Shown: positions 1 to 49,252 of the stretch, piece after piece
Layout: every line of letters starts with the position of its first letter
Numbering within the stretch: the stretch's first letter is position 1
Assembly: GCA_009772895.1 (NCBI GenBank)
Contig: WOUP01000023.1
Coordinates: 1-49,252 of the forward strand
Length of the DNA: 49,252 bases
Direction of reading: 5' to 3'
Origin: Puniceicoccaceae bacterium 5H
GTDB lineage: Bacteria > Verrucomicrobiota > Verrucomicrobiia > Opitutales > Oceanipulchritudinaceae
The notes under the pieces: model-generated
Told to the model about the DNA's origin: nothing
Database searches by the model: none
The model's input: only the letters and a program-made list of their open reading frames with translations
Program-made: the position numbers and the translations under genes

Positions 1-87
1 GTGCGCCACGAGCACCACCTGCACCTATACCATGCCTTCTTCATGATCGCCTGCATTATGCTAACCATGCGCAGGATGACGTTTTGA
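1..87 (+). pseudogene. C-terminal remnant of an IS5/IS4-like transposase
   Basis: Frame 1 is open from the first base to a TGA at 85-87. It encodes a short tail containing LYHAFFMIACIMLTMRR, which resembles the end of IS5/IS4-type DDE transposases, where a helix rich in large hydrophobic residues precedes the stop. The upstream part lies outside the window, so I cannot tell whether the gene is complete there. No terminal inverted repeat could be matched. Confidence 0.4.
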
Positions 88-557
88 AACCGCTTCTAGC
101 AATGGCTGGACGATAAAGGTAGGTCGAGGGCTAGATTACTTCCAAAAGCCGGACGACTGGATGGCTGTCGGAGTCCACGATTTGGATTTGCGAGCCTGCC
201 TTGAGACAGATGTCGACATATTTAGGACAGTGGGTGCCTAACATCAGCCGTAGGCGTCCGGCCTTCGCTTTGGATTACCCACAACTGTCTTTCATAGCTT
301 TCGCGAGCTCGACCATGGGTATGCGTCCGGGCCACAGCCCCCTTGACGCTCGCAATGGTACCCCTTGCTAGACCTCACTTGTTGCCGTTTGGGTGTTACG
401 CTTGGATAAGCGTCCGGTTTTCTGCCCCTTGACGCCGTTTTCGTGCCTTTCGGCCCGTTACCCCACTTGTGACTAGCGCTGCAAAGTGGATCTGCAAAGA
501 GATACCCTGCTAGTAACTAGAGCATTTTTCCTCTAATCTGGGACGTTAAATCTGTAC
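88..557. other. Non-coding stretch made of IS66-end-like repeats
   Basis: No convincing gene is seen. The sequence carries degenerate copies of the ends of the IS66 element at 807-3337. GTATGCGTCCGG at 319-330 equals that element's left tip. A longer inverted copy of its right end lies at 406-520. The dyad CTAGTNACTAG recurs here and at the right end of the element. The stretch is probably debris from earlier insertions of related elements. Confidence 0.5.
406..520 (-). repeat. Inverted, diverged copy of the IS66 right end
   Basis: Read on the plus strand, 406-520 aligns along its whole length with the reverse complement of about 3223-3337. Both share AAGCGTCCGG, TGCCxCTTGACGCC, a GTTACCCCAC-like block, GTGACTAGCGCTGCAAAGTG and CTAGTxACTAG, in the same order. 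I judge the identity at roughly 80% by eye. It looks like the surviving end of another IS66-type copy. Confidence 0.7.
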
Positions 558-587
558 ATGTGTTGTTCTTGGTGTCAGAAGTTAAGG

Positions 588-806
588 ATGCGTAGCTTGA
601 GCGAAGATTTACGGCGCCGAGTTGTGACGTTGCGGCAGGAAGGTCTTTCGGCGACGGAGGTGTCGCAGCGTTTACGAGTAGGTCGGTCGACGGTGTATCG
701 CATTCTTCAGCGTTTTGAGGAGCAGGGCGACTACGGCATCAAGCGCCGGGGCGGCTACGTGAAGCCGTTGCTCGGCCCGCACGAGCAACGACTGCGCAGC
801 TGGATT
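588..806 (+). pseudogene. IS630-family transposase, 5' part (split by IS66)
   Basis: Starting at ATG 588 this reads as the N-terminal helix-turn-helix of an IS630 transposase (MRSLSEDLRRRVVTLRQEG, then a SATEVSQRLRVGRSTVYRIL helix pair). The frame is continuous to base 806, where the IS66 element begins. The rest resumes in the same frame at 3346 after one copy of the 8-bp target duplication is removed. An upstream ATG at 558 would add ten residues that are not typical of the family. Confidence 0.85.
799..806. repeat. Target-site duplication, left copy (IS66)
   Basis: GCTGGATT directly precedes the element's left tip GTATGCGTCCGG. The identical 8-mer follows the right tip at 3338-3345. IS66-family elements characteristically duplicate 8 bp. 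Confidence 0.92.
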
Positions 807-865
807 GTATGCGTCCGGCGCTCGACCCACTTCCGCTGCAGCAGCCACCGTGGTAACCTGCGTGA

Positions 866-1294
866 ATGGATCCAACTGAACCGGATGTGGTGGAGGACGG
901 GAGCCGTCGTGATGTGCGGGGGCGTCGTCGGGTGGGTGCGGCGGAGCGGGAGCGTTTGCTGGCGGAGCTGGGGCAGAGCGGTTTGACGCTGCGTGCGTTT
1001 GCGGCGCGCGAGGGCCTCAACTACCACACGCTGCTGGGTTGGCGGGCGCGGTCGAGCCGGGCGAGCCGGGATGCCGAGCCAGTTGGGGCGTCGTCTGAGG
1101 CCGAGGCGCCGAGGAGCGAGCCTTCGGCGGTGTCGTTTGCGCAGGTGCGTTGGGCGGTGCCGACTGAACCGTCAACGATGAGCGCCGGTCAGGCCGAGGA
1201 GTTGGAGGTGCGTTTGGGCGAGGGGATCGTGGTGCGGTGCGCCTCGCCGGGTCAAGCGGCGGAGCTGCTGAAGGCGTTGGGGTGGCGATGCTGA
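866..1294 (+). CDS. tnpA: IS66 accessory protein TnpA
   Basis: This 142-residue protein is the first IS66 gene and is required with TnpB for transposition. It has the family's helix-turn-helix segment at about residues 25-60 (AERERLLAELGQSGLTLRAF, then a helix with HTLLGW). The C-terminal part carries the typical VRLGEGIVVRCA strand and ends in a helix with AAELLKALG. Its stop overlaps the tnpB start, which suggests translational coupling. The start at 866 is the first ATG after the left inverted repeat. Family membership is clear, although the precise biochemical role of TnpA is not established. Confidence 0.88.
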   Translation: MDPTEPDVVEDGSRRDVRGRRRVGAAERERLLAELGQSGLTLRAFAAREGLNYHTLLGWRARSSRASRDAEPVGASSEAEAPRSEPSAVSFAQVRWAVPTEPSTMSAGQAEELEVRLGEGIVVRCASPGQAAELLKALGWRC

Positions 1295-1632
1295 ACCTGC
1301 CGAGTCAGACGCGGGTGTTTTTGGCGGTGGAGCCGGTGGACTTGCGCAAGCAGTTTGACGGGCTCTGGGCGGTAGCGCAGCAGCAGCTGGACGTCGACCC
1401 GTTTGGCGGGGCGTTTTTCGTCTTCCGCAACCGGGCATGCAACCGCCTGAAGATCCTCTACTGGGACGGCAGCGGCGTGTGGGTCTTCGCCAAGCGGCTC
1501 GAGCAGGGCACGTTCAGCTGGCCGCGCGCGGTGGACGGGAGCAAGGTCGACCTGACGCCGGCGGCGCTGACGCTGCTGCTTTCGGGCATCGACCTGAAGG
1601 ACGGCCAGTTGCGGCCCTGGTATCAGCGTTAA
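1288..1632 (+). CDS. tnpB: IS66 accessory protein TnpB
   Basis: This 114-residue protein matches IS66 Orf2/TnpB closely. It has RVFLAVEPVDLRKQFDGL near the N terminus, then FFVFRNRACNRLKILYWDGSG, then a conserved WPR block and a helical end. Starting at ATG 1288 (MLNLPSQ) gives the normal family length. An in-frame ATG at 1237 would lie inside tnpA and add unrelated residues. The start overlaps the last 7 bases of tnpA. The protein is essential for transposition in studied IS66 elements. This IS66 TnpB is unrelated to the RNA-guided TnpB of IS605. Confidence 0.92.
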   Translation: MLNLPSQTRVFLAVEPVDLRKQFDGLWAVAQQQLDVDPFGGAFFVFRNRACNRLKILYWDGSGVWVFAKRLEQGTFSWPRAVDGSKVDLTPAALTLLLSGIDLKDGQLRPWYQR

Positions 1633-1697
1633 TTAAGCTTACCACCCGCAGTTTAGGATTGCAGCGCAGCGGCACTTTTGCGGTGATTACAAGCACG

Positions 1698-3227
1698 ATG
1701 CCACCCGCCGAAGCGCTCTATGCCGAGAACCAGCAGTTGCGGGCGGAAGTGGCGCAGCGCGATGCGCTGATCGACACGTTGCAGGCACAGATTGCGTGGC
1801 TGCGGCAGCGTTTGTTTGGCGGCGGTCAGGGCGAAAAGCTGGAGACCGCGCAGTTGCAACTGCAGCTCGAAGAGCTGACGAAGCTGCTGGAGCGCCAGGC
1901 CCAACCGGTGGCGGCTTATGCGCGGCGGGCCCCGCAGTCGACGGTGCGGCAGGCTCCGGCCGAGCACTTTGCGCACCTGCCGGTGGAGGAGGTCGTGACG
2001 ATCGAGCCGGACGAGGTCCAGGCGGCGCCGGAGGCCTACGAACGCATCGGCCAGGAAGAGACCTTCGAGGTCGACCTGCATCCGCCGCGCCTCCTCAAGC
2101 GCCAGATCGTGCGGCCCAAGTATCGTCACAAGGCTGAGCGTGAGCGCCCGCCGGTCGTGGCTCCGGCGCCGGCGCGTGTGGTGATGGGCGGGTATGCCTC
2201 GGCGGGGTTGATCGCGTGGGTCGCACTCTCGAAGTATGTCGACCACCTGCCGCTCTACCGCCAGGAAAAGATGAGCGAGCGCTGGGGTGCACGCCTCTCG
2301 CGGCAGAGCCTCTGCGACTGGATCGACGTGGCCGCGCAGTGGCTCGAACCGATCTACAAGACGATGCGCCGCGGGCTCATCGAAGGCGGTTATGTGCAGG
2401 TAGACGAGACACCGGTGCGCTGCCACGACCCCGACGCGAAAAAGGGGCAGACTACGCAAGGCTGGCTCTGGGTGATGGGCCGCCCGGACAGCGACGTCGT
2501 CTTCGACTGGCGGCTCTCGCGCCGCCATGGCGAGCTCACGAGCCTGCTCGACGGCTTTGCCGGCGTGCTACAAAGCGATGGCTACGAAGCGTATGCACGC
2601 CTCGCGCAAACCAGCGGCGGCACCATCGTCCCGGTCGCCTGCTGGGCTCACGCCCGTCGCCGCTTTCACGAGGCCCTCGCGGAAGCGCCGCTGCAGGCCG
2701 CCTTCGTGCTCAAGCTCATCGGCCACCTCTACGCCCACGAGCGCCGTTGGGATGCCGAGGGTTACACCGACCCGGCCCAGCGCGCCCACCTGCGCACCCG
2801 CGACTTTGCCTGGACCTTAAGCCTGCTGAAGAAAGTCGCGCTGCGGCTGCGCCAACGCGCCCGCCCCAAGTCGCGTCTCGGCGAAGCCTGCGGCTACCTG
2901 CTCGGCCAGTGGAGCCCGCTCGTTACTCACTGCCTCACCGGCCAGTCCCGCCTCGACAACAATCTCATCGAGAACGCGATCCGCCCCTCCGCGCTCGGCA
3001 AGAAAAACTGGCTCTTCATCGGCGCCCCCGATGCCGGCCAACGCAGCGCGATCCTCTACTCCATCGTCGTCTCCTGCCAGCGCCACCACAAAGACCCGCA
3101 CCTTTACCTCCGCGACGTCCTCACCCGCCTCCCCACCATGACCAACCAGGACGACCTCACCCCACTCACCCCGCCCACTGGCAACCACCCACCGCATCAG
3201 TCGTGCAGCGATAAGATACCCCGCTAG
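1698..3227 (+). CDS. tnpC: IS66 transposase TnpC (DDE)
   Basis: This 509-residue IS66 transposase is of normal length. It has an N-terminal leucine-rich coiled coil (about residues 5-75), a linker of the IS66 zinc-finger-like type, and the catalytic core. Acidic catalytic residues are visible in YVQVDETPVR, in LQSDGYEAY and in NNLIENAIRP. ATG 1698 was chosen because the frame upstream runs through tnpB in another frame and has no family similarity. The last 30 residues are proline- and threonine-rich and variable. The frame is intact, so the element may be active. Confidence 0.93.
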   Translation: MPPAEALYAENQQLRAEVAQRDALIDTLQAQIAWLRQRLFGGGQGEKLETAQLQLQLEELTKLLERQAQPVAAYARRAPQSTVRQAPAEHFAHLPVEEVVTIEPDEVQAAPEAYERIGQEETFEVDLHPPRLLKRQIVRPKYRHKAERERPPVVAPAPARVVMGGYASAGLIAWVALSKYVDHLPLYRQEKMSERWGARLSRQSLCDWIDVAAQWLEPIYKTMRRGLIEGGYVQVDETPVRCHDPDAKKGQTTQGWLWVMGRPDSDVVFDWRLSRRHGELTSLLDGFAGVLQSDGYEAYARLAQTSGGTIVPVACWAHARRRFHEALAEAPLQAAFVLKLIGHLYAHERRWDAEGYTDPAQRAHLRTRDFAWTLSLLKKVALRLRQRARPKSRLGEACGYLLGQWSPLVTHCLTGQSRLDNNLIENAIRPSALGKKNWLFIGAPDAGQRSAILYSIVVSCQRHHKDPHLYLRDVLTRLPTMTNQDDLTPLTPPTGNHPPHQSCSDKIPR

Positions 3228-3337
3228 TCACTAGCAGGGTCCCTCTTTGCATGCCCACTTTGCAGCGCTAGTCACTAGTGGGGTAATGGGTTGAGGAGCG
3301 CGAAGAGGCGTCAAGAGGCAGAAGACCGGACGCTTAC

Positions 3338-3345
3338 GCTGGATT
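3338..3345. repeat. Target-site duplication, right copy (IS66)
   Basis: GCTGGATT lies immediately after the right tip CGCTTAC, identical to 799-806. Removing 807-3345 restores an open IS630 reading frame. Confidence 0.92.
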
Positions 3346-3748
3346 GAAGCCGAGCCCGGTTTGACCTTGGAGCAACTCTGCGAGCGTCTGCAGGCAGAGA
3401 CGGGCCTGGATGTGGGGCAGACCACGATGTGGAGGCAGTTGCGCCGCATGGACTTAAGGTATAAGAAAAACGCTCCGCGCAGCGGAGCAGGATCGCCCTG
3501 ATATCCGCCTGCAGCGATCGAACTGGCGCCTCTGGCAAACCCACTGCGACCCGAATCGCCTCGTCTTCCTGGACGAAACGGGCGTGAACACCAAAATGGC
3601 GCGCCTCTACGGACGCGCCCAAGGCGGCAGGCGCTGCCTGGACGCCGTGCCCTACGGCCACTGGAAGAGCAACACCTTCATTGCGGCCCTGCGCTATGAT
3701 CGCATCGAGGCCCCGTGGATGTTTGAGGGCGCGATGAACGCAAGATAA
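3346..3748 (+). pseudogene. IS630-family transposase, distal part (truncated)
   Basis: Continuing the frame from 806, this reads LTLEQLCERLQAETGLDVGQ and on to a run of A near 3466 (AAGAAAAACG). There the frame shifts to one encoding RPDIRLQRSNWRLWQTHCD, the catalytic block LVFLDETGVNTKMARLYGR and HWKSNTFIAALR. A-rich slippage sites are common in IS630 genes, so the shift may be programmed. The protein stops after FEGAMN, where canonical IS630 proteins continue to the third acidic residue. The end is lost, probably by insertion or deletion involving the IS256-like sequence next door. Confidence 0.85.
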
Positions 3749-3817
3749 CGTATCGTATTTTTCGCACATTTGGGAGTGACGTTTGGCGCTGGGAGGTCTT
3801 TTAGGAGAGCAAAGAAG

Positions 3818-4162
3818 ATGGGCGAAGATCACGAGCATGAGCTGGCTGGCAGCGAGAAGATCATTCGTCTGGATGAGGCGCAGTTGCGCAGTCATCTGGA
3901 CCGCCGGATCGTGGAGAGCGTGGAGGAGACGCTCAACGCGCTCCTGGGTGCGGAGGCGGACGCGCTCTGTGGCGCGAAGCGCTACGAGCGCAGCCCCGAG
4001 CGCGTCGACACGCGGGCCGGGCACTATCAGCGCCAGCTGCAGACCAAAGCGGGCGAGGTGAGCCTGAAGGTGCCCAAGCTACGCACCCTTGCGTTCGAGA
4101 CGCAGATCATCGAGCACTACAAGCGCCGCTAGTCGAGCGTCGAGGAGGCGCTAATGGAGATG
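3818..4162 (+). pseudogene. IS256-family transposase, N-terminal fragment
   Basis: From ATG 3818, preceded by an AGGAG-like site, the frame encodes the start of a mutator-type IS256 transposase: helices with LLGAEADALCGAKRYERSPE, then the RVDTRAGHYQRQL and KVPKLRTLAFETQIIEHYKRR blocks. An in-frame TAG at 4131-4133 interrupts it where the family normally continues with a glutamate. Readable similarity (SSVEEALMEM) runs on to 4162, where the IS3-family element begins. More than two thirds of the gene, including two catalytic residues, is missing. Confidence 0.85.
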
Positions 4163-4176
4163 TGACCCGCTCCCGT

Positions 4177-5031
4177 TTATTGGTCCGGTGGCAGTGAGAG
4201 GTCCGCCCGGTCGGTCGGGGTGGTTTGGGTTTGGGATTCTGCTCGCTGGGCGTATTCGGCCGGAGGCCGATAGCCCAGCGAGCTGTGAGGCCTAAGGGTA
4301 TTATAATCTTGGCGGTATGCTTCAAGTTTTTCCTGCGCTTCGGGTAAAGTGAAGAACAGGTCAGTATTGAGCAACTCGTCGCGTAGCTTCCCGTTAAAGG
4401 ATTCAATAAAGCCATTTTGAGTCGGCTTACCTAGCTGGATAAAATCGAGGTGGATGCCTTGGGCGTAGGCCCAAGCATCGAGCTTCTTGCCCGCAAACTC
4501 GGGGCCATTGTCCACCGTGATAGCTTGAGGCAGTGATCCGTTGCGGATCGCCGCCAGTTCCAGTGCCTCAATGACTTTGGCGGCGCCGATGGAATGGTCG
4601 GCCCAGAGGACTGGGCAACTGCGGTCATATTGGTCAATCACCGTCAGCACGCGGAAAGACCGCCCATTGACCAATCGGTCCGTCACGAAGTCCATCGACC
4701 AACGCTGACTCGGTGCGGTTGCGCTCTCCAAAGACAGGCGGGGCACGGCACAGCGCTTCTTGCCTCGCTTACGCGTCAGATCCAGTCCAGCGGCTTTGTA
4801 GAGGCGATAGACGCGCTTTCGTCCCACCGACCACCCTTCGCGCTTGAGCAGCTCCGTCAGCCGTCGATAGCCGTAACGCACCCGACTCGCTGCCAGATCC
4901 CGCAAACGAATCGCCAAGGCCCGCTCATCGGGTCGCTCCTTCGGCCGATACCTCCAGCTCGAACGATTGAGTTGCAATAGTCTGCAACCGCGGCGCTCGC
5001 TGATGGCGTAGGTATCGATCGCCTCCTCCAC
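4177..5031 (-). CDS. IS3-family transposase OrfB (DDE integrase core)
   Basis: This 284-residue OrfB contains the HTH_21 region (about 30-90, with [17 protein letters not shown]). The rve integrase core follows, with DDE residues in RWSMDFVTD, in ITVDNGPEF and in [14 protein letters not shown], and a C-terminal [16 protein letters not shown] block. It lies in the -1 frame relative to orfA. The natural product is probably an OrfAB fusion made by frameshifting at the A6G site. The frame is intact, so the element may be mobile. Confidence 0.92.
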
Positions 5032-5054
5032 CAGCTGCGCCTTGCGGGCAGGCT

Positions 5055-5327
5055 TCAGAGCTTTTTTGACACGATCTCCTGCAGGATGTGCTTGTCCAGG
5101 CTCAAATCGCTCACCAGCTTGCGCAGGCTCGCGTTCTCATCCTCCAGCTGCTTCAGCCGTCGCAGCTCACTCACACCCATGCCGGCATACTGCTTCTTCC
5201 AGCGGTGGTAAGTTGCTTCGCTTACGCCGAGTTCCCGGCAAATCTCGGCGATCTTGCGACCACCTCCCACCTGCTTCAAGGCGTAGATGATCTGCTCTTG
5301 TTTGTAACGTTTGCCTTGCTTCTTCAT
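5055..5327 (-). CDS. IS3-family OrfA (helix-turn-helix)
   Basis: This 90-residue protein begins at ATG 5327 ([20 protein letters not shown]). It contains the IS3 helix-turn-helix ([20 protein letters not shown], residues about 27-46) and a leucine-zipper helix ([20 protein letters not shown]). The open frame continues upstream to 5507, but that stretch is outside the element and unlike the family. The gene ends in a slippery sequence that allows fusion with orfB. Confidence 0.9.
5061..5067 (-). promoter_or_regulatory. Programmed -1 frameshift heptamer AAAAAAG
   Basis: On the minus strand the last codons of orfA read TCA AAA AAG CTC TGA. A -1 slip on A AAA AAG moves ribosomes into the orfB frame, which matches the frame offset between the two genes. 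This heptamer type is used by many IS3 elements. Confidence 0.8.
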
Positions 5328-5545
5328 CGGTCGGGTTCCTTTCTGATGAACCCCGACCCCACAGGCAAATCCTCTCACTGCGACGGTCCAGTTTTGCGGG
5401 TGCAGGTCACTTCGTAGTGGAGGCACTGCAGCGGATGAGGGTGACGAGAGGACGAAAACACTGCTAATAAAAGCGCGGATTGGATTAGCTAAATTTGTTG
5501 ACGGCATTGAGGTCGATTCCTTAGGCTGCGGGAAACGTTTCTACC

Positions 5546-7270
5546 TTGGCTCGCTTCCTTCAAACTCGTCCTTTGGAACGCGCGGATCGCTCGGAAGAGC
5601 GGGTCTTCCGCTACCTCAGCTCGCTGCCGGACGACTGGCTGGTGGTCTGGGGCTACCGGTATCAAGATAGCCAATGCGAAACGAGGGAAGGAGACTTTCT
5701 CGTGTTAGGGCCTCGCGGCGGTCTGCTCGTGATCGAAGTCAAAGGCTACGAGCACCTGATGTTAAACCCGGACGGCAGCTGGGGTGGGGTACACGACAAT
5801 CCCTTCCAGCAACTGGATGCGCAGTGGTTCAGCATTATCAACGCCTTGAACGATCGCAATTCGGGGCTGAAGATGACGGTGTGCCGTGCGTTGGCGCTGC
5901 CTAATATCCAGCGTAAGCGAGCCTTGGATCTACCATCCCTCGTGGGCTCGGAAGGGCTGGTGCTTGCTCAGGAGGATTTGTTCAATTTTACGGAATTTTG
6001 GGAGCAGTGCTTCCAGCGCTTTCCGCACTTCTACCCGAATGCCGCTTCCCGCAAGCTGTTTCTCCAGAGCAGCTGGGGGCGTGGGTTTAGCCAGCCCGCC
6101 GGTGCAGTCTATAGCGACTACCTCGACACCGAGATCGACCGGCTGACGCGGGCACGCTTCCCGGTGCTGGACCACCTCCCGAGCTACCGTCGGTTCGCCA
6201 TCACGGGCGCGGCGGGTAGCGGCAAGACATGGCTCTTGATCGATCTGGCACTGCGTTGGGCCGGGCGAGATGACGGGCCTTCGCAGCGGGTGCTGCTGCT
6301 GTGCTACAACAAAGCGCTACACCAAACGCTTTCAGAGGTTCTTCGCCGCCTGGTACGCAATCACAAGATAGCCAAGCAGGCGGCGCAGCGGATAGAGGTG
6401 CGATCGTGGGAAAGCTTGGTTGAAGAAATGTATCAGCAACTGGAGATGCCTTACCGCCCGCCGGGAGACTCCGCCGGCAAGATCCGCTACTTTGGCGAAG
6501 AGGTGCCTGCTGCCCTTGAGTTGGCTCTGGAGGAGGGCCGCATTGCGCCCCGCTACGATGCACTGGTGGTCGACGAGGCGCAAGATCACAGCACTCAGGC
6601 GGGAACTCTGCATCACGGTTGGTGGTCCCTCTATCTTGCTCTGCTCCATTCGCCGGAGGAAGCGCAACTAGCCGCCGCTTACGATGTCGGCCAACGACCC
6701 AGCTACTGGAGCAATGGCGATTTCGAGGAAGCGCAGCTCTTGCAACTGCTCGGCGCGGGTGCCATTCGTTTGCATTGTCCCGCCCCTCGCCGCTATACGC
6801 GCCAAATTGCAGCTTGGCTGGCAGACGTTGCGGCACGCGTGGGATTTCCGTTTGAGGTCTCCGACGCCGAACTTGCGGCCTTGCCTCACGGATTCCCGGT
6901 CGAGCTTCACGAAGCGCCGGACGACCAGGATGCAATTATTGCCGCCGAAGCTGTTGCTATCCGCTGGATAGAAGAAGGCCTTGCCGCACCCGAAGAGATC
7001 CTCGTTATCGGAGTCAGCAACGACCGTCGCAAACACGCACTGGGCGCTACTTTCGCCGGTCACCCTCTAGTCGAGCTTTCCGAGCGGAGTTCACGGCAGA
7101 TCGCCTACATTTCCGGGGGGCGCTGCAAGGGGCTTGAGTCGCTGGCGGTGATCCTGATCGGCTTTGGTGACCTGAACAAACTCGAGCCCAGCTACCAGCA
7201 GACCTTCTTCCTCGCGGCGTCCCGCGCGCGCCAGCATCTGGCAGTTTTCACCACCGTGGCCGATCAATAA
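5546..7270 (+). CDS. NERD-domain nuclease / superfamily 1 helicase-like protein
   Basis: This protein has 574 residues with a TTG start (5546); no ATG occurs until well inside the conserved part. Residues about 15-130 form a NERD nuclease-related domain with the PD-(D/E)xK-like pattern GDFLVLG...LLVIEVKG (about 43-66). The helicase part follows, with Walker A GAAGSGKT (about 219-226), Walker B DALVVDEAQDHS (about 333-344) and a C-terminal RCKGLES...SRARQHL region like motifs V and VI. It probably acts on DNA ends or branched DNA as a nuclease-helicase. It is followed after 9 bp by an exonuclease gene and then an SMC-like ATPase gene, so it likely works with them. The assignment as defence is inference from this context. 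Confidence 0.85.
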   Translation: MARFLQTRPLERADRSEERVFRYLSSLPDDWLVVWGYRYQDSQCETREGDFLVLGPRGGLLVIEVKGYEHLMLNPDGSWGGVHDNPFQQLDAQWFSIINALNDRNSGLKMTVCRALALPNIQRKRALDLPSLVGSEGLVLAQEDLFNFTEFWEQCFQRFPHFYPNAASRKLFLQSSWGRGFSQPAGAVYSDYLDTEIDRLTRARFPVLDHLPSYRRFAITGAAGSGKTWLLIDLALRWAGRDDGPSQRVLLLCYNKALHQTLSEVLRRLVRNHKIAKQAAQRIEVRSWESLVEEMYQQLEMPYRPPGDSAGKIRYFGEEVPAALELALEEGRIAPRYDALVVDEAQDHSTQAGTLHHGWWSLYLALLHSPEEAQLAAAYDVGQRPSYWSNGDFEEAQLLQLLGAGAIRLHCPAPRRYTRQIAAWLADVAARVGFPFEVSDAELAALPHGFPVELHEAPDDQDAIIAAEAVAIRWIEEGLAAPEEILVIGVSNDRRKHALGATFAGHPLVELSERSSRQIAYISGGRCKGLESLAVILIGFGDLNKLEPSYQQTFFLAASRARQHLAVFTTVADQ

Positions 7271-7279
7271 CCCTTTCCC

Positions 7280-8425
7280 ATGAAATTCCTGCACACCGCT
7301 GATTGGCAGCTAGGCAAACCCTATGCCCGTATTCAAAGTTCCGACAAGCGCGCCCGAGCGCGTCAGGAGCGCTATGAGGCGGTTCGGCGCATGGCGGCGC
7401 TGGTGCAGGAGCACGGCGTAAGCTGCGTCGTGGTGGCGGGCGATCTCTTCGACTCGTCCACCGTCGATAAAAGCACCGTCAGCGCCGGGCTCAGTGTCAT
7501 TGGTGAGCTGCAGGTGCCTGTGCTGGTGATCCCCGGCAACCACGACCACGGAGGCCCCGGCGGCATCTGGGAGCAGGACTTCTTCAAAAGCGAGCAGGCC
7601 AGCCTCGCGCCCAACCTGGTGGTCTGGCAGGAGGCGAAGCCTGTGGAAGCGCATGGCGCCCTCTGGTTCCCTTGTCCGCTCTTGCGCCGGATGGAGCCGA
7701 ACGACGTCACCGCGTGGCTTCGTGATGCTGAAGTTTTCGCCAACGCGGGAGGCGCTCAGCTGCCGCGCATCGTGGTGGCCCACGGAAACACGATCGATTT
7801 TGGCAGCCAGAGCGACGTCGAGGACGACGACTCTGCCGCAACACACTTGGAACTCGACCGGCTTTCAGCGGACGCTTTCGACTACATTGCTTTGGGCGAC
7901 TGGCATGGGGCCAAGCAGGTGGCACCCAAAGCCTGGTACGCAGGCACGCCGGAGCCAGACCGGTTCCCCAAGGGCGAAGGCTATGCGCCTGGCCAAGTCC
8001 TGTTGGTGGAAGTCGGGCGGGGCAGGGCACCGCAGGTCACGCCGCTGCCGACCGCCGGCCTTGCCTGGCATCGGGTCGAACATCGGCTGGAGGGCTCGGA
8101 AGCGCTGCCCGAGCTGACGTCTAGGCTGCTGGAATTTCGGACAAATCGGGATCTGCTGCAGCTTCGTCTCGACGGGCATGTCGGGCTGGACGGCCGTAAA
8201 GATCTGGATGAGCTCTTGGATAAGCTGGAGGCACGCCTGCTACGGCTGAAGCTCACCGACGGCGTTGCGTTGACGCCCACCGACGACGAAATCGCCGCGC
8301 TGACCAAGGGTGAGGATCCGCTGATTGCCTCCGTCGCGCAGCATTTCATCCAGCTCGCTCAAGATCCCGAGCAGGCCGCGGTCGCCCGCGCTGCCCTGCA
8401 GGAGCTTCACGCCCAACTTCGCTGA
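7280..8425 (+). CDS. Metallophosphoesterase, Mre11/SbcD/YhaO-like DNA exonuclease
   Basis: This 381-residue protein is the expected length for this family. The calcineurin-like metal-binding motifs are in order: FLHTADWQLG (3-12), VVAGDLFDSS (about 52-61), IPGNHDHGG (about 79-87), VVAHGNT, and ALGDWHGAK with YAGTPEPDRF. The C-terminal 100 residues form the capping region that contacts the partner ATPase. ATG 7280 has a CCCTTTCCC leader and no strong ribosome site. It is coupled to the downstream SbcC-like gene (7 bp gap). The expected activity is Mn-dependent 3'-5' exonuclease or endonuclease on DNA ends, gated by the ATPase. Confidence 0.92.
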   Translation: MKFLHTADWQLGKPYARIQSSDKRARARQERYEAVRRMAALVQEHGVSCVVVAGDLFDSSTVDKSTVSAGLSVIGELQVPVLVIPGNHDHGGPGGIWEQDFFKSEQASLAPNLVVWQEAKPVEAHGALWFPCPLLRRMEPNDVTAWLRDAEVFANAGGAQLPRIVVAHGNTIDFGSQSDVEDDDSAATHLELDRLSADAFDYIALGDWHGAKQVAPKAWYAGTPEPDRFPKGEGYAPGQVLLVEVGRGRAPQVTPLPTAGLAWHRVEHRLEGSEALPELTSRLLEFRTNRDLLQLRLDGHVGLDGRKDLDELLDKLEARLLRLKLTDGVALTPTDDEIAALTKGEDPLIASVAQHFIQLAQDPEQAAVARAALQELHAQLR

Positions 8426-8432
8426 TTCCGCC

Positions 8433-11390
8433 ATGCGCATCCTTTCCGTCCACGTCAAAAACTACCGCATCCACCGCGACCTCCGGGTTACCTTTGACCG
8501 CGAGTTGACGCTCATTGGTGGCCCCAACGAATCGGGTAAAAGCACCCTCGTAGAAGCCATCCATCGCTGCCTCTTTCTGCCTGCGAGGGGCAATACCGAG
8601 CGTCATCGCAACCTTGCCTCAACGCTGCATGGCGATGTCCCGGAGGTGGAGCTCGTGCTCGAACTGGCGGACAAGCAAGTCACGTTGCTGAAGCGCTTTA
8701 GCGGCGCCAATGGCAGCACCCAGCTGACCGTCCCCGGAGAGCCGACGCGCAGCGGAGAGGAGGCCGAAAACCGGCTGGAAGCTTTGCTCACGATTCAGCA
8801 GAACCGGACGAAGGACATCGATGCGAGCTGGAGTCACCTCTGGGTTTGGCAGGGGAAGAGCTGGCAAGACCCGGCTGGTGGAATCAACGGTGAGCATACG
8901 TCTCTCGTGCAGCGCTTGCAGCGCCTCGGCGGTGCCGCCGTTATGATATCGCCCAAGGCCGAGGAAATTTCCGCCAACCTGCAGGCGCTGAAGGAGGATT
9001 TTTTTACAGCCAAGGGACGCAGCAAAACCAATGGGGAATTGGCCAACGCCGAGGCTCGTGTCGGGCAAGCTGAAGCTGCGTACGAGGACGCGAAACACAA
9101 GCTGCAGCGGTTGCAGGATGCGGCGGAGCAGATGCGCGGAGGAAAGAAACGTATTGAGAGCCTGCGGATCGAGTCGGAGGCCCTGAAAGTCGAGCGCACC
9201 GAGCTTGAGGCCAAAAAGGAAACGCTGCGCCAGCTGAGCGTAACGAGGGACAAACGGCAGGTAGCCGCGGAGGCTGCACTGGAAGCCCTCAACAAGCACA
9301 AGGCGCTCCTCGCCGAAATCGACCAGCTGAACGAAAGCATCTCCACCCAGACCCGCGAGCTGGCCCCGAAGAATGCGGCGTTAGCGCTGCTGAAAGAGCA
9401 AGCCGAGGATGCGCGTAGCCGGGCAGAGAATGCACAGACGGTTTCGGATCAGGCGCAGGATGCCGCAGACGCCGCCAACACCGCTTATGGGCTCGCAGAA
9501 TTGAGGGTCCTGCACCGCGAGACGGTCGAGAAAATCGCCGACCTGGACCAGCGGCTGGCCGAGATCGCAGGCTTTGAAAAGGCCCTGCAAGACCAACAAA
9601 GCATACTGGCAAAGCTCCCTGCTGTCGATAATGCCGGGGTAGCCCATGCTCGCAGACTGGACCGTGATTTGAGGGAAGCCCGGGCCGTGCTCAAGGGCAT
9701 GGCCGCGGAGATTGTCGTGGAGCGTGCCGACGGGAAGCTGCAGATCGGCAATACAGAGCTCGTGACCGGCCAAAGTCAGATCATCACGCAGGCAACCGAA
9801 CTGCGGTTAGGCGACCTGCTCAAACTCGTCATCCGCCCCGGTAGTGCCGAAGATCTGGATGTTGCGCAACGAGAAGTTCAGACGCTTGAGCGCGCGTTGA
9901 AGACGGTGCTGCTGCAATGGGGTTTGCCTGATCTGGAGCAAGCCGAGAAGGTGTTGCGGGAGCGTGAGCGGCTTGACGTCTCGATTGCAGAGGTCGGGCG
10001 CGTGATCCAGCGGGAGGAGCCGGAGAAGCTGCGCAAGAATTTCAAGGACGCGCAGGCAGAGCTGGAGCGGCTTGCGGCCGAGCTGAAGCGCCGCCACGCC
10101 CCGCCCGCGACGGACTTGCCGCTGGAGGCGCTGCGCACCGCGCTAGTGGAGTCCCGCGCCAGCCGCGAAGACGCGCAGAAGATTGCGTTCTCCGCCAGGG
10201 AACTTGCCCGGCAAGAGAAGGACACGGCCAAGAGCAAAACCGAGCAGCACCAGCAGGCCGTGCAACAACTCGCCGAGGCGCAGCACGCCCTCGCCAAAGC
10301 TCGCGACCAGTTGAAGTGGAAGGAGGATGAACACGGTGATGGCCCGCAACGGTTGAAGGTCTTGAACGAGCGGGAGCAGCGCAAAATCTTGTGCGAGCGG
10401 GAGCTCGCTGAGACGCAGAACCAGATCAAACACTTGCAGCCGGAGCTGATCGAGGCCGACGAAGCCCGGCTGAACCGCGCTCTCAAGCGGCATGCCGAAG
10501 CCTATGAAGAAGCGGTCCGGCACGTGAACGAGGCTGGAGTTCTGCTGCGGCTGGATGGCACCAGTGACCCAGCAGCGGATCTCGAACGCGCCCAGGCGGA
10601 CCTGGAGGTAGCAAACTCGGAGTTCAAACGGGTTTCCATCCGCGCGCAGGCCATCAAGCTCTTGGCCGAACGCTTTGCTCAGGAACAGGAGGCGCTGAAG
10701 TCCCGTTTTTCCGCCCCGCTGGCCGCCCGCATTACCGATTATTTGAAGACGGTCTTCGGTCCCGAAGCGAAGGCGAGCGTCGTGGTCGGCAACGATGGCC
10801 TCACTGGCATCAACCTCGAACGCCTCGACCGGGGCAATTTCGATTTTCCCCGTCTCAGCATCGGCTGTCAGGAGCAGGTGGCGGCCGCCGTCCGCCTGGC
10901 CGTGGCAGAGCTACTGGCCGACTGCCCGGAAGGGTGCCTGCCCGTCGTCTTCGACGATGCCTTCACCAACTCCGACCAGGACCGCACCGCAGCCTTGCAG
11001 CGAATGCTCGACCACGCGGCCCGCCGTGGCTTGCAGGTGATCATCGCCAGCTGTAACCCCAGCGACTACAATCGCCTGGGCGCAAAGACGGTGACGCTGC
11101 AGCCTTCCACCGTCCAAGCCCCCACCTCGCGGCAGGCTCCTATGCCTCCGACCTACGATGACGTAGACGAAGAGGCTGAAGTAGCCGCGATACCCGAAGG
11201 CGATGCTGAACAGGAAGGGGCTTTCCTCGAAGCTCTGCGGGATAAAGGCGGTAGCGCTGGTAACGGAGCTCTACGTGCCGCCCTCGGCTGGTCCGACGAA
11301 GCATATGAACAAGCCAAAGGCAACCTGCTAGCCCGAGGCGCCATCACCACCGGCCGTGGCCGCGGCGGCAGCGTGGCGCTGGTTGAGTGA
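8433..11390 (+). CDS. SbcC/Rad50/YhaN-like SMC ATPase
   Basis: From ATG 8433 the protein has 985 residues. An in-frame upstream ATG (8325) lies within the preceding gene and is not preferred. Walker A GGPNESGKST is at residues about 28-37. Long coiled coils follow (about 190-430 and 470-760). A signature-like LSIGCQEQVAAAVRLAVAEL is at about 807 and Walker B LPVVFDDAFTNSD at about 835. There is no CxxC zinc hook in the coiled coil, so it is closer to YhaN-type ATPases than to canonical Rad50. The last 75 residues look like a winged helix (GALRAALGWSDEAYEQAKGN), an unusual addition that may bind DNA. It is the partner of the phosphoesterase upstream. Confidence 0.9.
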   Translation: MRILSVHVKNYRIHRDLRVTFDRELTLIGGPNESGKSTLVEAIHRCLFLPARGNTERHRNLASTLHGDVPEVELVLELADKQVTLLKRFSGANGSTQLTVPGEPTRSGEEAENRLEALLTIQQNRTKDIDASWSHLWVWQGKSWQDPAGGINGEHTSLVQRLQRLGGAAVMISPKAEEISANLQALKEDFFTAKGRSKTNGELANAEARVGQAEAAYEDAKHKLQRLQDAAEQMRGGKKRIESLRIESEALKVERTELEAKKETLRQLSVTRDKRQVAAEAALEALNKHKALLAEIDQLNESISTQTRELAPKNAALALLKEQAEDARSRAENAQTVSDQAQDAADAANTAYGLAELRVLHRETVEKIADLDQRLAEIAGFEKALQDQQSILAKLPAVDNAGVAHARRLDRDLREARAVLKGMAAEIVVERADGKLQIGNTELVTGQSQIITQATELRLGDLLKLVIRPGSAEDLDVAQREVQTLERALKTVLLQWGLPDLEQAEKVLRERERLDVSIAEVGRVIQREEPEKLRKNFKDAQAELERLAAELKRRHAPPATDLPLEALRTALVESRASREDAQKIAFSARELARQEKDTAKSKTEQHQQAVQQLAEAQHALAKARDQLKWKEDEHGDGPQRLKVLNEREQRKILCERELAETQNQIKHLQPELIEADEARLNRALKRHAEAYEEAVRHVNEAGVLLRLDGTSDPAADLERAQADLEVANSEFKRVSIRAQAIKLLAERFAQEQEALKSRFSAPLAARITDYLKTVFGPEAKASVVVGNDGLTGINLERLDRGNFDFPRLSIGCQEQVAAAVRLAVAELLADCPEGCLPVVFDDAFTNSDQDRTAALQRMLDHAARRGLQVIIASCNPSDYNRLGAKTVTLQPSTVQAPTSRQAPMPPTYDDVDEEAEVAAIPEGDAEQEGAFLEALRDKGGSAGNGALRAALGWSDEAYEQAKGNLLARGAITTGRGRGGSVALVE

Positions 11391-11434
11391 TGAGCTGGTT
11401 TAGCCTATAAATTCCAAATCAAAAATTATCATCT

Positions 11435-12439
11435 ATGCCAAACGCGCTGATACCTGAAAATGATGGTGAAGAAGGCCCAAACGAATTCGGCAACAATGCC
11501 ATCAACGTTTCGATTTGGACCGAAGGCATTTTGTTGCTGCAGGGCCTTGGTCTCCATGGCGTGCCGATGCCGGGGGAAATTCGCCCGCAGCAGGTCAGCC
11601 CCAAACCGGATCATGCTGGGATTTTGGGGGGTCATCAACCTCTGCCAATGGTCCCCGACCTCCTTGGAGTCAACTTTGGTCGCAAAGGGCACCATTCTGT
11701 CTTTGTTTGCGGTTCCGCCTATGCAGGCTTTCTTGAGGGATACTCCTCGCGCCATTTCCCGCTCCACGTTTACGACGAGTTGAGGGCTGAAGCACCTCCC
11801 GAAGATGCCATTTATGAATTTGGTGAACACTTCCTCGCCGATGTAGTTGCGAACGATCCTGTATACTGCGGGCGTATTCTGACGCTTTTGGGGATCGAAG
11901 CCGAAGATTTTCGACAAAGCTCCTTCTGCTTCGGAGACGTTTGTAAGGCTTCGTTGGTCCGCGTAGGCGACCTTGCAAATGGAAACCGGCTAGATGCCCC
12001 AGGTGACAAGATCGTCAGGCAGGCGTTCGAGATGTATAACAATTTGGTCCGCGCTGATTGGCTATACGACCGCATGATCCAAGCGGATGTGGTAATCCCG
12101 CTTGGCTATTTGGCGGAGCAAAATCTTGCCGCCTGCTTCTTCGCAGAATCTAGGCGTCGAGGGCATCAGGAGGTGGTGGTGAGATCTCTGCTGAACGAAA
12201 ATCTGGTTGTTCCCTTACCCCGATACGAGCGACTGTATTCGTCCCGATATCTCCATCGCTTGCGCAACCTGACTTTCTGGCGGGGGATGGAAAACGTCGA
12301 AGATGCCTGGCTTCTGAGGAATGATGACAAAGAGGTAGTAATGCGTCCAGTTCCACACCCACAACGGAATCCACAGTTCTGGCATGACGAAGAGCTTCTG
12401 ACAGCCCTCCGGCAACGTTGGATTGAAGAACACCATTGA
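11435..12439 (+). CDS. Hypothetical protein, possibly uracil-DNA-glycosylase-fold
   Basis: This 334-residue protein begins 44 bp after the SbcC-like gene on the same strand, so it may be the fourth gene of that operon. I do not recognise the family with confidence. Three short blocks in order recall the UDG superfamily: HSVFVCGSAYAGFLEG (about 87-102), QADVVIPLGYLAEQNLAA (about 216) and VPHPQRNPQFW (about 308). This would suit a DNA-processing operon, but the similarity is weak. No membrane segment or signal peptide is seen. A structure prediction compared with UDG folds would decide. Confidence 0.6.
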   Translation: MPNALIPENDGEEGPNEFGNNAINVSIWTEGILLLQGLGLHGVPMPGEIRPQQVSPKPDHAGILGGHQPLPMVPDLLGVNFGRKGHHSVFVCGSAYAGFLEGYSSRHFPLHVYDELRAEAPPEDAIYEFGEHFLADVVANDPVYCGRILTLLGIEAEDFRQSSFCFGDVCKASLVRVGDLANGNRLDAPGDKIVRQAFEMYNNLVRADWLYDRMIQADVVIPLGYLAEQNLAACFFAESRRRGHQEVVVRSLLNENLVVPLPRYERLYSSRYLHRLRNLTFWRGMENVEDAWLLRNDDKEVVMRPVPHPQRNPQFWHDEELLTALRQRWIEEHH

Positions 12440-12450
12440 TCTATTGACCG

Positions 12451-12501
12451 AAAAAAAGCGACCTGCTCCCGAACCATGGCAAAAGGGTGGGAGCAGGTCG
12501 C
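12451..12501. terminator. Bidirectional intrinsic terminator
   Basis: A perfect 13-bp inverted repeat, GCGACCTGCTCCC (12458-12470) and its complement (12489-12501), has an 18-base loop. Seven A residues precede it on the plus strand, which become a U-run for the leftward gene at 12510-12833. For the rightward operon ending at 12439 it can only serve as a hairpin without a strong U-tract. Confidence 0.88.
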
Positions 12502-12509
12502 CGGTGTGC

Positions 12510-12833
12510 TTACGGTTGGTAAGAGGCGTTCGCGGAATCGACGGCGGCGCCGAGCAAGGTGGTGGTGACGATCGGGGCGAGAGCGATGAAGCCGGGGGCG
12601 AAAATGAGGGTCGCGAGCAGGATCATGATGCCCTGGCCGGTGGCGCCTTTGCTCATGGCAATGATGCCGAGCACGAGCGTCACAAACAGGATGGGCGCCG
12701 CGATGAGCCAGGCGGCGAAATCGAGCGCCGGGATCAGTGAGACGGCGCAGGTGCCGATGATCAGGAACCAGGACGCCTTGATCGCGCCGCTGGGGTTTGA
12801 GGATGTAGGTGCGTAGGCAGCTTGCATAGACAT
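12510..12833 (-). CDS. Small integral membrane protein
   Basis: This 107-residue protein has about three hydrophobic segments: WFLIIGTCAVSLIPAL, AAWLIAAPILFVTLVLGIIA and MILLATLIFAPGFIALAPIV. A cytoplasmic-looking GAT/SKG turn lies between the second and third. It resembles the small DUF4190-like or DUF4870-like membrane proteins in topology, but no specific family is certain. It is a single-gene unit ended by a strong terminator at 12451-12501. ATG 12833 lacks a strong ribosome site; a second ATG two codons later is equally possible. The function is unknown. Confidence 0.75.
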   Translation of the reverse strand: MSMQAAYAPTSSNPSGAIKASWFLIIGTCAVSLIPALDFAAWLIAAPILFVTLVLGIIAMSKGATGQGIMILLATLIFAPGFIALAPIVTTTLLGAAVDSANASYQP

Positions 12834-13059
12834 GGCAGTTTTGGGATTGGGTGCCCGCCGGATAGGGGGGGGCTTTTCGCTTGTCTGGAGCCTATTCTAC
12901 CCAGCGAGTTCGCCATTGGGCGGAGGAGCCAAAACGGGATCGTTCTCTTTTGTCAAAATGAGCTTCGTGATCATTTTCTCTTGGCATTACGCGTTAGCCC
13001 TGTAAAGTTGCCGGATGGGGAATAATGCGGGCCGTTTCGTCAGGGGCGAAGTCCCCAAG

Positions 13060-14040
13060 ATGCCTCAGTTGCACCGGCTGCACGCGCTGCTGGAGATTCT
13101 GAAGGAGAAGCGTTATCCGAGTAAGAGCCAGCTTATAGAGAAGCTCGAAGTGAGTGCGCGGCAGTTCGACCGCGACCTAGCCTATTTGCGCGATCAGCGC
13201 GGGATTGACGTGCGTTATGACTACACCCACCGTGGCTACTGCTACGACGGTGAACTGTATGACCTCCCGGCGATCCCTCTCACTGAGAATGAGCTCTTTG
13301 CCCTCCTGATCGCCCAGCAGGCGCTCGATCAGTATCTCGGCACCGTTTATCACGAGCCTTTGCGACAGTCGCTGGAAAAGATCGCAACTTGTCTGAACGA
13401 CAGCTTTTCAATGCTCGACAGTGCCAATTCGCCGGTTGTCAGCTTTCGCAATTCGGGGGCCGCCCTGGCCGATGCTGCGCTGTTTCAGCAGCTCAGCAAA
13501 GCGATCATCAAGCGCCAGTTGCTCGAAATCCACTATGAGTCGATGGAGCCGCGCGCGCTCTCATGGCGCACCATTGAGCCCAAGTACCTTAGCTGCATCA
13601 ACGGGCGTTGGTATCTCATCGCCTTCAGCCGCAAGAGTGGCGAGCACCGCAGCTACGTGGTCAGCCGCATCAAGGAAGTGAAGGAAACGGGCGGTAGCTT
13701 CCCGCCCAGCCCCTTCGACATCGACGACTACCTCAAGCACGCGATCGGCATCTATCGGGGAGAAGACAAGCTGCAGGTGGTGCTTGAATTTGATGCCGTC
13801 ATCGCGCCCTACATTCAGGAGGGCAATTGGCACGCTGGGCAACAGTTTGAAACCCTGCCCGACGGGCGGCTCCGGATGGCTTTCGCCGTAACCGCCACGA
13901 CCGAAGCCGTGAGCTTCGTCTTGCGCTGGAGTCCGCACGTTACCGTGGTCGAGCCGGCGGAGCTGATCGCAGAAGTCCGCGACGCCGCCCAGCAGATGGT
14001 GGAGCGGCATGAGACGGTGCCCGTGGCCGTGGCGGAGTAG
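13060..14040 (+). CDS. WYL-domain transcriptional regulator
   Basis: From ATG 13060 the protein has 326 residues; a further ATG at 13015 would add 15 residues. An N-terminal winged helix (LHALLEILKEKRYPSKSQLI, then a recognition helix with SARQFDRDLAYL) is followed by the WYL ligand-binding domain (about 130-215, with RTIEPKYLSCINGRWYLIAF and SYVVSRIKEV). A C-terminal WCX-like extension ends in LRWSPHVTVVEPAELIAEV. WYL proteins sense ligands such as nucleotides or single-stranded DNA, and they often regulate defence and DNA-damage functions. Its target is not evident. The defence operon upstream and the McrBC genes are candidates. Confidence 0.9.
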   Translation: MPQLHRLHALLEILKEKRYPSKSQLIEKLEVSARQFDRDLAYLRDQRGIDVRYDYTHRGYCYDGELYDLPAIPLTENELFALLIAQQALDQYLGTVYHEPLRQSLEKIATCLNDSFSMLDSANSPVVSFRNSGAALADAALFQQLSKAIIKRQLLEIHYESMEPRALSWRTIEPKYLSCINGRWYLIAFSRKSGEHRSYVVSRIKEVKETGGSFPPSPFDIDDYLKHAIGIYRGEDKLQVVLEFDAVIAPYIQEGNWHAGQQFETLPDGRLRMAFAVTATTEAVSFVLRWSPHVTVVEPAELIAEVRDAAQQMVERHETVPVAVAE

Positions 14041-14238
14041 TTACACCGCCCGCGTGGCGAGGGTGCGGCCGCGTTCGTCGTAGGTGTAGATGATACGGCC
14101 GTTGCGGATGTTCACCGTGGTGCTCGTATAGCCGAGCAGTTCACCGTCGCTGTGGACGGCGCGGGTGAAGAACGTGCGGTTTCGCTCGTCATAGACATAG
14201 ACGACGCGGCCCCGCTGGATGGCATTGGCAATGGGCAT
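14041..14238 (-). CDS. Small conserved hypothetical protein (65 aa)
   Basis: The protein is an internal duplication of a beta-rich unit: RGRVVYVYDERNRTFFTRAV and RNGRIIYTYDERGRTLATRAV, joined by a GYTSTTVNI strand. Small proteins of this pattern starting MPIANAIQRG occur in diverse bacteria; their role is unknown to me. The stop codon abuts the stop of the WYL regulator, so the two genes converge. The duplicated motif and clean start make it more likely real than a chance frame. Confidence 0.7.
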   Translation of the reverse strand: MPIANAIQRGRVVYVYDERNRTFFTRAVHSDGELLGYTSTTVNIRNGRIIYTYDERGRTLATRAV

Positions 14239-14417
14239 GGCTGGTTGGGTAAGGTGTCGCCTGCGAAAGGGCGGTGCAGGCAGCCCGCTATGTTGATCCT
14301 AAACTCCCACTTCGCCATCCGGCGGCGGAATCTCGTTTTTCCGATAAAAACAAACGCATCGCAGTTTGTTTTTCACTACGCCGCAGATTGGCGGAGTGGT
14401 TTGGTATCAATAGGGGC

Positions 14418-15176
14418 ATGATTTTGCATATTCCCCACGCATCCAATTATATTCCGTCGCGGCTGCGTAGCCAGTATGTCCTCAGCGATGAGGATCTGTC
14501 CCAGGAGCTGCGCCGCCAGACGGACGCTCACGCGGATGAGCTTTTCACGTTGGCGGAGGCAGTGCCCGTGGTGTGCCTGTGGTCGGCGCTGGTGGTCGAT
14601 GTCGAGCATGCGCCGCATGATACGGACGACTCGCCGGTTCGCATCGGTATGGGCCGTATCCATACGCACACGGCCGACGACCGTCCGCTGCGGCGCGAGT
14701 TGTTCGCCCACGAGATCGCCGAGCTGGACCGCGCCTATCACTGCCACCACGCGAGCCTCTTCCATGCGGTGCAGGCCGAGCTGGAGAAAGACGGGTGCGC
14801 GCTGCTGGTCGATTGCCACAGCTTTCCCGCTGAGCCCTTGCCCAGCGATTCGTGCCAAGAGCATCCGCGTCTGGATATCTGCCTCGGCACCGACGATTTT
14901 CATACGCCGCCCGATTTCGTCGAATACGCGGTCAACCTGCTGGAAGGGCTCGGCTATACCGTCACTACCAACCGGCTTCAGGCGGGCGGGCTGGTTCCGC
15001 AGGCGCACTACGGGCTCGAGTGCCGCGTCAGCTCCCTCCGGATCGCCGTCAATCGCCGCTTCTACATGGATGAGGTGACCGGCTTGAAAACGGCTGACTT
15101 TCCCCGCCTGCAGGCTCATCTTGGCGAACTCCTGCAACTGCTCGATTTCAACCACCGCCAGCTCCTCGTTTCCTGA
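14418..15176 (+). CDS. N-formylglutamate amidohydrolase-like protein
   Basis: From ATG 14418, with an AGGGGC site just upstream, the protein has 252 residues. It shows the family blocks MILHIPHASNYIP (1-13), DAHADELF, SALVVDVEHAPHD, a DRPLRRELF region, ALLVDCHSFPAEPL (about 130-144) with a metal-binding DxHS, DICLGTDDFHTP, and a C-terminal SSLRIAVNRRFYMDE. These enzymes hydrolyse N-formylglutamate or related amides in histidine breakdown, but no other hut gene is nearby. It could act on another amide. Its stop overlaps the start of the next gene by one base, suggesting co-translation. Confidence 0.88.
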   Translation: MILHIPHASNYIPSRLRSQYVLSDEDLSQELRRQTDAHADELFTLAEAVPVVCLWSALVVDVEHAPHDTDDSPVRIGMGRIHTHTADDRPLRRELFAHEIAELDRAYHCHHASLFHAVQAELEKDGCALLVDCHSFPAEPLPSDSCQEHPRLDICLGTDDFHTPPDFVEYAVNLLEGLGYTVTTNRLQAGGLVPQAHYGLECRVSSLRIAVNRRFYMDEVTGLKTADFPRLQAHLGELLQLLDFNHRQLLVS

Positions 15177-16306
15177 TGCGCCTGCTTTCACTGGTGTCTA
15201 TTGCCACCGCTTCCGCCGTTTCGCTCACGGCGGCAACCTACCCCGTTGAGCCCCATGTCGTCATTTCGCCGACGCTGCAAATCCTTGGCACGGATTCGGG
15301 CTCAAAGTTTCAGCAAGCTCTGGCCGACGCGGCCCAGGTGGCGCCCGAAGATCTCGCTCGTCTAGGTGATCACTGGCAAGAATGGGACCGCTTGGCGGGC
15401 GTGTGGCTGGGCGTGCTCCCGACCCGCGATCCGGACCATGTATACCGCCGCGGCCCGTGGGAGCTCCGGCAGTGGGGCAGCGGCTCGAAGGCAATGCTCG
15501 TGCTCTCGCGCGAGGGACAGCGTCAAATAGCCTGGCGCGGCTGGTTCCGACCGGTCGAAGAGGGGCTCGACTGGCCGCCGCCGGGCGAAGATCCTCACAC
15601 CTTTGACGATCTGGACGGTGACGGCACGCCCGACCTGCTTGTTTATGGGTTTTCAGGAGGCGGGAGCTGCTGCACCACCGTCTACCAGTTCTCGCTGGGG
15701 GAAGTGGCCACGCTGGAAGCCGAGATCTTTGGTGGCGCCACCGATCCTGCCTTCCGCGACGTTGATAGTGAGGGGACGTGGGAAATCGTCATGCGCGAAG
15801 ACCATTGGAGCTACTGGAAGGCATCCGGTGCCGCCAGCCCGATGCCGCTGGTCGCCTGGTCCCGGGAGGGTGGGGCATGGCACGTTTCTCCCCGCCACGG
15901 ACGCGCCTTTCTGCCCACGGAGGCCGAACTGAAGACTCAGATCGAGCAGATCCGCCAGTATTACGCCGGGTATGACCGATTTCTTGCCCTCAAGCGCCGC
16001 CCTGAGGCAGCGCTGAGCGAAGAAGAACGTGCGTTTGTTAAAGATTGGCAGCCGGGCCGTCACGGTTGGCGCGGTGGCGATGTGGGCATCGATTCGGACA
16101 TATGGGCGCTGATTCTGCCGTTTCTGTACGCGGGTGAACCCGAGCGCGCGGCCGAGCTGCTCAAGCAGGTTTGGCCTGCCGACGACACCACCCGCGCCTC
16201 TTTCGCTCAGGATCTTTACGCAGAGCTGCAGCAGAGCCCCATCGGCCGCCAGCTGCACGCCGAGGCCTTCCTCAGGCATATACTCGACGACACGTTATTC
16301 AAGTGA
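15176..16306 (+). CDS. Secreted hypothetical protein with calcium-loop-like motif
   Basis: This 376-residue protein starts with a signal peptide (MRLLSLVSIATASAVSLTAA, predicted cleavage after about residue 20). The mature part includes FDDLDGDGTPDLLVYGFSGG (about 143-162), a DxDxDG loop typical of FG-GAP or dockerin-like calcium sites. A second shorter FRDVDSEGTWEIVM repeat has the same rhythm. The C-terminal half is alpha-helical and rich in charged residues. I do not recognise the family. It is translationally coupled to the amidohydrolase-like gene (TGATG overlap) and is probably periplasmic. Confidence 0.75.
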   Translation: MRLLSLVSIATASAVSLTAATYPVEPHVVISPTLQILGTDSGSKFQQALADAAQVAPEDLARLGDHWQEWDRLAGVWLGVLPTRDPDHVYRRGPWELRQWGSGSKAMLVLSREGQRQIAWRGWFRPVEEGLDWPPPGEDPHTFDDLDGDGTPDLLVYGFSGGGSCCTTVYQFSLGEVATLEAEIFGGATDPAFRDVDSEGTWEIVMREDHWSYWKASGAASPMPLVAWSREGGAWHVSPRHGRAFLPTEAELKTQIEQIRQYYAGYDRFLALKRRPEAALSEEERAFVKDWQPGRHGWRGGDVGIDSDIWALILPFLYAGEPERAAELLKQVWPADDTTRASFAQDLYAELQQSPIGRQLHAEAFLRHILDDTLFK

Positions 16307-16390
16307 GGCTTTGGTATTAGCGGCACGAATAAACCCGAAGTTGGCGAGACTGCTTGTGACGGAGTGAAGCCACCCCGCTATGGTGGTAGA

Positions 16391-17260
16391 ATGCGCTATC
16401 ATAACCTTATCATACGACTGAAGCGGCGTGGCCTGCGCGGCCTGTTCTTCCGGGATATTGAATACAACGAAGAGGGCTGGCCCATTCTCATCCGTGGCAA
16501 GACCGCCGAGATCTGGCAGGACTACGCCGCCTTCATCCGCCTGATGGGTGGGGAGCGGACCGAGCGGCTGCGGGTCGTAGCTTTCACCGGGGCTGGGATG
16601 AGCGCAGAAAGCGGCCTGGGCACGTTCCGCAGCCACGGTGCCGCCCGCTTTTACTCCTTTGAGCGCCGCATGACACCGACTCTTTGGGAGCGTGATCCGA
16701 AGCTCGTGCTGCAAACCTACAACCGTCGCCGTGCCGAACTAGGGCGCGCGAGTCCCCACCGCGGCCATTCTATCCTGGCGCAGCTGGAGCAGAAGTTTGA
16801 CGTCACCGTCATCACGCAAAACGTCGACGACCTGCACGAACGCGCCGGCAGCACCCACGTCCTGCACCTGCACGGCAACTTGCGCGAAGCCCGCAGCACG
16901 GCCAACCCGGCGTTCGTCCAAGACGTGGGCTACGATGAGATCAAGCTCGGCGATCTCTGTCCGACCGGTGGCCAACTGCGTCCAAATATCGTCTGGTTTG
17001 GCGAGGAGGTGCACCATCTGCAGGCCGCCGCCGAGGCTCTGGCGCGTGCCCACCTCTGCATCGTCGTCGGCACCTCGCTACAAGTCGAACCGGCGGCCGC
17101 GCTGCTTGGCTTCCTGCCTGCAGAAGCGTTTCTCTACATCGTCGACCCTTCGCCGCCCCGGCTCTTCAAAAAGCGTCGCCGCCTGCGTCTCCACAAGACG
17201 ACCGCCAGCGCCGGTCTGCTCGAAATCGAAGACGAATTCGACCGCCTCTACCGTGCTTGA
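16391..17260 (+). CDS. SIR2-family NAD-dependent protein (sirtuin-like)
   Basis: From ATG 16391 the protein has 289 residues; an ATG at 16364 would add nine. The NAD-binding and catalytic motifs are present: FTGAGMSAESGLGTFRS (about 71-87), VITQNVDDLHERAG (about 138-151), HLHGNL with the catalytic histidine, RPNIVWFGE and VVGTSLQVEPAA. The small zinc module between HGN and RPN has only one cysteine (CPTGG), so the usual four-cysteine zinc site is missing. It may be a deacylase or an NAD hydrolase. In defence islands SIR2 proteins often degrade NAD, but this one has the deacylase-like order. It is coupled to the next gene. Confidence 0.88.
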   Translation: MRYHNLIIRLKRRGLRGLFFRDIEYNEEGWPILIRGKTAEIWQDYAAFIRLMGGERTERLRVVAFTGAGMSAESGLGTFRSHGAARFYSFERRMTPTLWERDPKLVLQTYNRRRAELGRASPHRGHSILAQLEQKFDVTVITQNVDDLHERAGSTHVLHLHGNLREARSTANPAFVQDVGYDEIKLGDLCPTGGQLRPNIVWFGEEVHHLQAAAEALARAHLCIVVGTSLQVEPAAALLGFLPAEAFLYIVDPSPPRLFKKRRRLRLHKTTASAGLLEIEDEFDRLYRA

Positions 17261-17741
17261 TCCCCACACCTCTTTCGATTGGCTCCGCGACATAGGCGGC
17301 GCGGAGTTTCTAGGTGCCGAGGAGTTGGCGGACCTGCAGCGCTTCATCGAACGCTATCACGCACTGCTGGGCGTTCTTCCAGATTCCACGCTGCTCGAGA
17401 TCGCCGTCACCACCGCCAAACGTCAACCCTTGGATCAGCGCTTTAAACCTGAACGCATCGCTACGACGCTCGCCCATCGCTTCAACCTCACACTACCCCA
17501 ACTCCTTGCCCGCGGCGCCGCCAACTGCATTCCCAAATCCCTCGCCATCGCGCTGTGCTGGTGCTTCAGCGATCTGAGCCTGAAGGAAGTTGCCATACAT
17601 TTCGGCTATCCAGACCACGGCATCGTCATCTTCTATACTCGCTCACTGCGAAAGCAACTTCACGATGATGATGAGGTGCAGCGCATGGTAGCGGAGGGGC
17701 TTATCGAGTTGCTGAAGTTGGAGGAATCCGGTGATGGATAA
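17253..17741 (+). CDS. DnaA C-terminal-domain-like protein
   Basis: This 162-residue protein has a GTG start (17253) that overlaps the end of the sirtuin gene; the frame continues upstream as a shadow. The C-terminal part resembles the DnaA domain IV: IPKSLAIALCWCFSDLSLKE, then VAIHFGYPDHGIVIFYTRSL, with the DH dipeptide at the position of the DnaA box-binding RDHTTV motif. The DnaA AAA+ part is absent. It is probably a DNA-binding protein acting at DnaA-like boxes or a local regulator. The next gene starts before its stop codon, so the three genes form a unit. The similarity is by eye. Confidence 0.7.
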   Translation: MLDPHTSFDWLRDIGGAEFLGAEELADLQRFIERYHALLGVLPDSTLLEIAVTTAKRQPLDQRFKPERIATTLAHRFNLTLPQLLARGAANCIPKSLAIALCWCFSDLSLKEVAIHFGYPDHGIVIFYTRSLRKQLHDDDEVQRMVAEGLIELLKLEESGDG

Positions 17742-18222
17742 TCGCAATATGGACAAAGAAATGACGACCATACCAACAAGTTCAAGCGGCGCATGGTATA
17801 TTGTGCGAATCCCCCAAGGCTGGCATGTCTGGACGGTTCGTCTGGACGAAGTAGACGACGAAGAAGAGACGGGCCACTATACGATGTGGCCGGAGGTGGC
17901 CGTATTTTTGGGCCGAGCCTGGAGCGCAGAGCTGGGGAAGCCTTCCACGCTCTTGCGGCGGCAGCTGATGGATCATCCACATGGCTTTCCCCGAGGGCGA
18001 GTGGTGGTGAGCTCCGGTGCCGCGACCATCTTCTCCGGTCTGGAACCGCAGGTAGATGCGCTGCGCCCGTTCATCGAGTCCGCCTTCGGTGTAACTGGGC
18101 ATGCCCGCTGGCAGTGGGACGATCATGAACGCGTGATTTCAGAAGACAAGCGCGCGGTGCAAGGCATCCTCGGCCTCGCTGAAGACTGGCCCAGCGTCGA
18201 CGCTGAAGAGTTGTTCTCGTAA
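17734..18222 (+). CDS. Hypothetical protein (162 aa)
   Basis: ATG 17734, or a GTG three bases earlier, is preceded by GGAGG at 17721-17725 and overlaps the preceding gene. The product is acidic, with AWYIVRIPQGWHVWTVRLDE near the N terminus and ARWQWDDHERVISEDKRAVQ near the C terminus. There is no signal peptide or membrane segment. I do not recognise it. Overlap with the DnaA-C-like gene suggests a shared transcript and possibly a partner protein. Confidence 0.7.
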   Translation: MDNRNMDKEMTTIPTSSSGAWYIVRIPQGWHVWTVRLDEVDDEEETGHYTMWPEVAVFLGRAWSAELGKPSTLLRRQLMDHPHGFPRGRVVVSSGAATIFSGLEPQVDALRPFIESAFGVTGHARWQWDDHERVISEDKRAVQGILGLAEDWPSVDAEELFS

Positions 18223-18406
18223 GCGAATGTTGCTGCTCGCTGGATCGCAGCAATCCTACCCTGAAGGCGACGACCCACAGATCGTCGAGCTGAACCCGTA
18301 AGCATTCTGCTTCGTCGCGCACAGCCGATTCCGGTGCGCCTTTTGAGGGACGCTCAGCTGCGAAAAGCGTAACAGATGTAGCGCAGACTGGCCTTTGATT
18401 GATAGA

Positions 18407-18493
18407 CTATGGATGACCATTGAGCGGTTGGGCTTGCCGCTTGTTAATCCGAAATCAAGTTTTTCGTTTGTTATGGGCTATGGTAGACCATAG
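18407..18493. repeat. Pair of related dyads CTATGGNNGACCATNG
   Basis: CTATGGATGACCATTG (18407-18422) and CTATGGTAGACCATAG (18478-18493) are two copies of an imperfect palindrome 71 bp apart, in a 300-bp stretch with no intact gene. They could be operator sites or ends of a lost mobile element. No adjacent regulator is evident. Confidence 0.45.
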
Positions 18494-18525
18494 CTAACCC
18501 GCATGTCCAGTTTTAGCGGGCCACT

Positions 18526-18654
18526 TCACTGCTGCGGTCAAAGTTTGAGAGCGAGCTGCCGCCGGTGCTCTTAGGTTTGGACGCGGCCGGTATCCAGAAG
18601 GAATGCGCGGCAGCAATCGACGAGGTTTGTGAGGCACTGCATGGGGAAGGTTAA
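18526..18654 (+). pseudogene. Phage terminase small-subunit-like remnant (C-terminal)
   Basis: The plus-strand frame encodes about 42 residues (LRSKFESELPPVLLGLDAAG, then a helix with AAAIDEVCEALHGEG) ending at TAA 18652-18654. This resembles the C-terminal helices of Nu1-like or phage small-terminase proteins. No start and no N-terminal domain are present. A terminase large-subunit remnant lies 540 bp downstream in the same orientation, which supports the reading. Confidence 0.45.
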
Positions 18655-18656
18655 CT

Positions 18657-19139
18657 TCACTCATACGTCATTGCTGCGAAGTGCCCGTCTTCCATTCTTC
18701 GACAGTCAAAGACCTTGATGCCTGCTCTTCGATACCGCTCCCAGCCATTGACAGCACTATCTTCTTTGTCGGCTTGTGTAAGCCTCCGATGCTCTTCGCA
18801 AGTTACAATGCAGAGCAGCAAATCGGAAAGAATCTCATCTAGATCCCGCCCTTGGTCCAACTCTTCAATGAATTGAGCTCTCCTGAAGACGTGATCTCGC
18901 TGAATCTTGACGCCCAAATCTCCGAAAACAACCCCTTCCGATCGGAACGGAGCGTCTGCTTCACGCTGAGCTCGCGTCAGCTCCCAGATTGCGTGATTCA
19001 GCATTCGAGTTTTTACGACCCTGTTGATGTCTAAGTCATGGATCGCTGCAATGCAGGCTTTTGCGCCTGTAACACGCTCCTCCCAGTCCACATTTGGAGA
19101 GAAGATGGCTTTGTGCATTTGCCTAATCTTGAAGCTCAT
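18657..19139 (-). CDS. Hypothetical protein (160 aa)
   Basis: I chose ATG 19139; an in-frame TTG at 19175 would give 172 residues. The product is mixed alpha with a charged character. Recognisable stretches are IHDLDINRVVKTRMLNHAIW, VKIQRDHVFRRAQFIEELD and DLLLCIVTCEEHRRLT. No known family is recognised. It sits between the remnants of the small and large terminase genes and points the other way, so it was probably inserted into a decaying prophage. The regular amphipathic pattern suggests a real protein. Confidence 0.6.
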   Translation of the reverse strand: MSFKIRQMHKAIFSPNVDWEERVTGAKACIAAIHDLDINRVVKTRMLNHAIWELTRAQREADAPFRSEGVVFGDLGVKIQRDHVFRRAQFIEELDQGRDLDEILSDLLLCIVTCEEHRRLTQADKEDSAVNGWERYRRAGIKVFDCRRMEDGHFAAMTYE

Positions 19140-19197
19140 CTCCAATATACGCGGTGGTTTTTGCCTAAATTGCAATGTTTGATGTCAGCAACCAGCG

Positions 19198-19683
19198 GTG
19201 ACCACCCTTGAACAAATTCGGCGTGATGCTCGGCGACCGCCGGACCGTAGATCGCCGTGGGATTGGTGAAAGGAGCATGTGACCGCCATTCCCTACTCGC
19301 CGATGCCCGGGCGGGGTTCCGTAACGAGGACTCGCCGTAGCTGCGCGAGGTGATGGACGGGATGGTCAATCCGCGGGTGCGGGTAGTCTCGATCATGGCG
19401 AGCATTCAGAGTTCGAAGACTTTGGGGATCGAGCTGGCGATCTGCTACATCATCGCCAACCTGCCGGGTTCGGCCCTCTGGCTCGACCAGACTGCCGACG
19501 ACGTCAAGGACCAGGCCGAAGCGCGCCTGCATGTGCTGTTCGAGGAGTGCGAGCCGGTGAAGGCGCTCTTCCCGCTCAATCGACACAAGAAGCGCAAAAT
19601 TACTATCCGCTTCTCGAACAGCATGACCTTGTGACCTTCGGGGCTCACGCCAAGACGAACCTGCAACGGCGCTTGATCCGTTG
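19198..19683 (+). pseudogene. Phage terminase large subunit (GpA-like), broken N-terminal part
   Basis: Joining three frames gives VTTLEQIRRDARRPP, a WDW block, HVTAIPYSPMPGRF, RNEDSP, LREVMDGMVNPRVRVVSIMA, the ATPase loop ASIQSSKTLGIEL, the block PGSALWLDQTADDVKDQAEA, then SNSMTL and VTFGAHAKTNLQRR. The order is typical of GpA-type large terminases. The gene has in-frame stops (TGA near 19257, TAG near 19338) and frameshifts near 19311 and 19632. It ends near 19683, before the second ATPase motif and the nuclease domain. It is a prophage relic. Confidence 0.8.
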
Positions 19684-20047
19684 ACAACCGCTCTAGGAAT
19701 CGAGTGATCGACGGGTAAGAGGGAACGAGCGTAGTCAGCAGATTTCACCGCAACGCCTTCTCCGCGCGAACAGCCGGTTTGCCAGCAGCATCTTGCTCGT
19801 CTCTTCGGTCATGTAGAGGCGTAATTCTCCGCCAACTTCTGCCGCCAAGCCGCAATGATCGGCATGGGCATGGGTGGCAAAGATTCCGTCCTTCGCCTTC
19901 CTTAGTTCGGCCACTAGGTTCGCCGAGGAGTTGGGATCATCACCTTCCAGTGCCGTACCGGCGTCAAGGGCTGGCTATGCACGCGTGCGGCGTTCGCACC
20001 GTAATAGCGGTTCCGCCAATCTGGCGGGCTCCACGGTGAATCGTCAC
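19683..20047 (-). pseudogene. Metallo-beta-lactamase-fold hydrolase, broken
   Basis: It starts with GTG 20047, overlapping the mcrC stop by 4 bases, so it was the third gene of the mcrBC operon. The first frame reads VTIHRGARQIGGTAITVRTP and stops near 20006-19970. After a frameshift it continues DAGTALEGDDPNSSANLVAE, then IFATHAHADHCGLAAEVGG (the metal-binding HxHxDH motif) and LYMTEETSKMLLANR. A second shift leads to LLPVDHSIPRAV. The remainder is missing and joins the terminase remnant. The motif style is like RNA-processing MBL exonucleases of the RNase J kind. Confidence 0.75.
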
Positions 20048-21120
20048 TTGCTCGAAGATCCCGGGAGCTGCTGGGGGAATTCTGCCAGCAACGCCTTCAA
20101 GTCTCGAGCAATGCCGGGCCAAGGCTGGTTCAGGTTGAGGGTACAAAGCGTCAGGCCGTGGCCTTGAAGGGTGTAGCGGTGACAGAATGACTCGCCAGTC
20201 TCGGGATAGAGCAGGATGCCTTCGAAAGCGCGACCAGGGTGCATGAGCTGCAGGTTCTGCAGGTAGGCATAGATCTGATAGAGGTTGGTCGAGTGGAATT
20301 TTTGCCGATCATGGTGCTCGGACAGCGCGTTTAAGTAGTACTTGCAATCGAGGATGATGTGACGCGTTCCCCGGCGCAGCTCAATGTCGGTCTGCATACG
20401 GGGAAAATGGGACATTCCGGCCGGGTCCAGTGCTTCCAGTTCCTGCCAAACCGGATTTGAGCGTCCCGCCGCGAACTCCGGCGACTCCCGCTGATAGAAG
20501 TTGCGCACGAAGGCCTCGAATAGGGCCGCCATCCGTTCGTCCCGGCTGAAATCACGAAAACGCCGCGTTCCGCTTCCGTCGCTCGGCAGGATGGCGTAGT
20601 GAACCAGTTCGCAGACTCTCAGGATAAAGCGGTAAGAACGTAGGTTGCCGTGAAGCTGCACCCGGCTGAAATCGCGACCGGTGATGCGGATGTCTGACAC
20701 TTCACGCAAATGATCGTACAGTGTCGCAAGTTCTGCCCAAAGCGATTTGGAGCGGTCCTTCAACCCGTTCGCCTCCATGAGGCATCGGAGTGCCGCTTTG
20801 AGGATTCGGTTGGGCAGGGTATCGTAGCTCAGCTCAGTATAGGCACACACCATCCGCCCTTTAAGCCAGCTAAGCTGCCGCACGCTGGGCGTAAACTCCA
20901 TCCGGCCACGCAGTCGCGGTGTCTCCTCCTGTAACTCGTGGTAGTCACGGTAAAAGCCCCGCTTTAACAGCCGCTGCGTGCCATGCACCAGCACGCGGGC
21001 AAACAGCTCCGCCAGCTCCGTATTGCCGTCGTCAGCTACCTCAATTTCATCCCGCTCCTCCAGATGGTCCCAGGCGTAGCAGAGCAGGTAATAGAGGTTC
21101 TGGATTGGGATGCTCTTCAC
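20044..21120 (-). CDS. mcrC: McrC-like nuclease subunit of a McrBC restriction system
   Basis: This 358-residue protein is of normal length. The N terminus IPIQNLYYLLCYAWDHLEER is diagnostic for McrC. Next come LRGRMEF, a central helical region, and the PD-(D/E)xK nuclease core with MQTDIELRRGTRHIILDCKYY (about 238-258) and a following NLYQIYAYLQNL helix. The McrB GTPase translocates DNA and McrC cuts it, typically between modified sites. The start overlaps the mcrB stop (ATGA), so the two are translationally coupled, and a broken MBL-fold gene follows. The McrBC complex acts in the cytoplasm on modified foreign DNA. Confidence 0.93.
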   Translation of the reverse strand: MKSIPIQNLYYLLCYAWDHLEERDEIEVADDGNTELAELFARVLVHGTQRLLKRGFYRDYHELQEETPRLRGRMEFTPSVRQLSWLKGRMVCAYTELSYDTLPNRILKAALRCLMEANGLKDRSKSLWAELATLYDHLREVSDIRITGRDFSRVQLHGNLRSYRFILRVCELVHYAILPSDGSGTRRFRDFSRDERMAALFEAFVRNFYQRESPEFAAGRSNPVWQELEALDPAGMSHFPRMQTDIELRRGTRHIILDCKYYLNALSEHHDRQKFHSTNLYQIYAYLQNLQLMHPGRAFEGILLYPETGESFCHRYTLQGHGLTLCTLNLNQPWPGIARDLKALLAEFPQQLPGSSSK

Positions 21121-23171
21121 GACCGGAGAATCTGCAAGGCTGTCTTCAGTTGCTCGGTATCATCCGCCCAATACTCTTCCAGTAGCGGCTGGATTTCATA
21201 CTCGATCACTTGGTCATACCAGGCCTCGCTATTCGTGACTCTGTCGCTGGGGCAGAAATAGCTATGACCGATGGAGAACCCACTGCCCAGATCGCGCGTG
21301 CTGCAAATCAGCTGGTTGAGGCGGCCCAAACGCTCGCGAATCTGCCGTATCACCTGAGGCGCAACGCCCTTTGTCTCAAGCGAGGAGGCAAAATTCTCGT
21401 GCTCGAATCCTGGCCGGATGGAGTAGAAGGCAAAACGTCGGCGCAGCGCGTGGTCGACGAAGGCCAGCGAGCGGTCCGCCGTGTTCATCAGGCCGAGCAG
21501 GTACAGGTTCTGCGGCAGGTGGAACGGCACCTGCGGGCTATACGTCAGCTTGACGCCCCATTCCGGCCCCCGCTTGTCCCACTCGATCAACAGCATCAGT
21601 TCTCCAAGGATGCGACTCAGGTTGCCCCGGTTGATCTCGTCGATGATGAACACGTAGGGCCGGCCGGGATCCTCAAGAGCCTTCTGTACAAACCGGTAAA
21701 ACACGCCATTGCGCAGCTCGAAGCTGTTACCTTCCACGGGGCGGTAGCCTTGCACGAAGTCTTCGTAGGCGTATGACTGGTGAAACTGCACCATTTCAAC
21801 CCGATGGTCAGCTTTCTCACCCATCAAGGCATAAGCCAGCCTGCGAGCGACAAAGCTCTTACCCACCCCCGGCGGCCCCTGTAGGATCAGGTTCCCCTTG
21901 CGCTCCCACAACGCCTTCAGCCGGTGAAATTCCGCGTGTTCCAGAAACAGGTCCTGCAAGGCGTCTTCGTCCGAGTAGGGAAGGGGGGTGACCGAATCCA
22001 CGACTGGAGGCGGTGCTGGATTCTTGCCACCGATGGCAGATCGAATCCGTTCCAGCAGCGCGGTATTTTGAGAAATGTCGGTCAGCGTCTTCAGTGGGAG
22101 GCCGCTGATTTCCCATTCTCCCTTTTGCGTCCAGTCAACTTTACGGACGTGCCGAAAGGCGGAACGGGTGGACTCGTAGGAATATTCTGAAGTCACGGTC
22201 CCACGTCCCAGAATAGCCGAGCGGCCGCGCTTGACGAATACAACGTCGCCCGGTCGAACGACGTGCATAAATTCGTAAAGACAGCGCGCGTCGTTGGTTG
22301 GATTTGCGGCCGCGAGCACACGGCTCAGCTCCTGATGGACCTCCGGGTAGGACTCCAGATTAGAGATGTCGCCCACCTCTTTGAAGTCGATTGCCATGAT
22401 CCCCTTTGTCCGGAACTCGTCCCAGTGATCCGCATTTTGGCCCGGGGCGAGCAACCAATAGCGGGGAGAGTCGCCTTTGATGGGCCTTGTCACTCCGGGA
22501 GCTTGCGTATGGAGGTAGGCATCGTGCGAAATCTCCACAAAGTCGTTCCCCAGTTGCTCAATGATCTGTTGCTTCAGGTTCAGATAGTCTGACCACGTCC
22601 GCACCTCCGGATTCAATCCCTTGTCTGCTAAGTACGTGCGCATGTTGGAATCCAGCGCGAAATACAGGTCGGGGCGCAGCCAGAACAGTCCGATCGTAAG
22701 CTTGGGCAATCCAACCTCGCGAATCTGAAGCGCTTTTTGGAAGAGTGCATCCGTTACCTGCTCGGGTCCCGCGCTGGCGGCGAGGGCGAGGTCCCACAGC
22801 GTTTCAATGTCGCCCGGATGGCGTTGATACTCATTAGCGATAAACCACGCCTTCTGGTGCGTAACGACGGGGATGCCATCAAAATCAGTGGGTAACTGCT
22901 CCCGAAGCTTCCAGTGATCCTTGAGGTGAGACAAGATTGCGAGCCGGTTTGCCTTGCTCAGCCCCCGCTGGTAGCACGCCTGAAACGAAAACGGGTCGAT
23001 GTCCTTATGTGGCGCGGTCGTATCGGCGGTGGGCCTGTCATTCAGCCCGATGACCTTCAGGTCTTGCTGCTGCATCTCACGCAGCAGATCAATTAGAGCC
23101 GGACGGTCGTTGTGATACGTAAGTAACTTGTCGACGATAGCCGCGAACAGTGGGCGCCAAGTGAAGGGCAT
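21117..23171 (-). CDS. mcrB: McrB-like AAA+ GTPase with an EVE/PUA-like domain
   Basis: This 684-residue protein is longer than E. coli McrB. Residues about 1-220 form a helical N-terminal region of unclear family. Residues about 232-370 (RYWLLAPGQNADHWDEFRTK, then VVRPGDVVFVKRGRSAILGR) look like an EVE/PUA-like modified-base reader. The AAA+ motor has Walker A LQGPPGVGKSFVARRL (about 426-441), VQFHQSYAYEDFVQGYRP, Walker B VFIIDEINRGNLS and the McrB signature GLMNTADRS (about 558-566). The EVE domain implies recognition of a modified cytosine. Targeting by EVE is known for similar proteins, but the modification read here is inference. Confidence 0.92.
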   Translation of the reverse strand: MPFTWRPLFAAIVDKLLTYHNDRPALIDLLREMQQQDLKVIGLNDRPTADTTAPHKDIDPFSFQACYQRGLSKANRLAILSHLKDHWKLREQLPTDFDGIPVVTHQKAWFIANEYQRHPGDIETLWDLALAASAGPEQVTDALFQKALQIREVGLPKLTIGLFWLRPDLYFALDSNMRTYLADKGLNPEVRTWSDYLNLKQQIIEQLGNDFVEISHDAYLHTQAPGVTRPIKGDSPRYWLLAPGQNADHWDEFRTKGIMAIDFKEVGDISNLESYPEVHQELSRVLAAANPTNDARCLYEFMHVVRPGDVVFVKRGRSAILGRGTVTSEYSYESTRSAFRHVRKVDWTQKGEWEISGLPLKTLTDISQNTALLERIRSAIGGKNPAPPPVVDSVTPLPYSDEDALQDLFLEHAEFHRLKALWERKGNLILQGPPGVGKSFVARRLAYALMGEKADHRVEMVQFHQSYAYEDFVQGYRPVEGNSFELRNGVFYRFVQKALEDPGRPYVFIIDEINRGNLSRILGELMLLIEWDKRGPEWGVKLTYSPQVPFHLPQNLYLLGLMNTADRSLAFVDHALRRRFAFYSIRPGFEHENFASSLETKGVAPQVIRQIRERLGRLNQLICSTRDLGSGFSIGHSYFCPSDRVTNSEAWYDQVIEYEIQPLLEEYWADDTEQLKTALQILRS

Positions 23172-23405
23172 AGGCCTTTCAGCGTTATCGTAGGGTGACG
23201 TGGGGGCAAGGATTTAGTCGGCCGATTGTGAGTTTGCGGCCGTTTATTCTCGGTTTCAGCGACTGGCCATGAACAGCCTGAGCCCGCTTTGGTGTTTTCC
23301 GGTAGGGCGCCGGAATCATAAGATGTTTCGGGAGAGAATCGTGATCATTAGCCATTCCGATGTTATTCTTGATCCGGTTACAGTTTCCGGTTAGCTACTG
23401 CTGCT
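23172..23405. other. Divergent intergenic region between mcrB and the DUF4011 gene
   Basis: These 234 bases separate two genes transcribed away from each other, so both promoters must lie here. The central part is AT-richer than the genes. I cannot assign -35 and -10 boxes with confidence, and no strong operator dyad is evident. Confidence 0.5.
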
Positions 23406-26400
23406 ATGGCTGATGCAATGGAGGGAAGCGCTCAGGAGATGGTCGAGGTTAATGCTGTGCCCGTTGGAGAAGGCAAGGGAGGATTGACGCTGGCTATCAC
23501 TGCCATGCCGAAGGTGAATCTTTCCTTCCACCAGAACGCGATTCCGGTCGTGCGGGAGTTGGTGGTGGAAAACACCTCCGAGATCGATGTGCGCGACCTG
23601 CGGATCGACTTGACGTCCACGCCGGAGTGGGCGGAGCCACTGACGCTGCATCTCGAACGCCTGCACGCTGGGAGCCGACATGTTTTTGCCGATCTGCCGC
23701 TGGAGCTTTCGCTCGATTATCTGGCGACGCTGACAGACCGCGTGCGAGGCCGATTGAGGGTCTCAGTGGTGGGAACTGAATCGGGTGGGGGCGCTCAGGT
23801 CTCGGCCCAACATGCGGAGCCGGTGGAGGTCCTGGCGTTTGATGAATGGTCGGGACTGAGCGGACTGCCCGAGATTCTGGCTGCTTTTGTGACCCCCAAC
23901 GTGCGCGCGGTCGAGCAGATCCTGCTAAGTGCCGCCGTCAAGCTGGGCAAGCGCACGGAATCCAGTTCGCTCGATGGATACCAGAGCCACGACCGAAAGC
24001 GCGTCTATAACATCGTGGCGTCGGTGTATGAGGCGGTCTGTGAGCTAGGCCTGACATACAGCAATCCACCCGCCAGCTTTGAGACCACGGGCCAGCGCAT
24101 CCGCTTCGTGGATCGTCTGTTAGAGAACAAGTTGGCCACGTGTCTGGATACTACGCTGTTGTTCGCATCCTTACTTGAGCAGGCAGGGCTCTATCCGCTG
24201 CTGATTTTACACAAGGGGCATGCCTACGCCGGTTGCTGGCTGGTCGACGATTCGTTTCCCGATCAGGCTACGGACGAGTTGCAGGTGCTGCGCAAGCGCG
24301 TGGATCTCGACGAAATGGTCGTCTTCGAGACGACTGTGGTCTGCGGCACGGCGCCGGCCAGCTTTGAGGTCGCGGAGCGGCAGGCCCAGAAGCACCTCGT
24401 GCTCGACGATATTTTCCAGTATGCAATCGACGTCCATCGCTCCCGGGCAGGGCAGAGCGGCATCCGGCCCCTGCCTCTGCAGCACGAAGGCGGCAAGCGC
24501 CTCGACTTGAAAGCGGCGGTGGCGAAGGTGGGGGGATCGGTCGCAGGCCCTCAAGCTCCGGTCACCCCACGCAAGTTCTCTCCGGCATTTGTCGCTCCGG
24601 AAGCCTCGGTCACACCGTCAGACCGCATGGACCGATGGAAGCAAAAGCTGCTGGACATCACGGCCCGTAATCGCCTGCTCAACTTCAAGGAGACCAAACG
24701 CGCGGTGCCGCTGCTGTGTCCGCTGCCAGAAGAGTTGGAGAATCAGCTGGCGGCGAACCAGACGTTCAAGCTGCTGGGCTGCCCGGCGAGCATGACGAGT
24801 CGCGACCCTCGTAGTCGTGAATTGCGGGAGAAAGGCTCCGAGCGAAACCCGTGGGCCGAAGAGCTGACGCACGAGCTGAAATCGCACCGCCTGCGCAGTT
24901 CGCTGGAGCAGGAAGTGCTCGATGCGCGCCTGCTGGAGCTGTACCGGCTGGCCAAATCCGACCTCGAAGAGACCGGAGCGAATACGCTTTTTCTGGCCCT
25001 GGGGGTTGTCCAGTGGCAACGCTCAGCGAGCGAGAAGCCATTCCGCGCGCCGATTCTGCTGCTCCCGGTGCGGATGGACCGGCAGTCTGTCAGCACCGGC
25101 TTTTCCCTTCAGCGCCTGGACGAGGAGACGCTATTCAATGTGACCCTGCTGGAGCTCCTGCGTCGCGACTATGGCATGCACATTGGCGGCCTCGATCCGC
25201 TACCTGAAGACGAGTCGGGCGTGGATGTGGGGCGCGTTTTCCAGATCCTGCAGCATGCGTTCAAGGACCAGCCCGGCTGGGAAGTGGTTCAGGAGGTCTG
25301 GCTCAGTCAGTTTTCGTTCAACAAGTTCCTGCTCTGGAAGGATCTGCAGGACCACTCGACTCAGCTTTGTCGCAACCCGGTAGTCGACCATCTGATCCAT
25401 CGGGCTGGGCAGCCGTTTGAGGACAACATTGCGACCGTTGCGGCCGAGGAGCTGGACGCAAAGTTCCCGCCGCAGGAGGTTTTCACGCCTCTAAGTTCGG
25501 ATTCCTCGCAGCTGGCGGCTGTGCTCGCGGCAGCGAAAGGCAAGAATTTCGTCCTGCACGGGCCTCCAGGGACTGGTAAGTCGCAAACGATCAGTAACCT
25601 GATTGCGCACTGCCTGGCGCAGGGTAAGCGAATCCTGTTTGTCGCCGAAAAGCAGGCGGCATTGAATGTCGTGCACCACCGCCTGTGCAGTCTGGGCCTC
25701 GGGCCTTTCTGTCTGGAGCTTCACTCAAACAAGGCGGGCAAGACGGACGTGCTGCGCCAGCTGGGCGAAGCCATTGACTTTGCGACGCTGCGAGAGCCAG
25801 CCCAGTGGAAGCAGACGGCCGAGAAGCTGGAGCAAACGCGCGGCAAACTCAATGGCTACGTCCAAGCCTTGCATCGGCGGTATGCGAATGGGTTGAGCGC
25901 CTTTGATTGCTACGTCGAAGGCATCCAGGCCGCCAGCCATGAAGCGCCGCTCAAGATCGAGCTGAGCGGGATCGAACTCCACTCGCGCAGTGACCTCGAT
26001 CAGCTTACGGAAACCTGCCGGGATCTGCAGCTGAGAGGTCAGGAGAAGCGCCTGCCTGCCGATGTGCGGCGGGCCTTGAAGCCGGTGGGCCAGACCGAGT
26101 GGACGCCCGACTGGGAAGACGCCGCCATCTCGCTGGCTGCTGAACTTGGCGTGGCAGGGGAGGCCTTCCTGGAGAGCGTCGAACTGCCGGCGAAGACGCT
26201 GGGGGTGGATTTGGCGAACGCAGGCGTGGAGGAAATTGAGGCGGTCGCTCAATTGGTTCCTCATCTCGTAGATGCCCCCTCACTGCCTACATCCTACCTC
26301 GAAGGCGACTGGGCCGGCTTTGAGCGGTCGGTCCAGCAGATGATCGCGAAGGGGCAGGAGGCAGAGAAACATGCGGCTGAATTTTTGACCGACTTCCGTC

Positions 26401-29400
26401 TGGAAGCGGTTCGTGAGGCGGACCTGCCTGCCATTCTGGTGCGGTGGCGCCAGTTGCGCGACAGCCGCAACCCGTTCAAGTTTTTCGGGATTGGCCGCTG
26501 GAGGCGTGAGGCACTGGCTCTGGCTCAGCCAAGTGCTCCCTCCTTCAAAGCCAAGGAACTGGCGCTTCACCTGGAGTCAGCCCTGCGCTGGCAGGAGCTG
26601 CGCAAGGACTATGAGACGCAATATGGAGCCTTGGCCCCTCGCCTCGGCGACACCTGGAGCGCGCGCCACCACGACTGGCAGAGCCTTGAGCAGCGCTTGA
26701 CGTTGGGCCGAGCGATCCTGGCGGCGGTAAAGCGGTTGGCAGGTGCCGACCTTCTGGCTCTGCGCACCCTTCGCACGCGGATCGGTGAATTGGCGGCCAA
26801 TGCGGGCGAGCTGCTGGGGGCGAGCCAACCGGTGGGGCAGGCGCTGCTCGATTTTGAGGCAAAGTGGCGAGATTTCCTCGGCCGCCGAGATTCATTTCGC
26901 GAGCACCTCAAGATCGCCGAAGAAGCGCTGGTATCTGATGTGGGGCACGTCCAGCAGTGGGTCTCGCTGGCGAGTGCGGTGCGTTCGCAGCAGGCGTATT
27001 TGCAGGACTGGTGCCTGTGGCAGGAGGCGGTTCAACGTGGCAGCAAGCTCGGCTTGGCTTGCATCATCGACGCTATTGAGCGCGAAGAAGTGGCCGTGGC
27101 CAATGCGCCGGATGTCTTCTTGCGTGCCTACAAGGCCGCTTTCCTCAGGCGTCTGATAACGCTCGAGCCTGCGTTGCGCGACTTCCGCGAAGACGAGCAT
27201 TTGAGAAAGATCGAGGATTACCATCAGCTCGATGACCTTTACCAGAAGCTGGCCGCCAAGGTGACGGTCGCCCGCCTTTCCGCCAAGCTGCCCGACGCGC
27301 GCCACATGGAGGTTTCGAAGAAGAGCGAGCTGGGCCTGATTGCGCGTGAACGGGTCAAGAAGACGCGCCACAAGCCGGTGCGCCAGCTGCTGAAGGAAAC
27401 GTCTGGCCTCATCCCGCTGCTCAAGCCGTGCTTCCTGATGAGCCCGCTTTCCGTAGCGCAGTATCTCGATACTGAAGCGCCGCCTTTTGACCTCGTCGTC
27501 TTCGACGAAGCTTCCCAGATCCCCGTCTGGGATGCCATTGGCGCTATTGCGCGCGGCAAGCAACTGGTCGTCGTGGGCGACCCGAAACAGCTCCCGCCGA
27601 CGAATTTCTTCGGGCGCAGCAATGAGGAGTCGGAGCCCGAAGAAAGCGAAGATGCCCCGGTGGAAGACCTCGAGAGTATCCTGGACGAGTGCCAAGGGTC
27701 GGGGTTGGCGTCCTACCGCCTCCTGTGGCACTATCGCAGCCGTAAAGAGGGCCTGATCGCTTTCAGCAACCAGCACTACTACGAGGGGCGCTTGCAGACC
27801 TTTCCGGCTCCGAACTACGACCATGCCGGTGTGCGGCTGGTGCCGGTTCCCCACGGGTTCTACGACAAGAGCAAGACTCGGACGAACCAGGCGGAAGCCG
27901 AGGCGATTGTCGGCGAGATCGTGCGGCGCCTCAAGGATCCAGAGCTGTCGCAATACTCGCTGGGAGTGGTGACCTTCAGCCAGGCGCAGCAACAGTTGAT
28001 CCTCGACCTGCTGGAGACAGTCCAGGCCGAGAACCCGGGGCTGGAACGCTTTTTCGGGAGCGAGCACCCCGAACCAGTTTTCGTAAAGAACCTCGAGAAC
28101 GTGCAGGGCGATGAACGCGACGTGATCCTGTTTTCGGTCTGCTACGCGAAGGACCAGCACGGGAAGCTCTCGATGAACTTTGGCCCGCTCAACCGCAGCG
28201 GTGGCGAGCGGCGCCTGAATGTCGCCGTGACACGTGCCAAACACGAGGTTGTGGTATTCTCCACGCTGCGGAGCGAAGAGATCGACCTCACGCGGACCAA
28301 GGCAGTTGGCGTGCAGCACCTGAAGCAGTATCTGGCTTTTGCCGATCGGAGTTCTCACGCCGAGGGCGGCCAGCCGCAGATCGTAGGTTCCGCTTCGGAT
28401 GAATCGGCTTTCGTGCAGGAAGTCGCCGCGTTCCTGCAAGGGCAGGGGATTGAAGTTCACACACAGATCGGATGTTCGGGGTACCGGCTGGATCTGGGCG
28501 TGGTTTCACCAAAGCATGAAGGCCGATATGCCCTCGGCATCGAGTGCGACGGACCGACCTACCGCAGTGCGGCCACGGCGCGTGACCGCGACCGTTTACG
28601 GCACGCCATGATGAGCGGACTTGGCTGGAGGCTGCACCGGGTGTGGTCGGCCGAATGGTGGCGTAATCGCCCGCAGGCCGAAGCCGATTTGCTTGAGGTG
28701 GTCAACGCCGCTCTGGCCGCAGACGAATCCGGCGAAAAGCGGGTGACTCCGAAGGAGCCTGCGCCTGTGGTCATCGATTTAGTCGAAGCATCGCCGGCAG
28801 AGGAAGCAGGCGAAGCTCCGGTCGAGGATGCACCAGAAGAACCGCTCCAGGAGGATCTGACTGTCACGATGCCCCGCATCGCTGCTTTGGTTGTGCCGCT
28901 GGAAAGGCCATCTGCCGAGAGGACTTACACCGTCTGTCGCGTGACGCGCCCAGGTGCGGTGGACGATTTCTACGATCCGCGCTCGCGTTTCACTATCCAG
29001 AAGCAGCTCAAGGAGGTTGTGGAAGCTGAGAGTCCCATCTGCGAGAGTCTGCTTTTCCGCCGTGTCGCCCAAGCTTGGGGCTTTGCCAAAGTCGGGGCCA
29101 AGATACAGGAGACGATGCGGAGGTGCATGCCGCGGGTAAATCAGACGCAGCAGGCCGGTACACGGTTCCTCTGGCTTCATTCCGATGATCCTGCGCGCTA
29201 TGCGATCTATCGAGTTCCTGGAGACGATCCTGACACTCAGCGCAAGTTCGACGAGATTCCCTACCAGGAGGTTGCCAATGCAGCGGTCGCAATTCTCGAA
29301 CGCTACGGCACCTTTCCGGCCGACGGACTCAATCGCGAAATCATCAATGCCTTCGGCTTCAAGCAGCTCGGGGCAAAGCTGGCACTGGCGACAAACGAAA

Positions 29401-29465
29401 TTCTCGCACAACTGGAAAAGGAAGGCCGCCTCCAACGCTTCGGCGAACACTGGCGCCTGCCTTGA
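23406..29465 (+). CDS. DUF4011/SF1 helicase/MTES_1575 nuclease/DUF3320 giant protein (Hhe-like)
   Basis: This protein has 2019 residues. Residues about 180-290 resemble a transglutaminase-like fold: NKLATCLDTTLLFASLLEQ with Cys near 246, KGHAYAG with His near 270, and LVDD. A DUF4011 block starts near 410 (DRWKQKLLDITARNRLLNF). The SF1 helicase has Walker A LHGPPGTGKSQTISNL (about 717-732), FDEASQIP with VVVGDPKQLPPT (about 1365-1400) and ENVQGDERDVILFS...NVAVTRAK. A Vsr/MTES_1575-type endonuclease lies at about 1660-1750 (YRLDLGV, LGIECDGPTY). The DUF3320 end is at about 1870-1920. Gene families of this architecture have been linked to phage defence (Hhe). Several close in-frame ATGs near 23406 make the start uncertain by a few residues. 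Confidence 0.88.
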   Translation: MADAMEGSAQEMVEVNAVPVGEGKGGLTLAITAMPKVNLSFHQNAIPVVRELVVENTSEIDVRDLRIDLTSTPEWAEPLTLHLERLHAGSRHVFADLPLELSLDYLATLTDRVRGRLRVSVVGTESGGGAQVSAQHAEPVEVLAFDEWSGLSGLPEILAAFVTPNVRAVEQILLSAAVKLGKRTESSSLDGYQSHDRKRVYNIVASVYEAVCELGLTYSNPPASFETTGQRIRFVDRLLENKLATCLDTTLLFASLLEQAGLYPLLILHKGHAYAGCWLVDDSFPDQATDELQVLRKRVDLDEMVVFETTVVCGTAPASFEVAERQAQKHLVLDDIFQYAIDVHRSRAGQSGIRPLPLQHEGGKRLDLKAAVAKVGGSVAGPQAPVTPRKFSPAFVAPEASVTPSDRMDRWKQKLLDITARNRLLNFKETKRAVPLLCPLPEELENQLAANQTFKLLGCPASMTSRDPRSRELREKGSERNPWAEELTHELKSHRLRSSLEQEVLDARLLELYRLAKSDLEETGANTLFLALGVVQWQRSASEKPFRAPILLLPVRMDRQSVSTGFSLQRLDEETLFNVTLLELLRRDYGMHIGGLDPLPEDESGVDVGRVFQILQHAFKDQPGWEVVQEVWLSQFSFNKFLLWKDLQDHSTQLCRNPVVDHLIHRAGQPFEDNIATVAAEELDAKFPPQEVFTPLSSDSSQLAAVLAAAKGKNFVLHGPPGTGKSQTISNLIAHCLAQGKRILFVAEKQAALNVVHHRLCSLGLGPFCLELHSNKAGKTDVLRQLGEAIDFATLREPAQWKQTAEKLEQTRGKLNGYVQALHRRYANGLSAFDCYVEGIQAASHEAPLKIELSGIELHSRSDLDQLTETCRDLQLRGQEKRLPADVRRALKPVGQTEWTPDWEDAAISLAAELGVAGEAFLESVELPAKTLGVDLANAGVEEIEAVAQLVPHLVDAPSLPTSYLEGDWAGFERSVQQMIAKGQEAEKHAAEFLTDFRLEAVREADLPAILVRWRQLRDSRNPFKFFGIGRWRREALALAQPSAPSFKAKELALHLESALRWQELRKDYETQYGALAPRLGDTWSARHHDWQSLEQRLTLGRAILAAVKRLAGADLLALRTLRTRIGELAANAGELLGASQPVGQALLDFEAKWRDFLGRRDSFREHLKIAEEALVSDVGHVQQWVSLASAVRSQQAYLQDWCLWQEAVQRGSKLGLACIIDAIEREEVAVANAPDVFLRAYKAAFLRRLITLEPALRDFREDEHLRKIEDYHQLDDLYQKLAAKVTVARLSAKLPDARHMEVSKKSELGLIARERVKKTRHKPVRQLLKETSGLIPLLKPCFLMSPLSVAQYLDTEAPPFDLVVFDEASQIPVWDAIGAIARGKQLVVVGDPKQLPPTNFFGRSNEESEPEESEDAPVEDLESILDECQGSGLASYRLLWHYRSRKEGLIAFSNQHYYEGRLQTFPAPNYDHAGVRLVPVPHGFYDKSKTRTNQAEAEAIVGEIVRRLKDPELSQYSLGVVTFSQAQQQLILDLLETVQAENPGLERFFGSEHPEPVFVKNLENVQGDERDVILFSVCYAKDQHGKLSMNFGPLNRSGGERRLNVAVTRAKHEVVVFSTLRSEEIDLTRTKAVGVQHLKQYLAFADRSSHAEGGQPQIVGSASDESAFVQEVAAFLQGQGIEVHTQIGCSGYRLDLGVVSPKHEGRYALGIECDGPTYRSAATARDRDRLRHAMMSGLGWRLHRVWSAEWWRNRPQAEADLLEVVNAALAADESGEKRVTPKEPAPVVIDLVEASPAEEAGEAPVEDAPEEPLQEDLTVTMPRIAALVVPLERPSAERTYTVCRVTRPGAVDDFYDPRSRFTIQKQLKEVVEAESPICESLLFRRVAQAWGFAKVGAKIQETMRRCMPRVNQTQQAGTRFLWLHSDDPARYAIYRVPGDDPDTQRKFDEIPYQEVANAAVAILERYGTFPADGLNREIINAFGFKQLGAKLALATNEILAQLEKEGRLQRFGEHWRLP

Positions 29466-30597
29466 TCCGGCGAGGGCGCTGGAAAAGCGTCTGTTCGCGT
29501 TGAAGCAGCAAGCTATCCACCGCTGCTGATCAACAGCCGCGATTAGAATCGGTGACGCAAACTCCAACACATGCTGCCGCAGCTCGACGTTACGAGCCAC
29601 TGTAGCTTTGGGCGGGAGTTTGACATCGCGACTGTATCGACGGTGCGAGCAGAACTGTGACAAATGTGAATGGGGATATCATACTCAATGCTACTGGAAA
29701 CTACTTGCCCGATCGAAAAAGAACTTCACCGTAGAGTCGGACAAGAGGGGCTTAGTCACAACGTCTTTGACAGCACGGTCAGACACGGCATCGACGAACT
29801 CACTCTAATCGGTGAGGTAGGAGGAAAGTAGACGCCGATCTCATTGTTCTGATCCAGCTGCAACTCCGCGTAGAGCAGAGCGCTCAGGATGCCATTGTTT
29901 TCTGCCGCGAACCAGATTTGGAAGGAGGCAGATCATACAGCTTCCGCCCTTTGGACTAATCTGCTAAGTTGTGCACGTCCTGATGCAGTTGCTCGGCGTC
30001 AATATGCGGGGTGTACAGCGCGACTTCAACCGCCAGTAAACTGCTTACGAAGATCATGCTCCATCAGGCCTAGCCATCACGGCGGGTTTGCGCATTTTGA
30101 GGGACGGGATGCATCACACGCTACCGATCTGCCGGTGGATGATAGGCCGGCGTGTGGGGTATGATTCGGACGCGCGAATAAGGCCGGTACGCATGACTAT
30201 GTGTACAGCGCACGAGCAGTCCCATCCGCTGGTTTGCATGGCGTAAGTAGAAGCAATCGGATTGCGCGTGGGTGAGAACTTTACCGCGTATTACTTCTCG
30301 CTGTGTGTGTTCCGCGAGATCCCGTCAGATTTTTGCAACGCAGCAAATAAATCACCATGGGTCTTTTGTCTAAATCTTTTCCGCCAACTCCGACGTGGAT
30401 GGTTTTTGTAAAGCTAACTGCTGAGATATGATAACTGCAGAGCGGGCCGATCAAATGTGCCATCAATTCCGACAAGCATAGTCACGGTTTTTGGGGTGGA
30501 CGCTTAGGGAATGCAAGATAGCCATTTTTTTTGAAAAAAATGGCCCAAAACCACATCCGCTGGCGCTTCGATTTGCACTGGTCTGGCCAGTGTTGCC

Positions 30598-30943
30598 GTT
30601 AGGAATGGGGCTTTTGGAAGCCTAACGTCCATGCCTGGCCAGGCCTTCGGCAGGGAGGCTGCCGCGTTCCGGCTAGAAAAGGCTCGATTTCCACCTACCC
30701 TGTCCGCTTTTTGTAAAAGTTTGCTATACTGCTTATCGTTGTTCGCACCAGCTGGCCGATAACTTTGAGCCATTTGTTTTGCACATTGTGCGCCTAACGC
30801 TTCGCCAAATACCGTAACAAATATGACTGTGTCCCTGCCAAGAAAATAACCAGGCCAGCAACTGATGTTTTTTGCCATAATCGGAGACATTCAGTCGCAC
30901 GAAAAAGGGGTGTAATATTTGCTAATTTTAACAGGCGTTATGC
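30598..30943 (-). repeat. Integron attC-like imperfect palindromes
   Basis: GTTRRRY/RYYYAAC-type core sites recur: GTTAGGA (30598-30604), GCCTAAC (30620-30626), GCCTAAC (30792-30798) and GTTATGC (30937-30943). Read on the minus strand, 30943 down to 30792 starts GCATAACGCC and ends GAAGCGTTAGGC, with outer 19-base arms complementary at about 13 positions. A further shorter palindrome (31007-31062) overlaps the stop of the lipoprotein remnant. This layout recalls cassette recombination sites, but no integrase gene is in the window. Confidence 0.3.
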
Positions 30944-31052
30944 TAAAGGGGTAAAATATTAAGATAGCCAAGTAGATTCTGTAGACAAAATGGCACCTGC
31001 CCCTAAACGCTTGCGCATTAAAGAATCAGCAAACTGAAGTAAATGTGCGCCG

Positions 31053-31265
31053 TTAACTGACTTTACAATACTCGGAAGCGTTGCGCTTCTGTGCGAGATA
31101 ATGCGCTGCACGCAAGAGGTTGGCAACCTCATCGGATGACGAAGCAACCGCCGTAGTGGCTACGGACGAAGGCACCACGGAAGATGCGGAAACCTCTTCC
31201 TAGTCGCAGCCGGTGACGGCCAAGATGCAAACCCAGAACGCGGCGAAGGGAATACGGAAGGACAT
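31053..31265 (-). pseudogene. Small lipoprotein gene with an in-frame stop
   Basis: From ATG 31265 the frame reads a signal peptide with a lipobox (MSFRIPFAAFWVCILAVTGC), then a TAG at 31200-31202 two codons later. The same frame continues open (EEVSASSVVPSSVATTAVAS and further) to TAA at 31053. The serine/alanine-rich spacer after the lipidated cysteine is normal for lipoproteins, so the TAG looks like a nonsense mutation. Confidence 0.55.
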
Positions 31266-31876
31266 AAATAAGGAAGGTGGTAATCGGGGAATGTGTGCGC
31301 TAGTGTGCTGGGTTAGGATACAAGGTGCCCCGCACCTCTACAGTTCCGAACTCTTGGGCAAGGGCGTGCGCAACGCGCGACGGGCGCGCCAACGACGCAC
31401 CTGCGCAGCGGCGAGGGGATTTTCACCGTCACCAATCGACCTCTGTGAGCTGAATGTATTGCGCGACGACATTGCAGTTTCATTGCGTAATCTCTCGCAG
31501 AAAAAATTACGATCCGTGGGTATCCATCCTGTTTGTCTCCGAGCAACTGGCAGCGTCAACGACTCGTGCCAGCGTGGAAATATCGTGAGCAGGTCGCGCC
31601 TTTTTCAGAATCGGCTCCGAGAAGTTGTGGCGCTCGCGGCAAATTCTCCAGCCACATCTTGTGGATCAGACGACCCTTCTTCCCGCAGAGTGGCAATACA
31701 ATCTCTTCCACGGCGTTCGCATATGCAAGTGTGGTGTTGGGCAAATCATACGCTGAATTGTGCGACTCCACGTCACTGACTTCTTGAAGAGAGAACCTCT
31801 TCGTATGTATGTCCTCGTTCCCGGTCTGGTAAGTAAAAGAGCAGCCGCTTGGTGATCTTTGGTTTTTCCTCATCCC

Positions 31877-34800
31877 CGGTCTATCCCCACGCGGGTGGGG
31901 AATACGCGGTGAGCGGCGAAGACATCGACCAAAAGATCGGTCCATCCCCGCGCGGGTGGGGAATACGCAGCACGGGCAGACAGGCAGCGCGAAATGCTCG
32001 GTCCATCCCCACGCGGGTGGGGAATACCTGCAGGAGACCCCCACAGGCGGCAGCTACGACGGTCCATCCCCACGCGGGTGGGGAATACTTCTGCAAACTG
32101 GGGGTCGAGCCCCGGCAATGCGGTCCATCCCCACGCGGGTGGGGAATACTCTATTGAGGGGGTTTTATTTTGCAAAGTAGGCGGTCCATCCCCAGCGGGT
32201 GGGGAATACTGGCTGACGGGTTCGCAGAGCTGCTTGCCTCTCGGTCCATCCCCACGCGGGTGGGGAATACGACCTGCCGGTCCTAAAGCAGGCTCGTAAG
32301 GGCGGTCCATCCCCACGCGGGTGGGGAATACTACATTCTATCGTTCCTATCCGTTGTTGGTTTCGGTCCATCCCCACGCGGGTGGGGAATACACACCCCT
32401 GTCGTGTGGGGTGTGGATCAGAGGCGGTCCATCCCCACGCGGGTGGGGAATACACCCTCAAGTCGAGGGACCTGGCCATCCTCAACGGTCCATCCCCACG
32501 CGGGTGGGGAATACGCTGTGGTAGGCGGTGAATTCGCGATAGGCGGCGGTCCATCCCCACGCGGGTGGGGAATACGTCACATATGACGAGTTCAAGAACA
32601 AGAACTACGGTCCATCCCCACGCGGGTGGGGAATACCTCATGGACGGCACAAAGGCGTTCGCCAAATGCGGTCCATCCCCACGCGGGTGGGGAATACCAT
32701 GGGTTTCATGTTTTCTTTGGTCATCACTGCGGTCCATCCCCACGCGGGTGGGGAATACTGTGAGGCATAGTCTGCTGTCTGCTTCCGTGCCGGTCCATCC
32801 CCACGCGGGTGGGGAATACGAAGCGGGGGACCGCGACGACGACAATATCCCCGGTCCATCCCCACGCGGGTGGGGAATACCCACGGGCCTGAGGCTGGGT
32901 CTGCGACATTCGCGGTCCATCCCCACGCGGGTGGGGAATACAAGGATGAGCCAAGGCCCGAAAATGCACTAGCCGGTCCATCCCCACGCGGGTGGGGAAT
33001 ACAGTAATCTCAACACCAATGCGTTCCGAGCTTTCGGTCCATCCCCACGCGGGTGGGGAATACTTTGTAAATTTCCTCCGGTGAAATTTTAACGCCGGTC
33101 CATCCCCACGCGGGTGGGGAATACTGGCACAATGGCAAAGTAGCGCTCTGCCTCTGCGGTCCATCCCCACGCGGGTGGGGAATACTTGAGCGCGGAGGCC
33201 ATGCTGCGGACCATGTGCGGTCCATCCCCACGCGGGTGGGGAATACATGCCAAGGGTGGAACATCATTGATTGAGAAACGGTCCATCCCCACGCGGGTGG
33301 GGAATACCTCTCAGCGTGGAGAATCATCTGGTAATGGCGCGGTCCATCCCCACGCGGGTGGGGAATACCACTCCCAGCACATACGGGTCGATTGGCAGGT
33401 CGGTCCATCCCCACGCGGGTGGGGAATACGGCTGATCATGATTCCGAGAGTTCGGTGAGTGCGGTCCATCCCCACGCGGGTGGGGAATACCAAGAGCAGG
33501 CGCTCGACTACCTGCTCAGCGACGGTCCATCCCCACGCGGGTGGGGAATACGAATCTGTTTGTTACCCTGTTAAAGTCTAACACGGTCCATCCCCACGCG
33601 GGTGGGGAATACGGATGCCATACGATCATCTCTGGATCATATGCCGGTCCATCCCCACGCGGGTGGGGAATACCTGCCGCTCTTTCTCAAGCGCCTCGAC
33701 GAATTCGGTCCATCCCCACGCGGGTGGGGAATACGCCTGTTGGATGCGCTCGGCTTTGACCTGTTCCGGTCCATCCCCACGCGGGTGGGGAATACTAAAG
33801 GGCGAACCGCACTATAACGACAAGCCGCGGTCCATCCCCACGCGGGTGGGGAATACAAACAATTCACTTCTTTGTTTGGCGCTAATTTCGGTCCATCCCC
33901 ACGCGGGTGGGGAATACACAGACGGCCCGCACATTGCTTCCGTGCGGGTCGGTCCATCCCCACGCGGGTGGGGAATACCCGGATCGCGCCAAGTCGGGCC
34001 AATTACGGACCGGTCCATCCCCACGCGGGTGGGGAATACGCCGGTACCATTGGAAAAAAAGCCCTCCAGAACGGTCCATCCCCACGCGGGTGGGGAATAC
34101 GCCTCATCTAGGGTTGCTTCGCCTCGATCATACGGTCCATCCCCACGCGGGTGGGGAATACAAATATTTTTCGAATTAGCTCTTTTACATTTACGGTCCA
34201 TCCCCACGCGGGTGGGGAATACATTATATGAATTTTAAAGATTTCTTTTTCATGCGGTCCATCCCCACGCGGGTGGGGAATACGGTCGTTGCGGTGGCAA
34301 AGTCGTATTCGAGCACGGTCCATCCCCACGCGGGTGGGGAATACAAACGTCCTCGCCATGCGCGAAGGCAACCAGGCGGTCCATCCCCACGCGGGTGGGG
34401 AATACCTGCATGTCCACTCCAAGATTCGTCCGCGCTACGGTCCATCCCCACGCGGGTGGGGAATACCTGCCAGCTGTCGATCCGAGGGCCGTAGACAGCG
34501 GTCCATCCCCACGCGGGTGGGGAATACCGCGCAACCCGAACCAGCACCCGGACAGCCAGCGGTCCATCCCCACGCGGGTGGGGAATACCGACCCAGGTCA
34601 GGCCGCCGTAATAGACACAGCGGTCCATCCCCACGCGGGTGGGGAATACCTATTCTGCCCTTAAAGTCCAGTCTTTCGTCGCGGTCCATCCCCACGCGGG
34701 TGGGGAATACATTGCAGTCGTGTCCGCAGTTGCTCCGATCGGCGGTCCATCCCCACGCGGGTGGGGAATACTGGGAAAGCGACCTCAGCGAGGACGTGGA

Positions 34801-35747
34801 AGACGGTCCATCCCCACGCGGGTGGGGAATACTGGACCCCGGGCAGGCCGCACAAATTACGTTGCGGTCCATCCCCACGCGGGTGGGGAATACTTTTGCG
34901 GGGGTTTTCTTGCTTTGGCATCAGGCGGTCCATCCCCACGCGGGTGGGGAATACAATACGGCTTCAAGTGGGCACCGAAGCAAGAGCGGTCCATCCCCAC
35001 GCGGGTGGGGAATACTTCTTCGCTGCGCGCAGCAGCTCTACCTGAGACGGTCCATCCCCACGCGGGTGGGGAATACCGCCTGCTTGGCGAGCGCCGCGTC
35101 GATGTCGGCGGTCCATCCCCACGCGGGTGGGGAATACCAATTTCACCACGGGCGCACCGGACGGCCGCGCGGTCCATCCCCACGCGGGTGGGGAATACCG
35201 CCTCGACGTTGAGATCCTGCACGGAGGCGACGGTCCATCCCCACGCGGGTGGGGAATACCTAGCTATCTGAGCAAAGACATGTCGCACCCTCGGTCCATC
35301 CCCACGCGGGTGGGGAATACTCTTCCGCCCGTTAAGAAAAATAGGGCATCTACGGTCCATCCCCACGCGGGTGGGGAATACCGCCTCCGCCTGGGGGCCA
35401 GTCCTTTGCGATGCGGTCCATCCCCACGCGGGTGGGGAATACGACCTCGACCTCTACGGCCCGCGCAGCCCGATCGGTCCATCCCCACGCGGGTGGGGAA
35501 TACATCTTGCCGGCGGTGATAGCGTTGCTTGCGATCGGTCCATCCCCACGCGGGTGGGGAATACGGCACGGCCACACCGGAAGCCTACGCCGGCCGCGGT
35601 CCATCCCCACGCGGGTGGGGAATACTATATCTCCTTCAGATTGGTTTGCTCTCCGGGCGGTCCATCCCCACGCGGGTGGGGAATACGACGCATGCCGGTC
35701 AAGACCATCGCCGAAGCTTGGTCCATCCCCACGCGGGTGGGGAATAC
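31877..35747 (-). CRISPR. CRISPR array 1, type I-E, 64 repeats
   Basis: A 29-bp repeat, on the plus strand CGGTCCATCCCCACGCGG then GTGGGGAATAC, alternates with 63 spacers of 32 bp (period 61). The spacing is constant except for one repeat near 32182 that lacks a base. In transcript orientation (minus strand) the repeat forms a 6-bp stem CCCCAC/GTGGGG with a CCGC loop. It leaves the 8-nt handle ATGGACCG, as in E. coli type I-E. Degenerate repeats at the left (31877, 31938 and 32182) and a conserved leader at the right show that new spacers enter at the right. The array abuts the dnaQ gene at the end of the cas operon. Confidence 0.98.
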
Positions 35748-35812
35748 ACTCGTTAAATCAAAGGCTTACAAAAGTGAAAAGGCCAAAATTCACGGTTTTG
35801 GTGGGGTAGGAG
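35748..35812 (-). promoter_or_regulatory. Leader of CRISPR array 1 with IHF-like site
   Basis: These 65 bp next to the first repeat align with the bases after array 2 (48480-48544), including CTCG, ATCAA, CTTA, AAGGC, an AAATT block and CGTTTTG...GGGGTA. AATCAAAGGCTTA (35756-35768) matches the IHF consensus WATCAANNNNTTR and starts 9 bp from the repeat. In E. coli type I-E, IHF bends the leader at such a site so that Cas1-Cas2 insert at the first repeat. The far part overlaps the last 23 bases of dnaQ. Confidence 0.8.
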
Positions 35813-36383
35813 GGCGCAGGTCTTGCAGGCGGTAATAGATGTCGCGGCAGGCGAGGGCGTCCTGGAGCGGGTCGTGGTGGCCGGCGATTTCGCGACCCAT
35901 GAGACCCGCGTAGAGCAGGCGCAAGGGGATGCGGCCGGACAAGCCCGTCAACTTGCGGACTTCTCGAGATTTGGACGCGAGGTGCAGGGTGCAGACCAGC
36001 TTCAGGTGTGGAGGCGGGAAGCGCGTATCCATTGCGAGGCGCAATCGTTCGCCCAGCATTACGTTGAGGTCGAACCGCAGGTTGTGGCCGATGATCTGCG
36101 TGGCCGGAGCGAGGTCGGCTTCCATTCGCTCCAGCGCCGCTGCAATCGGGATGCCCTCGGCCTCCAGCTGGTGCTGAGCGAGCCCCGTCAACAGCTGGAT
36201 ATTGCCCGGCACTTTGAAGCCGTCGGGGCGGATCAGCAGCCGTTGTTGCGAGCGGATGTTTCGCTCGGGGTCGACCAGCAGCCACGCCACGGCGATGACG
36301 CGGGGCCATTGCAGGAAGTTCTGGCGCGTTACTACGGGGGTGTGTGCGAGCCCGGTGGTTTCGGTATCAAGAAAGAGGTCCAC
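35790..36383 (-). CDS. DnaQ-like DEDDh 3'-5' exonuclease next to cas2
   Basis: This 197-residue protein has the three Exo motifs: FLDTETTG (4-11), IIGHNLRFDLNVM (about 97-109) and HHDPLQDALACRDIY (about 167-181) with the DEDDh histidine. The gene starts 6 bp after cas2 in the cas operon. In some type I-E systems a DnaQ domain is fused to Cas2 and trims prespacer ends, including the PAM, before integration. Here it is a separate protein, probably with the same job. Its 3' end runs into the leader of array 1. It could instead be an unrelated exonuclease, but its position argues otherwise. Confidence 0.88.
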   Translation of the reverse strand: MDLFLDTETTGLAHTPVVTRQNFLQWPRVIAVAWLLVDPERNIRSQQRLLIRPDGFKVPGNIQLLTGLAQHQLEAEGIPIAAALERMEADLAPATQIIGHNLRFDLNVMLGERLRLAMDTRFPPPHLKLVCTLHLASKSREVRKLTGLSGRIPLRLLYAGLMGREIAGHHDPLQDALACRDIYYRLQDLRPPTPPKP

Positions 36384-36389
36384 AGGCCA

Positions 36390-36680
36390 TCAGGCGTTGG
36401 CTTCAGGGATCAGTTGCAAGCCCGAGAGCTCGATCTCTTCACGACCGGAGCTGCCTTGCGGGCCGAAGCGCTCGATTACGTAGCCCTGGCTGTTGGGATG
36501 CGAGCTGATGCTGAGGAAACCGAACTCCGGCGGCGCGTTGCGCAGGATAAACTCGATCACCTTCTGGTGGGTCCGCACGTTGAGCGTGCCGACGAAGACG
36601 TTGGGGCGCGGCTCGATGAACCACCGCTTCAGGTGCCCCCGGATGGCGGGAGGCACGTCGTTGGCGACCAGCACCGTCAT
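36390..36680 (-). CDS. cas2e: Cas2e (CRISPR adaptation)
   Basis: The 96-residue protein starts MTVLVANDVPPAIRGHLKRW, with FVGTLNVRTHQKVIEFILRN and a C-terminal GYVIERFGPQG strand, all typical of the type I-E Cas2 subgroup. Cas2 dimers bridge two Cas1 dimers and hold the prespacer. It overlaps cas1 by 4 bases (ATGA) and is followed 6 bp later by dnaQ. Confidence 0.95.
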   Translation of the reverse strand: MTVLVANDVPPAIRGHLKRWFIEPRPNVFVGTLNVRTHQKVIEFILRNAPPEFGFLSISSHPNSQGYVIERFGPQGSSGREEIELSGLQLIPEANA

Positions 36681-37567
36681 GCTTCGGCGCGGGGTTGAAG
36701 CGGGTGCATTTCAGGTGCCGGGGCATCGTTGAGCCCGGCAAAGAGGGCCTTGAGGTCGTCCGGGCAACGGCGCAGCATGCGGGTATCTTCGACGCGCTGC
36801 TTGAAGAGCTTGCGCACCAGCGTGCCATCGTCTTGCGGATTCACAGCTATGGCCTCAAAGGCGGCGGGCCAGGCGGTCTCGTGTTTGTAGAGGTCGGCCG
36901 CGTCGTAGACAAAAGGCAGCGTCCCGGCCTGATGCACAAAGCCGAGCTGCGGGATGAAGCCCATAGAGCACACGACGGAGGCGATGAGCGCGTAGTGAGA
37001 AGCCGTGGCGGCCGAGAGGGCGCGGTTGATGTTGTCGGCAAGGTTCCAGTTGGAGGGGTTGTAGTTTCGCCCCTTCCAGGTCACGCCATACTGTTCGCCC
37101 AACTGGCTGTAGATCTCCTTGACCCGCTTGCCCTCCATCCCACGCAACTGCTTGATGGACACTCCTTCGGTGGGCACGTTGGGGAAGCGGTGGCGAAACA
37201 TGCGCCGGGCCACCTCGTTACGGTCGTGGGTCGAGGCCCAGGCGGCGGCATGCACCCGGGCCATCGAGTTGTCGTGATTGGGGGTGACGCCAAAGGCGTA
37301 AAAGCGCAGCCCCTCTTCGCCCATCCAGAAGATCGGGCAATTGCACTGCGCCGCCGCCTTGATCGCGGCATGCGTGACGGTCGTGCCTGGCCCGAGAATG
37401 ACCGCCGAGGCGGTCGCCACCGGGATCGGGCAGACCAGCCCGTCGCTCCCCACCCACTTGATGGCCGAGTCGTCGACTTCGAGGCGACCCCACTCCAGGT
37501 AGAGTGGGGTCCAGCGGTCGCGGGCTGGCGCGAGGGTATCGAGCGGAGGACGTTCGAAGAGGGCCAT
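36677..37567 (-). CDS. cas1e: Cas1e integrase
   Basis: This 296-residue type I-E Cas1 has DRWTPLYLEWGRLEVDDSA near the start, then KQLRGMEGKRVKEIY with a catalytic glutamate (about 140-150), PQLGFVHQAGTLPFVYDAAD with the catalytic histidine and aspartates (about 206-225), and DLYKHE. The protein integrates spacers into the leader-proximal repeat. It begins 3 bp after the cas5 stop and overlaps cas2. The sequence appears complete and active. Confidence 0.97.
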   Translation of the reverse strand: MALFERPPLDTLAPARDRWTPLYLEWGRLEVDDSAIKWVGSDGLVCPIPVATASAVILGPGTTVTHAAIKAAAQCNCPIFWMGEEGLRFYAFGVTPNHDNSMARVHAAAWASTHDRNEVARRMFRHRFPNVPTEGVSIKQLRGMEGKRVKEIYSQLGEQYGVTWKGRNYNPSNWNLADNINRALSAATASHYALIASVVCSMGFIPQLGFVHQAGTLPFVYDAADLYKHETAWPAAFEAIAVNPQDDGTLVRKLFKQRVEDTRMLRRCPDDLKALFAGLNDAPAPEMHPLQPRAEA

Positions 37568-37570
37568 GTT

Positions 37571-38296
37571 TTACCTTTGGGTGCGCCGTACAGGCCGCCC
37601 GACAAACGCGCGCTGGCCATACGAGAGCGGTTGGTCGTTCCAATACCAGACTCCGCCTTGCGCGGCGTCCTCACCGGAAGGCTCTTCGGTCCCGTCCTGC
37701 AGCGCCAGTTCGGGCGTGTCACTCGCTTGGCGGCGCTCGTTGACCGTCCGCAGCAGGCGGTCGAGGGCTTCGGTGCGCGAAGCCTCCGCCACGCAATAGA
37801 GCGGCGCCGAGGGCAAGCAGCACTTGCGCCCCAGCCACACGCCCCACACCGGGTCTGCCAACGCCCGGCCGACCGCTTCGAGCTGGTCCGCCGCCCCCTC
37901 GAGCACCACGGCAAAGCGCGCGTCGAGCAGGTAGGTGCGGTTAGTCAGCACGGCGTTGCTGATCGCTCCACCCGAGGCCTTGCGGGGGATCAGCAGCTTT
38001 TGCCACGGGTCCGTTCGGTCATAGCCAGCGCCCACCGTGTGGTAGTCGACTAGGCGCTGCATCCCGTAATCGGCCTGAGCCCCCAGCAGGTAGGCGGCGA
38101 TACGGAGCGCGCCCAGGCGAACCAAGGCGGCGGCCTCGTCGGCGCTTCCCTTGTCCAGCCCCATGGCTGCGGCGATCAGGCCCAGGAGCGCGCTTTTGGT
38201 CGGGAACCGCTCGGTGTCGCGATGTTGAAAGCGCGAGGATACGCCCCAGGCCTGCAAAGGCCCGTCGAGGTAGATGGCGAGGGCAGCCTCAGACAT
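37571..38296 (-). CDS. cas5e: Cas5e (CasD) Cascade subunit
   Basis: This 241-residue protein starts with YLDGPLQAWGVSSRFQHRDT, the conserved N-terminal Cas5 strand and glycine-rich loop, followed by PTKSALLGLIAAAMG and the C-terminal RRTQR. Cas5e binds the 5' handle of crRNA in Cascade. It overlaps the cas7 stop by 8 bases. In most I-E operons cas6e comes after cas5e, but here it is two genes upstream. Confidence 0.96.
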   Translation of the reverse strand: MSEAALAIYLDGPLQAWGVSSRFQHRDTERFPTKSALLGLIAAAMGLDKGSADEAAALVRLGALRIAAYLLGAQADYGMQRLVDYHTVGAGYDRTDPWQKLLIPRKASGGAISNAVLTNRTYLLDARFAVVLEGAADQLEAVGRALADPVWGVWLGRKCCLPSAPLYCVAEASRTEALDRLLRTVNERRQASDTPELALQDGTEEPSGEDAAQGGVWYWNDQPLSYGQRAFVGRPVRRTQR

Positions 38297-39311
38297 ACTT
38301 CACGAGGGTATCGAGCATGGCGGGCATGCCCAGTTCAGTCAGCCAAAGCTCCTCGCGGTATTCCACGCCCCAGAGCTTCTTCAGGTTTGCGAGCTCGGTT
38401 TTCATCTTCTCGGTCGAAGCTTTGCCATAGCCCTTGCCGTCCGGGGCCACTGGCTCCTCAAAGGCGTTGACCAGCTGGACGGGGTGGCCGCGCTCCTTGA
38501 CCGTCGCAAGCACCTCAAAGGGCCGCGTGGAGGCGTTCATGGAGTTTTTGCGCGCTCCGGGCACCGCTACCAGCACCGCCTCGATGAACGCCCGGAGGAT
38601 GGCGGCACGCTCTTCCTTGGGCAGCTCGCCGAGGTGGGAATGCGCGTTCAGCAAGTCGAGGTTGATCGCGACAAAGCGGTAGTAGGTCGAGGCGTTGAAT
38701 TCCAGGGTGCCGATCATGCCCGCGCCGGCGTCTTCCGTATCCACCTTGCCATCGTCGACGGCGGAAAAGTAGTCGATATCGTTGATGCTCTTGTGCGTGG
38801 AAAGGGCGTGCGAGACCATCGCCGCACCCTCGATGTTCAAGGTGGTATCATTGGCCACCATGCGCCCAAACAAAGCGATGTCGGCGGCGTCCGTGCGGGT
38901 GGCTTTCTTGATCGCCTTCTTGGGATCTTCACCGCCGGCCACCGCCTGTGCGATTTGGTTGACCTCGCCGGGCGAGAGATAGACGGCGGTCGTCACCTGT
39001 TCAGGCTTTTTGCTGTCCGTCTTCGAGAAGAGTAGGCAAAGCTCGTCGGCCTTCTTTTGCGCCTCTTCGGCGGGCAGTCCCGCATCCAACAGTGCATTGT
39101 TGAAGGGCTTTTTGATGAGGCGCGAGCGCACGCCTTGAAATCGAGGCGAAAGCTCCCGGGCTTCGAGCCGAGCCGCGCGCTTGAGGCACTGGCTGGAGAT
39201 GCGGGCGCGTTGCACGCCGCCGAAGAGGGCGGACTTGGGCGAACCGACGTCGTCCCGGTTCAGGCAGGAGACGGGGAAAGACTGCAGGATGTGAAGCTCA
39301 ATGTGTTTCAT
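38289..39311 (-). CDS. cas7e: Cas7e (CasC/Cse4) Cascade backbone
   Basis: This 340-residue protein has IELHILQSFPVSCLNRDDVG and SPKSALFGGVQRARISSQCL at the N terminus. The RAMP-like FLGGV/GGVQRARIS loop and the later YYRFVAINLDLL strand are typical of Cse4. Six copies form the Cascade backbone; each one displaces every sixth crRNA base, which matters for the target match described at 42002-42085. The gene is separated from cas6e by 34 bp and overlaps cas5e. Confidence 0.96.
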   Translation of the reverse strand: MKHIELHILQSFPVSCLNRDDVGSPKSALFGGVQRARISSQCLKRAARLEARELSPRFQGVRSRLIKKPFNNALLDAGLPAEEAQKKADELCLLFSKTDSKKPEQVTTAVYLSPGEVNQIAQAVAGGEDPKKAIKKATRTDAADIALFGRMVANDTTLNIEGAAMVSHALSTHKSINDIDYFSAVDDGKVDTEDAGAGMIGTLEFNASTYYRFVAINLDLLNAHSHLGELPKEERAAILRAFIEAVLVAVPGARKNSMNASTRPFEVLATVKERGHPVQLVNAFEEPVAPDGKGYGKASTEKMKTELANLKKLWGVEYREELWLTELGMPAMLDTLVKYV

Positions 39312-39345
39312 GGTACGAAAGGATATGTGGGTGAAATGAAAGAAT

Positions 39346-39981
39346 TCAGGCGGTAGGGACGAGGCAGAGCATGCCGAAGCCGAAGGCCTTGGCCGGGCCG
39401 ATCCCTTGACGGGCGGCCTGCAAAAATGCCTCCGGCTGGCGGACCTGGAGCGTGCCGCGAAACTCGACGGCGGCGTGGAGCCCGGCGGTCCCTTTTTTCA
39501 GGAAGATCTGGCGCGGGCGCGGCAGCGTCTGGAGCGTGCGGCAGTCGACTTCGAAGCCGTGTTGTGAGCCTTTGCGCTCAAGCCACGCCAACAGCTCTTT
39601 GCGGGAGGTGATTGGGGCCCGTCGGCTGTTCTTCAACGGCTCCCCATTGGCGCGCGCCCGCTTCTTCACCGTGGGATTGGCAACGAGCGAAAACCGGTAG
39701 CTGGAGCGTTGGAAAAACGCGTTCGGCACTTCCTTGCAGGCCCAGCCGTTTTCCGGGCACCAGCTGGGCCGCGTCGGCTGCACCGGGGCGAGCAGCAGCA
39801 GGCGAAAGCCGCCGTCGATCTCGTCCACGCGGGTCAGGAAGTTGCGCGCCTCTCCATCGCGCCCCGGGAAGGCTTTCCAGGCCTTCTGGTGCCACGCGTA
39901 GGAGTTGAGGATCCCCTGTTTATAGGCCAGCTCGTAGTCGATTTCGATCTTGGCGAGGTAGTTCATGCTCGGGGTGCTCAT
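39346..39981 (-). CDS. cas6e: Cas6e (CasE) crRNA endoribonuclease
   Basis: The 211-residue protein has the expected N-terminal AWHQKAWKAFPGRDGEARNF, aligning with the E. coli segment that carries catalytic His20 (here His31 from the first Met). The C-terminal glycine-rich loop reads GIGPAKAFGFGMLCLVP. It cuts each repeat 3' of the CCCCAC/GTGGGG stem and stays bound. The start overlaps the cse2 stop (ATGA); a second ATG five codons in is possible. Its position between cse2 and cas7 is unusual for type I-E. Confidence 0.95.
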   Translation of the reverse strand: MSTPSMNYLAKIEIDYELAYKQGILNSYAWHQKAWKAFPGRDGEARNFLTRVDEIDGGFRLLLLAPVQPTRPSWCPENGWACKEVPNAFFQRSSYRFSLVANPTVKKRARANGEPLKNSRRAPITSRKELLAWLERKGSQHGFEVDCRTLQTLPRPRQIFLKKGTAGLHAAVEFRGTLQVRQPEAFLQAARQGIGPAKAFGFGMLCLVPTA

Positions 39982-40502
39982 GATTGATTACCGTCTTCCT
40001 CCTTGGGAGCCTGCCAGAAATCGCGGGCCCAGCTCAGCTTCACCTGTTCGGCGCGCTGAAACCGCCAGTTCGCCAGATCGCGGGCAAGCTTCTCGTAATT
40101 CAGGGGGCTGCCCTCGACTCGAGAGAGCCGGGTGGCGAGGCGGTGGAGTTGATGGGCGACATCTTCGAGATCGCCGTCGGAACAGGCCAGCAAGCGTTGG
40201 AAGTGTCGTTCGCCCGCTTCGTAGCCAGCGGCACCTGCCCGCCCACCGGCGATTTTCAAGGCAGCCTGGCCGATGCTCAGGCCCTTGGCGCTGTGCTCGG
40301 GGTGTTGCGCGAAAACTGCGGCCACGATCATGTCGCTTTGGCGATTCAGGATCCCGAGGCGCCCAAAGTGCGGGTAGGCGTAGTGGCGCAGGGTGGGGCT
40401 CCAGTAGCGCCGCAGCTCGGCGATGGCGCCCCGATCTCTTTTGAGTTCTTCTAAACGATTTACGAACGTTTGGGTATGGGTAGGTGAAGTGTCGGTGCTC
40501 AT
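39978..40502 (-). CDS. cse2: Cse2 (CasB) Cascade small subunit
   Basis: Starting at ATG 40502, which overlaps the cse1 stop (ATGA), the protein has 174 residues, close to the usual length. It is all-helical with the family blocks RGAIAELRRYWSPTLRHYAY, YPHFGRLG and RHFQRLLACSDGDLEDVAHQ. Two copies form part of the Cascade belly and stabilise the R-loop. The same frame is open 48 codons further upstream inside cse1, which is a shadow. Confidence 0.95.
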   Translation of the reverse strand: MSTDTSPTHTQTFVNRLEELKRDRGAIAELRRYWSPTLRHYAYPHFGRLGILNRQSDMIVAAVFAQHPEHSAKGLSIGQAALKIAGGRAGAAGYEAGERHFQRLLACSDGDLEDVAHQLHRLATRLSRVEGSPLNYEKLARDLANWRFQRAEQVKLSWARDFWQAPKEEDGNQS

Positions 40503-41953
40503 GCGGCATCCTTTTTGGACGGTTGCTTCTTGGCCGGGCGAAAGCGGTTGAGGCTCTCCATATGGGCCTTCATCTGGCGCGGGGTTTTGGCCGGGCAGGT
40601 TCGCTGAAAAGCGGCGCGGGCCTGGGTGTAGGCGACGGCTCGCCATTCACTCCTCAGGCGCTCGGTGTCTGCCTTGTCTTCACTGGCCACGGCATCGAGC
40701 AGGAGCTGGAGATGGCCCTCCAATGCCGTCCAGTAGTAGCTCTGGGCCTGGGCGATGGGTGGGGAATCGTTCTTGAACGTCTCCCAGTAGTTTTTGACTG
40801 CTGCCCACAGCTTTTTGGAGCAAGCCTCAGCCTCCTCCATCCCCTTCTGGTAGAGCGTATTGCCTTCGGGGGTAAAGAGGGCGCGGGGCACCGTGCGGGT
40901 CGATTCGACGGTGTTGATGATCTTGGCCTTCAGGTCGGTCACGAGCGCGCCTGTCCACAGTTGCGTCCGCTTGAGCACATGCTCCCAGTGCACCTGCAGC
41001 GTAAGGGGTGCGTGGCTTTGGCCTGCCTGGACCACCGTGATCTCGTGCAGGTCGCGCCACAGCGCCCTTTCCAGGCGTGCAGAGAGTAATCGGCGCTCGG
41101 CCTTTTTCGGGACTGGCACCACGGTGGCGGACGGCTCGCGAATCTCCTCGTAGGCTGGGTATTGCAGGCTGTCCTTCTCCAGCCAAAAGCCGGTGCCATC
41201 GTCCTTGAGCCACAGGTTGCGGTGTCGCGGCACCAGTCGGCCCAGATAAGACTGGGTCGCCAGCGCCTTGCCCGCAGCCGTCTTGTCGTCGAGTTCCCAC
41301 AACGGCTGGCCCAGCCCCCCCTGCGGGCAGGCGATCTGAATCGAATCCAGATCCAGGCAGGCCAGCACGATGGCCTCGAGCAGGTCTTTGCCCACGAAGT
41401 AGGTGTGGACCATGTTGCTGTCGACGCACGGCCCTTTGCCTTTATAGCCAGCCCCGTACAGCGGGTAGAAGTTCTGGAAACTCAGCAGCGCGAGGGCAAG
41501 GTCGGCCGGGGCAAAGGCGCGGGCATTGGCGTCGTCGCCTGCCTGATCGAAGAGGGTTGCGTTGTTGCCGCTCGCGAGAGCCGGGAAGAGCTTGCTGGCG
41601 GGCACGCTTTCCTTCGATGTGGCCACCTTGCGCTGGAGGAAGCGCGGCCCCGGCCCAAACAGCTCGAAGTGGCGGGAGATTTCGGGCTGTTCCAGATAGG
41701 CCAGGACATTGCCGACCAAGCTTTCGCGCAAGGCCTCCCAGTCGGCCTCCGATTCGTCTTCTGGTGGGGGATTGGCTCGTTGGGTGAGACAAACGAGAAG
41801 GCGCATCAGCGAAACCCTCTCGGGGGGGCTGCAATCGAGGTCCTCAATCGCCTCCGACTGCAGAAAAGCCTCTTTGAGGCTGACACGTGTGCTCCGTCCA
41901 TCGAGCCAGCGGACGGGGATCCACGCATCGGTGAGCAAATTGAACTGGCTCAT
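40499..41953 (-). CDS. cse1: Cse1 (CasA/Cas8e) Cascade large subunit
   Basis: From ATG 41953 the protein has 484 residues (MSQFNLLTDAWIPVRWLDG). Blocks typical of Cse1 follow: VSLMRLLVCLTQRAN, FLQRKV and the LFDQAGDDANARAFAPADLA region, then the helical C terminus. Cse1 recognises the PAM and recruits Cas3. The open frame extends upstream to 42256, but that part lies opposite regulatory sequence and cas3 and lacks family similarity. The gene follows a 133-bp gap after cas3 that contains a predicted promoter and a crRNA-like RNA, so cse1 to dnaQ is probably a separately controlled unit. Confidence 0.95.
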   Translation of the reverse strand: MSQFNLLTDAWIPVRWLDGRSTRVSLKEAFLQSEAIEDLDCSPPERVSLMRLLVCLTQRANPPPEDESEADWEALRESLVGNVLAYLEQPEISRHFELFGPGPRFLQRKVATSKESVPASKLFPALASGNNATLFDQAGDDANARAFAPADLALALLSFQNFYPLYGAGYKGKGPCVDSNMVHTYFVGKDLLEAIVLACLDLDSIQIACPQGGLGQPLWELDDKTAAGKALATQSYLGRLVPRHRNLWLKDDGTGFWLEKDSLQYPAYEEIREPSATVVPVPKKAERRLLSARLERALWRDLHEITVVQAGQSHAPLTLQVHWEHVLKRTQLWTGALVTDLKAKIINTVESTRTVPRALFTPEGNTLYQKGMEEAEACSKKLWAAVKNYWETFKNDSPPIAQAQSYYWTALEGHLQLLLDAVASEDKADTERLRSEWRAVAYTQARAAFQRTCPAKTPRQMKAHMESLNRFRPAKKQPSKKDAA

Positions 41954-42001
41954 GCCTTGAGGATTAAGATGAGATTTTGGGCTGGTCAAATTTAAAAATC
42001 T

Positions 42002-42032
42002 AAGTTTATAAAAGGTGTATCTCTTTTGATAA
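42002..42032 (-). promoter_or_regulatory. Predicted cse1 promoter overlapping a pseudo-spacer target
   Basis: On the minus strand TTATCA (42027-42032) and TATAAA (42005-42010), 16 bp apart, resemble a sigma70 promoter; the ATG of cse1 lies about 45 bp beyond the expected start site. On the plus strand, AAG (42002-42004) followed by TTTATAAAAGG matches the pseudo-spacer at 42045 in 10 of the first 11 positions. Cascade bound there would cover the -10 box. The same AT-rich core (TATAAA, 42007-42012) could also drive the plus-strand RNA. Confidence 0.65.
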
Positions 42033-42085
42033 GGAGATGGACCGTTTATCAAAGGCGGATATTCCAAATCCCCACCTGCGTGGGG
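42015..42085 (+). ncRNA. crRNA-like regulatory RNA (CreR/CreA type), predicted
   Basis: Pseudo-repeat 1 (42015-42044) starts GTGT, forms a 6-bp stem CTCTTT/AAGGAG around TGAT, and ends with the exact array handle ATGGACCG. The pseudo-spacer starts at 42045 (TTTATCAAAGGCGGATATTC). Pseudo-repeat 2 carries TCCCCACCTGCGTGGGG (42069-42085), the full stem and loop of the array 2 repeat. Cas6e could cut after each stem to give a guide with a normal 5' handle and 3' hairpin. The pseudo-spacer partly matches an AAG-flanked site in the cse1 promoter (42005-42024). RNAs of this design autorepress cas genes in other type I systems. Transcription here is not shown. Confidence 0.7.
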
Positions 42086-42086
42086 C

Positions 42087-44681
42087 TCAAAACCAGGCAG
42101 GCTCTTCCGTGTCGTAGGCGGTGGGGCCTGCCTGCTCTTTTTTGAAGTAGTGCAGCCCAAGCTCGGGCGAGTAGGAGAAGTCGTGCTGGAGCGCTTCCGC
42201 CGCGGCGACCACCTCGCAGTCGAGGCTGTCGCGGGTGCAAAGAGCGAGGAAGGCACCGTCGATGTGCAGCCCCAGCCAAGGCAGCCCCGAGGCCGGTTCC
42301 GCGCCTTTGAGCAAATACCGCCTCACGCGGACGGCGTTGCGGTGGAGCGCCTTTGCGAGCTCGAAATCGAAGCGGCGGCCATGCTCGACCCTATGCTCCG
42401 AGCCATCAAGCAATACCACCTGCGTTTGGCCCGCCGGGAGCGATTTGACGCTGCGGGCGAGCACCAGTAGGGCTGCGTCGTCCTTGCCCCAGCGCGTGCG
42501 GCTCTCGTCGTCCTTCACGTCTCCACTGAAGCGCTGTTGAGCACTGGCCACGTTTCTCTGCTTTCGCCGGGCCTCACGGTATTCCTCAAGGAACGCCTTC
42601 GCCGCCGCGGGCAGGGTGTCGGGCTCCACAGACGATGCTTCCAGCCATTTCCTAATGTCCGACGGCAGCTGGATCTGATTCCACGCCTGGCAGATCCGCT
42701 GAGCCTGATACAGAGACCACGGAGGATAAATGTAGGCCGACGGGCCAAGAGCCTTTAAAGCCTCCTCTGGACTGGCCTCCCATGGCACCGTCGGCTGCAG
42801 CACGACCGCCCGTGCGGTTTCGAACTCGACCGGGCGGGCTCGGCGGTGGCGATGGAGGCGTCCCAGCCGCTGAATGATGAGGTCGATCGGTGCCAGATCC
42901 GTAAACAACAGGTCGGCGTCGATATCCAGCGACTGTTCCAGCACCTGCGTGCCCACGAGGATGCAGCCGCGCGGACGGTTCTCCGCCGATGGGCCCAGCT
43001 TGTCGGTCCACCGCTCTTCGTTGATTTCGCGTGCGAACTGTGGGAACCGGCTGTGCAGCAGCCCGCACTCGGTGCCCTCGCGGCAGCCGTTCTTGGCCAG
43101 GCGATAGGTCTCCTGAGCCAGTGCGACCGTGTTGCGGATGATCAGCACACAGGCACCTTGGTCGGCAGCCTCCACGGCATCACGCAGCCAGTCTTCCGCT
43201 GCCGGATCGGCCTGTTCAAGCACCACGGTCAACTGGCGGGGACTCGCGCCAGCCACCGGGATGGAGGTGGCCGTTGTTTCGCCAGAGCGCACGCACGTGA
43301 TCAGCGGATAGCTGTCGACGGGCGATTCCTCTTTTGCTCCTGCGGCCTGGACCAGTTCGGCCCGGCGCTGGCGCGTGAGCGTGGCCGACAGGATCACAAC
43401 GGTGCACCCGCATTGCAGCAGCTCCGACACCGCAAAATCGAGCAGCACGCTGGTGTAAGGGTCGTAGGAGTGCACCTCGTCGATCACGATCACCTTGCCG
43501 CTGAGGGCGAAGAAACGCAGGGCGGCGAACTTCACCGGTATGGCGGCGAGCAAGGCTTGATCGACGGTACCCACGCCAAACGGATGCAGCAGGTTCTTGC
43601 GGTTGTCCGAAAACCATTGGTGGGCGCTGAGCGTATTGTCGTCCTCCCGGGGCTGCACCACCGTGCTGCGGCGTTCGGAAAGCCAGGCCGAGCCGTGGAT
43701 GAGCGCCACGACCGAAGGCTCCGCCACCACTCGTTGCAGGAACCGCTCGACCCGCTCCTGAATGCGGTTGCTCGTCAACTGGGTGGGCAGCGCGAAATAG
43801 AGCCCCCGCTCTTCGCCCTCGCTCCAACGCGCATAGGCGAGGGCCAGCGCCGCCTCGGTTTTGCCTTCGCCCATCGGGGCTTCGACAATGTAGAGCCCTT
43901 GCGCATCCACCGACTCCAGCAGCGTTTGTTGAAGGGGACGCGGCTGAAACGGTTGCCGCACGGGGTCAGGCGAAAAGATTTCGGTAAATGACTGCCCGGC
44001 CTTTACGTCCCGCCGGGCCCAACCCAAGTCCGCCAGCGCCCGTTGCGCACGGTCGAGCGCCACCTCGCGGGTCAAGGCCTCCGGTTCGTTGAGCGGGAAC
44101 CATTCCGGGCTCGAACCAATCCAGTCCGACAGGATCATGAAGCCGGTAAACCAGTGGACGCGGGGGGACTTTGGCTTGATCGTCTCAGTCGGCAACGCCC
44201 CAAAATGCGCAACCAATTCGCGGATCAGTTGCTCCCGATGCGTCACAAATACCTCTTGGCCGCTGGGCGCCTCTTCATATGGTTGCAACCTGACGATCAG
44301 GTATTTACCATGGTGCCCGCCCACCGCCAGCAGCCACGCTGGCGCTTTGCCCTCTCGGCTGTAGTGGCTGAACAAGGCATCGAAGCCCGTGAGACTATGG
44401 TTGGGCTGGTAGGCCGCTGCTACTGTTCTGCAAAGTCCGCCATAAGTGCGCGCCCAAACAGGGCTCTTGAGTTGAAAACCCGGAGAGATCTTGCCCACAT
44501 CGTGGCACGCCACCAAGCCCACCGCACCGTCCGGCAGTTGCGCCCGGAGCGCGGGCGGCAGCCCGTCCCTTAAAACCTCCGCGACCGCCCCCACATTCAG
44601 GCAATGATCCCTCACCGAGAGGGCAGGTTGCCCCATCTCGTCAGTCTTGGCCCAGAAGTCTTGCAGGCTAATGTCTTTCAT
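42087..44681 (-). CDS. cas3: Cas3 nuclease-helicase (type I-E)
   Basis: From ATG 44681 the protein has 864 residues; ATG 44714 would add 11. The HD nuclease has RDHCLN (about 24-29) and LVACHDVGK (HD at about 60-61). The SF2 helicase has [14 protein letters not shown] (about 269), [11 protein letters not shown] (about 397), SATLTRQRR and the motif VI-like [10 protein letters not shown]. It is recruited by Cascade and shreds target DNA. The gene is first in the operon, and its stop codon touches the hairpin of the crRNA-like element. Array 2's distal end lies only 75 bp upstream of its start. Confidence 0.96.
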
Positions 44682-44756
44682 GCAGCGGCTGTAGGCAGAA
44701 TGGTTCAGCTTCAATTGGCTGTCTATCTAAATCTTGCGCAGATAGGTATAGTGTAG
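44682..44756 (-). promoter_or_regulatory. Short gap between array 2 and cas3
   Basis: The 75 bp upstream of the cas3 start contain an inverted repeat, CTATCT (44723-44728) and AGATAG (44740-44745), with an 11-base loop. It has no U-run on the minus strand. Any cas3 promoter must lie here or inside the array, or the array transcript may continue into cas3. Confidence 0.4.
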
Positions 44757-45700
44757 ATGGAGATCCCCACGCAGGTGGGGAACACCTCCGAGGCCTTCGC
44801 CTCATCGCCCTTCTTGCCGGTCCATCCCCACGCAGGTGGGGAACACGCGGTGGAAGGCGTTCTTTCTGGCACTCAAAGCGGTCCATCCCCACGCAGGTGG
44901 GGAACACGTTGAGGAGGTAGTCGCGCAATGTTGCTTGAGCGGTCCATCCCCACGCAGGTGGGGAACACACAATCCGCCCATTGATTAGCATTAGACTTAT
45001 CGGTCCATCCCCACGCAGGTGGGGAACACAGGATCGCCCACATGGTGGCGCTGTGCCACTCCGGTCCATCCCCACGCAGGTGGGGAACACGTTTCGCGGG
45101 CCTTCAGCTTGGCTTGCCAGCTCGGTCCATCCCCACGCAGGTGGGGAACACGCGTCGAGGTGCTCGGAATAAGCGCGCTCAGTCGGTCCATCCCCACGCA
45201 GGTGGGGAACACGCGTCGAGGTGCTCGGAATAAGCGCGCTCAGTCGGTCCATCCCCACGCAGGTGGGGAACACGCTGCCTGCGCCAATTTTAACCTGGCA
45301 ACGCGCGGTCCATCCCCACGCAGGTGGGGAACACGAATTAGGCATGAGTGTCGGCGTTGAATATTTCGGTCCATCCCCACGCAGGTGGGGAACACGGTGA
45401 CGCTGGTGGTGGGGGTGCTCATAAATCCGGTCCATCCCCACGCAGGTGGGGAACACTCTTCCGCCCGTTAAGAAAAATAGGGCATCTACGGTCCATCCCC
45501 ACGCAGGTGGGGAACACATTCCGGGTTCCCGCTTGCGGAGAAGGTCAGGCGGTCCATCCCCACGCAGGTGGGGAACACATTCCGGGTTCCTGCTGGCGGA
45601 GAAGGTCAGGCGGTCCATCCCCACGCAGGTGGGGAACACTTCTTGAAGGGTCGGGGAGTCGTGTCCCCGGCCGGTCCATCCCCACGCAGGTGGGGAACAC
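44757..45700 (-). CRISPR. CRISPR array 2, leader-distal part, 16 repeats
   Basis: The 29-bp repeats, on the plus strand CGGTCCATCCCCACGCAGG then TGGGGAACAC, differ from array 1 at two positions (A for G in the loop, C for T near the end). The period is 61 with 15 spacers of 32 bp. The leftmost repeat (44757-44785) has lost its first bases, as expected for the leader-distal end. One spacer is present twice in a row (45152 and 45213), two adjacent ones differ at two bases (45517 and 45578), and one (45456-45487) is identical to a spacer in array 1. Confidence 0.98.
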
Positions 45701-45717
45701 ACCTTCCGTTTGTGCGC

Positions 45718-45725
45718 AAAAAAAA
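45718..45725. repeat. Target-site duplication, left copy (ISL3)
   Basis: Eight A residues directly before the element's tip GGTTCATCGTCG are repeated after its other tip (47033-47040). ISL3 elements duplicate 8 bp. Confidence 0.88.
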
Positions 45726-47032
45726 GGTTCATCGTCGTATTCCGGGGAAGGCATATTTGATTTTGAGGAAGAAGTATTCGGTGTCTCGGTATCCGTATGC
45801 CATGCGTTTGATGACCTTGATCTTGTTGTTGATGCCTTCGAGGACGCTGGTGTTGAGGGGGAACCGAGCGGAAGCGAGGATCCCCCTGAGGTAAGGTTTG
45901 AGCTTGCGGGCGAAGGCGATGAGCGGCTTTAGGCCGCTCTGTTGAGCCATGCGCCACCAGGCTCGCCAGAGCCGGTAGGCGCTCCAGGGTGAGGGGCAAC
46001 GCCAGAGTTCCTTGAGCTGATCTTTAAGGATATAGACTTGGGCCAGCGGGGCGTTGAGGCTCATGAGGGCATCGAGGCGAGTCGCCTGATCGTCGCTGAG
46101 GTTGTCGCGGTTTCTGAGCAGCAGCCAGCGGCTGCGCTTGACGGCCTGGCGCGCCGGCTTGTCCTCGCGCAGGGCGTTGGCTTGGTCGACCCGCACGCGG
46201 TCGATGACCTCGCGGCCGTATTTGGCGACGATGTGAAAGAGGTCGTAAACGACCTCGGCATTGGGGCAGTGTGCTTTGACCTCGAGGTCAAAGGCGCTGT
46301 TCTGGTCCATCGCCACGGCTTCGATCTGGGCGCAGTGCGCGCCCAGTTCCTGAAAGAAGGGCCGCACCGCTTCGCGGCTGCGCCCTTCGCCGATCCAGAG
46401 CACCTGGCGCGTTTCGGCGTCGGCAATGACGGAGGCGTAGCGGTGCCCCTTGTGCAGCGCAAACTCATCCATCACCAGCCGCCTCAGGCTGCGGTAATCC
46501 AGCGGCGGCAGCTCGCGTTGCAGGCGTGCCTTGTCGATGCGTTTGACCGTGTGCCACGACAGCCCGAGGTGCCGCGCCACGTGCTGGATCGGCAGGACTC
46601 GGCACAGCGCTTCCACCTGCCGCACCAGGCGGTGCGCCAGGCGTTGGTGCTCGCCCAGCCAGGCGATCCGTTCCCGCTTCACTCCGCAGCGCGGGCAGCA
46701 AACCCGCCGCACCGGCAGCTCCAGCCAGAGACGCCGGTCCAGCAGATCGAGGTCGCGCACCCGCCTCCACTGCGTTTCATGCACCTGCGGCGCTAACGCG
46801 CCGCAGCCTCCGCAAGCCCCGTCCCCCGTCGCGACCAACCGAATCCGCAGCGCACCCTCTCCAAGCTCCTGCCACGAATCTATCTTATAGCCTTCCCAAA
46901 AGAGCTCCCAGAGGTTACTTTGCATCTCTCGAAGCGGTTGTTGTTGGTTTTGAGTTCGTTTTCACACCTGAACCTTACCAGCAACGGCCGCTTCTTGGTA
47001 GATACACCTTCCCGCTCTTCGACGAAGAACCA
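45726..47032 (-). mobile_element. ISL3-family element inserted in a CRISPR spacer (1307 bp)
   Basis: The tips GGTTCATCGTCG (left) and GGTTCTTCGTCG (right, read inward) continue as a 25-bp imperfect inverted repeat ending in GGGAAGG. The element contains one intact transposase gene and is flanked by A8 direct repeats. Without it and one A8 copy, the flanks 45701-45725 and 47041-47047 join to a spacer of exactly 32 bp. Confidence 0.95.
45729..46925 (-). CDS. ISL3-family transposase
   Basis: This 398-residue protein has an N-terminal zinc-ribbon ([10 protein letters not shown] and [12 protein letters not shown], about 38-91) and a helix-turn-helix ([19 protein letters not shown]). The DDE-type core has [18 protein letters not shown] (about 146), [13 protein letters not shown] (about 198) and a C-terminal [20 protein letters not shown] block with the glutamate, as expected for ISL3. 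The stop codon lies within the left inverted repeat. The frame is intact, so the element could still move. Confidence 0.95.
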
Positions 47033-47040
47033 AAAAAAAG
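47033..47040. repeat. Target-site duplication, right copy (ISL3)
   Basis: A8 follows the right tip and is followed by GCGCCCC, the remaining 7 bases of the split spacer, and then by the next repeat at 47048. Confidence 0.88.
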
Positions 47041-47047
47041 CGCCCCC

Positions 47048-48479
47048 GGTCCATCCCCACGCAGGTGGGGAACACGTAGCTCATGACTCCTGAATGTCCA
47101 GACCGAGCGGTCCATCCCCACGCAGGTGGGGAACACGGTAAGGATCCAGCCCCGCTGCACGTCGACCTCGGTCCATCCCCACGCAGGTGGGGAACACTGA
47201 GCATGGGCGATGATTTGGCGGCACTGCCACGGTCCATCCCCACGCAGGTGGGGAACACTGGCACGACACCTACCAGGCGGGAGACGTTTACGGTCCATCC
47301 CCACGCAGGTGGGGAACACCTACACCTCGAGCGACGCCACCCCAGACACTCCGGTCCATCCCCACGCAGGTGGGGAACACGGATACATACCAGTTTCGTC
47401 GTTATACTCATACGGTCCATCCCCACGCAGGTGGGGAACACCAAGCCGCCGCGATGGATGCCGTTGGCCAACGCGGTCCATCCCCACGCAGGTGGGGAAC
47501 ACGGCATTCGTTGAATAGCAAAGGCTGAAGGTGTCGGTCCATCCCCACGCAGGTGGGGAACACGTCGGTCGCGGGCAGCGGCGAGGGCTCGATCCCGGTC
47601 CATCCCCACGCAGGTGGGGAACACGGTGTCGTCGTTATATTGGGGGTGTTTGTTGGCGGTCCATCCCCACGCAGGTGGGGAACACGCTCAAGGTTGGCTG
47701 TGATGTCTCTAGTGCGTCGGTCCATCCCCACGCAGGTGGGGAACACGGGATCGAGCCCTTCGCCACGTATTCGATTAGCGGTCCATCCCCACGCAGGTGG
47801 GGAACACGCACGCTACCGCCGGCAAAGGGGTCAAAGACGCGGTCCATCCCCACGCAGGTGGGGAACACGCTGGATGAGATTGCGCTGACGCTCGCCTAAA
47901 CGGTCCATCCCCACGCAGGTGGGGAACACCCCCCCCACGCCTTCGACGGAGGCGAAGAAGGGCGGTCCATCCCCACGCAGGTGGGGAACACAGTTTTCCC
48001 AAGGCGGTCTGCAGCTAAAAACGCGGTCCATCCCCACGCAGGTGGGGAACACAGTTTTCCCAAGGCGGTCTGCAGCTAAAAACGCGGTCCATCCCCACGC
48101 AGGTGGGGAACACCGAAATTTGGTGCTCGAAACACTAGTGCCCGGCGGTCCATCCCCACGCAGGTGGGGAACACTAATCGGACAGCTCGAAAGCGAAGTT
48201 GCTGAACGGTCCATCCCCACGCAGGTGGGGAACACTGTCAGCAGGTTGAGAACGTAGCGGTCATGCTCGGTCCATCCCCACGCAGGTGGGGAACACATCT
48301 CGTCCACCTCTTCACCTGTCGATCCCAGCGGTCCATCCCCACGCAGGTGGGGAACACTGAGCAAGGCGGCAGGGGTGCGCACCGGGTTCCGGTCCATCCC
48401 CACGCAGGTGGGGAACACAGGTGGTTCTTGCGCTGACCAGGCTTGAGCGGCGGTCCATCCCCACGCAGGTGGGGAACAC
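47048..48479 (-). CRISPR. CRISPR array 2, leader-proximal part, 24 repeats
   Basis: This continues array 2 with the same repeat (GCAGG loop, GAACAC end) and a 61-bp period. With the distal part it makes 40 repeats and 39 spacers, one of them split. Two adjacent spacers are identical (47992-48023 and 48053-48084, starting AGTTTTCCCAAGGCG). The rightmost repeat borders a leader homologous to that of array 1, so transcription and acquisition run from the right. Confidence 0.98.
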
Positions 48480-48544
48480 TCTCGATAGATCAATGACTTA
48501 TATTTCTTCAAGGCAAGAAAATTGCCGTTTTGAGGGGGTAGAAG
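48480..48544 (-). promoter_or_regulatory. Leader of CRISPR array 2 with IHF-like site
   Basis: The leader is homologous to 35748-35812 over about 65 bp. ATCAATGACTTA (48489-48500) fits the ATCAANNNNTTR core of an IHF site; the preceding W is G here. Its distance to the first repeat is the same as in array 1. The AT-rich centre may also hold the array promoter. Confidence 0.78.
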
Positions 48545-48724
48545 AGCCGGCGTTTTTATAGACTGTGAGTCGTTTTGTGAGCGCTTTTTAGAGGCAGATG
48601 CTGGAGGTTTACTCCAAGAGGCCCTTCTTCAATCATCCTTCCCCGCGCGATTCTCCTGAGGTGTAACGCCTTCTGCAGCCCTTAGCAGCGACGGCCTTGA
48701 CGTGCGGGAATCGCTCTCGAATAG
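48545..48724. other. Intergenic region before imuA
   Basis: About 180 bp between the CRISPR leader and the LexA-like box show no gene, terminator or repeat that I can support. Confidence 0.5.
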
Positions 48725-48738
48725 TGAACGCGTGTTCA
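48725..48738 (+). promoter_or_regulatory. LexA-like SOS box
   Basis: TGAACGCGTGTTCA, a GAAC-N4-GTTC palindrome, lies 8 bp before the first ATG of imuA. This form resembles the SOS box of Bacillus-type LexA proteins, and imuA operons are classic LexA targets, so DNA-damage control is likely. Confidence 0.6.
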
Positions 48739-48745
48739 TTTAATC

Positions 48746-49252
48746 ATGGGAGCGTGTTCGCGTCAGTCGATGCCGGATGTGTTGCCTGCGGTCGCCCAAT
48801 TTCCGGGGGATCGGCGGGAGGCTTTGGCGCGGTTGCGCAGGCAGCTGGGGGAGAAGGTGCAGTGGGCCGGGGAGGCGCTGGAGCGGGAGACGTTTGCGAC
48901 GGGGATCGAAGGCCTGGACGAGACGCTGGGCGGTGGGTTGCCGCGTGGGGCGTTGACCGAGGTGGTGGCGGCGCCGGATTCGCGGGGGGCGCAGAGCCTA
49001 CTCGTGCAGGTAATCCGGGCGGCGCGGCGGGAGCGGCAGTTCGTGGCGCTGATCGATGCGCTCGACCGCTTCGATCCCGCGACGGCCGGAGCGGAGGCGC
49101 TGCCGCATTTACTATGGGTGCGGTGTCAGGAGGCGGCGCAGGCTCTGCAGGCTGCGGATCTGCTGATGCGCGACGAGAACTTCCCGGTCCTGCTGGTCGA
49201 TCTGCGGGACGCCTCGGCGCAAGCGCTGCGTCAGGCCCACGCGAGCCTCTGG
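48746..49252 (+). CDS. imuA: ImuA-like (RecA/SulA-type) translesion synthesis protein, 5' part
   Basis: The frame is open from ATG 48746 (or ATG 48770) to the window edge, giving 169 codons. The product reads REALARLRRQLGEKVQWAGE, then FATGIEGLDETLGGGLPRGA and LTEVVAAPDSRGAQSLLVQV, resembling the RecA-like core of ImuA, with FVALIDALDRFDPA and LLVDLRDA where a Walker B strand would be. ImuA works with ImuB and DnaE2 in error-prone lesion bypass; those genes would be expected just beyond the window. A LexA-like palindrome precedes the start. The C terminus is not in the window. Confidence 0.85.
   Translation, partial: MGACSRQSMPDVLPAVAQFPGDRREALARLRRQLGEKVQWAGEALERETFATGIEGLDETLGGGLPRGALTEVVAAPDSRGAQSLLVQVIRAARRERQFVALIDALDRFDPATAGAEALPHLLWVRCQEAAQALQAADLLMRDENFPVLLVDLRDASAQALRQAHASLW

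What the first reader, a model, noticed from the sequence alone, without database searches (positions are those of the whole stretch)
42002..42085. A crRNA-like regulatory RNA between cas3 and cse1 that appears to target the cse1 promoter
Seen: on the plus strand a degenerate repeat (GTGT start, 6-bp stem with 4-nt loop, perfect ATGGACCG handle) is followed by a pseudo-spacer and then by an intact repeat stem TCCCCACCTGCGTGGGG. The pseudo-spacer matches 42005-42024 at positions 1-5, 7-11, 13, 15, 16 and 18. That site is preceded by AAG, the classic type I-E PAM. Position 6 is the only mismatch in the first 11, and position 12 is the next; both are bases that Cas7 flips out, so they need not pair. 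The site covers the predicted -10 box of cse1. Known: CreR/CreA RNAs use this pseudo-repeat, pseudo-spacer, pseudo-repeat plan to send Cascade, without Cas3 cleavage, to promoters. Inferred: this is Cascade autorepression, which would be relieved when crRNAs saturate Cascade or an anti-CRISPR blocks it.
Basis: partly seen in the sequence, partly recalled or inferred. Interest (0 to 1): 0.92.

Follow-up and report, generated by a model that had tools for sequence, protein, structure and literature searches.

The report
CRISPR guide that restrains its operon
Between two CRISPR genes sits a tiny, decayed CRISPR unit that probably makes a guide RNA sending the defence complex back to its own operon to turn it down; this kind of self-regulation is already known, and related bacteria carry matching versions with different guides.

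Summary
At 42002-42085 (+) lie an AAG PAM, a target, a degenerate repeat keeping the ATGGACCG handle, a 20-nt pseudo-spacer and an intact repeat stem. AAG plus the full 10-nt seed arose in 2 of 20,000 gap shuffles and is the genome's only such site at up to 1 mismatch.

It is not a one-off: five other verrucomicrobial type I-E loci carry a mini-CRISPR in the same place and orientation, each with its own guide. Own-gap seed scores are 10,10,10,10,9,8 of 10; swapped guides average 4.3. Pairing skips positions 6 and 12. A strong antisense terminator follows the element.

Best reading: a CreR guide repressing cse1/Cascade expression, a known kind (types I-B, I-E, V-A; PMC13131331, one passage). 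Open or against: the promoter is not statistically supported; there is no RNA evidence; the sister species (Cse1 97% identical) lacks the element, probably by loss, since the terminator remains; presence is patchy. Two relatives carry a tRNA-like sequence ahead of cse1, so toxin-guarding variants may exist.

The parts
42002..42004 (+). AAG PAM of the target
   Evidence: the best-scoring partner is AAG-flanked in the five strongest loci when all PAMs (four loci) or AAG sites are searched
42005..42024 (+). Target (protospacer) of the pseudo-spacer; matches at 1-5, 7-11, 13, 15, 16, 18
   Evidence: unique in the genome at up to 1 mismatch
42015..42044 (+). PsiR1: degenerate repeat with hairpin and intact 8-nt handle 42037-42044
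42045..42064 (+). Pseudo-spacer (20 nt), the guide
42065..42093 (+). PsiR2: repeat-like, stem 42069-42085 identical to the repeat of the cas3-side array, last 8 nt degenerate (2 of 8 match)
42094..42142 (+). Intrinsic-terminator-like hairpin and T-run ending the guide transcript, inside the antisense of the cas3 3' end
   Evidence: fold -32.7 kcal/mol, z -5.35, 0 of 200 shuffles as good
42003..42032 (-). Candidate cse1 promoter: -35-like TTATCA 42027-42032, -10-like TATAAA 42005-42010 or TAAACT 42003-42008
   Evidence: PWM, shuffle p 0.25; no hit: weak
41983..42012 (+). Candidate guide promoter: -35-like TGGTCA 41983-41988, -10-like TATAAA 42007-42012 (palindrome TTTATAAA shared with the cse1 -10)
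   Evidence: PWM, shuffle p 0.5: weak
40499..41953 (-). cse1 (cas8e), the regulated gene
   Evidence: TIGR02547 133.8 bits, cut-off 70.05
42087..44714 (-). cas3
   Evidence: TIGR01587 and TIGR01596 above cut-off
36677..40646 (-). cse2, cas6e, cas7, cas5, cas1: rest of Cascade and adaptation genes
   Evidence: NCBIfam matches above cut-off
44817..48474 (-). Cas3-side CRISPR array, 39 exact repeats GTGTTCCCCACCTGCGTGGGGATGGACCG, split by an ISL3 insertion

Best explanation
The element is a creR gene. It is transcribed from the + strand (inferred), cut by Cas6e at its two hairpins into a 49-nt crRNA-like RNA (8-nt handle, 20-nt guide, 21-nt 3' hairpin; inferred from sequence) and loaded into Cascade (inferred). 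Cascade is led to the AAG-flanked site about 50 bp upstream of cse1 (guide-target match shown) and there blocks transcription of cse1 and the rest of the Cascade operon (inferred). Pairing ends near position 18, with gaps at 6, 12, 14 and 17, below the 18-25 bp that E. coli type I-E needs for interference or priming, so Cas3 should not cut. Spare Cascade thereby sets its own level, and competition from ordinary crRNAs would relieve the block (inferred from published CreR).
For: Exact anatomy and low chance. Five other loci with different guides in the same position and orientation; own-gap seed scores 10,10,10,10,9,8 against 2-8, mean 4.3, in 30 swapped pairs. Outside the searched positions, 13-17 match in 20 of 25 cells but 6 and 12 in 2 of 10 (p 0.0017, five loci), as expected for Cascade pairing. 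Strong same-strand terminator, seen in 3 of 6 element-bearing loci and 0 of 20 chosen others besides the sister genome. PsiR1 keeps and PsiR2 loses the handle in all six, as published for CreTA (PMC9458426 section 13). AAG plus a short seed suffices for E. coli Cascade binding, >18 bp needed for interference (PMC5904413 abstract; section 19).
Against: No transcript data. Promoter not supported beyond weak consensus. The sister species lacks element, target and PAM. The element needs six changes on a tree where six is the most possible, so it is not phylogenetically clustered. In E. coli, weak off-target Cascade binding left nearby genes unchanged (PMC5904413 section 9). The minimum-energy fold of the element ties part of the handle and guide into a third hairpin. 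In the relatives the target lies farther from cse1, and no promoter there is better than shuffles on the cse1 strand.
Confidence: 0.72

Rival explanations
1. Same guide and target, but bound Cascade acts mainly as a roadblock to transcripts reading through from cas3 into cse1, not on a dedicated cse1 promoter.
For: No promoter is better than shuffles; cas3 and cse1 are co-directional; Cascade roadblocks are known (PMC5904413 section 9).
Against: Both best -10 candidates on the cse1 strand fall inside the target in the window.
Confidence: 0.12
2. A vestigial element: once regulatory, now decaying and without effect in this strain.
For: Lost in the sister species, patchy on the tree, PsiR1 stem much changed from the repeat.
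Against: Seed 10/10, PAM, handle, hairpin and terminator all intact; repeat degeneration is normal for this class (PMC9458426 abstract).
Confidence: 0.08
3. A CreTA addiction module: the guide is an antitoxin that keeps a small toxic RNA between target and cse1 silent.
For: The type I-F CreTA of Acinetobacter sits in the same cas3-cas8 gap with a 20-nt guide (PMC10097628 passages and section 6); two relatives have a tRNA-like sequence there.
Against: In the window only about 50 nt separate target and cse1, with no ATG before the cse1 start on that strand, no tRNA (L007) and no Rfam family above threshold in 41800-42300.
Confidence: 0.06
4. Chance or array debris: a stray repeat fragment whose spacer happens to resemble nearby DNA.
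For: PsiR2 equals the stem of the nearby array, so it could be a copied fragment.
Against: 2 of 20,000 shuffles, unique site, six loci with guide-target agreement against a swap control.
Confidence: 0.02

Closest known systems
CreR, cas-regulating RNA (Liu et al. 2023, Cell Host Microbe; not held; seen through one passage of PMC13131331, and passages of PMC12737573)
   Same: crRNA-like gene within the cas locus, partial complementarity to DNA upstream of cas genes, no toxin gene beside it; type I-E is among the reported types.
   Different: Found here in Verrucomicrobiota in the cas3-cse1 gap, antisense; target overlaps PsiR1 itself; repression untested here. I could not compare with the published I-E case.
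CreTA (CreA antitoxin guide), type I-F Acinetobacter and type I-B haloarchaea (PMC10097628, PMC8501985, PMC9458426; passages and sections)
   Same: PsiR1-PsiS-PsiR2 plan, seed 1-5 and 7-11, PAM-flanked nearby target; in Acinetobacter the same cas3-cas8 gap and a 20-nt guide; PsiR1 keeps and PsiR2 loses the handle.
   Different: No room or sign of a toxin gene in the window; the next gene downstream of the target is cse1.
Standalone-repeat mini-arrays surveyed in 'Widespread CRISPR-derived RNA regulatory elements' (NAR 2023; recalled, not held)
   Same: As recalled: two repeat-like sequences with a spacer partly matching promoter regions of cas genes, often cas8.
   Different: I could not check whether verrucomicrobial I-E loci were listed there.

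Membership tests
CreR | crRNA-like gene with two repeat-like sequences around a short guide, inside a cas locus and outside arrays | tested here: met
CreR | PsiR1 keeps handle and hairpin, PsiR2 keeps the stem (processable by the host Cas6) | tested here: met
   Sequence and fold only; processing itself not testable here
CreR | PAM-flanked partial complementarity (seed 1-5, 7-11) to DNA upstream of a cas gene | tested here: met
   six loci (two with 9 and 8 of 10)
CreR | The target is a cas promoter | tested here: inconclusive
   Weak consensus only; not above shuffles
CreR | Guide RNA is made and Cascade represses the cas gene | not testable with these tools
   Needs small-RNA sequencing and a reporter
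CreR | Not coupled to a toxin gene | tested here: met
   About 50 nt between target and cse1, no ATG before cse1, no tRNA, no Rfam family above threshold; an unknown tiny RNA cannot be excluded
CreTA | A toxin RNA gene (creT) transcribed from the targeted promoter | tested here: not met
   None found in the window; a tRNA-like candidate exists in two relatives
CreTA | PsiR1 more diverged except the handle, PsiR2 close to the repeat but handle lost | tested here: met
   against PMC9458426 section 13; probably shared with CreR, so not decisive

The most novel reading that the evidence does not exclude
The window holds a maximally compact, self-limiting version: one palindromic TTTATAAA (42005-42012) serves as -10 of both the guide and cse1 and as the guide's seed target, so guide-loaded Cascade shuts off cse1 and its own guide together; the 20-nt guide (32 minus 12, two Cas7 steps) builds a shortened Cascade that cannot fire Cas3. 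Relatives with a tRNA-like sequence in the regulated leader would be a toxin-bearing version of the same module.
Probability: 0.25. Interest if true: 0.62.

Novelty: new member of a known kind. Interest (0 to 1): 0.47.

Why it matters
If true, it gives six verrucomicrobial type I-E loci with different guides and matching targets, from which the pairing rule for repression without cutting can be read, and a pair of near-identical cas operons (window genome and its sister) that differ by the presence of the guide. Haloferula luteola, a named strain, carries one of the six and could be used for tests.

Tried and rejected
Considered and ranked low: chance or array debris, CreTA for the window itself, a vestigial element. 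Phage-borne copies: two exact patterns in viral contigs gave 0 stretches each. A genome-contig search with the single Cse1 sequence found no relatives; a Cas3 alignment then gave 179 relatives of which the best 80 were kept. L049, L067 and L116 have long cas3-cse1 gaps without a mini-array found by eye or simple search. The strict scan of 1,727,102 bases found the signature at three distinct loci (window, G261, G444; the last two listed twice because each genome came from two collections), all in the cas3-cse1 gap; it missed G437 (probably the stem rule), SZUA-55 and G271 (seed below 10). In its controls, 10 of 11 other PAMs gave 0 hits and one (CCC) gave 47, which I put down to array repeats without checking. 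Terminators were tested in 27 chosen loci, not all. Tree: duplicates, listed partial rows and Cse1 scores under 250 were dropped, 72 proteins taken and 65 kept after removing identical ones. The pseudo-spacers used were picked by eye. The tRNA listing was cut off, so it does not settle how the tRNA-like sequences score among all tRNAs of those genomes.

Full report
Setting. The window is contig 29 of a 4.1-Mb genome. Named Cas3 relatives closest to it are mostly Verrucomicrobiota. On the minus strand it carries a type I-E operon: cas3 42087-44714, cse1 40499-41953, cse2, cas6e, cas7, cas5 and cas1, each with an NCBIfam model above its cut-off. Two arrays have nearly the same repeat: 60 exact copies of GTATTCCCCACCCGCGTGGGGATGGACCG at 32.0-35.7 kb and 39 of GTGTTCCCCACCTGCGTGGGGATGGACCG at 44.8-48.5 kb.

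The observation. The 133-bp gap between cas3 and cse1 holds, on the opposite strand, AAG (42002-42004), a target, PsiR1 (42015-42044) with intact handle, a 20-nt pseudo-spacer (42045-42064) and PsiR2, whose 17-nt stem equals that of the cas3-side array. The claimed match pattern is exact. AAG with all ten seed positions arose in 2 of 20,000 shuffles of the gap. The genome holds one such site at up to one mismatch. The 99 array spacers reach at most 7 of 10 at AAG sites in the gap. After PsiR2 comes a strong hairpin with a T-run on the same strand, inside the cas3 3' end.

Relatives. Of 106 distinct loci with both gene ends placed, from several phyla, 50 have cas3 and cse1 overlapping, 43 lie within 40 bp, 1 has 85 bp and 12 have 100 bp or more (from; ends estimated from profile matches). 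Nine of the 12 wide gaps hold a mini-CRISPR: six verrucomicrobial ones, antisense and directly after cas3 (window; G437 = L055; G261 = L056; G444 = Haloferula luteola, L059; SZUA-55, L078; G271 = L094), and three proteobacterial ones in sense orientation (L092, L119, L121). Three show none by eye or simple search (L049, L067, L116). Gaps of 40 bp or less are too short to hold the element.

Guide-target agreement. In the six, the pseudo-spacers differ, yet each finds a strong AAG-flanked partner in its own gap: 10, 10, 10, 10, 9 and 8 of 10 seed positions. Thirty swapped pairs gave 2 to 8, mean 4.3. Letter-shuffled guides reached 10 in 0 of 12,000 trials, 2,000 per locus; for G271, 56 of 2,000 reached its score of 8, so that case is weak. 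In the window, G437, G261 and G444 a search with any PAM also put the AAG site first. Outside the searched positions, 13-17 match in 20 of 25 cells but 6 and 12 in 2 of 10 among the five stronger loci (p 0.0017), and 18-20 in 4 of 15. This is the pairing expected of a Cascade guide; published CreA uses exactly seed positions 1-5 and 7-11 (PMC8501985 passages). It ends short of the 18-25 bp reported for E. coli interference and priming (PMC5904413, abstract and section 19).

Pattern of decay. In all six, PsiR1 keeps a handle and PsiR2 loses it, as described for CreTA (PMC9458426 section 13). Pseudo-spacers are 20, 31, 32, 20, 33 and 33 nt. The Acinetobacter CreA guide is also 20 nt (PMC10097628 passage). 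A shortened I-F1 R-loop does not trigger Cas2/3 (PMC7296934 abstract), though that abstract calls I-E less strict.

The sister species. G001 (Cse1 97% identical) has a 17-bp gap, with no PAM, target or mini-CRISPR; its cse1 starts with GTG. It keeps TGGGG of the PsiR2 stem and the whole antisense terminator, in a 90-bp stretch identical up to the cas3 stop; runs of 83 and 82 bp occur elsewhere in cas3, so the length alone is not striking. Such terminators occur in 3 of 6 element-bearing loci and in 0 of 20 chosen others besides G001. I infer a deletion in G001. G001 also has none of the CCTGCG-type repeats: 0 of 43 copies found. On a 65-row Cse1 tree the element needs six changes for six rows; 500 of 500 shuffles do as well: it is gained or lost easily. 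This counts against an essential role.

Mechanism. Shown: a guide-like gene and a matching PAM-flanked site upstream of cse1. Inferred: transcription, processing, Cascade loading, repression. The promoter claim is the weakest link: no sigma-70 hit, and PWM scores no better than shuffles (p 0.25 for cse1, 0.5 for the guide), although the best -10 candidates on both strands fall in or beside the palindrome TTTATAAA inside the target. A roadblock to read-through from cas3 would serve as well. E. coli data caution that weak Cascade binding alone left nearby genes unchanged (PMC5904413 section 9).

What is known. A review states that CreRs mediate autorepression in types I-B, I-E and V-A through partial promoter complementarity (PMC13131331, one passage); another describes CreR as generally not coupled with toxin genes (PMC12737573 passages). 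The primary CreR paper and a survey of CRISPR-derived regulatory RNAs were not held and are cited from recall or through those reviews. So this is a new member of a known kind. A search joining Verrucomicrobia, CreA, CreR and related words matched 565 papers; none of the 15 listed reports, by title and start of abstract, such an element there. That is no proof of absence from print.

A side branch. Between target and cse1, G261 has a sequence that ARAGORN calls tRNA-Gln but whose best Rfam match is tmRNA at 20.6 bits, below that family's cut-off; its minimum-energy fold is not a cloverleaf. Haloferula luteola has one whose minimum-energy fold is tRNA-like, with a best Rfam match of 21.5 bits, also below threshold, and no ARAGORN call. 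These could be decayed tRNA genes or tRNA-mimicking RNAs of a CreTA-like variant.

Noticed in passing
L056:12780-12857 and L059:12872-12941 (leaders of cse1 in G261 and Haloferula luteola): tRNA-like sequences between the guide's target and cse1: ARAGORN tRNA-Gln in G261, tRNA-like fold in Haloferula luteola, both weak in Rfam. Possible CreT-like RNAs or decayed tRNA genes.
   Followed up: partly
L005 (sister genome G001), about 8285-8375: The element is absent, but its antisense terminator and the last TGGGG of PsiR2 remain: a probable natural deletion.
   Followed up: yes
L092, L119, L121 (proteobacterial I-E loci), cas3-cse1 gap: Mini-arrays in sense orientation with a GTGTTTC-type handle; in L119 and L121 an AAA-flanked 9/10 seed match lies nearby, in L092 none of 8 or more.
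   Followed up: partly
45729-46925: An ISL3-family transposase gene splits the cas3-side CRISPR array.
   Followed up: no
45122-45274 and 45488-45640: Neighbouring spacers are duplicated: one pair is identical, another pair differs at two positions, as if a spacer was copied and then changed.
   Followed up: no
31877-35743 and 44817-48474: Two arrays with slightly different repeats; PsiR2 matches the cas3-side type, and the sister genome has 0 of 43 copies of that type.
   Followed up: partly
35790-36383: A DEDDh-like 3'-5' exonuclease gene at the cas1 end of the operon (weak NCBIfam hits below cut-off).
   Followed up: no
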